The notes under the pieces: model-generated
The model's database searches: none
Told to the model about the DNA's origin: nothing
What the model saw: the letters and a program-made list of their open reading frames with translations, nothing else
Program-made: the position numbers and the translations under genes
In this document: positions 1 to 64,000 of the stretch, in pieces
Position numbering within the stretch: the first letter of the stretch is position 1
Layout of the letters: each line of letters opens with the position of its first letter
From: Diplonema papillatum
Taxonomy: Eukaryota; Euglenozoa; Diplonemea; Diplonemida; Diplonemidae
Assembly (NCBI GenBank): GCA_030068145.1
Contig: JAPJBO010000941.1
Location: 1-64,000 of the forward strand
Direction: 5' to 3'
Length of the DNA stretch: 64,000 nt

Positions 1-436
1 CTCGCAGGCGGTCGCACCCACGAGCCAGAACGCCCCCGGCTGCGCCATCATCGACGCAATCATCATCGTTTACGACAAGGCCGCGTCGTTGTAGGCGCAC
101 GGCACCAACAACGTAATGATTCTCTCTCTGATGACAGCCACACATATAGGTGGATGGGGAGACAAAGAAATACATAGTTACTTACTTTCCACACTTTTGT
201 TCTTGTTGCGCAGCCAGCTACGATGAAGCAGGACAAACCGGATTTGTAGGCTACAATTGCTGTTCCAATCCATTCGCTTGGAGGATGGTAAACCAACCCC
301 AACTCCACCTCACAGGAATGTTAACAGAGAAAACACCACATCGCAAACAGCGCTGGCGAAGGAGTCTTGTGGCAGATACAGGTACTATTTTGACTTCTTC
401 CGGGTTTTCACGCTCTTTTTCGCTCGCTTTTCGTTG

Positions 437-2507
437 ATTCATAAGATCTCTGTTTCGTGTGTACAAAGTCGGTTTCGGTGGTTGCGCCTTCGGCGCTTCA
501 ATCTTTTATTAAGAGAGATCGCTCAGGTTGTTCCCAGTCGATTTCAGTGTGTGGGGTCTCAATTTCAGTGAGTTTGCGATTCGTTCGCAACACTAACAGT
601 TCGTCTGCCTAGGAGCACTTGATTTCAGTGTGTGGGAGTCCCAACTTCAGCGTGTTTGCGATTCGTTTGCAACACTACAATCGTCTGGCCTTGGAGCACT
701 TGAAGGTCGTACTTTCCCCCGACGGGGTTTCCGACTTGTTCCGGTTTTACAGGCTACTTTTTGCTCGCTTTTCGTTGATTCATAAAATCTCTGTTTCGTG
801 TGTACAAAGTCGGATTGGGTGGTTGCGCCTTCGGCGCTTCAATGTTTTATTAAGAGAGATCGCTCAGGTTGCTCCCAGTCGATTTCAGTGTGTGGGGTCT
901 CAATTTCAGTGAGTTTGCGATTCGTTCGCAACACTATACAGTCGTCTGGCCTTGGAGCACTTGAAGGTCGTACTTTCCCCGACGGGGTTTCCGACTTGTT
1001 CCGGTTTTACAGGCTACTTTTTGCTCGCTTTTCGTTGATTCATAAGATCTCTGTTTCGATCCGACTTTGTACACAAAGTCGGATTGGGTGCTTGCGCCTT
1101 CGGCGCTAGAATCTTTTATTAAGAGAGATCGCTCAGGTTGTTCTCAGTCGATTTCAGTGTGTGGGGTCCCAATATCAGTTAGTTTGCGATTCGTTCGCAA
1201 CACTAACAATTCGTCTGCCTAGGAGCACTTGATTTCAGTGTGTGGGGTGCCAACTTCAGCGTGTTTGTGATTCGTTTGCAACATTAAACTGTCGTCTGGC
1301 CTTGAAGCACTTGAAGGTCGTTTGAGTGTCGGGGCAGCACAACCCTGATTCGTGGGCTACAAGCGGTGTTCGCATCCACTCGCTTGGAGGATGAAACCCA
1401 ACCCCCCTACATCACCACACAGGAATGTTGGAAGCAGAGAAGCCGCACCAGAAGCGGTATGGGAGTCATTGCCGATCTGTGGAAGGTTCAGGTACTTTTT
1501 GAAGTGCAGTTTTCGCTGATACAATATGCAAGCACCATACAGGACATTGAAACAGCCTCGGAACCGTGCCGGCCTTAGTTCTTGTTGGCTGATCAGTGGT
1601 ATGCCGTAGCATCTTTTCGTGCACTTTCCCGCTGATTCCCTGTTGTCGTGTACAAAGTCGGATTGGGTGGTTGCGCCTTCGGCGCTTCAATCTTTTATTA
1701 AGAGAGATCGCTCAGGTTGTTCCCAGTCGCTTTCAGTGTGTGGGGTCCCAATCTCAGTGTGTTTGCGATTCGTTCGCAACACTAACAGTTCGTCTGCCTA
1801 GGAGCACTTGATTTCAGTGTGTGGGAGTCCCAACTTCAGCGCGTTTGCGATTCGTTTGCAACTATACAGTCGTCTGGCCTTGGAGCACTTGCAGGTCGTA
1901 CTTTCCCCCGACGGGGTTTCCGACTTGTTCCGGTTTTACAGGCTACTTTTTGCTCACTTTTCGTTGATTCATAAGATCTCTGTTTCGTGTGTACAAAGTT
2001 GGATTGGGTGGTTGCGCCTTCGGCGCTTAAATATTTTATTAAGAGAGATCGCTCAGGTTGTTCTCAGTCGATTTCAGTGTGTGGGGTCCCAATCTCAGCG
2101 TGTTTGCGATTCGTTCGCAACACTAACAGTTCGTCTGCCTAGGAGCACTTGATTTCAGTGTGTGGGAGTCCCAACTTCAGCGTGTTTGCGATTCGTTTGC
2201 AACACTATACAGTCGTCTGGCCTTGGAGCACCTGCATCTCGTGCTTTCCCCCGATGGGGTTTCCGACTTGTTCCGGTTTTACAAGCTACTTTTTGCTCGC
2301 TTTTCGTTGATTCATAAGATCTCTGTTTCGTGTGTACAAAGTTGGATTGGGTGGTTGCGCCTTCGGCGCTTAAATATTTTATTAAGAGAGATCGCTCAGG
2401 TTCTTCTCAGTCGATTTCAGTGTGTGGGGTCCCGATCTCAGCGTGTTTGCGATTCGTTTGCAACACTAAACAGTCGTCTGGCCTTGAAGCCCTTGAAGGT
2501 CGTTTGA
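437..2507 (+). repeat. Satellite block, left copy
   Basis: Tandem units of about 350-365 bp. Each carries a GCGCCTTCGGCGC hairpin, a TTTTATTAAGAGAGATCGC box, a GATTTCAGTGTGTGGG box and two forms of a TTTGCGATTCGTTCGCAACAC box. Units differ in length and copy number from those in the inverted arm at 19630-20240. Reading frames inside are by-products of the repeat and repeat with it. Confidence 0.85.
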
Positions 2508-3165
2508 GTGTCGGGGCAGCACAACCCTGATTCGTGGGCTACAAGCGGTCCCCTACATCACCACACAGGAAAGTTGGAAGCAGAGAAGCCACCCCCAGAA
2601 GCGGTATGGGAGTCATTGCCGATCTGTGGAAGGTACAGGTACTTTTTGAAGTGCACTTTTCGCTAATACAATATGCAAAAACCATACAGGACATTGAAAC
2701 AGCCTCGGAAACGTGCCGGCCTTAGTTCTTGTTGGCTAAACAGTGGTATGCTGTAGCATCTTTTCGTGCACTATCCCGCTGATTCGTTCGCAACACGAGC
2801 AGTTCAGGAGCACTTGATTGCAGTGTATACTTGAGCTCAGCGTGTTTGTGATCTGTTTGCAACACTTTAAAGTCGTCTGCCTCGGATCACTTCATTTCAG
2901 ACTACGACTAGAGTATTGCTGCAAGTGCTCAAGTGCAAACTGCTACTATTACGGCCGTGAAGCGCACACCGGACACAAAGCAAGACGACCGCATGACACG
3001 ACACGTGCAAAGAGTTCTAAGGTCGATAGCGGCTTTGTGCAGTATCATCACAAGCACCTGGTCTTTTTTTAGAGTTGTCGTTTTCAGAGTTCTTTTTTTC
3101 CGACGTTTTTTCTCGACATTTTTTCACCTTTCCCCCCCCAATTATTTTTCCGAAACTTTCTCCGA

Positions 3166-3650
3166 AAAAGGTACCGATAAGGTCGCAACCTCAAAAATAG
3201 GTACCGATAAGGTCGCAACCTCCAAAAGAGGTACCGATACCGTCGCACTCTCAAAAGGTACCGATAAGGTCGCACCTCGTCTTTTTTTCAGACTGCTTTT
3301 TTCTCGAAAAAAAATTTTCCGTTTTTTCTTCTTCAAAAAGGTACCGATAAGGTCGCAACCCCAAAAAGGTACCGATAAGGTCGCAACCTCCAAAAAAGGT
3401 ACCGATAAGGTCGCAACCTCCAAAAGAGGTACCGATAAGGTCGCAACCTCCAAAAGAGGTACCGATAACGTCGCAACCTCCAAAAGAGGTACCGATAAGG
3501 TCGCAACCCCAAAAAGGTACCGATAAGGTCGCACCTCAAAAAGGTACCGATAAGGTCGCAACCCCCAAAAGGTACCGATAAGGTCGCAACCCAGAAATGG
3601 GCAAAAGAGGTACCGATAAGGTCTCATGCGACGTTATCGGGACCGCCGCC
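3166..3650 (+). repeat. GGTACCGATAAGGTCGC subterminal array and terminus
   Basis: About a dozen copies of a roughly 28-30 bp unit, GGTACCGATAAGGTCGCAAC plus an A/C-rich spacer, run up to the terminus at 3650. On the reverse strand the terminus reads GGCGGCGGTCCCGATACC and contains a diverged first copy of the repeat. Merlin (10949-15442) and the 38-bp-repeat element (8322-16272) have the same layout, which is why I read it as an outer end and as a probable transposase-binding array. Confidence 0.7.
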
Positions 3651-4012
3651 TGTAAATGGTATGTTCTCGAATGGACCGGGGCCATCGACACGTGAGGCAA
3701 TGCCGTGCTCATACAGAGTCGTAGCATGAGAGGGACTCAAGAAGGAACTCCGTGACGGTCCCGACGCTGGGTGGTGCAGGGATGGGAAAAAGGTCGCATT
3801 CCAAACTTCATCGAACCTCTTCAGGGCCGATGGTGACATTCGGGCCCTCAGCTTATCAATGTCCATGGGCGGGACACTCGAAACATGCAAAGGGGATTGT
3901 TTCTCCTTTTCTGACTCAGGAAGCCTCGTTCTTTTACCCCGCCTCGTGATCGAGTGAAAAGTGTTGGAGATTCGAGCAGAAGGGAAAGTGTGCATCGACG
4001 AGAGAAAGTCAT

Positions 4013-5077
4013 TCAGAGCAATGCGGTCACCTTGTCGGTTCTCAAAGCTCTTGCCATTGCCAGGGGGTCGCCTCCGTACCTCAGGGTCACCTCGGCTAGC
4101 CCCTCGACCTCCTTGACCTTGTGCTTGGCGAGCCGAGAGAGAAGAACTTCTGGAATCAGATGGCCGGCAGCCACCTTCTTGAAGAGGTAGGTCAGGGCGC
4201 CTCTCTTTATGCTGTGAGCCGAGTACAGAGACAGTTGCGGGCTTCTTCGCCACACCCCCACCAACTTTGTAGTCGTCCATGAGGTCAACCTCTGGAACGG
4301 TGGCAGAGAAGTCAGAAGCAAGAAGATCGCCTCTGTCAGATCGCCCTTGATGACCACCCACCTTGAGTGCGTGAACGGCATGGCCCTTCTCCCCTTTGGG
4401 ATTGTGAACCAGTCGATCACGACCTCGTCTCGCTTGACGAGAAGGAAGTTCGCCGACGACAGATTCGACACCTCCGTCCACCTTGACGCTGTCTTCCACG
4501 CAATCAAGGCCGCGAGACACAACCGGGGGCTTTGGCTGAACGCCCATGCTACAAGGATGTGCTTCTCCATAGGCATCGCCTGCTGGCAGGGTATCGCAGC
4601 TCCGACGGCCCTCAGAGCAGCCGCCAAGCTCAGGAGGGATTGGTTGCAAATGCCTAAGTGGCGGAAAATCCCGGAGAGGCTCTTTGTGTAGCTGAGCATC
4701 CCCTGTTGCCGGACACCAGTTGCCACTACGAACAGGCATGCCGAATCCGGGGTTAGTGGAAGGTCGTTGAGGGAGGTCCAGCTGGTGAATCGCCTCCACA
4801 AATGTCGGCGCTGCAAAGTGGTCGACGATGCCCACATGCTCGCCACAAGGTCCTGTAGTTTCAAAGTCGCGACACCCCCTGAAACCTTCCCTTCTCCAGT
4901 TCGTCGAACAGTCGTACGGCTCGTGCCTCCAGTGATGTGTTGGAAGACAAGGCGGCCGAAGAGGGTCGTGAGGTGTGGGTCGCTTGCTTGATTGTGATGA
5001 AGGAGTTGGATGACCGGACTTCTTTGAGAGACGCTGCAAGGCATGAAGCCCGTTGTGGAGTTTTCGGACCTTGGCAT
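4013..5077 (-). CDS. Tyrosine recombinase (Crypton- or DIRS-type)
   Basis: The 354-residue frame ends in a tyrosine-recombinase catalytic domain. The family's key residues can be read as Arg199 (ASRWTEVSNL), Lys228 (IPKGRR), His288 and Arg292 (AHSIKRGA), His319 (LAKHK) and Tyr334 (TLRYGG). Residues 80-160 look like the helical core-binding domain. Such enzymes move Crypton and DIRS-type eukaryotic elements and bacterial cassettes through a phosphotyrosine intermediate. It lies on the same strand and just downstream of the coiled-coil ORF 5177-6229, so the two probably belong to one element. The true start is uncertain because the frame may begin further upstream or by splicing. A longer overlapping frame (3624-5222) appears to be a shadow. 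No reverse transcriptase lies in the same orientation, so Crypton versus DIRS kinship is open. The catalytic part looks whole. Confidence 0.7.
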   Translation of the reverse strand: MPRSENSTTGFMPCSVSQRSPVIQLLHHNQASDPHLTTLFGRLVFQHITGGTSRTTVRRTGEGKVSGGVATLKLQDLVASMWASSTTLQRRHLWRRFTSWTSLNDLPLTPDSACLFVVATGVRQQGMLSYTKSLSGIFRHLGICNQSLLSLAAALRAVGAAIPCQQAMPMEKHILVAWAFSQSPRLCLAALIAWKTASRWTEVSNLSSANFLLVKRDEVVIDWFTIPKGRRAMPFTHSRWVVIKGDLTEAIFLLLTSLPPFQRLTSWTTTKLVGVWRRSPQLSLYSAHSIKRGALTYLFKKVAAGHLIPEVLLSRLAKHKVKEVEGLAEVTLRYGGDPLAMARALRTDKVTALL

Positions 5078-5176
5078 TAAGTGCCTTCGACGACGAGGAA
5101 GCAGTTTGATTTCGGAAGGAATCCGGTTTGTTGTTGCGGGGACTGGCGTTTTTGGCTCCAGCCGGGGCGGACCCAG

Positions 5177-6229
5177 TCATTTCGCACCGGCCGAACCTTT
5201 TCCCTGACCCTGACGCTTCCAAGAGGGGGTCGACCTTTGCACTTTCCCCGACATCCGCTGCATCACAACAGCGGCGGCCTTGTCCACAGCATTTACCGGG
5301 CCAGACATACCCTCACCCTGCTTGGCTAGCTCTGTCTTCAGCTCCCGTCGTGGAACCTTGTGCCGCACGTAGTTGTGCTGCACGCGGACGAGTTGAAGCA
5401 GGTTGTTGCCCGCCTGCCTTTGCGGTGTCCCTTGCCATCCGTCGAAGTAGGCGACGCCCATGATCCAAAGGCGCAAGCTGTGGAACGCCTCCTCAAGCTG
5501 CTCGCCCCCTGGCAGATGTGCCATTCCACTGAGATAGCGCGACTCCAAGTGGAATATGAGCCGGTGCGGGTGGGTGGAAATTTCATCCACCCAGTCTTTG
5601 ACGTCTTCGGCGTCTGCTGGGAAAACAACTGCGACATCGCCATCATCTCCGTCTTGAGCTGCTTTCTTCTGTCCTCCGGCACTGAGGTCCTCCACCTTCT
5701 TCAGCAACAACGACAACTGTTGCTGCAGCGCTTGCAACTGTTGGTCCTTCTCAGTGTTGCTGCGCCTCAGCTCGGCTATGATAGCCACAGCCTGCTCTGT
5801 CTGGTGGACGGCAGCCTCCAACACACGGGAGTACTCGTACCCCTCTGCAGGTAGAGGGTACTCCTGCTCTGGTCCGGCATGTTGCTGAACACCGTTCAAG
5901 TGGTTGTTCGCCACTGATGCACGAACCTTGTACTTCGCTCCTGCTTCCTCGAGGAGGCCTGCATGAAGCAGGTACGGGCCATCTGAGCCAGCAATGCGGA
6001 CGCTGTAGACGACAACCTTGCCCACCAAGGCCCTGCACTGGTCATGCATCTGGCGCTCACTCATCTTCATTGGTGCAGGGATGCCGGCTTGTCCAGCCGT
6101 TGCTGACGGTGCGACCGAGCGTGCTCTTTCTGTTGCCGACTCGGAGGACCCTCTCCGTGACTCTGGCTCTGGTGATGCTTCAGGCAAAGCCAACATCTTT
6201 GGATTCAAGGCTTTGAGACCACCAACCAA
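5177..6229 (-). CDS. Coiled-coil protein beside the tyrosine recombinase
   Basis: A 350-residue ORF that I cannot assign to a known family. Residues 1-60 are Ser/Glu/Ala-rich and look disordered. Residues about 135-190 form a coiled coil with Gln and Leu runs (QQLQALQQQLSLLLKK). Residues about 205-300 hold an alpha-helical region with several aromatic residues, and the C-terminus is basic and Gly/Lys-rich. A coiled coil plus basic tail, directly upstream of a recombinase on the same strand, suggests a nucleic-acid-binding or structural partner carried by the same element. That is inference from position and composition only. It looks whole. Confidence 0.5.
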   Translation of the reverse strand: MVGGLKALNPKMLALPEASPEPESRRGSSESATERARSVAPSATAGQAGIPAPMKMSERQMHDQCRALVGKVVVYSVRIAGSDGPYLLHAGLLEEAGAKYKVRASVANNHLNGVQQHAGPEQEYPLPAEGYEYSRVLEAAVHQTEQAVAIIAELRRSNTEKDQQLQALQQQLSLLLKKVEDLSAGGQKKAAQDGDDGDVAVVFPADAEDVKDWVDEISTHPHRLIFHLESRYLSGMAHLPGGEQLEEAFHSLRLWIMGVAYFDGWQGTPQRQAGNNLLQLVRVQHNYVRHKVPRRELKTELAKQGEGMSGPVNAVDKAAAVVMQRMSGKVQRSTPSWKRQGQGKGSAGAK

Positions 6230-6329
6230 GCAACCAACCTCCCCCCTGGTTCTTAGTACTATTTGTTGGATAAATAGCTACTAGGGGCTATTCTCTGGAA
6301 TGTCGATTCCCCAAATGAATCTGCATTCT

Positions 6330-6355
6330 GACCCTGCATGATAACATGCAGGGTC
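6330..6355. repeat. Two MITE stubs end to end
   Basis: GACCCTGCATG (6330-6340), ATAA, then CATGCAGGGTC (6345-6355): the outer 11 bp of two copies of the MITE described at 9287-9500, facing away from a shared 4-bp NTAN site. The right stub is cut by the next repeat at 6358, which begins GGCAGG. This suggests that repeat inserted into a MITE. Confidence 0.55.
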
Positions 6356-6357
6356 AA

Positions 6358-6904
6358 GGCAGGTCTTCACTTTGGCTCATCTTCACTTTGTCTCCGGATG
6401 CAAAGTGAAGATTTTAAGTCGAAAAATCTTCACTTTACAGATCTTCACTTTAGATACGAGAAACCAAGATCTTCACTTTGTATCCTGACTGGATCTTCAC
6501 TTTACTGATCTTCACTTTGGATCATCTTCACTTTGTCTCCAAACAGGATCTTCACTTTAGAGATCTTCACTTTACATCCCGGATACAAAGTGAAGATCCT
6601 GTTTGGAGACAAAGTGAAGATTTTAAGTCGAAAAATCTTCACTTTGTCTCCCGGGTACAAAGTGAAGATCCTGTTTGGATACAAAGTGAAGATCCTGTTT
6701 GGAGACAAAGTGAAGATCCAGTTTGGATACAAAGTGAAGATTTTAAGTCGAAAAATCTTCACTTTGTATCCAAACTGGATCTTCACTTTGGAGATCTTCA
6801 CTTTGTACCCAGGATACAAAGTGAATCCTGTTTGGAGACAAAGTGAAGATCCAGTTTGGAGACAAAGTGAAGATTTTAAGTCGAAAAATCTTCACTTTGT
6901 CTCG
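6358..6904. mobile_element. AAAGTGAAGAT array, possible fourth array-armed element
   Basis: About 540 bp of ATCTTCACTTTGTCTCC-type repeats in both orientations. The palindromic module AAAGTGAAGATTTTAAGTCG plus its complement occurs four times. The left edge reads GGCAGGTCTTCACTTTGG: a GGCAG-type start that runs straight into the repeat, as in the three elements with confirmed ends. No matching right terminus is present, so this is at best a one-ended remnant. Confidence 0.45.
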
Positions 6905-6905
6905 A

Positions 6906-7109
6906 GCTGATGCACACTCTGGCTGCTGTAGCGGCAGGTGATCCTGTGTATGTGAAGCCAGCTTTTGCGGCGAAAGGTGTGACTGTCCATGTGTGGATAG
7001 ATAATATCCGATACACCGGGCGATCTAACGCTGTCATCCGGGAATCAGCCCGATTGGACAAAACTGCTGAGCATTGTGATCTCACATGGAAACCCGAAGA
7101 TTCACAAAC
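6906..7109 (+). pseudogene. Short reverse-transcriptase-like remnant
   Basis: About 60 residues containing a WIDNIRYTG segment that resembles the palm motif (hydrophobic-x-D-N/D) of reverse transcriptases in some protist retroelements. It is only a small fragment, bounded by the array on the left and a truncated MITE on the right. The family cannot be fixed from so little and the match may be chance. Confidence 0.25.
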
Positions 7110-7186
7110 TTGTGTGAAACCCATTTTTTTTCCGGAAATTTTTTTTTGGCCATTTCCAAAAAGACACAAGGTTTTGACCCTGCATG
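7110..7186. mobile_element. Truncated MITE (right half)
   Basis: The right half of the CATGCAGGG MITE, ending GACCCTGCATG at 7186. It is followed by GTAT (7187-7190) and then another copy's left end. The two copies share a 4-bp target site tail to tail, as at 19305-19308. Confidence 0.75.
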
Positions 7187-7190
7187 GTAT

Positions 7191-7919
7191 CATGCAGGGT
7201 CAAAACCTTGTGTCTTTTTAAAACGCTCCCGCGGGCCAAAAAGGTACCGATAAGGTCGCACCTCAAAAAGGTACCGATAAGGTCGCAACCCCCAAAAGGT
7301 ACCGATAAGGTCGCAACCCAGAAATGGGCAAAAGAGGTACCGATAAGGTCTCATGAGACGGTATCGGGACCGCCGCCTGCTCACCCCGCCTGCCCCCCCC
7401 TTGCTGGGTGAGTCGACCAAGATCACGCAGCTAGGGGAGCTCACCGTGGTGGATCCCTCGCCGCTTCGGTTGGAGGCTGCTCCTTGCCTCCCCAACCCCG
7501 CCGGCTTCTTCACCACCAGCTTGACGCTGGGCTTCCTCTTCCCAGCCTTGGCCTCCGGCGCCCTGGAGGCCGGCTTGGCGCTCGGAGTTGCGGTACCTGT
7601 GCTGGTTTTGGTGGGGGGAGGAGCTGAAGAGTGAGAAGGGGGGGCTTGGCGTGCCTTCCGCAACGCCTCCCTCCTCAGCAGGGCTCGCGCTTCCATCGCA
7701 CCGGCCTCCTGCATCGTCCTCTGCCTCCTCTGCTCTGTGTCCTTCCTACATACCATGCAGGGTCAAAACCTTGTGTCTTTTTGAAAATGGCAAAAAAAAA
7801 AAATTCCAGAAAAAAATGGGTTTTTTGAATTTTAAAAGTTTGGAACAAACTCTGCAGTAATTTTTGAGGAAGTTGAGCAAATTTTTTTTTTTCCAAAAAA
7901 TTTTTTAGGGCTCCATCGG
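7191..7919. other. MITE split by a 681-bp inversion
   Basis: Bases 7191-7238 are one end of the MITE up to its GC-rich centre. Bases 7754-7919 are the other end, in the wrong orientation, also up to the centre. Reversing 7239-7919 joins them into one full MITE flanked by GTAT on both sides. It also makes the GGTACC array at 7239-7377 continuous with the one at 7920-8030. One breakpoint is therefore in the MITE centre and the other in the array. The pieces agree independently, so the inversion is well supported. Confidence 0.8.
7378..7756 (-). CDS. Fragment of a basic, low-complexity ORF
   Basis: About 120 residues rich in Ala, Lys, Arg, Ser and Pro (for example KRKPSVKLVVKKPAG), with no recognisable domain. 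It starts beside the MITE at 7754 and stops at the end of the large transposon (7377). By the GGTGAGCA target duplication, its sequence originally continued into 25145 onward, where Pro/Ser-rich reading also goes on. So this is part of the target of the large element. Whether it is a host gene or an older element is unknown. Confidence 0.35.
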
Positions 7920-8321
7920 CCCGGTTGCGACCTTATCGGTACCTCTTTTGGAGGTTGCGACGTTATCGGTACCTCTTTTGGAGGTTGCGACCTTATCGGT
8001 ACCTATTTTTGAGGTTGCGACCTTATCGGTACCTTTTTCGGAGAAAGTTCCGGAAAAATAATTGGGGGGGGAAAGGTGAAAAAATGTCGAGAAAAAACGT
8101 CGGAAAAAAAGAACTCTGAAAACGACAACTCTAAAAAAAGACCAGGTGCTTGTGATGATACTGCACAAAGCCGCTATCGACCTTAGAACTCTTTGCACGT
8201 GTCGTGTCATGCGGTCGTCTTGCTTTGCGCTTCACGGCCGTAATAGTAGCAGTTTGCACTTGAGCACTTGCAGCAATACTCTAGTCGTAGTCTGAAATGA
8301 AGTGATCCAAGGCAGACGACT
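7920..8321 (-). repeat. Array and single-copy part of the left arm
   Basis: Reverse complement of about 2872-3230 in copy 1, including four GGTACC units and the TTTTTTCCGACGTTTTTTC stretch. It is interrupted at 8321 by the 38-bp-repeat element and resumes at 16273. Confidence 0.8.
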
Positions 8322-8327
8322 GGCAGC

Positions 8328-10040
8328 TCTTCGGTTAGAGTCGCACAAGGCATTTCCATTACAAAAAACTTCGGTTAGAGTCGCAAGCCATTTTCATTGA
8401 GAAAAACTTCGGTTAGAGTCGCGTAGAGCATTTCCATTGAGAAAAACTTCGGTTAGAGTCGCAAGCCATTTTCATTGAGAAAAACTTCGGTTAGAGTCGC
8501 GTAGAGCATTTCCATTACAAAAAACTTCGGTTAGAGTCGCAAGCCATTTTCATTGAGAAAAACTTCGGTTAGAGTCGCGTAGAGCATTTCCATTACAAAA
8601 AACTTCGGTTAGAGTCGCAAGCCATTTTCATTGAGAAAAACTTCGGTTAGAGTCGCAAGCCATTTTCATTACAAAAAACTTCGGTTAGAGTCGCAAGCCA
8701 TTTTCATTGAGAAAAACTTCGGTTAGAGTTGCGTAGAGCATTTCCATTACAAAAAACTTCGGTTAGAGTCGCAAGCCATTTTCATTGCAAAAAACTTCGG
8801 TTAGAGTCGCAAGCCATTTTCATTGAGAAAAACTTCGGTTAGAGTCGCAAGCCATTTTCATTACAAAAAACTTCGGTTAGAGTCGCAAGACATTTTCATT
8901 ACAAAAAACTTCGGTTAGAGTCGCAAGCCATTTTCATTACAAAAAACTTCGGTTAGAGTCGCAAGCCATTTTCATTGAGAAAAACTTCGGTTAGAGTCGC
9001 GTAGAGCATTTTCATTACAAAAAACTTCGGTTAGAGTCGCAAGCCATTTTCATTGAGAAAAACTTCGGTTAGAGTCGCAAGCCATTTTCATTACAAAAAA
9101 CTTCGGTTAGAGTCGCAAGCCATTTTCATTACAAAAAACTTCGGTTAGAGTCGCAAGCCATTTTCATTACAAAAAACTTCGGTTAGAGTCGCAAGCCATT
9201 TTCATTACAAAAAACTTCGGTTAGAGTCGCAAGCCATTTTCATTGAGAAAAACTTCGGTTAGAGTCGCGTAGAGCATTTTCATCACCATGCAGGGTCAAA
9301 ACCTTGTGTCTTTTTAAAACGCTCCCGCGGGGCCGATGGAGCCCTTAAAAATTTGTTGGAAAAAAAAAATTTTGCTCAACTTCCTCAAAAATTACTGCAG
9401 AGTTTGTTCCAAAATTTTAAAATTCAAAAAACCCATTTTTTTTCCGGAATTTTTTTTTTTTGGCCATTTCCACAAAGACACAAGGTTTTGACCCTGCATG
9501 TTACAAAAAACTTCGGTTAGAGTCGCAAGCCATTTTCATTGAGAAAAACTTCGGTTAGAGTCGCGTAGAGCATTTTCATTACAAAAAACTTCGGTTAGAG
9601 TCGCAAGCCATTTTCATTGAGAAAAACTTCGGTTAGAGTCGCGTAGAGCATTTTCATTACAAAAAACTTCGGTTAGAGTCGCAAGCCATTTTCATTGAGA
9701 AAAACTTCGGTTAGAGTCGCATAGAGCATTTTCATTACAAAAAACTTCGGTTAGAGTCGCAAGCCATTTTCATTGAGAAAAACTTCGGTTAGAGTCGCGT
9801 AGAGCATTTTCATTACAAAAAACTTCGGTTAGAGTCGCAAGCCATTTTCATTGAGAAAAACTTCGGTTAGAGTCGCGTAGAGCATTTTCATTACAAAAAA
9901 CTTCGGTTAGAGTCGCAAGCCATTTTCATTACAAAAAACTTCGGTTAGAGTCGCAAGCCATTTTCATTACAAAAAACTTCGGTTAGAGTCGCAAGCCATT
10001 TTCATTACAAAAAACTTCGGTTAGGGTTGCGTAAGGGTCG
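8328..10040 (+). repeat. 38-bp tandem array, left arm
   Basis: About 40 units of CTTCGGTTAGAGTCGC plus a 22-bp variable half. Variants are CAAGCCATTTTCATT and GTAGAGCATTTCCATT, mixed in a higher-order alternation. The inverted counterpart is at 10478-10609 and 15556-16272. Confidence 0.9.
9287..9500. mobile_element. CATGCAGGG MITE (214 bp) in the left arm
   Basis: A complete copy. Terminal inverted repeats of about 29 bp begin CATGCAGGGTCAAAACCTTG. The flanks TCAC and TTAC are a 4-bp target duplication with one change from the array's TTAC. The interior is A/T-rich with a GC-rich segment (CTCCCGCGGGGCCGATGGAG) nearer one end. It has no coding capacity. Other copies in the window give NTAN duplications GTAA, CTAC, ATAC, ATAT, GTAT and GTAG. 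Confidence 0.88.
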
Positions 10041-10480
10041 CAAAAGAAAGAAAGAAAGAAAGGGCCTCAAGACAGAAACCTGGTTTAGCCTGTGTCTCTT
10101 CCGAAGGGAAGATCAAGACAGAAATCCAGTTTGACCTGTGTTGGCACCACACTCAACCCACCCACACCCCACCACTCCCACACCACACTCACATCAACCT
10201 CTCACCCACCCCACTCACACCCACACCACACTCACCCACCTCACTCACCAACCCACCCCCCAACTCACCCACCCCACACCCACTCCCACATCACCCACCT
10301 CACTCACCAACCCACCACCCCACACCCCACCACCCACACCACACTACTCACATCCACCTCACTCACAACCCACCTCACCCAATCACATCCACCTCACTAC
10401 TCACACCCACACCAACCACTCACATCCACCTCACTCACAACCCTCCCACACCACCACTCCACCTCACCCAATCACATCCA
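10041..10480 (+). other. Core of the 38-bp-repeat element: shared 80-bp module and C/A-rich tract
   Basis: A short AAAG run, then a module (about 10064-10140) containing CAAGACAGAAACCTGGTTTA and AAGACAGAAATCCAGTTTGA, then about 330 bp of CACCCACAC-type sequence. Module and tract recur in the same order inside Merlin (14383-15040, where the module is tripled). The shared core with different arms suggests modular exchange. Frames through the C/A tract are not genes. Confidence 0.75.
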
Positions 10481-10609
10481 CGAAGTTTTTTGTAATGAAA
10501 ATGGCTTGCGACTCTAACCGAAGTTTTTTGTAATGAAAATGGCTTGCGACTCTAACCGAAGTTTTTTGTAATGAAAATGTCTTGCGACTCTAACCGAAGT
10601 TTTTTGTAA

Positions 10610-10822
10610 CATGCAGGGTCAAAACCTTGTGTCTTTTTGAAAATGGCAAAAAAAAAATTTCCGGAAAAAAAATGGGTTTTTTTGATTTTTAAAAGTTTGG
10701 AACAAACTCTGCAGTAATTTTTGCGGAAGTTGAGCAAAATTTTTTTTTGCCAAATTTTTTTTTTGGGGTCCATCGGCCCCGCGGGAGCGTTTCAAAAAGA
10801 CACAAGGTTCTGACCCTGCATG
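10610..10822. mobile_element. CATGCAGGG MITE in the right arm
   Basis: A complete 213-bp copy flanked by GTAA (10606-10609 and 10823-10826). The site is the same point of the 38-bp repeat, read on the other strand, as the copy at 9287-9500. Confidence 0.88.
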
Positions 10823-10956
10823 GTAATGGAAATGCTCTACCATGCAGGGTCAAAACCTTGTGTCTTTTTAAAACGCTCCCGCGGGGCCGGTGGAGCCCTA
10901 AAAAAATTTTTGGAAAAAAAAAATTTTCCTCAACTTCCTCAAAAATTAGGCGGGTC

Positions 10957-11345
10957 TGGATCAACCCAATCTGGATCAATAAAAACTGGATCAAAAAAAA
11001 CTGGATCAAAAAAAACTGGATCAATAAAAACTGGATCAACTTTCCTGGTCAAAAAACTGGATCAAACTTTGATCCAGTTTTTTTCAGGTGGGTACACCTG
11101 GATCAAAAAAAACTGGATCAATAAAAACTGGATCAACTTTTTTGATCCAGTTTTTTTCAGGTGGGTACACCTGGATCAAAAAAAACTGGATCAAAAAAAA
11201 CTGGATCAAAAAAAACTGGATCAAAAAAAACTGGATCAAAAAAAACTGGATCAAAAAAAACTGGATCAAAAAAAACTGGATCAAAAAAAACTGGGTCAAA
11301 AAAAACTGGATCAAAAAAAACTGGGTCAAAAAAAACTGGATCAGC
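10957..11345 (+). repeat. 15-bp array, Merlin left arm
   Basis: About 25 units of CTGGATCAAAAAAAA with TCAATAAAAA and TGGGTCA variants, broken by two GGTGGGTACACCTGGATC segments. The inverted right arm is at 15050-15435. The number and spacing suggest clustered transposase-binding sites, which is inference. Translated KKTGS repeats here are not protein. Confidence 0.9.
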
Positions 11346-11827
11346 TTTTTTGGTCAGTTTCTGGACCAAAAAGTTGTTAGAAGGGTCACTCAACAGCTCA
11401 GCACAAGTGCTGCCCAGGCCTTGTGACCCTGGGTGGCGTTTTCCCCCTTTTCTGCCCAGGCCTTGCGACCTTGGGCAGTTTTTTTTTGTTTTGTTTTTTT
11501 TTTTTGGGCATGTTCTTTTTAATTGCTGGGTTTTTTCGGGGGTTTTCCCAGATAATCTACTGTACAACAGAAAAAGGCATTGGCCAAAGGACCAGCTCTA
11601 AGAGAAGAAAACATAGAAAAAGGGGTTTTAAAAAGTGTGTCACCTACCTGAGGAACGACTCAGGGAGAAAAAAATGCATTGGTCAAAGGGCTGCTAAGAG
11701 AAGAAAATGAAAAAGAGGGTTAAAGTGTGTCACCTAAGGACTCGGGGGAAAAAAATGCATTGGCCTAAGGGCCAGCTCTAAAAGAAGAAAATGTAGCAAA
11801 AAAGGGGTTGAGGAGGGATGCACAGTC
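11340..11827. other. Merlin, between left arm and transposase: nothing coding seen
   Basis: T-rich sequence followed by three diverged copies (about 11555-11800) of a roughly 80-bp unit containing GCATTGGCCAAAGGACCAGC and AGAAGAAAA. This would be the 3' flank of the transposase gene. No terminator or other gene is recognised. Confidence 0.5.
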
Positions 11828-14211
11828 TTACTCTTGCTTCTGTGGTGTTCTCTTCAAGGCAAGTCGCCGACGCTTAGAAGCATCAGCACCTTCATCCATG
11901 TCAAGCACAGTTGGGGTCATTGGGAAGGTTGATTCATCCTCTGAGTGCTCCTCTGACCGCTTCTTCGAAGACGAGAAAGTTAAAACAAGGCTGTTCCGAG
12001 TCTTTGAGGATGGAGGAGTGCAAGGGTTTGTAGGTGCCCTTGGGGGTTTTTTTGTCCTGAGGTCCGAGTTTGAAAATGTTTGGCGTGAAGGAGGAACTTT
12101 GGCTTGGGAAGGAATGCCCAGATGGCTCATGATGGCATTCAAGCCGCTTTGAAGCTGTGCCACAGTACCTTCAACATTGGCCATACGTGAGTCCAGCCGT
12201 GGACCAGTAGACGGAGGGGACACTGTCAATGAAGAAGAAGATGAAGCCTTGTGTGCAAACGGGGCAAAAGGGTTCTTTTCTGATGCTTCACCCAGCTTTA
12301 CTTTGAAAGCCTCAGAGGCTCGGGGTCTCTTTACAGGCCTTGCAACAGGTGTTGCCATTGCAGCTGGTGCAGCCGGGGCAGCTGGTGGAACTAGCACTGG
12401 GTCAGCTGCAGGAGCTGGGTCAGCTGCAGGAACTGGTGCAACTGGGTCAGCTTCAGGAACTGGTGCAACTGGGTCAGCCGGCAGTTCTGGTTCTTTTGAA
12501 CCTGTCCCACGAGACACAGCCAACATGTAGCGAACATGGGTAAAAGCATCTCCTATGCAGACAAGTCCATCATGAAAGATGTCCCCAGGACCGTTCTGTT
12601 TCCTCCAAAGGCTCACAAGAACTTCTTCAACCTTTCGAACATTCTGAGGCCCAGTTGTTCGCAGTGCTTGCTTCAGCCGGCCCCACTGACCATCTGCCAA
12701 TTGGGTTCCTGCAACCCACCCGCGAGCGCTGTATGCTTTCCTGACTTCTTCCACAGAGCCGTCAGCATTGCCACAAATGAGATCTTTCAAGACATTGGTT
12801 TCACTGGACCAGGTTTCATCCTTTGGAACACCAAACTGCTTGGACTTTGCAGTCGACTTCTCAATCAATGAAGTTACCCGTCTTGTGAACTCATGCTTCC
12901 CGTGGTTCACCCACGCATAGCGCACTTTTTCACGGCCGTCGGGCTCATTCTTCCACCAGAACGAGCTGTTGCTTTCGTTGGGGCTGAAATATGCTCGGTA
13001 TGTGGCTGCCCCGTCTGTGGAGAGAAAGAGGGGATTGGTTGGTGTACCAATTGCCAGGATTCCCTCACTCAATACTGCATTCAGCTCTTCTCCAGAGATG
13101 GGGGGTGGCGATGGGATTACTGCATGGGAGGTGTTGTTGGTCCAAAGACCCAGTCCAGACGGGAGTTCGACAAGTTTCCCAGGTTGAACAAGCTTTTGCC
13201 ACCTTTCCGGGAGTACGCGAAGAATGCAACATCCTGAGTCCCGCTCTATAAACCCAACGAAGCGCATGTATGCATACTCCGCCTCTGCTCCTGTCCCGCG
13301 TTTGCGCACTCCAATGCTGAATTCATCTACCTCTACACACGTTCCTGGCCCACCAATCGGAAGTGAGGATGCTTCTGCCATCTTCAAAGACTCACATGAC
13401 AACTCCCGCATCAGGGAACTGAGCCTGCTGTGTGTCTTGGAGCTCAAGTACTGGTAAGAGTCTTGTTGCTTGCAAGTCATTCCAAGGCAGTGGCCATGAA
13501 TTTTGTTCAGAAACTGACAGACAGAGATCTTTGGGCCTGCATTTTTGTGTGTCTGCTCCATGTCGTCAAGGTCCCCTCCCAGAACAGCATCAATGCATTC
13601 ACCAACCACAACTCGACCACTGACTGTCTCGTTGCAGATCTTGCCGTTGACCGTCTGATCACACTGCCAGAGTGGCCATCCACCAGGTTGATGTGTCCAC
13701 TCAGAGAGCTCCTTGTTGCACTCTGGGCAGTGCACAGTAGCAGGAAGGACACCATACTCTTGAAGCATTTTGACCATCGCAACTTCACCTCCAGCCACAA
13801 TTTCCAAGAACTGCAAGTTAGGTCTTTGCCTGCGCTTCGCCTTGCTTGACCCTGAATACCATGCAGGGTCAAAACCTTGTGTCTTTTTAAAACGCTCCCG
13901 CGGGGCCGATGGAGCCCTAAAATTTTTTTTGGAAAAAAAAAAATTTGCTCAACTTCCTCAAAAATTACTGCAGAGTTTGTTCCAAACTTTTAAAATTCAA
14001 AAAACCCAATTTTTTCTGGATTTTTTTTTTTTGCCATTTTCAAAAAGACACAAGGTTTTGACCCTGCATGATACAGCATCCTTGCTGCTGCTGCCTTGCC
14101 TTTTTTTCCTTCAGTAATCCAGTAACGATCCTTTGACCGGTGCTGGTGGGCAGATACTGCCAAGCCTTTGCTTTCGTTCTTGTCAGTCTTCATTTTTAGT
14201 GTTTCTCTCAA
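11828..14211 (-). CDS. Merlin transposase, split by a MITE
   Basis: The main frame runs from about 13857 down to 11828. Counted from the codon at 13816, an N-terminal zinc ribbon has Cys30, Cys33, Cys52 and Cys61. The ISXO2/IS1595 DDE-like core shows Asp163 (VEVDEFSIG), Asp268 (LSTDGAATYRAY), the VNHGKHEFTR motif and TQLADGQWGRLKQAL, where Asp375 stands where relatives often have Glu or Asn. The C-terminus has an Ala/Pro repeat (PVAPVPAADP) and a Ser-rich tail. On the far side of the MITE at 13860-14070, a 47-residue N-terminus starting MRETLKMKTDKN (14211) reads in the same frame once the MITE and one ATAC copy are removed. The gene was therefore open until that insertion. The enzyme would cut and paste this element and perhaps the other GGCRG-ended ones. 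Confidence 0.85.
13860..14070. mobile_element. CATGCAGGG MITE inside the Merlin transposase
   Basis: A complete 211-bp copy with ATAC at 13856-13859 and 14071-14074. It interrupts codons near residue 47 of the transposase. On the coding strand the insert is bracketed by GTATCA and a TTCAG, so splicing as an intron is conceivable, though the obvious GT-AG pair would not keep the frame. Confidence 0.88.
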
Positions 14212-14382
14212 GTTGTAACCTGTTGTGATGGGTGTGGCAAATCAAATCAATTCAATCAAGTGTTGTCCACTTCAACTGTCCTGTTGTGCTGGTGGGACTC
14301 AAAGCAGAAATGAAAGGGAGCAGGAGACAGAAGATTGAAGAATGGTTGAAGGAAGAGTAAGAAAATAACAGAAAGGTGTGCC

Positions 14383-15040
14383 TCAAGACAGAAACCTGGT
14401 TTAGCCTGTGTCTCTTCCCCAAGGGAAGATCAAGACAGAAATCCAGTTTGACCTGTGTTGGCAAGTGTGGCCTCAAGACAGAAACCTGGTTTAGCCTGTG
14501 TCTCTTCCCAAGGGAAGATCAAGACAGAAATCCAGTTTGACCTGTGTTGGCAAGTGCCTCAAGACAGAAACCTGGTTTAGCCTGTGTCTCTTCCAAAAGG
14601 GAAGATCAAGACAGAAATCCAGTTTGACCTGTATTGGCACCACACTCAACCCCCCCACCCACCTCACTTGCACCCACCTCACTCACACCATCCCACCCAC
14701 TCACACCCACACCACCCATTCACACCCACCCCACTCTTACCCACACCAGCCACTCACACCCACCTCACTCACACCCACCCACACCACCCACCTCACTCAC
14801 ACCCACACCACCCCACACCCACACCCACACCACCCATTCACACCCACCTCACTCACCACTTTCACCCACAGCCACTCACACCCACACCACCCATTCACAC
14901 CCACACCCACCTCACTCACCCTTTCACATCACCTCACACCCCACACACCCACCTCACCCACCCCACACCCACACACCCACCTCACTCAACCCACCCACAT
15001 CACTCACTCCACCTCACAATACACCCACACACACACACCA
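14383..15040 (+). repeat. Tripled 80-bp module and C/A-rich tract in Merlin
   Basis: Three copies of an approximately 86-bp unit (14383, 14470 and 14560), each with AAACCTGGTTTAGCC and GAAATCCAGTTTGACCTG. They are followed by about 400 bp of CACCCACCTCACTCACACC-like sequence. The same order, with a single unit, is the core of the 38-bp-repeat element. Confidence 0.8.
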
Positions 15041-15555
15041 CAAACTGGATCAAAAAACTGATCCAGTTTTTTTTTTGACCATAATGATCCAGTTTTTTTT
15101 GATCCAGTTTTTTTGATGACATTGATCCAGTTTTTTTTGATCCATTTTTTTTTGATCCAGTTTTTTTGGCCATATTGATCCAGTTTTTTTTGATCCAGTT
15201 TTTATTGATCCAGTTTTTTTTGATCCAGTTTTTATTGATCCAGTTTTTTTTGATCCAGGTATACCCACCAGGAAAAAACTGGATCAAAGTTTGATCCAGG
15301 TATACCCACCTGAAAAAAACTGGATCAACTTTCCTGGTCAAAAAACTGGATCAATAAAAACTGGATCAAAAAGTTGATCCAGTTTTTTTGGCCATATTGA
15401 TCCAGTTTTTATTGATCCAGATTGGGTTGATCCAGACCCGCCAAAAATTACTGCAGAGTTTGTTCCAAACTTTTAAAATTCAAAAAACCCAATTTTTTTC
15501 CGGAGTTTTTTTTTTTTGCCATTTTCAAAAAGACACAAGGTTCTGACCCTGCATG

Positions 15556-16272
15556 CTACTCGACTCTAACCGAAATTTTTCTCAATGAAAATGGCTTGCG
15601 ACTCTAACCGAAGTTTTTTGTAATGGAAATGCTCTACGCGACTCTAACCGAAGTTTTTCTCAATGAAAATAGCTTGCGACTCTAACCGAAGTTTTTTGTA
15701 ATGAAAATGGCTTGCGACTCTAACCGAAGTTTTTTGTAATGAAAATGGCTTGCGACTCTAACCGAAGTTTTTTGTAATGAAAATGGCTTGCGACTCTAAC
15801 CGAAGTTTTTTGTAATGAAAATGGCTTGCGACTCTAACCGAAGTTTTTTGTAATGAAAATGGCTTGCGACTCTAACCGAAGTTTTTCTCAATGGAAATGG
15901 CTTGCGACTCTAACCGAAGTTTTTCTCAATGAAAATGGCTTGCGACTCTAACCGAAGTTTTTTGTAATGAAAATGGCTTGCGACTCTAACCGAAGTTTTT
16001 TGTAATGAAAATGGCTTGCGACTCTAACCGAAGTTTTTTGTAATGAAAATGGCTTGCGACTCTAACCGAAGTTTTTTGTAATGGAAATGGCTTGCGACTC
16101 TAACCGAAGTTTTTCTCAATGAAAATGGCTTGCGACTCTAACCGAAGTTTTTTGTAATGGAAATGCTCTACGCGACTCTAACCGAAGTTTTTCTCAATGA
16201 AAATGGCTTGCGACTCTAACCGAAGTTTTTTGTAATGGAAATGCCTTGTGCGACTCTAACCGAAGAGCTGCC
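15556..16272 (-). repeat. 38-bp tandem array, right arm
   Basis: Inverted counterpart of 8328-10040, ending at the terminus 16272. The outer 90 bp match the left end exactly. Confidence 0.9.
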
Positions 16273-16636
16273 AGACGACTTTAAAGTGTTTCAAACAGAT
16301 CACAAACACGCTGAGCTCAAGTATACACTGCAATCAAGTGCTCCTAAACTGCTCGTGTTGCGAACGAATCAGCGGGATAGTGCACGAAAAGATGCTACAG
16401 CATACCACTGTTTAGCCAACAAGAACTAAGGCCGGCACGTTTCCGAGGCCGCTTCAATGTCCTGTATGGTTTTTGCATATCATGCAGGGTCAAAACCTTG
16501 TGTCTTTTTGGAAATGGCAAAAAAAAAATTTCCAGAAAAAAATTGGGTTTTTTGAATTTTAAAAGTTTGGAACAAACTCTGCAGTAATTTTTGCAGAAGT
16601 TGAGCAGAAACTTTTTTCCAACTTTTTTTTTTGGGG

Positions 16637-17750
16637 ATCAACCAGGTTTCTTGTCACTCAAACCAGACTGGACCGAGGAAAATCTGACGAATCAAAGATT
16701 CCCCGATACCAGAGATTGTATCGTGTCAAGCCTAGATTGATGCATGATCATTCTATTCATTCTTCAGCTTTCAAAGGGGCAGTCCTCGATCGTATCTCTA
16801 CGACCGATAGCTTTCCTCGATTGCCTTTTTTGTATTTCACCATCGTGTCTTCCCGATTACCTTGACCATTTGATCGAGCGCATACGAGTATGCTAACTCG
16901 GATCTGGAACGAGTCCATGGGAGAGGAACGGTCTTGACTTTTGCATTTTCATTGGCACATGACCGATTCATTTTGCATTCCCTCCATGTCTTTCGAGCAC
17001 GTGGTATGTCATTCATACTCATTCTAATCGGCATCCCTCTTCTTGAATCGCGAACGATTCTTTCCGTGGAATGTTAACACCGCCATTTGAGATTATCGAG
17101 GCGAGGTCATGCCAGATTAGTTAGCTATGTCACTAGAGCGGAGTGCTGCTCCGATTCAGAATGTGATTGACTCACTCTAGTGATTAGCGTTCTTGCCTTA
17201 TGAATACCAGTCTCTTTCATTTGCCAGTCTTTGATTTTCATTTCATGCGTGGTTGACCATCATATTACCAACAGGAGAGGTAGTGATCCTTCCGTCCTCC
17301 TGGAGCTCAAGAGCTTCCAGGAGGGGAGGACCCCCTTTCCTATATTGGGCATGACCCCTTTTCCCGAACTGGGGGGGTCGGCGACGCGCACGCGTCCCTC
17401 CCCCCCCCCCTCCCCCCCTCCCTACAGTTGCCTGTAGGAGAGAGAGGAGAGAGGAGAGAGGGAGAAGAGAGAGAGAGGAGAGAGAGCAGCGCACGAGAGT
17501 CACCTGGCAACAACGCGCCCACCTCATACCCTTGCTCCTGAGCACAACACCTCCATCTCCAATCTTCTCCGCGCCGGGAAGCTCCCGCACCGGCCCAGAG
17601 CTCAACCTTTTTACAAAGGGAGCCGAGGGCCAGAACAGGAACTTTGACGCGAAAAAAAATGGCGAGGGGTTTTTCCAAAAAATCAATCCATGCCTTTGAA
17701 GTGTGAACCTCACGAGACTAGACGATTTTTGGAAATCGTCAGTCGCTCTC
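16637..17750 (-). other. Ribosomal spacer or 5' external spacer up to the first bases of 18S
   Basis: On the minus strand this ends AACCTGGTTGATCC (16637-16650), the conserved start of 18S rRNA, cut after 14 bases. Upstream of that is spacer-like sequence, including a GA/CT-rich run (17420-17490). A stretch at 16837-17058 recurs on the plus strand at 55985-56207. I find no LSU rRNA sequence here, although it should lie between 5.8S and this spacer in an ordinary unit. Confidence 0.6.
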
Positions 17751-17984
17751 ATTGAAGATCCATTGATCGAACACCATCCAATTTCATCAAACCTTGCGAT
17801 TCAACTCCAGAAGATATGCGATGCTCGTTCTCGGACCCAGGATTTCAAACAGAGCATCGATCGGGTTGAATGATCTTTGCACCGCCACATTCTCGATTCA
17901 AACCGATTCAACTCGATCAACAATAATCAGCAAGCCAATCACCATCGAATCAAGAGTCGAACGCAGTCTGAGAGATTAGATTTT

Positions 17985-18145
17985 CAAGCGACACTCAACT
18001 GCTGATGGGCATGGGCGAACCCAGCCCGCTAATGCGTTCGACGACCTGATGAGTCTCATGCTTCTGCAATTCCCATTGACTATCGCGTCTGGCCGCGGTC
18101 TTCATCGTTCCCAGAGCCAAGACATCCACCGATAAGTGCAATTGA
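17985..18145 (-). rRNA. 5.8S rRNA
   Basis: The minus strand carries the conserved core GGTGGATGTCTTGGCTC, GAACGATGAAGACCGC, GAATTGCAGAAGCATGAG and TCGAACGCATTAGCGGGCTG, in the usual order and over the usual length of about 160 nt. Ends are approximate. It is embedded in a rearranged rDNA piece inside a MITE and is probably not transcribed as part of a working unit. Confidence 0.85.
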
Positions 18146-18520
18146 TGTCACCCTCGATCAACCGCAGTTGAGCCGAGGGGAACAGTTGTTTTGCCTTTCC
18201 GATTGCTCGGGATTTTCGATTTCCTTCATGACCATGTTTGAATCCTCGGTTTCCAATCTGTTTGAAAGTCGTTTCCTCATTCCATTCAGAATTGAAATCT
18301 TTGGTAACATGCAAGGTCAAAACCTTGTGTCTTTTTGAAAATGGCAAAAAAAAAAATTCTGGAAAAAAATTGGGTTTTTTGAATTTTAAAAGTTTGGAAC
18401 AAACTCTGCAGTAATTTTTGAGGAAGGTGAGCAAATTTTTTTTTTTCCAAAAATTTTTTTAGGGCTCCATCGGCCCCGCGGGAGCGTTTTAAAAAGACAC
18501 AAGGTTTTGACCCTGCATGG
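18146..18520 (-). other. ITS1 with a MITE at the 18S edge
   Basis: The spacer between the 5.8S start and the 18S end (CATTAC/CAAAG on the minus strand). Bases 18308-18519 are a MITE, leaving about 160 bp of ITS1. Confidence 0.75.
18308..18519. mobile_element. MITE at the 18S/ITS1 junction
   Basis: A complete 212-bp copy (left end CATGCAAGG, one change) flanked by GTAA (18304-18307 and 18520-18523). The site falls within a few bases of the mature 18S 3' end. Confidence 0.88.
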
Positions 18521-18969
18521 TAATGATCCTGCTGCAGGTTCACCTACAGCAACCTTGTTACGACTTTTGCTTCCTCTAGCTGAGAAACATTGCTTGGATT
18601 CGGGCGCTGAACTTGTTGCCAAGAACGAGCTTCCCTCTCCCAAGCTCTATCCCACAGCCAATCGGTAGCAACGACGGGCGGTGTGTACAAATGGCAGGGA
18701 CGTAATCAGTGCAAGCTGATGACTTGCGCCTACTAGGCATTCCTCATTCAAGGAGAATAATTGCAATCATCGATCCTCATCACGACGCAAGTTCAAAAGA
18801 TTTCCCATCCTCTTCAAGATAGGTAGCCGGAAGGCTCTCAAACTCGTTTAATGCGTCAGTGTAGTGCGCGTGCAGCCTAGGACATTTAGGAGCATCACAG
18901 ACCTGCTATTGGCTCGCTCTTCCGCGCGCTATAAGTCGCGCGCAGTCCCCTTAAGAAGTAGTGCGCGTC
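18521..18969 (-). rRNA. 18S rRNA, 3' fragment (about 450 nt)
   Basis: The reverse strand reads through universal SSU segments: AGCAGGTCTGTGATGC, GCACGCGCACTACACTGA, GTACACACCGCCCGTCG, AAGTCGTAACAAGGTTGC and GTGAACCTGCAGCAGGATCA at the 3' end. The 5' three-quarters of the gene are missing; the fragment begins at the MITE. This shows the host is a eukaryote and is the best sequence here for identifying it. It is likely a relic rather than a working gene. Confidence 0.93.
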
Positions 18970-19092
18970 TATCGGCCCCGCGGGAGCGTTTTCAAAAGAC
19001 ACAAGGTTCTGACCCTGCATGATATTGTATCAGCGAAAAGTGCACTTCGAAAAGTACCTGTACCTTCCACAGATCGGCAATGACTCCCATAC

Positions 19093-19304
19093 CATGCAGG
19101 GTCAAAACCTTGTGTCTTTTTGAAAATGGCAAGAAAAAAAATTCCGGAAAAAAATTGGGGTTTTTGAATTTTAAAAGTTTGGAACAAACTCTGCAGTAAT
19201 TTTTGAGGAAGTTGAGCAAAATTTTTTTTTTCCAAAAAAAATTTTAGGGCTCCATCGGCCCCGCGGGAGCGTTTTAAAAAGACACAAGGTTTTGACCCTG
19301 CATG
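19093..19304. mobile_element. CATGCAGGG MITE, first of a tandem pair
   Basis: A complete copy with ATAC on both sides (19089-19092 and 19305-19308). The right ATAC is also the left flank of the next copy. Confidence 0.88.
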
Positions 19305-19308
19305 ATAC

Positions 19309-19519
19309 CATGCAGGGTCAAAACCTTGTGTCTTTTTAAAACGCTCCCGCGGGGCCGATGGACCCCAAAAAAAAAAGTTGGAAAAAAAAAATTCGCTCAA
19401 GTTCAGCAAAAATTACTGCAGAGTTTGTTCCAAACTTTTAAAATTCAAAAAACCCAATTTTTTTCTGGAACTTTTTTTTTTGCCATCTCCAAAAAGACAC
19501 AAGGTTTTGACCCTGCATG
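19309..19519. mobile_element. CATGCAGGG MITE, second of a tandem pair, opposite orientation
   Basis: A complete 211-bp copy with ATAC at 19305-19308 and 19520-19523. It used the target duplication of its neighbour as its own target. Confidence 0.88.
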
Positions 19520-19629
19520 ATACCGCTTCTGGGGGTGGCTTCTCTGCTTCCAACTTTCCTGTGTGGTGATGTAGGGGCCCGCTTGTAGCCCACGAATCAG
19601 GGTTGTGCTGCCCCGACACTCAAACGACC

Positions 19630-20240
19630 TTCAAGGGCTTCAAGGCCAGACGACTGTTTAGTGTTGCAAACGAATCGCAAACACGCTGAAGTTGGGACTC
19701 CCACACACTGAAATCAAGTGCTCCTAGGCAGACGAACTGTTAGTGTTGTGAACGAATCGCAAACACGCTGAGATTGGGACCCCACACACTGAAATCGACT
19801 GAGAACAACCTGAGCGATCTCTCTTAATAAAATATTTAAGCGCCGAAGGCGCAACCACCCAATCCAACTTTGTACACACGAAACAGAGATCTTATGAATC
19901 AACGAAAAGTGAGCAAAAAGTAGCCTGTAAAACCGGAACAAGTCGGAAACCCCGTCGGGGGAAAGTACGACCTTCAAGTGCTCCAAGGCCAGACGACTGT
20001 ATAGTTGCAAACGAATCGCAAACACGCTGAAGTTGGGACTCCCACACACTGAAATCAAGTGCTCCTAGGCAGACGAACTGTTAGTGTTGCGAACGAATCG
20101 CAAACTCACTGAAATTGAGACCCCACACACTGAAATCGACTGGGAACAACCTGAGCGATCTCTCTTAATAAAAGATTCAAGCGCCGAAGGCGCAACCACC
20201 GAAACCGACTTTGTACACACGAAACAGAGATCTTATGAAT
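19630..20240 (-). repeat. Satellite block, inverted arm
   Basis: Two to three inverted units of the 350-365 bp satellite. The matching arm in copy 1 (437-2507) has about six. Confidence 0.85.
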
Positions 20241-20868
20241 CAACGAAAAGCGAGCGAAAAAGAGCGTGAAAAACCGGAAGAAGTCAAAATAGTACCTGTA
20301 TCTGCCACAAGACTCCTTCGCCAGCGCTGTTTGCGATGTGGTGTTTTCTCTGTTAACATTCCTGTGAGGTGGAGTTGGGGTTGGTTTACCATCCTCCAAG
20401 CGAATGGATTGGAACAGCAATTGTAGCCTACAAATCCGGTTTGTCCTGCTTCATCGTAGCTGGCTGCGCAACAAGAACAAAAGTGTGGAAAGTAAGTAAC
20501 TATGTATTTCTTTGTCTCCCCATCCACCTATATGTGTGGCTGTCATCAGAGAGAGAATCATTACGTTGTTGGTGCCGTGCGCCTACAACGACGCGGCCTT
20601 GTCGTAAACGATGATGATTGCGTCGATGATGGCGCAGCCGGGGGCGTTCTGGCTGGTGGGTGCGACCGCCTGCGAGTGTTAACAGGTTGTGTCGCTGGTT
20701 CTTTTTGATCGCTTGGCCCACGGCGGCGGCTAGCACCTTGGCAGAGACTCTCAACTCCCGCTGAACAATACGTCTTGCGGATACTCGGGCACCGCATCAG
20801 TGCTTGCCCAACATCCATTCGGTCTCCAGCAGCAAAGCACTTGTGAGATCGCTGTTCAGTGTGGAGGT
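20241..20868. other. Single-copy centre of the large transposon
   Basis: Bases 20240-20676 match the reverse complement of 1-437. The rest has no counterpart in the window. Short frames occur on both strands, but none has a recognisable domain. I see no gene. Confidence 0.5.
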
Positions 20869-23800
20869 CGGATTGGGTGGTTGCGCCTTCGGCGCTTGAA
20901 TCTTTTATCAAGAGAGATCGCTCAGGTTCTTCTCAGTCGATTTCAGTGTGTGGGGTCCCGATCTCAGCGTGTTTGCGATTCGTTCGCAACACTAACAGTT
21001 CGTCTGCCTAGGAGCACTTGATTTCAGTGTGTGGGGGTCCCAACTTCAGCGTGTTTGCGATTCGTTTGCAACACTATACAGTCGTCTGGCCTTGGAGCAC
21101 TTGAAGGTCGTATTTTCCCGTCTTTTTCCTAGTTTTTCGCCGACTGTCTTTCCGTCTTTTACCGGGTTTTACACGCTCTTTTTCGCTCGCTTTTCGTTGA
21201 TTCATAAGATCTCTGTTTCGTGTGTACATAGTTGGATTGGGTGGTTGCGCCTTCGGCGCTTGAATCTTTTATCAAGAGAGATCGCTCAGGTTGTTCTCAG
21301 TCGATTTCAGTGTGTGGGGTCCCGATCTCAGCGTGTTTGCGATTCGTTCGCAACACTAACAGTTCGTCTGCCTAGGAGCACTTGATTTCAGTGTGTGGGG
21401 GTCCCAACTTCAGCGTGTTTGCGATTCGTTTGCAACACTATGCAGTCGTCTGGCCTTGGAGCACTTGAAGGTCGTATTTTCCCGTCTTTTTTCCAAGTTT
21501 TTCGCCGACTGTCTTTCCGACTTTTCCCGGGTTTTCACGCTCTTTTTCGCTCGCTTTTCGTTGATTCATAAGATCTCTGTTTCGTGTGTACAAAGTCAGA
21601 TTGGGTGCTTGCGCCTTCGGCGCTTGAATCTTTTATTAAGAGAGATCGCTCAGGTTCTTCTCAGTCGATTTCAGTGTGTGGGGTCCCGATCTCAGCGTGT
21701 TTGCGATTCGTTCGCGACACTAACAGTTCGTCTGCCTAGGAGCACTTGATTTCAGTGTGTGGGAGTCCCAACTTCAGCGTGTTTGCGATTCGTTTGCAAC
21801 ACTATACAGTCGTCTGGCCTTGGAGCACTTGAAGGTCGTATTTTCCCGTCTTTTTCCTAGTTTTTCGCCGACTGTCTTTCCGACTTTTCCCGGGTTTTAC
21901 ACGCTCTTTTTCGCTCGCTTTTCGTTGATTCATAAGATCTCTGTTTCGTGTGTACATAGTTGGATTGGGTGGTTGCGCCTTCGGCGCTTGAATCTTTTAT
22001 CAAGAGAGATCGCTCAGGTTGTTCTCAGTCGATTTCAGTGTGTGGGGTCCCGATCTCAGCGTGTTTGCGATTCGTTTGCAACACTAACAGTTCGTCTGCC
22101 TAGGAGCACTTGATTTCAGTGTGTGGGGGTCCCAACTTCAGCGTGTTTGCGATTCGTTTGCAACACTATGCAGTCGTCTGATCTTGGAGCACTTGAAGGT
22201 CGTATTTTCCCGTCTTTTTTCCAAGTTTTTCGCCGACTGTCTTTCCGACTTTTCCCGGGTTTTTCACGCTCTTTTTCGCTCGCTTTTCGTTGATTCATAA
22301 GATCTCTGTTTCGTGTGTACAAAGTCAGATTGGGTGCTTGCGCCTTCGGCGCTTGAATCTTTTATTAAGAGAGATCGCTCAGGTTGTTCTCAGTCGATTT
22401 CAGTGTGTGGGGTCCCGATCTCAGCGTGTTTGCGATTCGTTTGCAACACTATACAGTCGTCTGGCCTTGGAGCACTTGAAGGTCGTATTTTCCCGTCTTT
22501 TTTCCTAGTTTTTCGCCGACTGTCTTTCCGACTTTTCCCGGGTTTTACACGCTCTTTTTCGCTCGCTTTTCGTTGATTCATAAGATCTCTGTTTCGTGTG
22601 TACAAAGTCGGATTGGGTGGTTGCGCCTTCGGCGCTTGAATCTTTTATTAAGAGAGATCGCTCAGGTTGTTCTCAGTCGATTTCAGTGTGTGGGGTCCCG
22701 ATCTCAGCGTGTTTGCGATTCGTTTGCAACACTAACAGTTCGTCTGCCTAGGAGCACTTGATTTCAGTGTGTGGGAGACCCAACTTCAGCGTGTTTGCGA
22801 TTCGTTTGCAACACTATACAGTCATCTGGCCTTGGAGCACTTGAAGATCGTATTTTCCCGTCTTTTTTCCAAGTTTTTCGCCGACTGTCTTTCCGACTTT
22901 TCCCGGGGTTCTACACGCTCTTTTTCGCTCGCTTTTCGTTGATTCATAAGATCTCTGTTTCGTGTGTACAAAGTCGGATTGGGTGGTTGCGCCTTCGGCG
23001 CTTGAATCTTTTATTAAGAGAGATCGCTCAGGTTGTTCTCAGTCGATTTCAGTGTGTGGGGTCCCGATCTCAGCGTGTTTGCGATTCGTTTGCAACACTA
23101 ACAGTTCGTCTGCCTAGGAGCACTTGATTTCAGTGTGTGGGAGACCCAACTTCAGCGTGTTTGCGATTCGTTTGCAACACTATACAGTCGTCTGGTCTTG
23201 GAGCACTTGAAGGTCGTATTTTCCCGTCTTTTTTCCAAGTTTTTCGCCGACTGTCTTTCCGACTTTTCCCGGGTTTTACACGCTCTTTTTCGCTCGCTTT
23301 TCGTTGATTCATAAGATCTCTGTTTCGTGTGTACAAAGTCGGATTGGGTGGTTGCGCCTTCGCCGCTTGAATCTTTTATTAAGAGAGATCGCTCAGGTTG
23401 TTCTCAGTCGATTTCAGTGTGTGGGGTCCCGATCTCAGCGTGTTTGCGATTCGTTTGCAACACTATACAGTCGTCTGGTCTTGGAACACTTGAAGGTCGT
23501 ATTTTCCCGTCTTTTTCCAAGTTTTTCGCCGACTGTCTTTCCGACTTTTCCCGGGTTTTACACGCTCTTTTTCGCTCGCTTTTCGTTGATTCATAAGATC
23601 TCTGTTTCATGTGTACCAAGTCGTTTTCGGTGGTTGCGCCTTCGGCGCTTGAATCTTTTATTGAGAGAGATCGCTCAGGTTGTTCTCAGTCGATTTCAAG
23701 CGTTATTTCAGTGTGTGGGGTCCCAACTTCAGCGTGTTCGTGATTCGTTTGCAACACTAAACAGTCGTCTGGCCTTGGAGCACTTGAAGGTCTTTTTCCC

Positions 23801-24426
23801 GTCTTTTTTCCAAGTTTTTCGCTGACTGTCTTTCCGACTTTTCCCGGGTTTTACACGCTCGTTTTCGCTCGCTTTTCGTTGATTCATAAGATCTCTGTTT
23901 CGTGTGTACATAGTTGGATTGGGTGGTTGCGCCTTCGGCGCTTGAATCTTTTAGCGTTTATTGTGGTTTAGAGGTTCGGTGTTTTAGGGTCTCCGGTTGA
24001 CCATTGAGGCTGTGAGGCGGGTGGTATGAGGGTAGTAGGTATGCTTATACACTTTAACTACGGCTAGCCATGTTTGTAAGTGTTGCGCTTTTATTAAGAG
24101 AGATCGCTCAGGTTGTTCTCAGTCGATTTCAGTGTGTAGGGTCCCGATCTCAGCGTGTTTGCGATTCGTTCACAACACTAACAGTTCGTCTGCCTAGGAG
24201 CACTTGATTTCAGTGTGGGAGTCCCAACTTCAGCGCGTTTGCGATTCGTTTGCAACACTACAATCGTCTGGCCTTGGAGCACTTGAAGGTCTTTTTCCCG
24301 TCTTTTTTCCAAGTTTTTCGCCGACTGTTTTTTCCGACTTCCTCCAGGGTTTGTAAACACTCTTTTTTGCTCGCTTTTTCGCTGAATCGTAAGATCTCTG
24401 TTTCGTGTGTACATAGTTGGATTGGG
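20869..24426 (+). repeat. 364-bp satellite, long direct block
   Basis: About ten units, several spaced exactly 364 bp (for example 21029, 21393 and 21757). Each includes the GCGCCTTCGGCGC hairpin and a TTTTCGCCGACTGTCTTTCC stretch absent from the copy-1 units. The high similarity between units indicates recent amplification or homogenisation. Confidence 0.88.
23953..24087. mobile_element. 135-bp unidentified insertion in a satellite unit
   Basis: About 135 bp, starting GCGTTTATTGTGG and ending GTAAGTGTTGCG, interrupts the AATCTTTTATTAAG box. CTTTTA on each side looks like a 6-bp duplication. It has no inverted ends, no coding capacity and matches nothing else in the window. It could be an organelle-derived fragment, a SINE-like piece or a short transposon. 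Confidence 0.5.
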
Positions 24427-24795
24427 TGGTTTCGGATTTTTTTTTTGGCCCAAAAAAATTTCGGAAAATTTTCGGATTTTTTTTTTGGCCCAAAAATTTT
24501 TCGGAAAATTTTTGGATTTTTTTTTTGGCCCAAAAATTTTTCGGAAAATTTTTCGGATTTTTTTTTTGGCCCAAAAATTTTTCGGAAATTTTCGGATTTT
24601 TTTTTTTGGCCCAAAAATTTTTCGGAAATTTTTCGGAATTTTTTTTTTGGCCCAAAAATTTTTCGGAAATTTTTCGGATTTTTTTTTTTTGGCCCAAAAA
24701 ATTTTCGGAATTTTTTCGGATTTTTTTTTTTTGAAATTTTTTTTTGGAAAATTTTCGGATTTTTTTTTTGGCCTGAAAATATTTTCGGGAAAATT
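24426..24795 (+). repeat. TTCGGATTTTTTTTTGGCCC array
   Basis: About eight units of roughly 55-60 bp, TTTTCGGAAA..TTCGGA plus a T run and GGCCCAAAAA. It forms part of the right arm of the large transposon and is absent from the left arm. The long Phe- and Lys-rich frames here are artefacts of the repeat. Confidence 0.8.
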
Positions 24796-24805
24796 TGGTC
24801 ACAAT

Positions 24806-25144
24806 CCCAAAAAAGGTAGAGATAAGGGCGCAACCCCCAAAAAAGGTCGAGATAAGGGCGCAACCCCCAAAAAAGGTCGAGATAAGGGCGCAACCCTCAA
24901 AAAAGGTCGAGATAAGGGAACAACCCCCAAAAAAGGTCGAGATAAGGGAACAAGCCAAAAACGGGCCAAAAAGGTAGAGATAAGGGCGCAGCTCAAAAAG
25001 GTAGAGATAAGGGCGCATCTCAAAAAGGTCGAGATAAGGGCGCAACCCAAAAACGGGCCAAAAAGGTCGAGATAAGGGTGCAACCCAGAAATGGGCAAAA
25101 AAGGTTGTGATAAGGTCTCATGAGACGGTATCGGGACCGCCGCC
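24806..25144 (+). repeat. GGTCGAGATAAGGGCGCAAC array and right terminus
   Basis: About ten units of 26-31 bp ending at the terminus 25144. The unit is a relative of the left-arm unit (GGTCGAGATAAGGGCGC versus GGTACCGATAAGGTCGC), so the two ends of one element carry diverged arrays. Confidence 0.8.
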
Positions 25145-25445
25145 GGTGAGCAGCCCCGTCTCCCCAGCGATCCTGGTGCCCCAAGCCGCGACGGGGCGAG
25201 GTTGCTCCAACCGAAGGGGTCCCGAGTGGCGACCGTTTTCCCTGCCGAGAGGCCTTTTCCACCCCCGAGGGACCTCGGAAAGGCCCCCGAAACCCGAAAA
25301 ACAAGAAACATACACACAGTGGGGATTTTTCCCCAATTTTCGACCACATTTGACCAGTGAGAGACTTTTTTTCTCTCACAATGGAAGCTTTTTGAACTGG
25401 CAGGTGCCAGGTTTGCCACACCACCAGATAGTGCTGGTTTGGTAG
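25145..25445. other. Right flank of the large transposon
   Basis: Starts with the target-duplication copy GGTGAGCA. Pro/Ser/Arg-rich open sequence runs on the plus strand, with no recognisable domain. It shares CCCCCGAAACCCGA and ACCAGTGAGAGAC-type motifs with the hairpin region 26200-26560. Confidence 0.4.
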
Positions 25446-25656
25446 CATGCAGGGTCAAAACCTTGTGTCTTTTTGGAAATGGCCAAAAAAAAAATTCCGG
25501 AAAAAAATTGGGTTTTTTGAATTTTAAAATTTTGGAACAAACTCTGCGGTAATTTTTGAGGAAGTTGAGCAATTTTTTTTTTTCCAAAAATTTTTTTTGG
25601 GGTCCATCGGCCCCGCGGGAGCGTTTTAAAAAGACACAAGGTTTTGACCCTGCATG
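25446..25656. mobile_element. CATGCAGGG MITE
   Basis: A complete 211-bp copy flanked by GTAG (25442-25445 and 25657-25660). Confidence 0.88.
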
Positions 25657-26894
25657 GTAGTGTGTTTGGGTGGGGGGGGCGTGGTTCAGCATGATTTAGC
25701 CGGGGCAGCCAAAACTGCATACAACTGCACTTTTGACCTGTTCTTGACCACTTTCAGCCAAAAAAATGGGGAAAAAAAAAAATTGGCACCAGTGAAAAAA
25801 AAAATTTTTTTTCACTAGTGAAGAAAAAAAGTTTTTCTCTCACTCCCAGCAGTTTTTCTCACTACCAGTGAGTTTTTCCCTTTTTATCTCACTCCTTTGT
25901 AGCACTGGTAAACCAGTGAGTTGTTAAAAGTTTCTCTCACTGCTACCAGTGAGAGAAACTTTTTTCTCTCACTCCCAGCAGTTTTTCTCACTACCAGTGA
26001 GTTTTTCCCTTTTTATCTCACTCCTTTGTAGCACTGGTAAACCAGTGAGTTGTTAAAAGTTTCTCTCACTGCTACCAGTGAGAGAAACTTTTTTCTCTCA
26101 CTCTGAGAAGTTTTTTTCACTGGCAGTGGGCAAAAAACCAATTTTACCCACTGTGTTTTTTTCACTAGTGAAAAAAAACACCCAGTTTTTTTTTCACTAG
26201 TGAAAAAATATACGTTCTCTCACTGGTCAAAATGAGAGAAAAACGGAAAAACTCACTGGTAGTGAGTTTTTTTTTATCGGGTTGAGGGGGCCTTGTGTGA
26301 GCCCCGAGGGGCTGGGAAATGCCTCGAGACAGAAAAAAACGCCCCGAGGGACGTCGAGCCGGAGCGAAGCGGAGGCGAGACGTCCCGAGGGGCGTTTTTT
26401 TCTGTCGAGAGGCATTTCCCAGCCCCGAGGGGCTCACACAAGGCCCCCGAAACCCGATAAAAAAAAAACGAACGAACAGTGAGGTTTTTTTCTGAGTTTC
26501 GAGCATTTTTACCAGTGAGTGACTATTTTTCTCACACAAGCAGCAGTTTTTCCGAACTACCAGGTTTCCACACCACCATAGAGGTACTGGTAATGGCGCG
26601 TTTTTTTTAGAGTGGTTTCCCCATGAGGCCTAATCCACTGGCAAGTCTTTTTTTACTAGGGCAAGTTTTTTTTCTGGGGCAAGTCTTTTTTTTACTAGGG
26701 CAAGTTTTTTTTTCTGAGGCAAGTCTTTTTTTGGCTTTTTTGGCCGCCACTGTACCAGTACAGTACCATTGAGAAAAAAACTGGGACCAGTGAGTTGTTA
26801 AAAGTTTCTCTCACTGGTAGCAGTGAGAGAAAAAAGTTTCTCTCACTGGTAGCAGTGAGAGAAAAAAGTTTCTCTCACTGGTAGCAGTGAGAGA
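25657..26894. repeat. ACTGGTAGTGAGAGAAA-type repeat region
   Basis: T/A-rich sequence dominated by inverted pairs of CTCACT and AGTGAG. A block of about 130 bp (about 25815-25950) is repeated at 25950-26095. GGCAAGTCTTTTTTTACTAG repeats lie at 26635-26735, and three copies of AGTTTCTCTCACTGGTAGCA at 26805-26890. It may be the array-type arm of another element, but no terminus is identified. Confidence 0.6.
26280..26452. repeat. Near-perfect 75-bp-arm hairpin
   Basis: GGCCTTGTGTGAGCCCCGAG..GGGACGTC on the left is answered by its reverse complement on the right, around a loop of about 25 bp. Flanking T/A-rich sequence (26200-26280 and 26452-26540) extends the pairing less exactly. Confidence 0.8.
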
Positions 26895-27064
26895 AAAAAA
26901 ATTCCGGAAAAAAATTGGGTTTTTTGAATTTTAAAAGTTTGGAACAAACTCTGCAGTAATTTTTGAGGAAGTTGAGCAAAAATTTTTTTTTCCAACTTTT
27001 TTTTTTGGAGGCCATCGGCTCCGCAGGAGCGTTTTAAAAAGACACAAGGTTCTGACCCTGCATG
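26895..27064. mobile_element. MITE missing its left end
   Basis: Starts inside the A-run after the GTGAGAGAAA repeat and ends GACCCTGCATG at 27064. Its right flank is ATAT. Confidence 0.75.
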
Positions 27065-27123
27065 ATATGACCCCTATATGACCCCTATATGACCCCTATA
27101 TGACCCCTATATGACCCCTATAT
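27065..27123 (+). repeat. 11-bp minisatellite (ATGACCCCTAT)n
   Basis: Five tandem copies lie exactly between two MITE ends (27064 and 27124). The edge is an ATAT site at each side. Confidence 0.85.
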
Positions 27124-27325
27124 CATGCAGGGTGTCTTTTTGAAAATGGCAAAAAAAAAAATTCCGGAAAAAAATTGGGTTTTTTGAATTTTGAAAGTTT
27201 GGAACAAACTCTGCAGTAATTTTTGAGGAAGTTGAGCAAAGTTTTTTTTTTTTCAAAATTTTTTTTAGGGCTCCATCGGCCCTGCAGGAGCGTTTTAAAA
27301 AGACACAAGGTTTTGACCCTGCATG
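27124..27325. mobile_element. MITE with a small deletion in its left repeat
   Basis: Reads CATGCAGGGTGTCTTTTT: the bases CAAAACCTTGT of the usual left end are missing. The flanks are ATAT and ATAC, differing by one base. Confidence 0.8.
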
Positions 27326-27329
27326 ATAC

Positions 27330-27515
27330 GACCCTGCAGGGTCAAAACTTTGTGTCTTTTTGGTTTACTAAGGATTTCATTCGAAAAAAATTTGGCACCA
27401 AAAATTTCCAAAATTTTTTGGGTTTTTTTTTCCAAAAAAAATCTGGAACAAATACTGTGGTGCTTTGTGAAAAAGTTGAGCAATTTTTTGCCGAGAATTG
27501 TTCTTGGGGGGGGCT
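27330..27515. mobile_element. Diverged relative of the MITE
   Basis: Begins GACCCTGCAGGGTCAAAACTTTGTG and keeps the internal order GGAACAAATACTG, then AAAAGTTGAGCAA, but differs throughout. No right end is found. It is an older or sister family. Confidence 0.5.
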
Positions 27516-27539
27516 TCTCAGCGACAACTATTTCGTGTC

Positions 27540-28028
27540 ACCCGCGTCCTGCCCGTCACACGTGACGTCACGCCCGTCACGCGTGACGGGCGTGACGTCA
27601 CGCGTGACGTCACACCTGTCACGCGTGACGTCACGGTCTGTCACGCGTGACGTCACGGTCCGTCACGCGTGACGACACACCCGTCACGCGTGACGTCACA
27701 CCCGTCATGCGGTCCGTCACGCGTGACGTCACACCCGTCACGCGTGACGTCACAGTCCGTCACGCGTGACGTCACACCCGTCACGCGTGACGTCACGGTC
27801 CGTCACGCGTGACGTCACGCCCGTCACGCGTGACGTCACGGTCCGTCACGCGTGACGTCACACCCGTCACGCGTGACGTCACGGTCCGTCATGCGACGTC
27901 ACGGTCCGTCACGCGTGACATCACACCCGTCACGCGTGACGTCACGGTCCGTCACGCGTGACGTCACGGTCCGTCACGCGTGACGTCACACCCGTCACGC
28001 GTGACGTCACGGTCCGTCACACGTGACG
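27540..28028. repeat. 22-bp palindromic array with CRE-like cores
   Basis: About 20 units of GTCACGCGTGACGTCAC plus a GGTCC or ACCC spacer. The units contain two overlapping palindromes, TCACGCGTGA and TGACGTCA. TGACGTCA is the known binding site of CREB/ATF bZIP proteins. No array-type terminus is identified on either side. Confidence 0.88.
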
Positions 28029-28502
28029 GCCAAAAACCGGGCCCAAAAAAAAATTGAAACAATTGATACATTTTGACACACGTTCCGCATGTACATTGAA
28101 TATGAGCCGAAAAACTGCGGAAACCATACCTACATGCAGGCCAGTGTGAAACGTACAGGCGTGCAGATTCATCTGGGGAATCAACGACCCGAAGATTGCC
28201 ACTCCGGTGTCGCTTTTCAACGAACCGTGATCCAGGAGGGCGGTGAAGGGGTGAAAACCGCAAGTTTTAAGCCCGCCCACCCATCCCCCTGTGACCTTGT
28301 TCTCCACAAGGCTTTCTTGTTTCTTCCACAACGTTTGTCTAAGATCCTGAGCTTGTTTCTCATTTGCCTTCTTCTTATTTCTACGTGGCTGAAAGCGCAG
28401 GGAAGACGATTCCCCAAATGTCGAAAAAAACCAGTCCATCCTTCTTCCTCTCAGGTTGCAACGATGAAGGGTGAACCCACATAGGGACGGAATGCCGTAT
28501 GG
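28029..28502. other. No gene seen
   Basis: Mixed sequence with short frames on both strands, none with a domain. A 34-bp direct repeat (GGGACGGAATGC.GTATGGGT.. at 28487 and 28520) lies at the edge of the next ORF. Confidence 0.4.
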
Positions 28503-30176
28503 GTGCTTCTCGTGCACAGGGACGGAATGCTGTATGGGTGCTTCTCGTGCCGCCTGCTGGCCGGTGCTATCGAGCTGCACGCTCTCCCGCGAAGCGTGCG
28601 GCCACACTTCCAGGCCGTGGTCGATGCTTTTTTGGCTGATTGTCCGCACTTGTCCGACCGGCCGCCCATGTTTTGCATCGCTTGTGTGGAGACAATAGCG
28701 CTGAGGTCGGATGCATGCTCTGCATGCAACACCTCCCGCGTCCCGAAGCGCCCTCTTCGGGCGGCCCTGAAGAAGGATGCGGAGGGGGTGAAGGAGGTCA
28801 GCAACGCGATCTTCGCGAAGAACGACTTCATCGCGTTGCTTGCGCTGCGGTCGACAGCCCCAGTTGTCTGCAATCCGTGCTATCAAAAAGTACGGCATCT
28901 CCTCCTCACCCCAGTGTCCCCGGATACCAACACAACACCGCCGACTCTTCTCCCGTCCCCGGATACCAATGCAACACCGCCGACTGTGGCAGCAAGGTAT
29001 CGCCCTCGCGGCCTCGTGCTCGACGCTGAGCAGCGCCCGGCGGAGCCCCCCACTGTTTCGCGGAAGAGGCGGGCACCTTGCCCTTCTCCACATCCTCCGA
29101 AGAAGAGACGTGCCTACCCGGCCGAGGCCTTGGCCGCCCTGTGGCACGAGAATCACGGACGCAACCGGGCCGTGCTCATCTCTTTCGTGCGCAAGTCGTG
29201 TGGATCCCGCCCCCTTCCGGCCGCGGTCGCTGACCTCTTTCCTCCTTCCAAACGAGAGCGGAAGACCGTCATGCAAGAGGTGAGAAGGCACGTGAACGAG
29301 TTTGGGAAGAGTCGGAAGTGTTTTCTTCGCACCTTGGTGTCTGACGGCGTGGAGCGCGTGTCGGTGATGCGCGTGATATCCTCGTTCTGGGAGGTAAATG
29401 CCGTTCCGATTGTGGGCGGAGTCAGGCTTCGGCTGCATGACGCGGAAACAGGCGAGAAAGCCCCGACAGACGAGAAGGATCCCCAGAAGGGTTGGGTCCT
29501 CAAGCACTTCTGCCCCGTTCCATTTGGCACCCTGTACAGGGACTTCGTCAACTGGTGGGAAGCGGAGGCAGCTGCCAAGGGCTGGTGTAACCTGAGAATC
29601 GCCAGCAGGACCACCTTCTTGCGGCTTCGTCCCCACTGGGTCTGCCAGACACCGAAGGATCCCCGGATTCGGTGCCCCAGGCACCACGAAGCCCAACTCT
29701 GTCTCGACGGGTTCGCGCGCTGGGACAAGTTCTCAGAGCACACCGCCGTCTGTGACTCATGCGCAAACGCGGCCAGGGACGTGCACCAACTGGATGACGG
29801 GGCATTACTTCCCCTCCTCTGTCTCGACAATGTGCCAGATGTGAGTCGGGTGCTGGCGTTCGGAGACGACGACAATGAAGGAGAAGACAAGCAAGAAGAA
29901 GAGCAAGAAGAAACCATCACCCCCCGCTCCCTCTCACCACCGACCTCTCCAGAAGAACACGACAATGATACAACCCCAGTGCTCATCGGGAAGGGAAACG
30001 GGGCTTTTGCACCTGCCGATGAGGAAACAGTGACATACAAAGTCCTCGTTGCCCAAAAAAAAAAGGTAAAGAACAAAACAACTGGGAAGCCACAGGACGT
30101 AACTGTGTGGGAAGTTGAGGAGAGGTGCGCCTCTCTGATTGAGTACCGGATGATCTTGAAAGATCAGGGAGCCTAA
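28503..30176 (+). CDS. Unidentified zinc-binding-type ORF, 3' end replaced by a LINE tail
   Basis: A 557-residue frame. The N-terminal region has CIACVETIALRSDACSAC and VCNPC, which suggests a zinc-binding fold. A nuclear-localisation-like run (SRKRRAPCPS, PPKKRRAYP) follows. The middle has RPHWVCQTP..RCPRHHEAQLCLDGF and CDSCANAARDVH, loosely like Cys/His segments of uncharacterised transposon-associated proteins. The C-terminus is acidic and Glu-rich, then Lys-rich. The last few residues and the stop codon come from a LINE 3' tail (from 30165), so the original end is lost. The start is uncertain because the frame opens inside a direct repeat. I do not recognise a function. Confidence 0.5.
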   Translation: MLLVHRDGMLYGCFSCRLLAGAIELHALPRSVRPHFQAVVDAFLADCPHLSDRPPMFCIACVETIALRSDACSACNTSRVPKRPLRAALKKDAEGVKEVSNAIFAKNDFIALLALRSTAPVVCNPCYQKVRHLLLTPVSPDTNTTPPTLLPSPDTNATPPTVAARYRPRGLVLDAEQRPAEPPTVSRKRRAPCPSPHPPKKRRAYPAEALAALWHENHGRNRAVLISFVRKSCGSRPLPAAVADLFPPSKRERKTVMQEVRRHVNEFGKSRKCFLRTLVSDGVERVSVMRVISSFWEVNAVPIVGGVRLRLHDAETGEKAPTDEKDPQKGWVLKHFCPVPFGTLYRDFVNWWEAEAAAKGWCNLRIASRTTFLRLRPHWVCQTPKDPRIRCPRHHEAQLCLDGFARWDKFSEHTAVCDSCANAARDVHQLDDGALLPLLCLDNVPDVSRVLAFGDDDNEGEDKQEEEQEETITPRSLSPPTSPEEHDNDTTPVLIGKGNGAFAPADEETVTYKVLVAQKKKVKNKTTGKPQDVTVWEVEERCASLIEYRMILKDQGA

Positions 30177-30332
30177 ACCAAACGAGGCTGCAGTTTAGAT
30201 CAGAGCGTGGCCACCACGAGCAGCCGGCAGGACCATCAGCTGTGACGTGAGGATGTTGACAACGTGGGCTATACTCCGCTTCAGGGGTTACCCGAAATTG
30301 AATTCCAACACACACACACACACACACACACA
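30165..30332 (+). mobile_element. LINE 3' tail (5'-truncated copy) ending in (CA)n
   Basis: Nearly identical to the last 160 bp of the full LINE (37918-38076) and ends in about 12 CA units. It is a 5'-truncated insertion that cut the ORF 28503-30176. The next LINE starts directly after its CA tail. Confidence 0.88.
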
Positions 30333-30374
30333 GGGGCTGGAAGAAGATCAAATTATTAAATTATACAAAACATC

Positions 30375-32186
30375 ATGCCTGCACCTCCACGTGGTGGCCC
30401 CGGGCAACGCGGCGACTCTGCTGGGCCGCCGCGGCCGACGCAGGCCAACGACGCGAAAGCACCTGGCACTGGCTGGGTGCTGGCGGGAAAACGGCGAGGC
30501 CAGCTGGCACAGCTCAGGCCAGAGGACTGGCCCGTAGCGGTCGTAACGGCCAACGACATCAGGAAGCCGGAGACGACACAGGGCGTAGCCCTGGTCACAT
30601 GGGCGGACGCCACTGAGTTGGCGAAGAAGAGCCGGAAGGGACGACTGGCCGTGGTCGTCCTCGGGGCCAAAAGGCGGGAAGGCGAGGGGGTGGAGACGAC
30701 GGTGGTGACGCGCAGAGGTCCGCGAACTGAAGTCCGCCCGGCCGTCCTGCTGCAGCTTGGCGACGAGCTGGTTGGGACGCTGCTCCGAAGGACAAGCGCA
30801 CCCCTGCCGCCCGCGGACGAACACAGGGTGTCCGTGGTAGTCGCGCGCCGGTACGCGACGGTGGAAGGGTGGACGGGCTGTGGGGCGGACGCCAGGGCCT
30901 GGCTTACGGGCCATTTCGTGGGAGAGGGCGTACCCCGGGAGGACATCAAGTCGCTTACGGGGATCGAGACGCGCGGCACCCCCGGCCCCACGGCCCAGAT
31001 CCGCGCACTACTGCGAGTCGCTGGACGCAGCAAGGAGGGCGCCTTGGCGGCTTCGGGGAAAGGGGGCGTCTTCACAACGCTGAAAGGGGACGGAAGAGGC
31101 GCGCTATGGCTGAGGGACGACCTTACCCTGGACGAAGCGAGGAAAGCCGCTGCGCGCGCGAAGACGAGCCTCATCGTCAGTGTGCGCGGCATGGGCGTAC
31201 TAAAAGGGGAGGGGGAACAGGCCGAGGCGGCTATGAGAGCGTTGCTGGGGACGGCGGCTGCGCAGGAGGAGGAGCAGCCGGGACAGCCGGGCCAGATCTG
31301 GGACGTAGCCGGGTTTCCGCGGACGATCTCGCCGGTGCAGGTGGCAGCGTTTCTCCACGCGGCCGGATGGACGGGCGTCGAGGTGATCCGCGTGATCCCG
31401 AAGCGCAGCAAGCGCCTCGCCGTCGTCCGCGGCCCGGAGCCACCGGCCTGGATTTTCCAGGTCGAGACGACTGGGGAACTGGTCACCGTGTCGACGGTCA
31501 GGGAGAAGGACGAGGCGCAACCGAGATGGGTGCAGACAAAGGGGACGGAAGAGACCCGGACAGACCCGGCCGAAGACGGAACAGAGCGTCAGGGAATGAC
31601 CTACGCCAAGGCCGCTTTCATCGGCCTGTACGGAAGGAAGCAGGGCTTGAAGGCCTGGAGTGACGGCAGACCGCAGACGACCCAAGCGGCGCCAGCAGAA
31701 ACAGGACAGCAGAGCGGGCCCCCGGGGAACCCCGGCGCCGACATCCCGCAAACCTCGGACGCACCACCGCCGAACGCCGGAAAGGGGGGCAAGAAAGGAA
31801 AGAAAGGGGGGAAAGCAGGAAAGCACCAGCCGCAGCCAGCCGAACAGGACGCGCAGCGACCCGACGAGGTGAGGGCAAAGCTCGAGAGGGAGGTGTCCGA
31901 GCTGCGCGCCCAGAACGCTGACATGTGTCGGAAGATGGAGGAGCTGGGGACGCTGGTGCAGGCCTTGCGTGCGCAGCTCCAGGCACGGACAGGCGACCCC
32001 CAGAAGACGACGTCACCCTCGCCGAAGCGGCAGTCGCTGGCGGAGCCGGACAAGGTCAAGAAGCGGCCGAGGTCGCTGACCAAGTCCAAGTCGCGGTCAC
32101 CGGAGCCCCCGAAGCAGCCACCGTCAAAGGCGACGAGGACCCTGAAGCAGATGGGCTTCGGGAGCACGGCGCCGGCCCGTAAATGA
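30375..32186 (+). CDS. LINE ORF1 protein
   Basis: 603 residues, the first ORF of the LINE. Most of it (about 1-380) is Arg/Gly/Ala-rich with alternating strands and helices and no motif I can name. Residues about 430-480 are Lys/Gly-rich (KKGKKGGKAGK). Residues about 495-535 form a coiled coil (LEREVSELRAQNADMCRKME). The tail is basic and Ser/Pro-rich. LINE ORF1 proteins typically bind element RNA and self-associate; the coiled coil and basic tail fit that role. It ends 135 bp before ORF2, so ORF2 would need reinitiation or another start mechanism. Confidence 0.75.
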   Translation: MPAPPRGGPGQRGDSAGPPRPTQANDAKAPGTGWVLAGKRRGQLAQLRPEDWPVAVVTANDIRKPETTQGVALVTWADATELAKKSRKGRLAVVVLGAKRREGEGVETTVVTRRGPRTEVRPAVLLQLGDELVGTLLRRTSAPLPPADEHRVSVVVARRYATVEGWTGCGADARAWLTGHFVGEGVPREDIKSLTGIETRGTPGPTAQIRALLRVAGRSKEGALAASGKGGVFTTLKGDGRGALWLRDDLTLDEARKAAARAKTSLIVSVRGMGVLKGEGEQAEAAMRALLGTAAAQEEEQPGQPGQIWDVAGFPRTISPVQVAAFLHAAGWTGVEVIRVIPKRSKRLAVVRGPEPPAWIFQVETTGELVTVSTVREKDEAQPRWVQTKGTEETRTDPAEDGTERQGMTYAKAAFIGLYGRKQGLKAWSDGRPQTTQAAPAETGQQSGPPGNPGADIPQTSDAPPPNAGKGGKKGKKGGKAGKHQPQPAEQDAQRPDEVRAKLEREVSELRAQNADMCRKMEELGTLVQALRAQLQARTGDPQKTTSPSPKRQSLAEPDKVKKRPRSLTKSKSRSPEPPKQPPSKATRTLKQMGFGSTAPARK

Positions 32187-32321
32187 AGGCAGAGCCCCCT
32201 TGGCGGGGCGGGGGAGGAACACGGACATGCCGGCTACGACACGACGGGAAGGAAGCTCGTTGGGGGGGGACCTGTAACTATCCTCGCCGACGAGCGGTGG
32301 GTACGAGCTGCGACCCGCGAG

Positions 32322-35300
32322 ATGCTTGGCCGCGCATGCCCGGTGCCGGGAGACGGGAACTGCCAGTTCTCAGCCATCGCACAACGGCACGGGACAGTGG
32401 ATGCAGAGCGACTGCGACAAATGGTAGTTGATGAGATGGAGGCGCGCCCGGCTGACTACCGTCCGTACATGGTGATGGAACCGGGGCCGGACAGTCGAGG
32501 GCTCACGGTGGCGGAAGAGTTGGCCAAGTGGCAGGCTTACCTGGCGGCCATGCGGAGGAACGCCACGTACGGCGATGAGCTGACACTACGGGCAGCGTCG
32601 CGAGTGCTGCGCTGCGACATCTGGGTGCTGAACGCGACGAGCCGGGAGGCCCTACGTGGATGCAGACAACCGTCGCCGACCGCGACCATTGTTCTTACGT
32701 ACCGGCCGGAGCACTACGACACCGTGATTCTACCGCTGCCGAGCCAGCGCCTGCTGGAGGCGACGACAGGCGACACGGTACCCTTGGCGCGGCTCGCTCT
32801 GATTAATGCTGGCCCGGTTGCTGGCACAGACGCACCGACCCACCACCTACCAACCGGCGTGCCCGCCGCTGCGCGGACCCGGCAACGGAACACGCGCCCC
32901 CGCGCGCCCGAACCAAGGTTACCCAGCATCGCCGAGGCGAAGCAGGATCGATCATGGAGCCCGCACGACGACGATATAGTGATCGTCACCATAAACGTGA
33001 CATCCTTGGACACGGAGAAGCTGTTGGTGGTGGCCCTGCTCAAAGCAGATATAGTCGTACTGCAAGAGACCCGGGTAACCAAGGCAGAAAAGGCGTACAT
33101 GGGTTCATTTCTCGCGGCGTACGGATGGAACGTGCACTGGGGCGACGACGTAACGATGGTGGAAGGTGGAGACGGGAGAAGCCAAAGAAGACCTGGTGGA
33201 GTGGCAGTGCTAACCCGTCAGCACCTCACAGCGCAACTAGTGGCAGCGGTTGAAGACTCAGAGAAGAGAGTGGTGGCATCGACGCGCGTTGTGCATGTTG
33301 TCGTAGCCCTGGGGGACGGCAGAACAGCATTACACATATTCTCGTTGTACGGGCAGAGCGGGAACAGCGTGCAGGTGCAGGGGGAAAGGGAGCAGTTGAT
33401 AACAGAGGTGTTGGGTATAGCGGCAGGCCTGGGGCAAGTGCCGACCCTTGTAGTGGGTGACTTCAATTGTTCGACAGAGACCAGTTCAGTACTAGCCGCA
33501 GCATGCCGGTCGGGAAGATGGGCAGATGCGGCAGCCGCTTACGCGGTAGGCCAAGGCGAAGAACCACCGTGCACGTGCTGGGCGCCGAATGCGACAGGAG
33601 GGAGCAGGATAGACTTGTGCCTCGCCAATGCCTGTGCGGCACCAGCCATCAGCAAGGTCTGCACAGTGGAAAGGAAAAACAGCGAGTTCCACACGCATGC
33701 ACCAATGTACGTGACGATGCGCCAGCAAGTGTTCCGAGAGCGCCACAGGCGCGCAATACTCCCGACAGCATTTCCTCGGGCATATCCGTTGCTCAACCTG
33801 AGTGAGAAGAGTCTTTTAGAAGTGTTCGCCAACGAGGCAAAAGAGGCCATGACGGGAGCTATGAGTCTGAAACAGCTATCGCAACACGCAGAAAGCTATC
33901 TGCTCATGTTGCACAGGCGCGAGCTCGCATTGCCGTCCAGGGCGTACAAGGGACGCGGGAACCAAGTGGTCAGCGACTCGCGACTAGCCACCAAATTCCA
34001 GCACTCGTCAACAAGGGGTGCCTCCACGAAGCAAACTCGAGCACGAGACGAGCTGTTGGGGCACCTGCGGACATTGGTACAAGCAGCCCGGGAGCGACTG
34101 AGATCTGACATACCGTATCCGCTTACAAGACGAGAGGAAAAAGCGAGAGAAGCCGCACGGAAGAGGGTAGGAAGAGGCCACATCCCGGAGGCAGTCGCCA
34201 ACATCGTGATGTCAGGCGATCTCTCCGAGTTACAAGCGCTTCAAAGCGCCTTGACGAGCCTGGAGGGATCCCAGAGGGCAGCATTCTCCGCGCTCAGACG
34301 GCACAGAAAGGCGCAGTGGACGCATAAGATGCAGGAAGCATGGGCGCATGGAAGGGGCTTAGTGTTCAATTTCATCGCCGATAAATATGCCTCGCCGTTG
34401 ACGTTCCTGCGACGGGACGACGGAACCCTGACGGCGAACGCGGCGGAAATTGACGAGATCTTGAGGGGCGAGAAGGCGTGGGGTGGAATCTTTCAGCGAT
34501 ACACGACGCGGGAGGAACCGTGCTGGGGGCGGTTTCTGCGGATGTACAGCCCCGTCCTGCCAGACAGGGCCGAAATGGAGTGCGAGGCGATAACGGTGGG
34601 TGACGTGAAAGCAGCGCTTGCGAAGATGAAGAAGTCAGCCTCAGCTGGGATGCACGGGTGGAGGATCCACGAGCTGCAACAGCTGCCGAACTCGCTTCTG
34701 GAAGGGTTCGCACGAGTACTAAATGAGGTGGAGGAAAGCGGAGAATGGCCGGAAGAACTGATGCACGCTCTCGTCTCGCTGATACCGAAACCGAAGAGCA
34801 CAGGAGATCCCTTGTCCCAACGACCGATCTCAGTGGCACCGGTGCTGTACAGGATATGGGCTGCTGTCAGGGCTAAAGACGCGCAACGCTGGATGGACGA
34901 ACTGGCTCCAGAGGGGCTCCACGGCTGCCGGCCTAAGCACAGCACGGAAGACCTTTTCTGGCATCTGGCAGCCGAGATCGAAGAGGCGCACCTCATGGGG
35001 CGCCCGCTGTATGGCATCGCGTTCGACTTTAAAAAGTGCTTCGATTCGGTGCCCATCAACGTCACCCTGCAACTCGCAAAGAAGCTGGGATTCAACCGAA
35101 AGGTACTTCGGGCATTAGAAGCCGCATACCGACAAATGCAACGGCATTTCAAGGTAAACGGGACGGTCGGAGGTGGGTTTATCCCAACAAACGGGATCAT
35201 GCAGGGCTGCGCAATCAGTGTGATACTGATTGGGCTGTTGATCAGCGTGTGGATGAGGCACGTAGCGCAAGAAGGACGTCCACGATCATACGTGGATGAC

Positions 35301-38003
35301 ATAACAGCCACGGCCAGAGAAGCAAGTCACCTGCAGACGATAGCGAACAAGACGGTACAATTCGAAGAAATGACCGGCTTATGGATTTGCCTAGCGAAAT
35401 CCCACTCGTTTGGAACGACGTTGCGCCAACCAGCGGTCGAAATCATGAGCTGGCAAGAAGACACTGATGTTTTCGTCTCGGAAGACCCCCCGCGATTCTA
35501 CAAACGGACGGACAGCTTCGATTGCCTTGGGGTCATGGTGCACGCACGTGGGCATGGACGCCAGCTGTCGAGCAGGATCCGACAACGCAGAGAAGGAGCA
35601 GTACTAAATTTGCAACGAATAAAAAGAATACCAGTACCGGCAACGGCACGTGAGACGCTGGTTTCAATGACCGCGTGCGCAAAAATGTACTACGGCATAT
35701 CGGTCATGCCGTTAGACAACAGGACGTCGAACACCATGCGCCAGGCCGTCATGACAGCCCTATGGACCGGTCCCAGCAGACGTGCAGTTGAAGTGGTGAT
35801 GCAGGTGCTTCACCACGGGCACCGGCTGGACCCTTACACTGCCCCGGCTTACATACGGATCCGGACATGGGTGCGACAAATGCGGAAGTGGCGGCACATC
35901 AGGACACTGGCGGGTGTGGCTTGGGCGCACAAAGAGACGTTACCGGATGGTTCTCCGCACAGGTTGATGTGGGATGCTCTAAGCCAGGCGGAGTGGGCGT
36001 GGACAACCCCTGACACCATCGGGTATACCAATGAGATCGGAGAGCAGGTCGTTTTTAACACGGACGATGCGAACGAGAAGCAAACGACAATCATGCTGCA
36101 CGACTTGCGCCAGGCGCTACGACGCCAACAATTGGCAAAGATGTGCAACAGAAGGGAAGACTTGCGAGGATGTGCGCACGGGGTGGATGGAAGCGTAACC
36201 CGACATCTCCTCGAAGCTCTCGATAATGGATTGACAGGATACCAACAGGGGATGTTACGATCAATAATAGCTGGGGCCGTGGCAACTACAGGCAGAACGG
36301 GGAAAAACGAGACTTGCCCATATTGCAACCAGGACGAAAGGGAAACTGTGGCGCACTTGTGGTGGGAGTGTGAGGCTTGGAGGGGTATACGGCAGGAGCA
36401 CGGCATGGGCACCGTGGACAGGACAACATGGCCGAATTGCCTGAGCATGTGCGGAGTCGCACCCATGCACAGACACAGCACGGACCCCGCCCTGCAGCCA
36501 GTACCACTCGACCATGGTGAAGCCTGCCAATTTGTAAGCAGGCTACAGCGATACTACCTGGCTGTACTGCGTGCAAGGCAGATAAGGGATGAGAGAGAGC
36601 AGGAGACAAGTCGCCACCATCGACTGACCCAATACCCGTGGGGGTGGAGAACAACGAGTCCAAGGCGGGTCTGCATTCCAAAGATTGAGGCCGAAACAAT
36701 CACGCAGCAGTGGAAGCACGGCGGCGAATTGTGGAACGCCATGCACTGGTGGCTAAACAGACTTCGATGGGCGCACGTTGGATCGGAACACGCAGTGACT
36801 TTCTTGGAGTTGGCCATAGACTTCGAAGTCACAACGGGCGTGCGGCTGCCGATAGTGGCAAATCGGCGAATCCAACCGCCGGCAGCCTCGAAAGCCAAGG
36901 CGACGTCGGCCCGAGCCGTACTCCCCCCCAGAGAAACCACCGAGGGCCTATGCATGTACTTCGATGGCGGCTCAAGGCAGAACGGAACTGCACTGGCGGT
37001 GGCTGGGGCCGGAGCAGTCATCTACAAGGATGGGCTGAAGCTGGCGGAGACAACAGTTCCCTTGGGTCGGACCACCAACAACGTGGCCGAGTACAACGGC
37101 CTGATAGCGGGGATACGACTGCTCGGGGAACAGCCGGGCGACGTTGAAGGGCCGGTAAAAGTCAGGGGCGACTCACAAGTTGTAATAGGACCAGTAAACG
37201 GGACGGCCATGTGCAAACCCAACTTACGACCGTATTTTCTGCAGGCGAGGGCGAGCATGGCCGACCTGACACCGCGGTTTGAGTTCAGTCTGGAACACGT
37301 ACCGCGGAGTAGGAACGTCGATGCGGACGCGTTAAGTAACGCGGCCATGGACAGGGTGCAAGCAGAGACGGGCGCGCAAGTAGGATTGATACGGGCGCAG
37401 TATGAGGAGTACAAGGGCAGTGCACTGGCGAAAGGTCAGTCTTTCCGAGCGGTCACCAGCGCGGTAGCACGAATCTGTGGCGTAGCGTGGCACTGTGGGC
37501 ACGTCTCCAATGTCACCAGCGTCACAGCGCTAGGCGGAGGGGTAATGCTAGGCCTCTCGTGCCGAGCCGAGCTAGCCCCGCAGACCGAAGCAGTGTTGCA
37601 GGAAATGAGTCAGCCGCGCCCTGGCACACACACAGCTGCGACGGCACCCGCGAGCCCATTCGTCAAGGCACATGAGGCATGGGCAGCGAGCAGGCACCCG
37701 GAACACTTTTACAGTACAACATGGAAGGAGGAGGCGGAGTGGAAGGGAAGAGAGCAGGAGAGGGGCGCAAGCAGCCAGCGATCCCGACCAACAGCAAGGA
37801 AAGCGAGGAATGCGACGGCACGATGCGCGAAACATGATGAACCCCGCTGCACCGCGTGTAAGAAGAGGCGATTGCCCCCAGATACGTGTTGCGACCAGCA
37901 GCACATGGGACATGGAGCAGGGAGCCTAAACCAAACGAGGCTGCAGTTTAGATCAGAGCGTGGCCACCACGAGCAGCCGGCAGGACCATCAGCTGTGACG
38001 TGA
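32322..38003 (+). CDS. LINE ORF2: OTU protease, APE endonuclease, reverse transcriptase, RNase H
   Basis: 1893 residues. The OTU-type cysteine protease is at the N-terminus (Asp11 and Cys14 in GDGNCQFSAI, His in PEHYDTV near 130). The AP-type endonuclease is at about 220-480 (NVTSL, VLQETR, VVGDFNC, SRIDLCLAN, a late His). The reverse transcriptase is at about 755-1010 (FDFKKCFDS, GIMQGCAISV, SYVDDI near 989). A CPYCNQDERETVAHLWWEC zinc motif is near 1330. RNase H is at about 1543-1690 (YFDGGS, NNVAEYNGL, VRGDSQVV, NVDADALSN). A Cys-rich segment (CAKHDEPRCTACKKRR) lies close to the C-terminus. The stop lies inside the conserved 3' tail. The protein would nick the target, copy RNA there and remove RNA. 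The start is chosen because the OTU motif follows immediately. Confidence 0.9.
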   Translation: MLGRACPVPGDGNCQFSAIAQRHGTVDAERLRQMVVDEMEARPADYRPYMVMEPGPDSRGLTVAEELAKWQAYLAAMRRNATYGDELTLRAASRVLRCDIWVLNATSREALRGCRQPSPTATIVLTYRPEHYDTVILPLPSQRLLEATTGDTVPLARLALINAGPVAGTDAPTHHLPTGVPAAARTRQRNTRPRAPEPRLPSIAEAKQDRSWSPHDDDIVIVTINVTSLDTEKLLVVALLKADIVVLQETRVTKAEKAYMGSFLAAYGWNVHWGDDVTMVEGGDGRSQRRPGGVAVLTRQHLTAQLVAAVEDSEKRVVASTRVVHVVVALGDGRTALHIFSLYGQSGNSVQVQGEREQLITEVLGIAAGLGQVPTLVVGDFNCSTETSSVLAAACRSGRWADAAAAYAVGQGEEPPCTCWAPNATGGSRIDLCLANACAAPAISKVCTVERKNSEFHTHAPMYVTMRQQVFRERHRRAILPTAFPRAYPLLNLSEKSLLEVFANEAKEAMTGAMSLKQLSQHAESYLLMLHRRELALPSRAYKGRGNQVVSDSRLATKFQHSSTRGASTKQTRARDELLGHLRTLVQAARERLRSDIPYPLTRREEKAREAARKRVGRGHIPEAVANIVMSGDLSELQALQSALTSLEGSQRAAFSALRRHRKAQWTHKMQEAWAHGRGLVFNFIADKYASPLTFLRRDDGTLTANAAEIDEILRGEKAWGGIFQRYTTREEPCWGRFLRMYSPVLPDRAEMECEAITVGDVKAALAKMKKSASAGMHGWRIHELQQLPNSLLEGFARVLNEVEESGEWPEELMHALVSLIPKPKSTGDPLSQRPISVAPVLYRIWAAVRAKDAQRWMDELAPEGLHGCRPKHSTEDLFWHLAAEIEEAHLMGRPLYGIAFDFKKCFDSVPINVTLQLAKKLGFNRKVLRALEAAYRQMQRHFKVNGTVGGGFIPTNGIMQGCAISVILIGLLISVWMRHVAQEGRPRSYVDDITATAREASHLQTIANKTVQFEEMTGLWICLAKSHSFGTTLRQPAVEIMSWQEDTDVFVSEDPPRFYKRTDSFDCLGVMVHARGHGRQLSSRIRQRREGAVLNLQRIKRIPVPATARETLVSMTACAKMYYGISVMPLDNRTSNTMRQAVMTALWTGPSRRAVEVVMQVLHHGHRLDPYTAPAYIRIRTWVRQMRKWRHIRTLAGVAWAHKETLPDGSPHRLMWDALSQAEWAWTTPDTIGYTNEIGEQVVFNTDDANEKQTTIMLHDLRQALRRQQLAKMCNRREDLRGCAHGVDGSVTRHLLEALDNGLTGYQQGMLRSIIAGAVATTGRTGKNETCPYCNQDERETVAHLWWECEAWRGIRQEHGMGTVDRTTWPNCLSMCGVAPMHRHSTDPALQPVPLDHGEACQFVSRLQRYYLAVLRARQIRDEREQETSRHHRLTQYPWGWRTTSPRRVCIPKIEAETITQQWKHGGELWNAMHWWLNRLRWAHVGSEHAVTFLELAIDFEVTTGVRLPIVANRRIQPPAASKAKATSARAVLPPRETTEGLCMYFDGGSRQNGTALAVAGAGAVIYKDGLKLAETTVPLGRTTNNVAEYNGLIAGIRLLGEQPGDVEGPVKVRGDSQVVIGPVNGTAMCKPNLRPYFLQARASMADLTPRFEFSLEHVPRSRNVDADALSNAAMDRVQAETGAQVGLIRAQYEEYKGSALAKGQSFRAVTSAVARICGVAWHCGHVSNVTSVTALGGGVMLGLSCRAELAPQTEAVLQEMSQPRPGTHTAATAPASPFVKAHEAWAASRHPEHFYSTTWKEEAEWKGREQERGASSQRSRPTARKARNATARCAKHDEPRCTACKKRRLPPDTCCDQQHMGHGAGSLNQTRLQFRSERGHHEQPAGPSAVT

Positions 38004-38076
38004 GGATGTTGACAACGTGGGCTATACTCCGCTTCAGGGGTTACCCGAAATTGAATTCCAACACACACACACACAT

Positions 38077-38340
38077 ACTAGCAAGCTTGCTTGAGCGCCG
38101 AAGGCGCGTCTAGTGGAATCCCATTTTCCGTTTCCACCATTTGACGTACGCGATGCCTCCTATTTCCACTCTCTAAGAGGTTGGACAGGGGTAGTATTAC
38201 GCAAACATCCAGGCCGTTACCCTCTCCGCTGTTTGTACTCCCCCTTCCCACACACCCTCAAAACCCCAACTCCCCCCCCAGTCTTACACTCCCCGCGACC
38301 CCTTTTCCCTTATCCCCTTTTCCCTTTTCTATTGCTACTG
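38077..38340. other. LINE 3' flank
   Basis: Begins with a short palindrome (GCAAGCTTGC) and the GCGCCGAAGGCGC hairpin found in every satellite unit, so the LINE landed in satellite-related DNA. The rest is T/C-rich with no gene. Confidence 0.5.
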
Positions 38341-39605
38341 TGAGTGTTGCAAACGAAACGTAAATGAACTGAAATAGGGACCTCATACGCTGAAATCGAC
38401 TGCGAACAATCTGATCGATCTCTCTTAATAAAAGATTAAAGCGCCGAAGGCGCAACCACCCAATCTGACTTTGTACACATGCAACAGAGATCTTATGAAT
38501 CAACGAAAACACGCAATTGCGACTGTTCGGCAGACGGCTTTTTAGTGTCGCAAACGAAACAGGAACACGCTGAAATGGGTCCTTTACTCACAGTTCGTCT
38601 GCTTAGGAGCACTTGATTCCAGTGTATGGAAGACCCATTTCAGCGTGTTCATGTTTCGTTTGCAACACTAAACGGCCGTCTGCCTTGGAACAGTCGCAAT
38701 TGCGTGCAAAGTTTGATTGGGTGGTTGCTTTAATCTTTTATTAAGAGAGATCGATCAGATTGTTCGCAGTCGATTTCAGCGTATGAGGTCCCTATTTCAG
38801 TTCATTTACGTTTCGTTTGCAACACTCACAGTTCGTTTGCTTAGGGGCACTTGATTTCAGCGTGTGGAAGACCCATTTCAGTGTGCTCGTGATTCGTTTG
38901 CAACACTAAACAGCCGTCTGCCTTGGAACAGTCGCAATTGCGTGTGCAAAGTTTGATTGGGTGGTTGCGCCTTCGGCGCTTAATCTTTTATTAAGAGAGA
39001 TCGATCAGATTGTTCACAGTCGATTTCAGCGTATGAGGTCCCTATTTCAGTTCATTTACGTTTCGTTTGCAACACTCACAGTTCGTCTGCTTAGGAGCAC
39101 TTGATTTCAGTGTGTGGAAGACCCATTTCAGTGTGCTCGTGATTCGTTTGCAACACTAAACAGCCGTCTGCCTTGGAACAGTCGCAATTGCGTGCAAAGT
39201 TTGATTGGGTGGTTGCGCCTTCGGCGCTTTAATCTTTTATTAAGAGAGATCGATCAGATTGTTCACAGTCGATTTCAGCGTATGAGGTCCCTATTTCAGT
39301 TCATTTACGTTTCGTTTGCAACACTCACAGTTCGTCTGCTTAGGAGCACTTGATTTCAGCGTGTGGAAGACCCATTTCAGTGTGCTCGTGATTCGTTTGC
39401 AACACTAAACAGCCGTCTGCCTTGGAACAGTCGCAATTGCGTGCAAAGTTTGATTGGGTGGTCGCGCCTTCGGCGCTTTAATCTTTTATTAAGAGAGATC
39501 GATCAGATTGTTCACAGTCGGTTTCAGCGTATGAGGTCCCTATTTCAGTTCATTTACGTTTCGTTTGCAACACTCACAGTTCGTCTGCTTAGGAGCACTT
39601 GTACG
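38340..39605. repeat. Second satellite family (about 249-bp units)
   Basis: An inverted unit (38340-38530) is followed by about four direct units, two of them 249 bp apart (39114 and 39363). They share the TTTTATTAAGAGAGATCG box and the hairpin with the 364-bp satellite but differ elsewhere (GCAATTGCGTGCAAAGTTTG). They are a related satellite that marks the edge of the repeat half. Confidence 0.82.
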
Positions 39606-39848
39606 GATGTAAATTTTACGCGAGTGGGGGGTTTAGGTTGAATTGGCTTCACACTTTCCCTTTTTGATGTCATGCGTGTTGTGCCTCAGCATTTGGTGAA
39701 ATCTGACCAACCAAGCAAAGGACAAGGAGAGTTCGTGACAATTCCCCCCCGACCTGCTCCACCTCCCTTGGCCTTTGCCTTCGTTTTTACTAAGACAACT
39801 CTGAAAGGTTGGGAGGGCTTCTGGGGAGTCAAGGGTTAACTTGACATC

Positions 39849-42366
39849 ATGCCGGATCGTCGCATGGGTCAGGTGTATGTGAAAACAGGCAAGGGCAAGA
39901 CGCCGGGTGAGATGCTTCGATGGCACAAGCGCTTTCTGGTTGCCGCTCATGATGTAGGAGAGCTGCAGCTCTTCAAAAACGACCAAGCTTTGTCGCCGAA
40001 GGAGGTGATCGATATCCACCAAATACTGAATGTCGAGGCACTTGATCGAAATAAAGCGCCCTATCTCGTCATAAATATAAAGGGTGGAAAGCAGGCCACC
40101 GTTAAAGTGCAATCTGCAGAGGTTCGTGACGCCTGGCTTGAGACCATCAATGACATGACGCTGGGCTGTTCTGGAAGCCACGAGAAGGGATCAAACATGC
40201 GGCTTGTAGTGGAGGGTTGGAAAGCTGCCCTTTCGCAACGTCTTGGATATGAAGCGAAGTTTTTTGTTGACGAAGCTTCTTTTACAACAGCTATGCCTCC
40301 AGCCGAATCCCAAAAGTGCCTTGCTGCCATCAAAGAAGGACTATGGTTTGCAGCCCTCTTGCAAGTATCCCAAGAACTAGCATCTGGCCGACACGTTGCT
40401 CACGTTGTGAACAAGGTCGTCTTACGAAAGAGCAAACCGGGATCGACATCATCGTTTGACAAGGTAACTGGCGGCCTTGTTCTCCGTTTGACGTGGGATG
40501 CGAATGAGTCGTGCATTCGGACCCCTGATCCTGCTGCGATATTGCGCCTTGTCACAGCAAACACGTGGCAGAAAGGCCTCGACGCGTCTCTCGAACACTC
40601 CGGTGATTGGATTGATGGCGTCCAGAGGCTACGGCATGCAGTCGGTATGTTGCTGAGAGGGGAGTTTTATCATTTTCTGTACCACGCGAATTTTGGTGTC
40701 ATGGGGGGGCCTTCACGTGGCGACGCTGTTGACCGCACCTTAATTGAGTCGCGGTCGCCGATCCCCTAACCGCCAGCATCATGTACTTGATGCGACGCGG
40801 AACAAGTGCTGACAGCACCGCCCGGCGAATAGAGCCGTAAAAGTGGCAAATCGACCGGTCGGGGGTGCTTAGCAGCCAATGGCCTGATGGCTGAGTGCAC
40901 ACCTAAGCAGGGCTGCATCCTCGTGTTGTAGCCGTATTGTGTATAAGGCTTCGTGGGGGCCTGGTCAACCACCTCATCACAATAGGCGCAAACCTTTCTC
41001 GACAGTGATTGGACAGTCGGGGATGAAGAAGAGAAAAGTAAAGCAAGACCTGCCCCCTGCGCCTGCTGTCTCCGGCTGCTTCGGCAGACGACACATACTA
41101 CTACTACTACTACTACTACTACTGTACCATGCGAAGCGGTCAAAATCAATTCCGAAGCCCTTGAAAGGTTTACGCACCACAGTCGAGAAGGCTCCAACGG
41201 CGCGAGCTTGAAGTATTGCCAATGAGCTACTTTTCCCACTCGAAGAGGTCAAACCCCGACAAAATACAGGAAAGGACGTACCGATTGTTCTCGATTGGGA
41301 CGATTGGGACGGAAGTTTGCAGGAAGACACACCCGCGTTACGAGCATACGTGTCGCGTTGGGCTACCGGCGACTATTTGGATGCCGCAGCCGCAGCCATT
41401 TCGAGTGGACTTCACCGGGATCGAGTCGTATCTAGTGCATCGAACGGCGAGTCATCGGCCACACCCATGGGTCCCCTTGCTGAGCTTCCTATCTGGCTTG
41501 GTGGGCTTTCCCTCTACATCTCGGTGGGTGGGGTAAATTCTGGAGAACCTCCGTTGATAAGGCTCCACCGAGCCATGCTCAAACACGACGACGAAGCAGG
41601 AGCTTCAGGCTTGACACGAGCGGCCGTGAGCCTGTATCACAAGTGTAAAGGCTCAGAAAATCTGATGCACGGGCTCTTGTGCGAAGCACCAGTCGACCGA
41701 TTGGCAGATGAAATCGCCGACTGTGTTCGTCACATCAGCATGGTTGCCCTCATGCGACAAGCTGAGCGCATCACAGTCGGAACGGATAAGGCGATCCTGC
41801 ACTTTGCTATCAATTGGGATTCGTTTCTTGCGACACTTCGGCAATTGGGAGCAACGTCCCAGGTTAGGTTGCGTCTAGCGCGAGCACTACTCGGGCAGTA
41901 CCCTGGCAGGGTGGACAGCGCGGTACGATCCTTGGGGCCATCGGAGTGGATTGCTCTTTGCGCCATCGTGCAGAAAGTTAGCGTAGGGTTCGTTACCTCC
42001 TCCTCTGCAAACAAAACCAGTATTGACGACCAAGGCACACTAACAGATATTTGTGTTGTTGCCAGGCAAGAGAAATCTACAAGTTCGGGACAGTGCATTG
42101 TACTCTCTTTCGACGTCAAAGACTTTGGCTCGTTCTGCCGCGGCCTCCTTGTCATGGCTCTTCTCGACACGGGGTCTCCTGTGAACTTTCGCAAACGCTC
42201 CTTCACGCAAATGCGCCAGCCCGCCCGCTCTGAAAGCAGCGGAAATGGAAGCTGCTCCCTCGCATCGAGCAGCGACGCCGAAGACTCACCGCACCCGAAG
42301 CTGCTGCAAGATTCCACTCCAACGGGACCGACACAGTACGTACAAGACGATCTCAGGTCTGTCTGA
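39849..42366 (+). CDS. PH-domain protein, two exons (39849-40644, 41270-42366)
   Basis: Residues 5-105 form a pleckstrin-homology domain (GQVYVKTGKGK, RWHKRFLV, ELQLFKND, then APYLVINIKGG and the C-terminal helix with its Trp, VRDAWLETIND). PH domains bind phosphoinositides or proteins at membranes. The first exon can end at 40644 (G/GTATGT) and join 41270 (ACAG/GA); the split Gly codon and frame match exactly, giving about 630 residues. Reading through the donor instead stops at 40769. The remaining 500 residues are mainly helical and match no family I know. A (CTA)n microsatellite lies in the 625-bp intron (41096-41122). The splice is inferred and the PH call is firm. The start ATG follows a stop-rich leader. 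Confidence 0.72.
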
Positions 42367-43608
42367 CGTTCTTATCACCTCAGCACACGGCGCGGGGGTA
42401 TTCAGGTCAGCGGAGTCCGGGCTAGTCGCTAGGTTTCCGGTCTTGTCGCGGCCCTGGGTGTGTCGGTACGGTGATCAAGCGTGCCAAAAGATTAAGGAGT
42501 GAATAGTGTCCGTGAAGTAAACACGAGGACGAGTTTGTTCTTGCGAAACTGACGTTGTTGACACTCAAATGTGGCAGACAACTGAAAACCCACCATGAGT
42601 GGCATGCGGGTTTTCGTCTATCGCAGTAAGTATTAGCGTAGCGTAGCCGAAACAGCTTTGCATCTACGGCCTGTTCATGCGCGGCGATGCAAATAGTTTA
42701 GGGGGTCGACTTACGATGACGGTCCAGTTTTCCTAATCTTCATAAAGTTGGGGGGGCGACTCATTATGCAGCCCCACCATGTAGCCTTGTGCAGTTCTTT
42801 ATCAGTGCCTCTGCAACCGTGGGTTGTTGTGGCGAGCGCAATTAGTTCCACCCAACAAGACATTCTAACATTGTAAACCTCTGGACGATGCAAACGAGAC
42901 AAGAAGTTCCCGCTTCAATTGGTGTTGACGAGCAAGACAACGAGCCTGAAGTGGTTGCCAAAGAAGACAGTGTGGACTCGGACCGACAGTGATGGTGTGG
43001 CCGTTTTAGAACGTTCCTGCATCATCAACGTTGATGAGGAGTCGGAAAATGCAGAACTGGACGTTGTCGAGGAAAAGCGTCTGCAACACAAACAGAGGCA
43101 AGAGAGGCGCACCGATGACCCAGAAACAAAAGTGCCCCCTACACTTCGCAAGTTTACTTAGGTTGCCGATAGTTTATCTCACTTCCCGTTTCTGCTCCAG
43201 TACAGATAGCTCGAAAGCGGGTTCCCACTGGCTCCTGTTTTTTTTTTCCTTCTTTTTTGCAAAAGCGAATAGCCACACCGCTCAGGGTCGGAATGATAAC
43301 GGGGTCCACGCACCTAAATGTACACTGCATAGTGGCTCGACCAAGCGGTCAGAAATCTTTTTATCCCTTTAGCTATGTCCATCGAGCAGTGGGAGCTAGT
43401 AAGTACAGGCACCATGAACCATGGGCCCACCGTGGCCTAGGCCACCGGTTGTGTCATTGGACCTCCTGAAGTTCATAAAGCACCCCAAATTTGGGTCCGG
43501 ATCGGTGGGTTTCCATGTCGTTCTTACTGGTGCACCAGCCATTTTGTCAACCTTTTTCACTAGTAAAGCGACTAAATTTAGTCAACGCACCTTTTTTCAC
43601 TTTTCCTA
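42367..43608. other. Intergenic, no convincing gene
   Basis: Short acidic frames occur at 42887-42994 (starts MQTRQEVPASIGV) and 42919-43161 in different frames. They could be 5' exons of the next gene but no splice can be fixed. Nothing else is seen. Confidence 0.4.
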
Positions 43609-45308
43609 GTGCACCGTGTCCCGAACTTTACCATCACCGCTCCATCCTCGCATGCAGGCCTTCAACCTGAGCTTGAAGTCTCCCTGCCGGCAAGTGTCCG
43701 CCAAAGTCTAGGTCCCCGAACACTACATTTTCCTACACCCCGCAGTGACGCACAGCTACCTCAAGCCATCCTCGCTGAGCTTGAGAACTCCGAGCACAAC
43801 GAGCGGTATCCCATCTCAGCCGCTCTGCTTCGGTCGACGATATCTGCACTCAACAAGACCTTCTCCGATGGCGTCATCGACCCAGGTGACAAGTTGATAA
43901 TCATCCAACATGCGGTACGATTTTTGCTATGTAATTAAGGAAGTCAAATACCAACCCACCTTTCTCCACGAAACACCGCCGATTTCATATTTTTATTGCT
44001 GAGTTTTCCAACAGTGTCATGCATATCTGCTAGCATTCCTTTCCACTCACAGGTTCAGAAGCTGCGGCACATCTTCTTTCATCTCGACAAAAATAATTCG
44101 GGCGCCATCAACGCGCCTGACGTGTCTACCGTCGTTAGCAACTTTCAAGAGTACAAAGAGGTGTGTTACCTGTTCTACCCGTCTATCCGGTGTGTTCGTT
44201 ACGGTACGGTACGCGGCGCTTCAGTCTCTGTCTTGTTGGAACCTGAAACAGGAAGCTAATCCGGCTACCGGCCTCCGGTGAAAATAAGAAATCTTGCAGT
44301 TAGTTTATAGGGGAGTCTAGGAGGCATCGCCCCCTGTGTGTCAGCGTGTAAAGCTCAGCCTCACACGTGCCATCCTTCGAAAAACACCTAGACCACTGGT
44401 AGTTCGAAAAACTACAAATGCCAGCAGGCTGCCATCTATTCCATATGGTATCTCCTAGTGACACGTGCTCTTTCCTAGGATGAGCTTGCAACAAGACCCC
44501 TGCCTCAAAAACCATGAAGGCATCGGTATTGGCGGGCTCATGCTGTCCATCTCTGCATCCGCCAGGCACCCGAAATCCGAAAGTCCTGAAAATTGGGGAC
44601 CCACGTAAAGCCATGAACTTTAACACACACTCGCAACAGCCTGGCACTGATCCAGTTCCTGAGCTGCAAATGGAGATAGCGCAAAGCGACGCGACGGTGT
44701 CATTTCCCCGCGTAGCAGCAGTGCTGTTGACGAAGCTTTTCCCCAACGATGTCAAGAGAAGTCTGTTGTGCAAGCGACGCTGTCTCTTGCTAGGTCTGGA
44801 GTCAACGGGGAAAACCCGCCTGCTGAACCTTTTGAAGCAGAAAGGGGAAGAAGTCACGACGCCGACAATAGGCCAGCGGACAGAAGTCATCGGTATTGGC
44901 GGGCTCATGCTGTCCATCTCTGAAGTTGGAGGAAGCACTGATCAGAGGAAGAATTGGTCAATGCACTCGAAGCATCTTGAATGTGTGCACGGCATCATCT
45001 TCTGTATCGACGCCGCCAAACCGAACATCGAGTTGTCCAAAAAGTACCTCAAAGACATCCTCGGTAGCAGGCACCTAAAGCACGTACCGCTTCTTGTGGT
45101 CGTGAACAACATTGCCGCGACCGACATCAACGCCATCACCGATACCATGAAGTTGAACAAATACTGCAAAGCCGGGAAACGTGCATACCGTGTTCTTCCC
45201 CTCGACCGCTCGGCTCCGTCCACCGCCACTTCCGAGTTGCACTCGGCTCTGTTGTGGCTGGTCAACAAGCCGGAATCTTCGTTTGCTGACTCGAAGCGGT
45301 ACGAATGA
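43609..45308 (+). CDS. EF-hand plus Arf-like GTPase gene, at least three exons
   Basis: Coding segments: about 43609-43914, 44053-44160 and about 44640-45308. The first junction (GCG/GTACGA to CACAG/GTT) keeps the frame and gives IIQHAVQKLRHIFFHLD, followed by an EF-hand loop DKNNSGAIN. The second exon ends GAG/GTGTGT. The last exon holds an Arf-family GTPase: P-loop GLESTGKT, switch I PTIGQ, switch II EVGGSTDQRKNW (Arf has VGGQ), and VVVNNIAATD in place of NKxD. The catalytic Gln of switch II is Ser, so intrinsic GTPase activity may be low. The acceptor at 44640 is the best phase-0 choice but is not certain, and the true start may lie upstream. If one protein, calcium could regulate the GTPase. 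Miro has a comparable pairing but a different GTPase. Confidence 0.68.
44516..44556 (+). repeat. Displaced copy of the switch-coding segment
   Basis: About 37 bp (CATCGGTATTGGCGGGCTCA onward) occur here, in the presumed intron, and again at 44888-44924 in the GTPase exon, with different flanks. Confidence 0.8.
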
Positions 45309-47577
45309 ACGACGGTACTATGTCGTATTCATGACCGCTTTTTCTTCGAACACACAAACGACGGGAAACGTAACCTGAGCGCCCTATACGGTGGGTATTG
45401 CGGTAGGTAGATAGGTCAGTCCAACACACCCGTCGAGATGTGCCCATGGTGCGACCCCGGACCCACATCATAGTGGAAACTGTCCGCGGGGTTTCACTCT
45501 CAGTGGGACGCCACATGCAGCCGTCGAAGCCCTAGGATTCATTATTTGTTGCGAAAGTCATAATTATTGCTTATCGGTGCAAAGAAGCCCCGTATCTGTG
45601 GCTATGTGTGACATACGCGAACGTAGTGTGGAAACTACCATTATTCGCGTGCGAAAGTGTGCTCCCTTCCAGGCTGCGGCCTGCCACGAGGAACCACCAA
45701 CGCAAGCAACACCACCAGACGCGAATCGTGTGCAAAGTCTAATCGTTTCCCCACGGCCTTCTTCCTCCCTCACGGACAAAGTCTGCGAAGTTCTGCCTCG
45801 CCGATGCATTCCCAACCCAATAGGTAGCAAACGAGAGCTTCAGCCCGCAGTCCAACGGAATACCAGTCTGGAAATAAACCTCCTTCCCCTTGCCGCCAGT
45901 AGTACCAACCAAAGAACAAAACCTACGCTTTTTGCACGCACCATACGAATAGGTAGTTGAGTCGGAAGAAGTCAGTGCTCGACTGACCGTCGTTCTGTTT
46001 TTGTCAACGTCAGACATGGATTTGCAAGACTCCGTCTTATCGGGCGACCATCGGAAAAGACCAGCCGGAAGGTCAGAAACCTACTTGGAAAATGGAGACC
46101 GTGAAGCTGGCCGAAACCACAGCGAACCAAGCACGCGGGTGATTGGCCTTGCTCGTGCCTCATGCTCCAAAACACAACAAAAGAAAACGTTTAACCGAGA
46201 CACTCAAATCCGCGTTTCAAGGGGGCTTGACCTTTTTGCCATAGGCGCCCGGCACTACTACGGTTGCGTCCACCATGAGCTCACACCGCGGCGGAAATAG
46301 GTGTCATGTTCTGCCAAATCTGTTTCTTTGCCGAAGGGAAGAACATCCCGACCTACCGGCAGAGGCCTTCCCACGGAAAACCTTGGTTTGAAGTGGCGGT
46401 TGAACCGGCTTGAAGAGTAGACGTCAATCTTGGACTTGGCGTTCAGTGCGCCAGCGACTTGAAAGTTCTCTGCAGCGACATCGGAGCGAACAGTGTCCAG
46501 AACCTGAAACTCAACCCTTCTTTATGTTTGCAACGAAACCATTTCAAGTACCACGCGCCCTTTGAAACAACGAAACAAGCATTTGTGAAAAAAAATGAAT
46601 ACCCACGGCAGACCTCAAGGAAACAATAAAAAGGGCCTGGCACACACTGCGGCTAGCGAAGTGGATGTGCTCTCCCCTGGAGAAACTGATGCAAGTCAAT
46701 GTTCAGGCTCGCCTCGGTTGATTAGCACTGTGGATAATACGGTTTTTGTGAAACTGTGCCCCTGTACTCTGTTGGAATGCGCACGATCCGAAGTTCTTGC
46801 CCAGTGCTTTGCTCCTAGCTTCCTCTCTCCCTTCACTTCCCGAAACAAATGGAAGCCTAGTTCGAAATCTGCAGTTGCTTTGGCTGCCCCGTCTTGTTGC
46901 AGCGTTGTTTGTCCTTTTGAACACCGCCGCGTCGCGTAGTTCTCGATACGTCTTCGTCCGATCTGCTGTTCTATTCTACAACTGTTGTCGCGAAAGGTCG
47001 CGTTGCACTCCACAAGAGCAGGACGAGGGCGTGTTAAGTGCGAGGGTGCTAGACGGAAGTCGTCATCGGTCATTTTCTCTTGTCATTACCAAATTCTATG
47101 CAAGAACAAGGAGGCCGTATTGTGTGCTGGCTTGTCGCAACGCTGTGCAGCACTGCAGATCGACAGCAAGAGCAGCCCCTCAACAAGTCAGCAAGGCAAC
47201 GCAAGTTGATGCATCGACGTGTCTTCGCCCAAGTTACAAGCAGCCATCAGTCATTTCAGAACGCTAAGCTCCTGCTCGCTCTGCGCTGGTCTGCTCGATG
47301 GTCATGAAGGCTCGGCCGCCTTTCGGCCAGCTTTCGAGCGATCCACACAAGCATTCTGCAGATGACGTCACTCGTGTTCCACGTGATCGACAGCTGAAAG
47401 AGGCGTGAACTACGACTCCATACCACCTACTGCACGGTCGGCTGCAGTCGGCTTTTTTTTCCGGGTGGAGTTCTGGTGTCATAAAAGGCCGGTTATCTCC
47501 TTACTGCAGGAGTGTAGGTTTTCAATATCGATAAGGTATAAATTCACTTCGGCTTTGGTTTTCGTTTGCGCCACTCA
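45309..47577. other. Intergenic, 2.3 kb, no gene supported
   Basis: Frames on both strands are short and without domains. The least unlikely is 46016-46300 (starts MDLQDSVLSGDH). No repeats or RNA genes are recognised. The last 150 bp would hold the glycyl-tRNA synthetase promoter. Confidence 0.4.
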
Positions 47578-49864
47578 ATGCCACAGAGTCAAGTTTTAAT
47601 CTACAGGCACGGGGCAGGGGAAGGTTTTGGGAAAATCGCGTTTCGTCGGTCTTTGATACGGTACGTCGCAATGTGGTCGGAGTCCAATCCACTCCCCCCG
47701 CAGATCCCGGACTTCACCCGGACTGAGTTTGAAGACACATGCAAAAGGAGATTCTTTTACGGTCTTGGGTTCGACCCGTATGGCGGTGTTGCGGGTTTGT
47801 ACGACTTCGGTCCTGTTGGCTGCCAGATCAAGAACAACCTCATCAACATGTGGCGGCAACACTTCATCATGGAGGAGAACATGCTCGAAATTGAGACAAC
47901 GGTGATGACCCCCGAAGATGTGTTCAAGACCTCTGGCCACGTTGCGAAGTTCACGGACGTTATGGTGACAGATGCCGTCACTGGGGACTTCTTAAGAGTT
48001 GACAAATATATTGAAGAGTGGGTGGAAAAGAAGCTTGCTGACCCGAAGGCCAACCTGTCAGACACTCAGAAAGATGAGCTCAAGTTGCTTGGCATCAAGG
48101 CCGACGGCATGAGCATCCCTGAGTTTGAACACGAGATCAAGAAGTGGGACATCAAGAGCGTGAAGGGCAACGCGCTCACCGCACCCCGTGATGTCAACCT
48201 CATGTTCCCGACTAAGATCGGTCCCGGCGGTGACAAGGTGGGCTACCTGAGACCGGAGCTGGCCCAGGGTATTATGCTCAACTTCAAACGCATGCTCGAA
48301 TACAACGGCGGCCGCATGCCATTCGCCGGTGCTGCCATCGGCACAGCGTTCAGAAACGAAATCGCCCCAAGGAACAACCTGATCCGCGTGCGTGAGTTCA
48401 CGCTGGCGGAGATTGAACACTTTCTTGACCCGCTTGACAAGACGCACCCGAAGTTCGCGAGTGTGGCCGCTACTACGCTGTGGCTTCGCCCGAAAGACAG
48501 ACAGGAAGCTGGCGAGGAAGATGCAGTCCTGATGTCCATCGGCGACGCTGTGAAGAACAGTGTCGTCAACAACGAAACTCTTGGCTACTTTATGACACGT
48601 GTCCAAGACTTCCTCTTAAGCGTTGGTGTGAAGTACCTCCGCTTCCGTCAGCACCGGAAGGATGAGATGGCGCACTATGCAGCGGACTGCTGGGACTGCG
48701 AGTGCCTTACCAGCTTCGGCTGGGTTGAGTGTGTCGGTATTGCTGACCGGTCTTGCTATGACCTGACATGCCACGGGAAGGAAAGAAAGGTGGACTTCTT
48801 TGCTTACGAGAAGTACCCGTCGCCGAAGATCGAGAGGGGCCTCGACAGAAAGATTGTGAAGGGCATCGTCAACAAACAGTTCCATCGCGAGTCTCAGGGC
48901 GTGATGGCGTTCCTCGAAGGCATTGAAGAAGACGAGGCACTGAAGATGGAGCAGGAGCTTGCTGACAAAGGTTCCGTCGAGATCACCTACGGCGAAGACA
49001 AAAAAGCGACCATCACGCGCAACATGGTTTCCTTTGCGATGGCGGACAAGAAGGTCAGCGGCCGTAGCTACGTGCCGTCGGTCATTGAGCCGTCGTTCGG
49101 TCTCGGACGTATCATCTACGCTATGCTCGAGCAGAGCTACTGGGTGCGCAGAGACAAAGACGCTGACGACAAGAAGAACGAGAAGCGAGCAGTCTTCTCT
49201 CTCCCGGCTCGGATCGCCCCCTACAAGTGCACCGTTCTCCCCCTCAGCCCGAGCGTTCTCAGGGTATGCGAACCGACTTCCAGGATTATTCAAAGTGGGT
49301 GGGAACGCGGTGCATGGTCACTGACCGTGCTCGTCAAGCGAGGCTCGAGCCATGCCAGGCAGGACACTCGCTGCCCGTATCATTGTCACCTACCTGATGC
49401 CGTATGAACGCCGGTGCACTTTTAGCTGCACATCGTAATTATGCCACCAATGAGAGCATCCGATGGCTGATGCGTGGCGTTGATTGACACGTTCAAGACA
49501 GGTTACCTTGATTGAACAGACGAATGAACTGTTTTCGAAGTCGTTGACAAATAATTGTGCTGGCTCTGGTGTCCTGCGGGTTGTCTTTGACCCGGGAACG
49601 CCCTGCGCCAGTCGCATCCATTGCTTTTACCTTTTTCGACGTCACCTTTACCCACAGGAACCGTGGTGCACGGATATCATCGCGAAGTGGCGATCTGCGT
49701 TCGCGGCAATGGGCATCAGCTACAAGGTCGACGACAGCTCTCAGGGTATCGGCAAGAAGTACGCTCGCTCTGACGAAATTGGTGTTTCGTACAACCTGAC
49801 CATTGACCCTGACACGAAGGCGAGCCAGAAGGTGACCTTGAGAGAGCGGGATTCAACAAAACAG
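47578..49864 (+). CDS. GARS: Glycyl-tRNA synthetase, eukaryotic alpha2 type (47578-49263, 49658-49864, 3' exon unresolved)
   Basis: This enzyme charges tRNA-Gly with glycine. From Met at 47671, class II motifs are clear: CKRRFFYGLGFDPYGGVAGLYDFGPVGC, the dimer segment HFIMEENMLEIETTVMTPE, YLRPELAQGIMLNFKR, motif 2 GTAFRNEIAPRN..IRVREF and motif 3 PSFGLGRI. The anticodon-binding domain starts at YKCTVLPLSP and continues after an intron (AGG/GTATGC at 49263, CCCACAG/GAA at 49658, phase 0) with ISYKVDDSSQGIGKKYARSDEIGVSYNLTID and VTLRERDSTKQ. A further donor follows at 49865, and I cannot place the last exon. An upstream in-frame ATG (47578) adds 31 residues with several Arg, a possible mitochondrial leader; animal and yeast genes make two forms this way. 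There is no WHEP domain. Confidence 0.93.
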
Positions 49865-52079
49865 GTATGCATTATCCCGGGACCATACCTCATAGTGTAC
49901 GCCTATACAAGCAATTTCTGAGTATTCAGGTACACGGGCGGAACACGGGCTCAGAAATCCAAGATTCAGGGGGACATGTATGTCCGATACGGACCTTTCT
50001 CCTTTGATGCAAAAAGCTTCAGTGGCTACACGAGCAACGGACCTGCTCCAAGCCCCGGCGAGGCGATCGCGCCCTGCCTTCAGAACAAGCGAGAGGCAGC
50101 GCTAAGCACGTGTTCACGGCCACGAGCACCACGTGCGGAGCTGCAGACGGGAAGCAGACCTAGCGAGACTGTATGGGCGATGCAAACGACCCCGTCTTCC
50201 TCCTGCACACGCCTCTACTCGGCCACTACCCAGCCCTGCCCGGAGCCCTGCCAGCCGTCCCGCGTCTGCCCGGACCCCGCGACTTCTCACCTGCAAGCCA
50301 AGCCCGTTTTCTGCACTTTTCGTGTTTGGTTTTTGAAGCTTGGTGGTCGGTGGGCGGGGCTAGAAAGCTTTACGGTCAGGCTACACCGCAACACATGTTG
50401 GGTCAGCATGCCTACTCCGCTGCCTTTCCGTTGGGCTCTTGGTGGCAAGCCGTTAGCATACGCACCTTATGACAGCGACGTTGCGCGCCGCAAAGTCGTC
50501 CTGGTTTGTGCTGTCAGGACTGCAGAGCAGTCCAGGTCAGTGGGCTGGGAGCAGGAGCGAGGCTGAACTGGAGCTGCTCACGCGGGGGTCGAGTACCCCA
50601 CGCGCATGAACGACAAACGCGGCCAATTTTCGTACTGCAAACACGAAAATTGAAAAAGAGAACGCTGGCAGCGTGTTTGGGAGAAGATTAGCCTAACGAT
50701 CATATTCACTCACTATCATTCACTAACAGGCTAATCCCCCGAACAAACACACGCCTATTCTTTTTTAGGACTAACAATCTTGCGGGTTGCCCTTCAATGT
50801 ATTGTGCAGGCCAAAAAGACGTAGGCAGCGTGTTTTGGAGGTTGATCAGAATTCCTTACCTGAATATACACAGGGTAAATACAAGTGGGAAAAACGATCA
50901 ACCGGCACGCACAAAACCACCTTCCCCGTGCAACCAAGAACCCAGAACATTTTGAAAGCCACCGAGGGACCACTGGCTCTGCCCAGACAGGCGTACGTCT
51001 ATTTTAACTCGTCCTTCCCTCTCTCGTGTGCATAAAAGTTCGATTCACATCCAACAACAACACAGATTACCCTCACCGTCGATCAGGCTCCGGGAGTTTT
51101 ATGCGATTTGTGCACCGAGCGCCTTACGTGGGAAGCTGCTACGAGTCAGTACTGAAGACTTGGAGCCCACTACTACAGCTCGCGCGATCAATGCGAGAAC
51201 CGTGTGCGGCAACACGTTTGGTGAGCACGCGGGTTTGTTTTCGCCTGCCCCTTCACCCTACTATCCCCAGCTGGAGGTGGACTTCTTCGTTCTTTTTCGG
51301 TGCCCAGTCGATTGGAAGGGTTCTCAGATGATCGCGCTGTTGAAAGTAGTCACTAACCTTCTTAATCCAGACAGACACTTTTGATGCCACGCTTGCGTGA
51401 CTTGTCCCTGCTCAGAAACGTGTTTAGCGGCTTGCAGAGCGGAGTTCTTTTGTTAAAGACAGGCCACACAAGATCCCTTGAAGTGCCCGCTTTTTCTTCA
51501 CTACGTTTCTTGATCCGCTCTTTTTCTCCGTTCACTCATGCTTCTTTCGTTGCATCCTTTCCTGGATTCTAAATGCAGACGACGAACTTCATTCCCTTTT
51601 TTGTTTTTGTTTTCAACAGAAGCGATTTCCAGACTGCAATCAGCGAACGTCTTTTCGTGGCATCAAGTGCGTCGTGCACGGTTCAGTGCTCTTGCCCTCC
51701 GTTCTGTTCGTTGTTTTGCCCTTCGACGTTCTCCGGTTGAATATCGTGCCAGTATTGGCAAGAGGGTTCGTGCCGAGTGCAAATGGACGTGAATCGTTGC
51801 TGACGCATTCAACGGGACACGCTTGTCCCGTTGAAAAGCGTGCCAACCCGGTAGCAATACTTCGTCCCAATACTTATGCAATACAGCCAAATTTGTAAAC
51901 AAACGCTTGCTCAGGCGCAAGCCCGAACAGAGGGGGATCGGATTTTGCGGAGAGCCACAAGGCAAGTCCACTGTTTACCGATCGGCAGTGTTGTTTAGTG
52001 CTTCTTTCAGTTCAAACTGACAGGGGTGTGTGAAGGCTACAATTCGCCTTTCGTGCGCACACATGACGACGTGCCTGAC
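49865..52079. other. Intergenic, with the last synthetase exon hidden in it
   Basis: The terminal exon of the synthetase should lie within the first few hundred bases. Frames such as 49976-50566 have no domain. T-rich stretches at 51500-51650 resemble untranslated sequence. No repeats stand out. Confidence 0.35.
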
Positions 52080-53399
52080 ATGTCGGGAACCATCAAATCC
52101 CGCCGGGCCACATCACAAAGTGTGCAATGGATACAACGAATGAGCCGCGCTGACTGTCGTGCAGCCAATGCATCGGAGGCAAAGTCTGCGGGACTCACGC
52201 TAGCGGAGTGGACCCGCCTCCGCGCGTATTACAAAGAGATGATATTCGACCTGACCCGAAGAGTAAGCAGGCCTTCATCGTCCGGCCAACACGCCCGGGC
52301 GAAAGTGCCCGGAGTCCACGTGTCCGTAGCGGCGACGGCGAGTGTGTTTTTCTCTTCGTTCACACTGCAACCGCTGGTTTCCGACTCCTCGCCCCTCCCG
52401 TCCGGGTACAGCATTCTCCGAGATGTCCACCCCGAAGTTCTGGTGTGCGCCTGCGTTTCCTTTGCATCCAAGGTAGAGTACACCCTGCTGCCTTCCGGTC
52501 AATTGGTGAACGTCTGGAGGCGGCTCCTGCTCGAATTCGACGCAGGCGCCCTCCCACCCGGCCCCTCGCGGAACCCAGAAACCGCCGCCCGAGGGGATCC
52601 TGCCGCGGGGGAATCCCATGGCGGCGAGGCTCCTCGAGGTACTGCCGAGCGCACCCTCGTCTCGCCCCCGCGCAAGTCCCCAGGGGACCCCTTTGTGGAT
52701 GGCAAGGAAGCGGCGCTTCCCGAGTCGGCGGGCATGCTGCGGTACGTCCGCGAGTTCTGTGACAGCGGCACAGTCGCAATCGTGGAATACTACCTGGTGG
52801 AGAAGAACGCGCTGACGTTGCACGTGGTGCACCCGTTCGCTGCCGCAGAGGTGCTGCTTCGTCGATTGCGGCAACACGACAGCGGAGGCAACGACGAGAG
52901 AAGCGAACGCCGGCTTGCCGGAACGAAGCGGTTGCTGGAAGGCGCACCCGATTTCGGGCAAAGCGAGAAGCGGCTGAAGGGGTCTGGTGCCCATGATACT
53001 GGTCCCAGGACAGCTGAAACGAAGATGCCCGGCGGTTGTTCGGATCAGCAACGACGCGCGTTGAGACATGACACAGACAAGATCTTCTGCCTGCTCGAGG
53101 CGATGGCAAGTGAAGAACTCCTGTTCTTGCAGCTGTCCGACCTGCCATTGTACGTCCCCCCTTCGTTATTGGCTTTTGCCGCATTGGAGAGAGCGGGCGC
53201 CTCCGTCGGATTCAAAGTCGATCCGGTCACGCTCCTCAGGGAAGTAGAGAGTCTGCAGGACGTGGCGACTGTGCGCGCTGACATCGAGCAGTTTTACGAG
53301 CTGCTGAGCGCAGCGGGAGCGTCGCCTCCCCACGTACTAGCTCGCAGGGTTCGTCAGATGATTTGCGACGCTGCTCCGGATCCGCTGCGTGCAAAATGA
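52080..53399 (+). CDS. CCNH: Cyclin H-like protein
   Basis: 439 residues from ATG 52080, chosen because it starts just ahead of cyclin-H-like sequence; longer frames have no ATG. Cyclin H pairs with CDK7 and MAT1 in the CDK-activating kinase and TFIIH. The start resembles the family (TSQSVQWIQRMSRADCRAAN, then TLAEWTRLRAYY). The first cyclin fold shows VSVAATASVFFSSF, then YSILRDVHPEVLVCACVSFASKVEY, matching the family's YHPK..L.C..LACKVEE. The second fold has EYYLVEKNALTLHVVHPF and LYVPPSLLAFAALERA. Between the folds is a Pro/Gly/Glu-rich insert of about 65 residues (GALPPGPSRN to GKEAALPES), and a second charged insert lies before DKIFCLLEAMAS. The assignment rests on motif order; other CDK-partner cyclins of this clan (C, K/T) are possible. 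Confidence 0.72.
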   Translation: MSGTIKSRRATSQSVQWIQRMSRADCRAANASEAKSAGLTLAEWTRLRAYYKEMIFDLTRRVSRPSSSGQHARAKVPGVHVSVAATASVFFSSFTLQPLVSDSSPLPSGYSILRDVHPEVLVCACVSFASKVEYTLLPSGQLVNVWRRLLLEFDAGALPPGPSRNPETAARGDPAAGESHGGEAPRGTAERTLVSPPRKSPGDPFVDGKEAALPESAGMLRYVREFCDSGTVAIVEYYLVEKNALTLHVVHPFAAAEVLLRRLRQHDSGGNDERSERRLAGTKRLLEGAPDFGQSEKRLKGSGAHDTGPRTAETKMPGGCSDQQRRALRHDTDKIFCLLEAMASEELLFLQLSDLPLYVPPSLLAFAALERAGASVGFKVDPVTLLREVESLQDVATVRADIEQFYELLSAAGASPPHVLARRVRQMICDAAPDPLRAK

Positions 53400-54108
53400 G
53401 GACGTTCCGTGCCTCACACTCTCGGAGTGCTCAGATCTTCAGCATCTCACTACCTCAGTCGCGACCAGAGACCGGCTGATTGAGCGAAGTGAAGAACCTA
53501 CATGCATGCAAGTTCATGAGTCAACGTGGCTCCCAACGTTCGCCAAAATGATTTGTGATGGATCCGTTGCACACACTGAGTCCCGGTCCGCACATCCCGA
53601 AGCCTCAACTCAGTCATGCACTTTTTCTTCTGCAGGTGCCCGAGACTGGCAGTGGACGGATTCGGCTTGCGAAAAGGTTGACAAAGCGCGTGCTGTGTGA
53701 AGGCCTGCCCCTAGCCAGCCGGTCGAGCCAGCACGCCTGCCAGACAGCCAGCTAAGCCCCTAGCCAGTCAGCCAGTTAGGAAGCCTGCCGACCAAGCCCA
53801 AGCCAAGGCCAAGTCAGCCAGCCTATCCAGTTACGCCCCAAGCCAGACAGTCAGCCAGGAGCGTCCACCTTGTCAGACACCAGAGTCGGCGGCTGAAGCC
53901 GATCCTCTGCCTTGATCGAAGGAGAGAGATAGCCCGTTCACTACCCTTCTCTAGCCACACGAACTGTGAACGTCATGAACGGGTGAACGTCATGAACGGG
54001 TGAATGATCAAGGGCTTCCCCCCTCTCTCTTTCTCTCTCACTCGTTTGCGTATTGATTTCCTTAGGCGAGGGGGTGAAGGACGTGTTAAGAGAGCGAAGT
54101 GCCGCAGC
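53400..54108. other. Intergenic with a CAGCC-rich stretch
   Basis: At 53705-53880 GCCAGCC/AGCCAG motifs recur irregularly. At 53971-54003 a 17-bp unit, CGTCATGAACGGGTGAA, is doubled just upstream of the SET gene. No gene is seen. Confidence 0.5.
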
Positions 54109-55068
54109 ATGTTTGCAGCCTTGCTCGTGTCTCTGTTGCTGGCCAACAATGATTTTATGCTGGGCGACAAGTACTACGCCGAACCCCAGCGCCCCGCCGA
54201 GGCCACAGATGAGATGTGGACTGCCTTGAGTTTGATGTTCCCGATTCAATATTACCTCGGCAAATCGAGCATTCACGGCGTCGGGCTCTTTGCCGGCCAA
54301 GCGTTCCAGAAGGGCGACACTGTCATGTCGTTCGAGTACTCCAACATGAAGATGACATGGGTGCCCTACTCAGTGATCGATATGGTCCTCCGGCGGCGGC
54401 CCGCAGAAATGATGCGGTGGCATTGGGCCACCAACGGCACTCACGCGTTCTTACCGACAACTACCAATATGGGACACGTGACGTCGAGGTCTACAATGTG
54501 GGTGCATTACCTGAATCACGGTGAGGGCGAAGCAGTCAACATCAAATACAGCCACGCGGACGGGCGCTACACTGCCGTCCGCGATATCCCGGAAGATGAG
54601 GAAATACTGATTAACTACAGGTGTGCATCGTTTCAAAGGCACGGTGAGGGCCCTTTTTCCACGAGTAGGACTCCCTGGTATTCAGCTGCGCAGTGACAGA
54701 ACGACCAACCGAAAGAAGAACGATCAATGCTGGATGATTCTCGAGGAGACGACACTGCACTGCAGTGCTTTGTAACCACGTTGCCCTGCAATACACGCTA
54801 CCTTACACCTTGCTCTGCACCGGCACGTTGCCATACCGATCCTCTACGCACGCCACCTACTCATAATTCTATAACTATTTTCCGTTATCGCTCCAAACTT
54901 GCTGGCACTGCACGTTTCACTGACACGTTGGGCTGCATGACACCGGTTTTTCTAGCAATTTGCTCTACACCCACTTACACCCACAGAGAGTATTGCGGCA
55001 AGTTGTGCTTTGAACACCAGATTCAACCGTACGCCGCTTCAGCCAACATCGATGATGATGAACTATGA
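54109..55068 (+). CDS. SET-domain protein, two exons (54109-54620, 54987-55068)
   Basis: 197 residues. The SET domain shows the entry motif GKSSIHGVGLFAGQAFQKGDTVMSFE, the NH motif as HYLNHGEGEAVNIKY, and the closing RYTAVRDIPEDEEILINY. The exon junction (CTACAG/GTGTGC to CCCACAG/AGAGTATTGC) restores REYCGKLCFEH after the final Tyr, in phase. SET enzymes transfer methyl groups to lysine. Here the N-terminus (MFAALLVSLLLANNDFML) looks like a signal peptide or anchor, unusual for a histone methyltransferase, so a secreted or organelle protein may be the substrate. The start is the only ATG giving a hydrophobic leader; an upstream in-frame ATG (54004) would bury it behind a basic stretch. Confidence 0.8.
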
Positions 55069-55402
55069 TTGCTGTTCCCATTCCGCCTCATGCATGCTTT
55101 GCCCCAAGGATGGAACACACGTTGTGGCACCGTTGCGTCTGAAACGCACCTGCGCAAGCCTGGAAGATGGGACCTACGGCCGTTCCTTCCGCAGTCCGTT
55201 CAGCCAATAACGCTAATAAGCGCTATCTCCCTCTCCGCCTCAACGCTGAATCTGCCAATCTTGGCACGGAACTTAGCCTCCTGAACCACCGAAGTCGGTA
55301 CCAGCATCAGCCACCGATAGACGACGGCATTTGCTTCCTCGTGCCAGTCGCCTCAAAACTTAGTTCGGCGTGCGGTTGGGCTGTGTTAGTTCTTCCTTGT
55401 GA

Positions 55403-55440
55403 AGTCGAAGTCCTGCTTGGGCAGGACTTCGACTTCGTTG
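55403..55440. repeat. Perfect 16-bp hairpin
   Basis: GAAGTCGAAGTCCTGC, loop TTGG, then the exact reverse complement. It lies about 330 bp after the SET gene stop. It could be a 3'-end or termination structure, but no function is shown. Confidence 0.75.
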
Positions 55441-55664
55441 CCGACAAGACGATAGACACCGGTTAGTTTTCCAGAACGTGATCCAACCGGCGGTCGCTGT
55501 TCTGTCTTTGCACAGTCATAAAGCATGGAGGTTGGGGCGAAACCAGTGATAGCAGTCATATACTTTCTTCGAAGCAGGAAGTTGAGTTTCGTGGGTTGCT
55601 CGGCACGCAAACACGAGTGAATGGACTGCCTTCGACTTCGCAAACAAACGATGCGCAGCAAACA

Positions 55665-55762
55665 CAGAGTTACCTAGCACATGTGGAAGGCAGGCTACCG
55701 TGGCCCTGTCGCCGGAATCATGGCAGAGGTGTGGTATTCGCACAGCCTAGCACATGTGCAAG
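55665..55762 (+). repeat. 73-bp repeat, upstream copy
   Basis: CCTAGCACATGTGGAAGGCA through GGTGTGGTATTCGCACA, with the start of a second unit. It recurs twice at 57822-57968, so copies flank the gene 56498-57646. Confidence 0.85.
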
Positions 55763-55984
55763 GGCCGAGAACGGGTAGGCCTAACGAAAAGTGCTCACCC
55801 ACCCCCCTCGCGCTATCTAAAAGATGCGTGTGCCGCGAATAGCGGATTAACGACCTTTCTGTTTCCCCTTTACTGCAGTCCGGAAACTCGGCGAAAGCCA
55901 CTGCCGATACATCCATCCCGCCAGTCGGCGCATCGCCCATTAAATGCTGCCGCGCCGTTCGCTTTCAGAGCGACGCTTTCCCGC

Positions 55985-56207
55985 AAGCTACCGATTCAAG
56001 AAGAGGGATGCCGATTAGAATGAGTATGGATGACATACCACATGCTCGAAAGACATAGAGGGAATGCAAAATGAATCGGTCATGTGCCAATGAAAATGCA
56101 AAAGTCAAGACCGTTCCTCTCCCATGGATTCGTTCCAGATCCGAGTTAGCATACTCGTATGCGCTCGATCAAATGGTCAAGGTAATCGGGAAGACACGAT
56201 GGTGAAA
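55985..56207 (+). other. Dispersed ribosomal-spacer fragment
   Basis: About 220 bp closely match the reverse complement of 16837-17058 in the rDNA spacer. It carries no rRNA coding sequence. It lies between the SET gene and the next gene and shows that rDNA pieces move into this region as well. Confidence 0.8.
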
Positions 56208-56497
56208 TATCACTCCAACTGCGCCCGGCCCTCACCCGCCGCATTTGGTGATCCGCAGCGCACCTTTGTTTCACTCGGGCGACTCCATGGTCTGTACCAA
56301 TTCATGACACCCGACGACTGCATCAATGGCTACTAAGCTTAGGCTAGTCGGTCTGTACAAAACAGGATCACAGGACCGGTTGACGGACATTGATTCGACA
56401 GTCTCAAGTCTCCGCGCCCCAGGAACCCACATCTTTGCCAGGCCACCGCGTCCAGAGCTTCCAAATCAGGGAGAATGCGCCACCGACGAACACCGCG

Positions 56498-57646
56498 ATG
56501 CTGACGACCGCACGCTTTCAGAGGCGCGCGTTGCACAGCGCGAACAAGGATCTTTATGTCGTGAAACGGAAGAAAAACAGCGTCTCGCACCTTCGCAGTT
56601 CCGGCGTCAGCATGCGAACGCAAGTGCCCGGGTCAGCTGCTGGTAGGGAGGTGCGGAGGGGAGTCGCAACGTGCAGTTGCACCGCAACCCTGTTGCAGCT
56701 CGGCCTTGAAAATAGTCACGACGCGAGCACGCTGGGAAAGATACTGCAAAGGCTCGGGGAGCTGCCGGCGCTGGAAGGGAGGCCGCAGCCCTGCGAGGCG
56801 ATCGAAGGGCTGCTCGCCAACAGAAAGGCAGGCTGGACGGCAGTCCTCAGCAGCCTGTCGCTCATGGCGCTGCACCGCAGCGGCGCCGAGGCCAGCCTCC
56901 GCCGGAAGGTTTGGGAGGCCCTGCCGAAGCGGGTGGTCCGTGCTCCCGAGGTTCTCGCCGCAGCCATGAACTGCGCCTCCGCGGATCCTCGTTGGGCGAC
57001 CGAGCTTTGGTCTATTGCAGTAGAAGAAGGCCTGGGGACGACGTACAGCGCTATCAAGTCGCCGTACCTGTTGTCGATGGCCCGGTCCGGCTCGTGGGAC
57101 GCCGTGTGGTCCGTCGGCATTAACCAGCACGTCGTCGCTGGGCTCTCGCACATCTCGATCTTGCAGAACAGCCCGCTCGCCGGCTGGCGGGTGTGGCGCA
57201 CTGCGCGGCAATTGAAGTACACCCTCGCCTCTTGCGACGTAACCGCTCTTCTGCAGTTTCTCGTGGCCTTCGGTACACCGAAGGATCTGGCTTGGGGCTA
57301 CCGTGAATCCTTGCGCCACGACGTCGTCACCGATGCGCGCCTTTTGCTGTGCCAAGCTTCCGTTTCCGCGTTCCTTTACGCAACCACCGGTGATGCCCAA
57401 TGGCAGAATCGCTTCGCCCAACACGCCGCCGCCATGCGCAAGGTCGAGCCGCACTTGCAGCTCGTCAATTGGGAAACGGTGCGCATGCACAATCTGTCAG
57501 CTGCCATGTGTGCCGCGTCGTATGCTGTGTCGCAAAGAGGACCGCAGCCCGCGCTGTCGAACATGGTCGCCAAAGCAATTGGACGGCCGGTAGAGCAGCC
57601 AGCAGATCTGGTCGTTGACAGGCTTCGTCAGGTCTTCGAGGCGTAG
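56498..57646 (+). CDS. Helical protein with organelle-type presequence, unidentified
   Basis: 382 residues from Met 56498; the frame opens further upstream, but here the N-terminus (MLTTARFQRRALHSANKDLYVVKRKK) is basic and acid-poor, typical of mitochondrial import. The rest is a run of short helices with recurring Leu, Ala and Trp positions (WTAVLSSLSLMALHRSG, WATELWSIAVEEGL, WDAVWSVGINQHVVAG), like helical-hairpin repeats of PPR- or OPR-type organelle RNA-binding proteins. It lacks a clear repeat period, so I do not name a family. The final codons (CTTCGTCAGGTCTTCGAGGCGTAG) are repeated downstream as a 31-bp array. Confidence 0.6.
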   Translation: MLTTARFQRRALHSANKDLYVVKRKKNSVSHLRSSGVSMRTQVPGSAAGREVRRGVATCSCTATLLQLGLENSHDASTLGKILQRLGELPALEGRPQPCEAIEGLLANRKAGWTAVLSSLSLMALHRSGAEASLRRKVWEALPKRVVRAPEVLAAAMNCASADPRWATELWSIAVEEGLGTTYSAIKSPYLLSMARSGSWDAVWSVGINQHVVAGLSHISILQNSPLAGWRVWRTARQLKYTLASCDVTALLQFLVAFGTPKDLAWGYRESLRHDVVTDARLLLCQASVSAFLYATTGDAQWQNRFAQHAAAMRKVEPHLQLVNWETVRMHNLSAAMCAASYAVSQRGPQPALSNMVAKAIGRPVEQPADLVVDRLRQVFEA

Positions 57647-57803
57647 CGTGAACCTTCGTCAGGTCTTCGAGGCGTAGCCTTCGTCAGGTCTTCGAGGCGT
57701 AGCGTGAACCTTCGTCAGGTCTTCGAGGCGTAGCGTGAACCTTCGTCAGGTCTTCGAGGCGTAGCGTGAACCTTCGTCAGGTCTTCGAGGCGTAGCGTGA
57801 ACC
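57624..57803 (+). repeat. 31-bp tandem array copying the stop-codon region
   Basis: Six copies of CTTCGTCAGGTCTTCGAGG plus CGTAGCGTGAAC. The first contains the gene's own stop, and the second lacks GCGTGAA. Confidence 0.9.
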
Positions 57804-57821
57804 TTCTCCCACAGAGTTACC

Positions 57822-57968
57822 TAGCACATGTGGAAGGCAGGCTACCGTGGCCCTGTCACCGGAATCATGGCAGAGGTGTGGTATTCGCACAGCCTAGCAC
57901 ATGTGGAAGGCAGGCTACCGTGGCCCTGTCACCGGAATCATGGCAGAGGTGTGGTATTCGCACAATGT
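57822..57968 (+). repeat. 73-bp repeat, two downstream copies
   Basis: Two direct copies of the 55665-55762 unit. They differ from it at one base (TGTCACC versus TGTCGCC). A frame (57901-58317) starts inside the second copy and shows no domain. Confidence 0.85.
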
Positions 57969-58774
57969 CAGCGTACTGGACTGCGTTGATAGCTCCCATC
58001 CGCCGCTCGACAAGTGCCGCATTGACCTCTCAACGCCAGCACTTCTCGAACGAAGACTCGTCGAAATCTCTAATTCAAAATGGAAGAAAATCGGGTGCCA
58101 TAAGCTGTCGGTACTCCTGGGCAAGTACTGCAGAAAATACGTCGTCGCTCAACCCATTCCTTCAAGAGCTGCCCATTTTCACGAACAGCTTGTACACTAC
58201 GACGTTCTCCTTCCCAGAACGACCGGTATCCTGTACTTTACAAACGCGTTTTTCCTCTTCGAGACGGACAAGCCCTCAGCCTACCGCGCAGGAAATTCCG
58301 ATTACTGCAAAGCATAACACTTCGATTGCCGACCCGCATCCGCGCCCGCATGATCTTGCGATGGTGGTCCGCCCACCACCCTCTACCACAATCCGGGAGT
58401 TCCGCAAGGAATTCCAATTCGGGCTTATTTTCTGCCCTGTTCAACCTAGGAGCATCACTTTTGCTTCTTGTCTTGTCCTGCTTGCTAGGAAAGATTGCTT
58501 GGGTGTGTTCAAGCTCCAGTTCTACATCAGCTTTCTACATCAGCAGGCGCGTGTGTTCTGGCGCTCTGTCTGACTGTGCAGCTACTGCAATGCAAGCCCT
58601 CTCTCTGAGTGTTCCGTGGTGGTTGGCCTCTCTCGGCGTTACACTTCTGCAATCCAGGCGAACACCCGGAAAGGAATTCACGGGGGTGCAGGGGAAGAAG
58701 TAAAGTGGGTGACCCACCCCACCCGCGCCCAAAACGCGGGTGCGCGTCAGTAGGTTTGGGCTGGCCGCTGTCCA
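57969..58774. other. Intergenic, no gene supported
   Basis: Overlapping frames in different registers (57797-58573 and 57901-58317) have no recognisable domain. A GTGGGTGACCCAC palindrome lies at 58706-58718, just before the next gene. Confidence 0.35.
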
Positions 58775-60121
58775 ATGGAGCGGGAGTTCAGGTTTCCAAA
58801 CCGGGGCAGAAAACGGCTGTTGTCGCCGCCAGCGAAGGTTTCGATTTGCGCTGCATGCGGCGCCGCGGAGGTGGCCACGAAGTACTGCATCGTAACCGGA
58901 AAGCAACACGGAAAGAGCTCGTTCAGTGTCGCCGAAGTGCTGCGGAGGGTCGACTTCGACGACGAGGGCAGCGCCACCAGCGACGGCAGCGCGCCCGATG
59001 CGCAGCATTCGGCCGGGGTTGAGTCGAAGCTGCGCAACGCCGCCGAACTGGCGCCGTGGGCACCGCAAACGGGCAGCCTCGAGGCAAGGCAATCGATACT
59101 GCAAACGGACGGACTCGAAGCGAGGCAATCAATCCCACAAACGGGCAGACTCGAGGCAAGGCAATCGATACTGCAAAGGGGCGGACTCGGTGCGAGGCAA
59201 TCGGTGCCTCGAACGGACAGGCTCGAGGCGAGGCAACCGGCGCCGCAGGTGGCGACGGATCGCGAAGTTGACGGGCGGCGAGCGGAGGCGAAGACCCTCC
59301 CTCAGCAGCGCGGAGAGGCGCGGCAAGAGCGGGCGCAGGAATGGCGGGCGTCGGGCCCGCGCCGGAGCTCCGTGCAAGAGCTGCAAAGCGCGTCCTACTA
59401 CTCCTCACAAGGCGCCGCGCCGGGCGGAGAAGGAGGAGAATGCGACGGAGACGAGGACGAAGACGAAGACTTCGACAGTTTGTTCGGCCCAAACCGTGTC
59501 TCCGGCGGCTTCGGCGACCTGCCGAAACAAGCGCTGTTTACGTCCGCTGCGCGGGAAGCACTCAAAGTGGACCCACCTTCCGCCCCGCGTCCCGGTCGGA
59601 GGCCGGACGACGCAAAGCGGAGGAGGCGAGAGCCGCCGGCGGAGCCGCCCCTGCCAATCCCGTCTCCCCCGCCGCCGCAGTCGGCGCCCGCCGCCGCGCT
59701 CGGTCCGGGCGCGGGGGGCGGCCTCGAGGAGGCGGCTGCCGGCAGGAGTCTCGGCTGCGGCGGGCCGCAGTTCTCGCTTACGAGTGGGCCGCGGCTCTCG
59801 TCTCCCGTCGCCCCGGCGCAGGGCCCGCCGCCACCGCCCCCCGCCGCCGCCGCCGCGGCGTTGCTTTCTCCCGAGCCCCGCGGGCTCGAGCTGTTCCAGC
59901 TTCTCATGAACACGCCGCAGGCGCCGTCCCTGCCGTCCTTCCCCGTGAGGAACACCCCGCACCACAAGCCGAACGAGTCCCCGTACGACGAGGCCGAACA
60001 AGTGCCCTGCACACCTCCCGACAACACCGACGACCTGCTCCGGCAGCTGCAGCAAACTGAGACCGTGGGTGCCATCCTTCCTCAGCCGAAAACTGAAGGG
60101 CACGCGGTGTGTGCTTTTTAA
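58775..60121 (+). CDS. Disordered protein with an N-terminal CxxC segment and 12-residue repeats
   Basis: 448 residues. Residues 24-50 (ICAACGAAEVATKYCIVTGKQHG) have CxxC and a later Cys and His, possibly half a zinc ribbon. Residues about 97-155 hold five tandem 12-residue units of the form LEARQSILQTDG. Then come an acidic run (GDEDEDEDFDSLFGPN), a basic run (DDAKRRRREPP), poly-Pro and poly-Ala stretches, and a C-terminal helix-forming segment (DDLLRQLQQTETVG). Composition fits a nuclear regulatory protein but gives no specific role. Ser-Pro and Thr-Pro sites near the end (TPQAP, NTPHH, CTPPDNT) suggest kinase targets. The start is the first ATG in frame with the CxxC segment. Confidence 0.62.
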   Translation: MEREFRFPNRGRKRLLSPPAKVSICAACGAAEVATKYCIVTGKQHGKSSFSVAEVLRRVDFDDEGSATSDGSAPDAQHSAGVESKLRNAAELAPWAPQTGSLEARQSILQTDGLEARQSIPQTGRLEARQSILQRGGLGARQSVPRTDRLEARQPAPQVATDREVDGRRAEAKTLPQQRGEARQERAQEWRASGPRRSSVQELQSASYYSSQGAAPGGEGGECDGDEDEDEDFDSLFGPNRVSGGFGDLPKQALFTSAAREALKVDPPSAPRPGRRPDDAKRRRREPPAEPPLPIPSPPPPQSAPAAALGPGAGGGLEEAAAGRSLGCGGPQFSLTSGPRLSSPVAPAQGPPPPPPAAAAAALLSPEPRGLELFQLLMNTPQAPSLPSFPVRNTPHHKPNESPYDEAEQVPCTPPDNTDDLLRQLQQTETVGAILPQPKTEGHAVCAF

Positions 60122-60754
60122 AACAACTTTTCTTCTTTCCTACTTCTTTCATCATAGATGTCACGGCCAGTTTTGGCAGCCGCTGCTTAACAAAATTTCA
60201 GTGCATGCTAATCCATGTGGTTCATGTACTTACAAAAGAACTCAATGCTTAACAAAATTTGACGTGGGCGGCTTTAGATTTACATCTGAATGACACCTCA
60301 ACACAAAACAACTAACAAGTAAAAGAATAAAACAAAACTACGCACTTCTTTCCTTTTTACTTGAGTTGAGTGGTACAACGTGACCCTTGCCAAGAGTGGT
60401 GAGTTCCGCTAGTCCGCACAAGCAAACGGACGAGCGTCAGCGGGCGGGTTCGGGGAGGCCTCACCGTGAGCTTCAGACGCTGACACAGGGACTCCAACAA
60501 CTGGTGGAGCTCAGATGACATTTCTTCGCTGTCGCTAAAGCACACACACACACACCGGCGTTTCAGGCTACCATTCTCCATGGGGGGCTTCTTGTTCTTA
60601 AGGTATCTCCAAGTGCACACTTTCCTACACGGAGACGCAGAATTGCGCGCTACGCAGAATTGCGTGGTTAACGTCGAAGCCGAAGCGCACGAACCAGCCC
60701 AAACCCCGGTTCCACACACAGATGAACGTCATTTCGATATTCAGCACGGCCAAC
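60122..60754. other. Intergenic
   Basis: A/T-richer than its neighbours, consistent with 3' and 5' untranslated sequence. TTAACAAAATTT is repeated at 60187 and 60250. A short (CA)n lies at 60541-60556. No gene is seen. Confidence 0.4.
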
Positions 60755-61792
60755 ATGGAAACGCCCGAAAAGAAGCACGCGCCGCCGGCCGAGGACAAGA
60801 GCCCCGCCGACGAGTCGCCCGAAAAGGAGGACAGCCGCCTGGACGCGATCTTCAAAGCGAACCGGCAGTTCACGCCGGCGCAAGTGCTCGCTTCGCTGGC
60901 GGCCCACGAGGCCGGGTCTTCCCTGCAGGCGGGGCTCGCCCGGGGCGTGTCCAAGTCGCAGGCGAGGCGGTACCTGCAGCGCCGGCTCGGCGACCGCGCC
61001 GCCTCCTGCGCCACCGCCGGAGCGCTGCTGCTGGCGAAGAACAGGCCGCCGTCGCTGCCCCCGCTGAGCACGCACAGCGCCGAGCTCGACGCGCTGCTGC
61101 GCGGCGGGGTGCAGCCGGCGGAGGTCACCGCCGTGCGGGGGCCCGCGAACGCCGGGAAATCGCTGCTCGCGCACCTGCTGTGCTGCAGCGCCGCGGGCGG
61201 GGCGGAAGCTGGCCCGCGTGCGGTGTACGTGGACCCGGCGAGGGGGTCCTGCCACGCCTCGCTTCTGCTCGGGCTCCTGGCGAACCCAGCCGTCTTCGAC
61301 AACAGCTCGTGCACAGAGGGCGACCTGCTGAGGGGGGTTTTGAGGGTGCCGGTTGACGCCGGGGAGGGGATGAATTCGCTGCTGCGGGCCGTTCTGACGG
61401 TCGAGCACGCGGCGGCCACGTCGGGCGAGTGTCCGCGGCTGCTGGTGGTGGACCAGCTGTCGGCCGTCGTCGCCGCGTCGGCGCACGGGTCGGGGGATCG
61501 GTTCCAGCAGACGAGTGCCGCGTGCGTGGCGCGGCTGCTGACGAGCATCGCGCTGCGGGGGACGGCGGTCGTGCTCATCTTCGACGACGATTCCGGGGCG
61601 GACGGCGTCCCGCGCTGCTTCCAAGCCATCCCGTCGTCGACGCTCGTCTTGGCCCCGGTTGCGGGCTCGCCGATGACGACGCCGTCGGCGGGCCTTCCGC
61701 TCACTGCCACGTTGCTGGCGTCGCCTCTCCATCGACAGGCGACTTCGGCGATCTCGCTGCCCGTCCCCCCTCCGGTCACCTTCGTACGGTAG
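60755..61792 (+). CDS. RAD51D: RAD51 paralogue (RAD51D-like)
   Basis: 345 residues from METPEKK (60755); an upstream ATG (60722) adds 11. A RecA-type ATPase core has the lead-in LSTHSAELDALLRGGVQPAE, Walker A GPANAGKS, AVYVDPARGSCHAS and Walker B PRLLVVDQLSAVV, then a long helix (ACVARLLTSIALRGTAVVLI) and IPSSTLVLAPV. The order and wording follow RAD51D (STGIxxLDxLLxxGLYTGEVTEI, LYVDSNGG, VVVDSVTAVV). RAD51 paralogues help load RAD51 at damaged DNA. The N-terminal region (1-100) is divergent, charged, then helical. XRCC2 or another paralogue cannot be excluded. The last codons lie inside a roughly 190-bp unit duplicated downstream. Confidence 0.72.
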   Translation: METPEKKHAPPAEDKSPADESPEKEDSRLDAIFKANRQFTPAQVLASLAAHEAGSSLQAGLARGVSKSQARRYLQRRLGDRAASCATAGALLLAKNRPPSLPPLSTHSAELDALLRGGVQPAEVTAVRGPANAGKSLLAHLLCCSAAGGAEAGPRAVYVDPARGSCHASLLLGLLANPAVFDNSSCTEGDLLRGVLRVPVDAGEGMNSLLRAVLTVEHAAATSGECPRLLVVDQLSAVVAASAHGSGDRFQQTSAACVARLLTSIALRGTAVVLIFDDDSGADGVPRCFQAIPSSTLVLAPVAGSPMTTPSAGLPLTATLLASPLHRQATSAISLPVPPPVTFVR

Positions 61793-62130
61793 CGTGCGCG
61801 GGTACATGGTGAACATGGCGAACCTCGGGGCCGCAGGGTGCGTCCCGCGTCGAATTGTACATTTGTGCTGGGCTTTCGAAGCAACGCCGTTCGGCTTGCA
61901 CGGCTCGCGGCCAGCTTCTCGCAACCGACGCTGCTCGGCCATCTCGCTGCCCGTCCCCTCGTCCACCTTCGTGCGCCAGCGCGCGTGGGTGCATGGCGAA
62001 CCTGGGGCGGGTTTGCGGGCGCGCCCTGCGTCGTATTGTGCACTCGAGCCGGTGAACCCTCCCCGCTGGGCTCGAAAAGCAACGCCGGTCGGTTTGCCCG
62101 CTTCTTGCGCGTACCGAAGGCTGCTCGGCC
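61740..62130 (+). repeat. 190-bp tandem duplication at the 3' end of the RAD51D-like gene
   Basis: Two diverged units start GGCGATCTCGCTGCCCGTCC (about 61747) and CGGCCATCTCGCTGCCCGTC (about 61936). A third, partial unit begins near 62125. The first includes the end of the gene. Both contain GCAACGCCG and a CGTCG.ATTGT.CA segment. Confidence 0.75.
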
Positions 62131-62332
62131 GTTCCCCCGGACCGGTCAGCCGGGGCATTGACCGTTTGTCCCGGCGGCTACTGTTCGAAGGCCCGCCTGT
62201 TGCTGGCTGTGTCGGCACTCACGTCTCGCGGCCGCAGACACGGTCGTGCCCGTCCAACTCCCTGGTTCTCGGGACTTGGCGAGTTGTGCTGCAATAGTCT
62301 CGAAGGGGATCACGCACTCAAAACTTCGATTT

Positions 62333-62508
62333 GTATGCGTTCCGCAGTGAAACTGTTAATCCGTAGTAGCCACTCTTGTCGCTTGTTCTGCTACCCTAAA
62401 CAGCCTGGCTGGTTTCGAGAGCTCAACTGAGTTTCGAGCCCTTAAATGTGTCACATTGCTCATGTGTAGCAGAGCCTCCCGGCCGGCTCCTAGGCTGGAA
62501 AATTAGAA
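62333..62508 (+). repeat. Inverted repeat, left arm
   Basis: About 175 bp from GTATGCGTTCCGCAGTGAA to CTCCTAGGCTGGAAAATTAG. The reverse complement follows at 63742-63922 with about ten differences. Confidence 0.85.
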
Positions 62509-63040
62509 CGAACAGGCGTGAATCTACTCACGCCGCCCATCGCCGCTGGCTCTCCCACTCTTACCTATCTGAGCGCAGCCTATCTCTCACCGGCTTTGCT
62601 GTAATACCTGACGATTTCCGTTCAGCCGACATCTTCCACCTTCATTAGCATTCGCCACCCTCCGTTTTGCGCAGCCATTGAGCAACCCCTCGTAATTACA
62701 AGAGTCCCAGGACCATGACACCAATCACTGTTGGCTTCCACTGATCGCTCGGCCAGCAGCAGGTGAGTGCCGTCACCACGCTATACACGGCCTACTGTAT
62801 GAGGTTTAGCATGTTTTGCACCATGTGGCATACCATGTGAAAAGACACAACATGTGATCATGATAATACAGTTGCGACCACATGTTATTGTCACATCATC
62901 AAGCATAGCATATTTAGTCACAAGCTATTTCCACAACAAGTCGGTTCTGCAGTCAGCTGGCTCGTTATGAGGTGCTCATTACCTCATTCGTGCCGCGCCC
63001 CAAACACGAATTCTGCAGGTGGGGGTGTGTGTATGAAGAC

Positions 63041-63529
63041 ATGCGTGTGGCCGTCGGCCCCTCCCGCGCCGCCGTGCGACTCACCGTGACACTGCTTCTG
63101 CTGTCGGCGGCGAGCGATGCCGTGCAGGCGCTCGGGTGTAGGAACACGAAGCAAGGACGGCACCTGGTCTGCGACAGCGAAGGGATCGTGTGCGATGCCG
63201 AGATCACGGTGGACGGGTGCTGCCCGCAGGAGGAGGACAGGCCGATGAGATACGTCTGCGACTCGTGTCTGGATAGCGCGAAGTGCTGCGAAGTGTACGA
63301 GCACTGCGTGTCGTGCTGCATGTCGCCGCAGCAGCGCGCCACGCGGGCCAGCGGCTTCGCGAAGAGGAAGGCGGTGTTCCCTTATTTCCGAGACGTGATC
63401 CGGAGCGGCGAGTTCAGCTACTGCGCGGCCCGCTGCCGGACGTCGTCCCGCTCGGTCTACCACCAAAACCGATATAGCACGCCGGACCATGTCTTCTGCT
63501 TCGGGTCGGCGCTCGACGACGGCGGGTGA
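63041..63529 (+). CDS. SPRING1: SPRING1/C12orf49-like cysteine-rich membrane protein
   Basis: 162 residues. A hydrophobic N-terminal anchor (RLTVTLLLLSAASDAVQA) precedes a Cys-rich domain that follows human SPRING1 closely in order: CRNTKQGRHLV (human CRNSIQGKHLI), VDGCC, CDSC, KCCEVYEHCVSCC (human GCCSAYEYCVSCC), then CAARCRTSSRSV.HQNRY (human CLAKCRTSSQSVQHENTY) and FCFG. Fifteen cysteines match the human number. In animals SPRING1 is a Golgi membrane protein that activates site-1 protease and so SREBP processing; the family is known beyond animals, where its role is little studied. The start is the first in-frame ATG. The gene lies between two inverted repeats (62333-62508 and 63742-63922). 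Confidence 0.9.
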   Translation: MRVAVGPSRAAVRLTVTLLLLSAASDAVQALGCRNTKQGRHLVCDSEGIVCDAEITVDGCCPQEEDRPMRYVCDSCLDSAKCCEVYEHCVSCCMSPQQRATRASGFAKRKAVFPYFRDVIRSGEFSYCAARCRTSSRSVYHQNRYSTPDHVFCFGSALDDGG

Positions 63530-63741
63530 CCCCGTTTCCCGGGACGGAAGGCCACCCGTACAGGGCGCACCCCTTTCGTTGTGTGCAGCGCCGCTCGCCC
63601 GTCAATCCACGAACAGCAGCCGAGCGCATAAACAGTCTGCGTGAATGCCGCGTGCGGCGGCGGCTTGTCTTGCATATTCGGGAAAGGCTGATGCGGGCTG
63701 TGGAGGGAGGGACCGTTCCGAGAATGTGAGGCGGGGTAGAT

Positions 63742-63922
63742 CTAATTTTCCGGCCTAGGAGCCGGCCGGGAGGCTCTGCTACACATGAGCAATGCGACAC
63801 GTTTAAGGGCTCGAAACTCCCAGTTGAGCTATCGAAACCAGCCAGGCTGTTCAGGGTGGCAGAACAAGCGACAGGAGTGGCTACTACGGATTAACAGCTT
63901 CACTGCGGAACGCATACATCTC
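63742..63922 (-). repeat. Inverted repeat, right arm
   Basis: Reverse complement of 62333-62508. It might be the ends of a mobile unit or two insertions of one small element; no target duplication was found. Confidence 0.85.
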
Positions 63923-64000
63923 AGAGCCTGCGGTAGAGAAACCTACCCCGACTGGAGTAGCCTCGGAGTGCACCTTTGAGGCAACCAGCACCTGCTCCTT

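What the first reader, a model, noticed from the sequence alone, without database searches (positions are those of the whole stretch)
8322..25144. Three transposon families built on one plan: GGCRG terminus running into a private tandem array, 8-bp target duplication
Seen: Merlin (GGCGGGTCTGGATC, 15-bp array), the 38-bp-repeat element (GGCAGCTCTTCGG, 38-bp array) and the satellite-armed element (GGCGGCGGTCCCGATACC, 28-30 bp array). All show perfect 8-bp duplications: AAAAATTA, AGACGACT and GGTGAGCA. In each case the first repeat unit overlaps the terminus. Only one encodes a transposase. Inference: this is a Merlin-type lineage in which each family evolved long arms of its own binding sites, some growing into satellites. 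I know of no description of Merlin elements with such arms.
Basis: partly seen in the sequence, partly recalled or inferred. Interest (0 to 1): 0.9.

Follow-up and report, generated by a model that had tools for sequence, protein, structure and literature searches.

The report
Transposon families with private repeat arms
A marine protist genome carries several related jumping-gene families that share a short tip and the same way of inserting, but each has arms made of its own short repeat, and at least four of them contain their own version of one transposase related to those of bacterial IS1595 elements.

Summary
AAAAATTA and AGACGACT flank the first two elements exactly. GGTGAGCA flanks the third only after undoing one inversion (7236-7922), which also rebuilds a split MITE with its own duplication. 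Perfect 8-bp duplications flank 8/10 (15-bp), 9/19 (38-bp) and 5/10 (satellite-armed) tested genome pairs, window included. Two more families, F8 (3/5) and F10 (3/3), show them too; F7 rests on one copy, F4-F6 on ends alone. In six families the tip is a ~7-bp cap (GGCRGST or GGCGGGA) and the private repeated word starts at position 7-9. The transposase has no Pfam hit and, in three capped searches, relatives only in Diplonema, but its profile matches bacterial IS1595 transposases (hhalign 95.7%, E 1e-8; shuffled controls 0.05 or worse). Relatives lie between duplication-flanked ends of four families. The satellite-armed family has no shown transposase, and growth of arms into satellites is not shown. 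Likely mechanism: cut-and-paste, with arms as transposase-binding arrays, as in Galileo. Internal tandem repeats in Merlin are published; private arms behind a shared cap I did not find in my searches.

The parts
10949..15442 (-).
   Evidence: 8 of 10 genome pairs tested have a perfect 8-bp duplication
10949..11343 (+). left arm, unit CTGGATCAAAAAAAA
15044..15442 (-). right arm, same unit, mostly inverted
11828..13816 (-). transposase reading frame, 662 aa: N-terminal zinc-ribbon-like part, VDEF, STDG, VNHG and ADGxWxxLK motifs
   Evidence: IS1595 homology; 70 genome matches; only Diplonema protein relatives
14376..15020 (+). leader upstream of the transposase: 89-bp repeats plus CA-rich tract, shared with the 38-bp family
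13860..14070 (.). MITE (duplication ATAC) just upstream of the transposase frame as listed, probably inside the gene's 5' part
10841..15555 (.). MITE (duplication CTAC) into which the 15-bp element inserted
8322..16272 (.). 38-bp-array element, duplication AGACGACT at 8314-8321 and 16273-16280
   Evidence: 9 of 19 pairs tested have a perfect 8-bp duplication
8322..10033 (+). left 38-bp arm (39 units), interrupted by a MITE copy
15556..16272 (-). right 38-bp arm (19 units)
10060..10470 (+). leader module plus CA-rich tract of the 38-bp element, 79% identical over a 429-column alignment to the leader of the 15-bp element
7236..7922 (.). inverted segment holding the left tip and first arm units of the satellite-armed element
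7360..7377 (-). left tip (GGCGGCGGTCCCGATACC) of the satellite-armed element, inverted, followed by TGCTCACC
7923..8043 (+). rest of the left arm of the satellite-armed element (ACCTTATCGGTACC units)
19631..24286 (.). 81-/364-bp satellite inside the satellite-armed element, in two blocks (19631-20137 and 20867-24286)
24806..25126 (-). right arm, about 30-bp units (CCTTATCTCGACC)
25127..25144 (-). right tip of the satellite-armed element, followed by GGTGAGCA 25145-25152
3628..3650 (-). end of a second satellite-armed copy, variant tip GGCGGCGGTCCCGATAACGTCGC (112 in the genome)
6358..6904 (.). further family on the same plan (F6): GGCAGGTCTTCACTTTGG, array of TCTTCACTTTG; no right tip seen

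Best explanation
These are cut-and-paste DNA transposons of one IS1595/Merlin-related lineage in a diplonemid genome (probably Diplonema papillatum or a close relative). Each family has a near-constant short cap (GGCRGST or GGCGGGA) where strand cleavage would occur, followed at once by a private tandem array that I take to be an array of binding sites for the N-terminal part of that family's own transposase. Insertion duplicates 8 bp. Internally deleted copies that keep cap and arms (one of 512 bp was read) move in trans. Diversification of the unit together with the transposase lets several families coexist without cross-mobilising. SHOWN: tips, arms, 8-bp duplications, a transposase relative inside four families, remote homology to IS1595. 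INFERRED: binding to the arms, cleavage at the cap, trans-mobilisation, orthogonality, membership of the satellite-armed family.
For: Perfect 8-bp duplications: 15-bp 8/10, 38-bp 9/19; satellite-armed 4/7 A-B pairs and the window copy; F10 3/3; F8 2/4 plus C208, which was found because of its duplication. Transposase matches between same-family ends with a perfect duplication: 15-bp at C941 and C9, 38-bp at C134, F8 at C211 and C310, F10 at C113 and C2197. F8 and F10 ends go with different transposase identity groups (14:1 against 2:5, Fisher p 0.004; cut-off chosen afterwards, copies not independent). hhalign to 73 IS1595-like proteins: 95.7%, E 9.6e-9, score 68.8; reversed alignment 14.6; best of 20 column shuffles 19.2. 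The leader module lies inside 11 of 13 38-bp pairs checked and within 1.5 kb upstream of 7 of 27 transposase matches, in those 7 always in the same orientation. A 512-bp copy that is almost all arm has a perfect duplication (L035). Binding sites in such repeats were shown for Galileo (PMC3688188, abstract and discussion read).
Against: No Pfam or NCBIfam hit to a transposase domain. The structure model failed (pLDDT 38). The third catalytic residue looks like D, not E, and the C-terminal alignment alone is weak (probability 6.5%, E 0.0056). Of the pairs tested, 2 of 10, 10 of 19 and 5 of 10 lack a perfect duplication. No transposase was shown for the satellite-armed family. Some ends have only 1-4 contiguous units, so long arms are not always kept. 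C1090 and C187 have F10 ends near a transposase of the other group, and C1173 an F8 end 3 kb from one of a third group. 20 of 27 transposase matches lack the leader module. Nothing here tests binding.
Confidence: 0.7

Rival explanations
1. The elements form one IS1595/Merlin-related lineage, but the arms are passive: slippage and unequal exchange turned the subterminal region into minisatellites that serve no transposition function (proto-satellites carried by transposons).
For: Arm length varies from 1 to 39 units within the 38-bp family; arrays are also nested and rearranged. A paper on Merlin proposes that it spreads tandem repeats as proto-satellites (PMC8101967, passages read). Some ends with few units exist.
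Against: In six families the repeated word starts at a fixed place, position 7-9 behind the cap; arms lie at both ends in inverted orientation and are kept in a 512-bp copy with a perfect duplication. Drift alone does not predict that.
Confidence: 0.22
2. The satellite-armed family (and its relative F5) belongs to a different superfamily that also makes 8-bp duplications, and resembles the others by convergence.
For: Its tip (GGCGGCGGTCCCGATACC) does not fit the GGCRGST cap, its ends come in two types, no exact word near its tip recurs in the first 200 bp, and no listed transposase match lies in its 4 duplication-verified copies outside the window.
Against: Same GGC start, 8-bp duplication, and arms close behind the tip in 24 of 30 loci. 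One search scored only 67 of 2759 candidates, so absence is weak evidence.
Confidence: 0.35
3. The pattern is an artefact of assembly or of reading repeats by eye.
For: The region is highly repetitive and contains one inversion that could be biological or an assembly error.
Against: Copies on different contigs have the same tips with different, perfect 8-bp duplications; reversed-pattern controls are zero.
Confidence: 0.02

Closest known systems
Merlin superfamily (eukaryotic, IS1016-related)
   Same: Termini begin GG, 8-bp (also 9-bp) duplications, transposase remotely related; several families per genome; internal tandem repeats reported in Symbiodinium and in several Repbase families (PMC8101967, passages read).
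   Different: No DDE_Tnp_IS1595 domain hit; N-terminal zinc-ribbon-like part; 104 residues between the first two acidic positions (50-70 between blocks is usual, about 110 in some); apparent D in place of E at the third position; long arms starting at the tip.
Bacterial and archaeal IS1595 family
   Same: Zinc ribbon, then the E-x-D-E, G-x-x-E-R, T-D and N-H blocks in the same order; 8-bp duplications (PMC8101967).
   Different: Simple insertion sequences; array arms are not a feature I know of (recalled); proteins of about 250-320 aa against open frames of roughly 500-700 aa here.
Foldback-like elements and Galileo (P superfamily), Tetris of Drosophila
   Same: Long inverted ends with tandem repeats; in Galileo about 40 bp of terminus is conserved between families while the long ends are family-specific and hold transposase binding sites (PMC3688188, abstract and discussion read); Tetris repeats became a satellite (PMC4079207, abstract and section list read).
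   Different: Galileo's transposase belongs to the P superfamily and binds through a THAP domain; here the conserved cap is only about 7 bp and the transposase is IS1595-like.
Sea-urchin TU elements (recalled; one search found no paper)
   Same: As recalled: inverted ends of about 15-bp tandem repeats and 8-bp duplications.
   Different: Not compared; no sequence or paper was read.

Membership tests
Merlin superfamily | terminal inverted repeats starting 5'-GG | tested here: met
Merlin superfamily | 8- or 9-bp target duplication | tested here: met
Merlin superfamily | DDE_Tnp_IS1595 domain (PF12762) detectable, the criterion used in PMC8101967 | tested here: not met
   no hit in single proteins or fragments or in the whole genome (Haloferax volcanii positive among 14 control genomes). 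The family is therefore not filed as Merlin, only as related to it
Merlin superfamily | DDE catalytic triad | tested here: inconclusive
   D164 and D268 align with IS1595 acidic blocks; the third block aligns as ADG against IEG, so D for E, in a weak local alignment
Merlin superfamily | no N-terminal IS1595 zinc ribbon (as usually described) | tested here: inconclusive
   hhalign aligns a C-x2-C ribbon with that of IS1595; Pfam gives only Zn_ribbon_TFIIB at E 0.11-0.12
IS1595/Merlin clade (remote homology) | profile homology of the transposase | tested here: met
   95.7%, E 9.6e-9 against shuffled best E 0.054; 2 of the 73 template proteins were checked and are PF12762
Foldback-type architecture | long inverted ends composed of tandem repeats of variable number | tested here: met
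P superfamily / Galileo | P-type transposase with THAP domain | tested here: inconclusive
   no THAP or P-type model among the Pfam rows, but Pfam also misses the IS1595 domain here; the positive homology is to IS1595

The most novel reading that the evidence does not exclude
A separate, previously unnamed eukaryotic branch of IS1595-derived transposons in which end recognition is split into a near-universal 7-bp cleavage cap and an exchangeable private array. Arm unit and transposase DNA-binding region co-evolve, giving nine or so orthogonal families in one nucleus and seeding minisatellites.
Probability: 0.48. Interest if true: 0.75.

Novelty: new variant of a known kind. Interest (0 to 1): 0.62.

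Why it matters
It gives a natural series of sister transposons that share a cap and a transposase but differ in their repeat arms. That makes the question of why Foldback-like elements carry long repeat arms directly testable, and offers a way in which closely related transposons could stay separate within one genome. It also extends the IS1595/Merlin relationship to diplonemids, where my searches found no published Merlin, and shows that the Pfam model used to call Merlin misses such transposases.

Tried and rejected
Pfam, NCBIfam and PDB sequence searches for the transposase: nothing credible. AlphaFold model from three sequences: pLDDT 38, so no fold search was made. Three protein searches found only two Diplonema proteins; only the 8000 candidates sharing most words were scored.

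A generic screen of 5-mers followed by arrays was useless, since array phases dominate: GGCGG ranked 79th and GGCAG 156th. A 9-mer cap screen excluding the fetched families gave 6 armed of 29 sites against a mean of 0.375 for 200 shuffled patterns, but 3 of 200 shuffles reached 6 and 8 of 200 the same fraction: weak support.

The de novo duplication scan gave 25 hits at 8 bp, of which 6 are taken as real (window 2, one copy seen in L035 and L036, L052, L090) and 19 as array phases, MITE pieces or palindromes; at 6, 7 and 9 bp I saw only such artefacts, and the rows at 5 and 10 bp were not printed. L025:965-1706 (AAAATTTT) was rejected: its flanks are inverted, not direct, repeats, and the sequence recurs inside family F10. 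F4's first tip pattern had 1 copy; another F4 tip was seen in L026. L067 carries a transposase fragment inside a 38-bp element but is rearranged; I rely on C134 instead. Recalled accession numbers of Haloferax plasmids were not in the collections.

Choices and rows dropped: the 15-bp pair on C9 is the outer one; the inner left end there (424700) does not match the right flank. Satellite-armed pairs counted: A-B 4 of 7; A-A window yes, C253 and C151 no. 3 of the 70 rows (second pieces on C130, C261, C407) were dropped, which used four families' end lists. 8 of 100 listed module rows (C215 array) and the unlisted rest of 202 were not used. 31 of 116 motif hits, then 12 of the remaining 85 by length, were dropped. 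Only the first 100 of 114, 134 and 112 places were listed. Pairs left untested: 38-bp C289, C616 (contig edges), C1219, C1318, C1455, C1904; about a dozen A-B pairs of the satellite-armed family; A-A pairs C1024 and C1141.
Full report
Source. The window lies in a 271-Mb eukaryotic assembly. The only protein relatives of its transposase found are two Diplonema papillatum hypothetical proteins, and one contig encodes a 64-residue stretch 98% identical to one of them. D. papillatum has a ~280-Mb genome assembly, 52% repeats (PMC10161547, abstract and passages read). The organism is therefore probably D. papillatum or a close relative. 'Merlin' has 0 occurrences in the main text of that paper.

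Observation. The 15-bp and 38-bp elements are as described. The satellite-armed element is right in substance but hidden: both of its ends in the window point the same way. Undoing an inversion of 7236-7922 puts GGTGAGCA in front of the left tip and at the same time rebuilds a 214-bp MITE with GTAT on both sides. The elements are nested one in another, each step of the ladder with a perfect duplication.

Genome test. Exact tips: 69, 114 and 134; reversed controls 0. Convergent pairs with a perfect 8-bp duplication: 15-bp 8 of 10, 38-bp 9 of 19, window included in both (the 38-bp pair on C439 matches at 7 of 8 bases). The satellite-armed family has two end types, A and B (112 copies). A-B pairs give 4 of 7. 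Of three A-A pairs the window's matches after the inversion is undone, C253 and C151 do not. So failures are common; rearranged or chimeric copies are the likely cause, but I did not show this for each.

More families. A scan of the held sequence for GG-starting inverted ends with 8-bp duplications found two further families: F7 (GGCGGGTGTCAGATTTTGC, duplication AAGCCATT) and F8 (GGCAGGTCTCTACCCCGGCG, TGTCCCCA). Reading loci gave F4 (GGCGGGTCTACACCTTGTCC), F5 (GGCGCCGTTCCCGATGG), F6 (GGCAGGTCTTCACTTTGG, window 6358) and F10 (GGCGGGAGTCTAAAGTC). F8 has 92 and F10 67 exact ends. F10 duplications are 3 of 3; F8 2 of 4, plus the C208 copy by which it was found. The word that recurs in the array starts at position 7-9 in the 15-bp, 38-bp, F4, F6, F7 and F10 families; in F8, F5 and the satellite-armed family no exact word near the tip recurs within 200 bp.

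Transposase. The 662-residue frame has no curated-domain hit. To test Merlin kinship I collected IS1595 proteins from bacterial genomes with a motif recalled from memory; two were checked and are PF12762 with the IS1595 zinc ribbon, the other 71 were not scanned. The diplonemid profile (11 sequences, 9 used) aligned with the 73 over 214 columns: 95.7%, E 9.6e-9, score 68.8. The reversed profile scored 14.6 and the best of 20 column-shuffled profiles 19.2. The alignment covers the zinc ribbon and the E-x-D-E, G-x-x-E-R, T-D and N-H blocks in order. The last block, tested on its own, aligns as TQ-x-ADG-x-W-x-x-LK with HTNTIEG-x-W (probability only 6.5%, E 0.0056). The family is thus remotely related to IS1595 and so to Merlin, yet PF12762 finds nothing in this genome.

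Each family has its own transposase. A genome search with the window protein gave 70 matches, 65 of them without internal stops (67 of 2759 first-look candidates scored). Of 67 rows used, 29 have an end of one of four families facing outward within 6 kb, and 11 have same-family ends on both sides. Those with verified duplications: 15-bp (C941, C9), 38-bp (C134, TGACTTGT, open frame 572 aa), F8 (C211, C310), F10 (C113, C2197). Two F10-flanked matches (C1090, C187) belong to the other identity group and may be nested. The 15-bp and 38-bp families also share a leader (89-bp repeats plus CA-rich tract, 79% identical), found in 11 of 13 38-bp pairs checked and upstream of 7 of 27 transposase matches.

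What was not shown. No duplication-verified satellite-armed copy was shown to carry a transposase. By coordinates, two other A-B pairs enclose a match: C211:24317-36177, whose flanks do not match, and C867:73686-91102, not tested. The 364-bp satellite has a different unit from the arm, so 'arms becoming satellites' is not supported here, though arm length varies. Binding of transposase to arms is inference, with a precedent in Galileo (PMC3688188, abstract and discussion read).

Prior art. PMC8101967 (passages read) reports internal tandem repeats in Merlin families and suggests that they could spread satellites, so repeats in Merlin are not new. Searches pairing Merlin with tandem repeats, foldback, subterminal binding sites and diplonemids, and for diplonemid terminal inverted repeats and satellite-forming transposons, listed no description of Merlin-like families with private arms behind a common cap. 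These searches cover open-licence papers only, and I went by the listings except for the papers named.

Odds.

Noticed in passing
window 7165-27354, 12 left-type and 12 right-type ends: A ~214-bp MITE (CATGCAGGGTCAAAACCTTGTG...) with 4-bp duplications of the form NTAN (GTAT, GTAA, CTAC, ATAC, GTAG) inserted repeatedly into the other elements; one copy (9287-9500) has unequal flanks TCAC/TTAC.
   Followed up: partly
window 7236-7922: Inversion with breakpoints inside one MITE copy; biological or an assembly error.
   Followed up: partly
window 17989-18860: Antisense 5.8S and partial 18S rRNA sequence inside the satellite-armed element.
   Followed up: no
window 32322-38003: Non-LTR retroelement frame of 1893 aa with an OTU-like protease domain, endonuclease, reverse transcriptase and an RNase H-like domain.
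   Followed up: no
L081, L091, L093; C145:207104-208186: Satellite-armed elements abut or interrupt transposase-like frames of the other families.
   Followed up: partly
window 27551-28028: Array of about 21/43-bp units of palindromic CGTCACGCGTGACG sequence.
   Followed up: no
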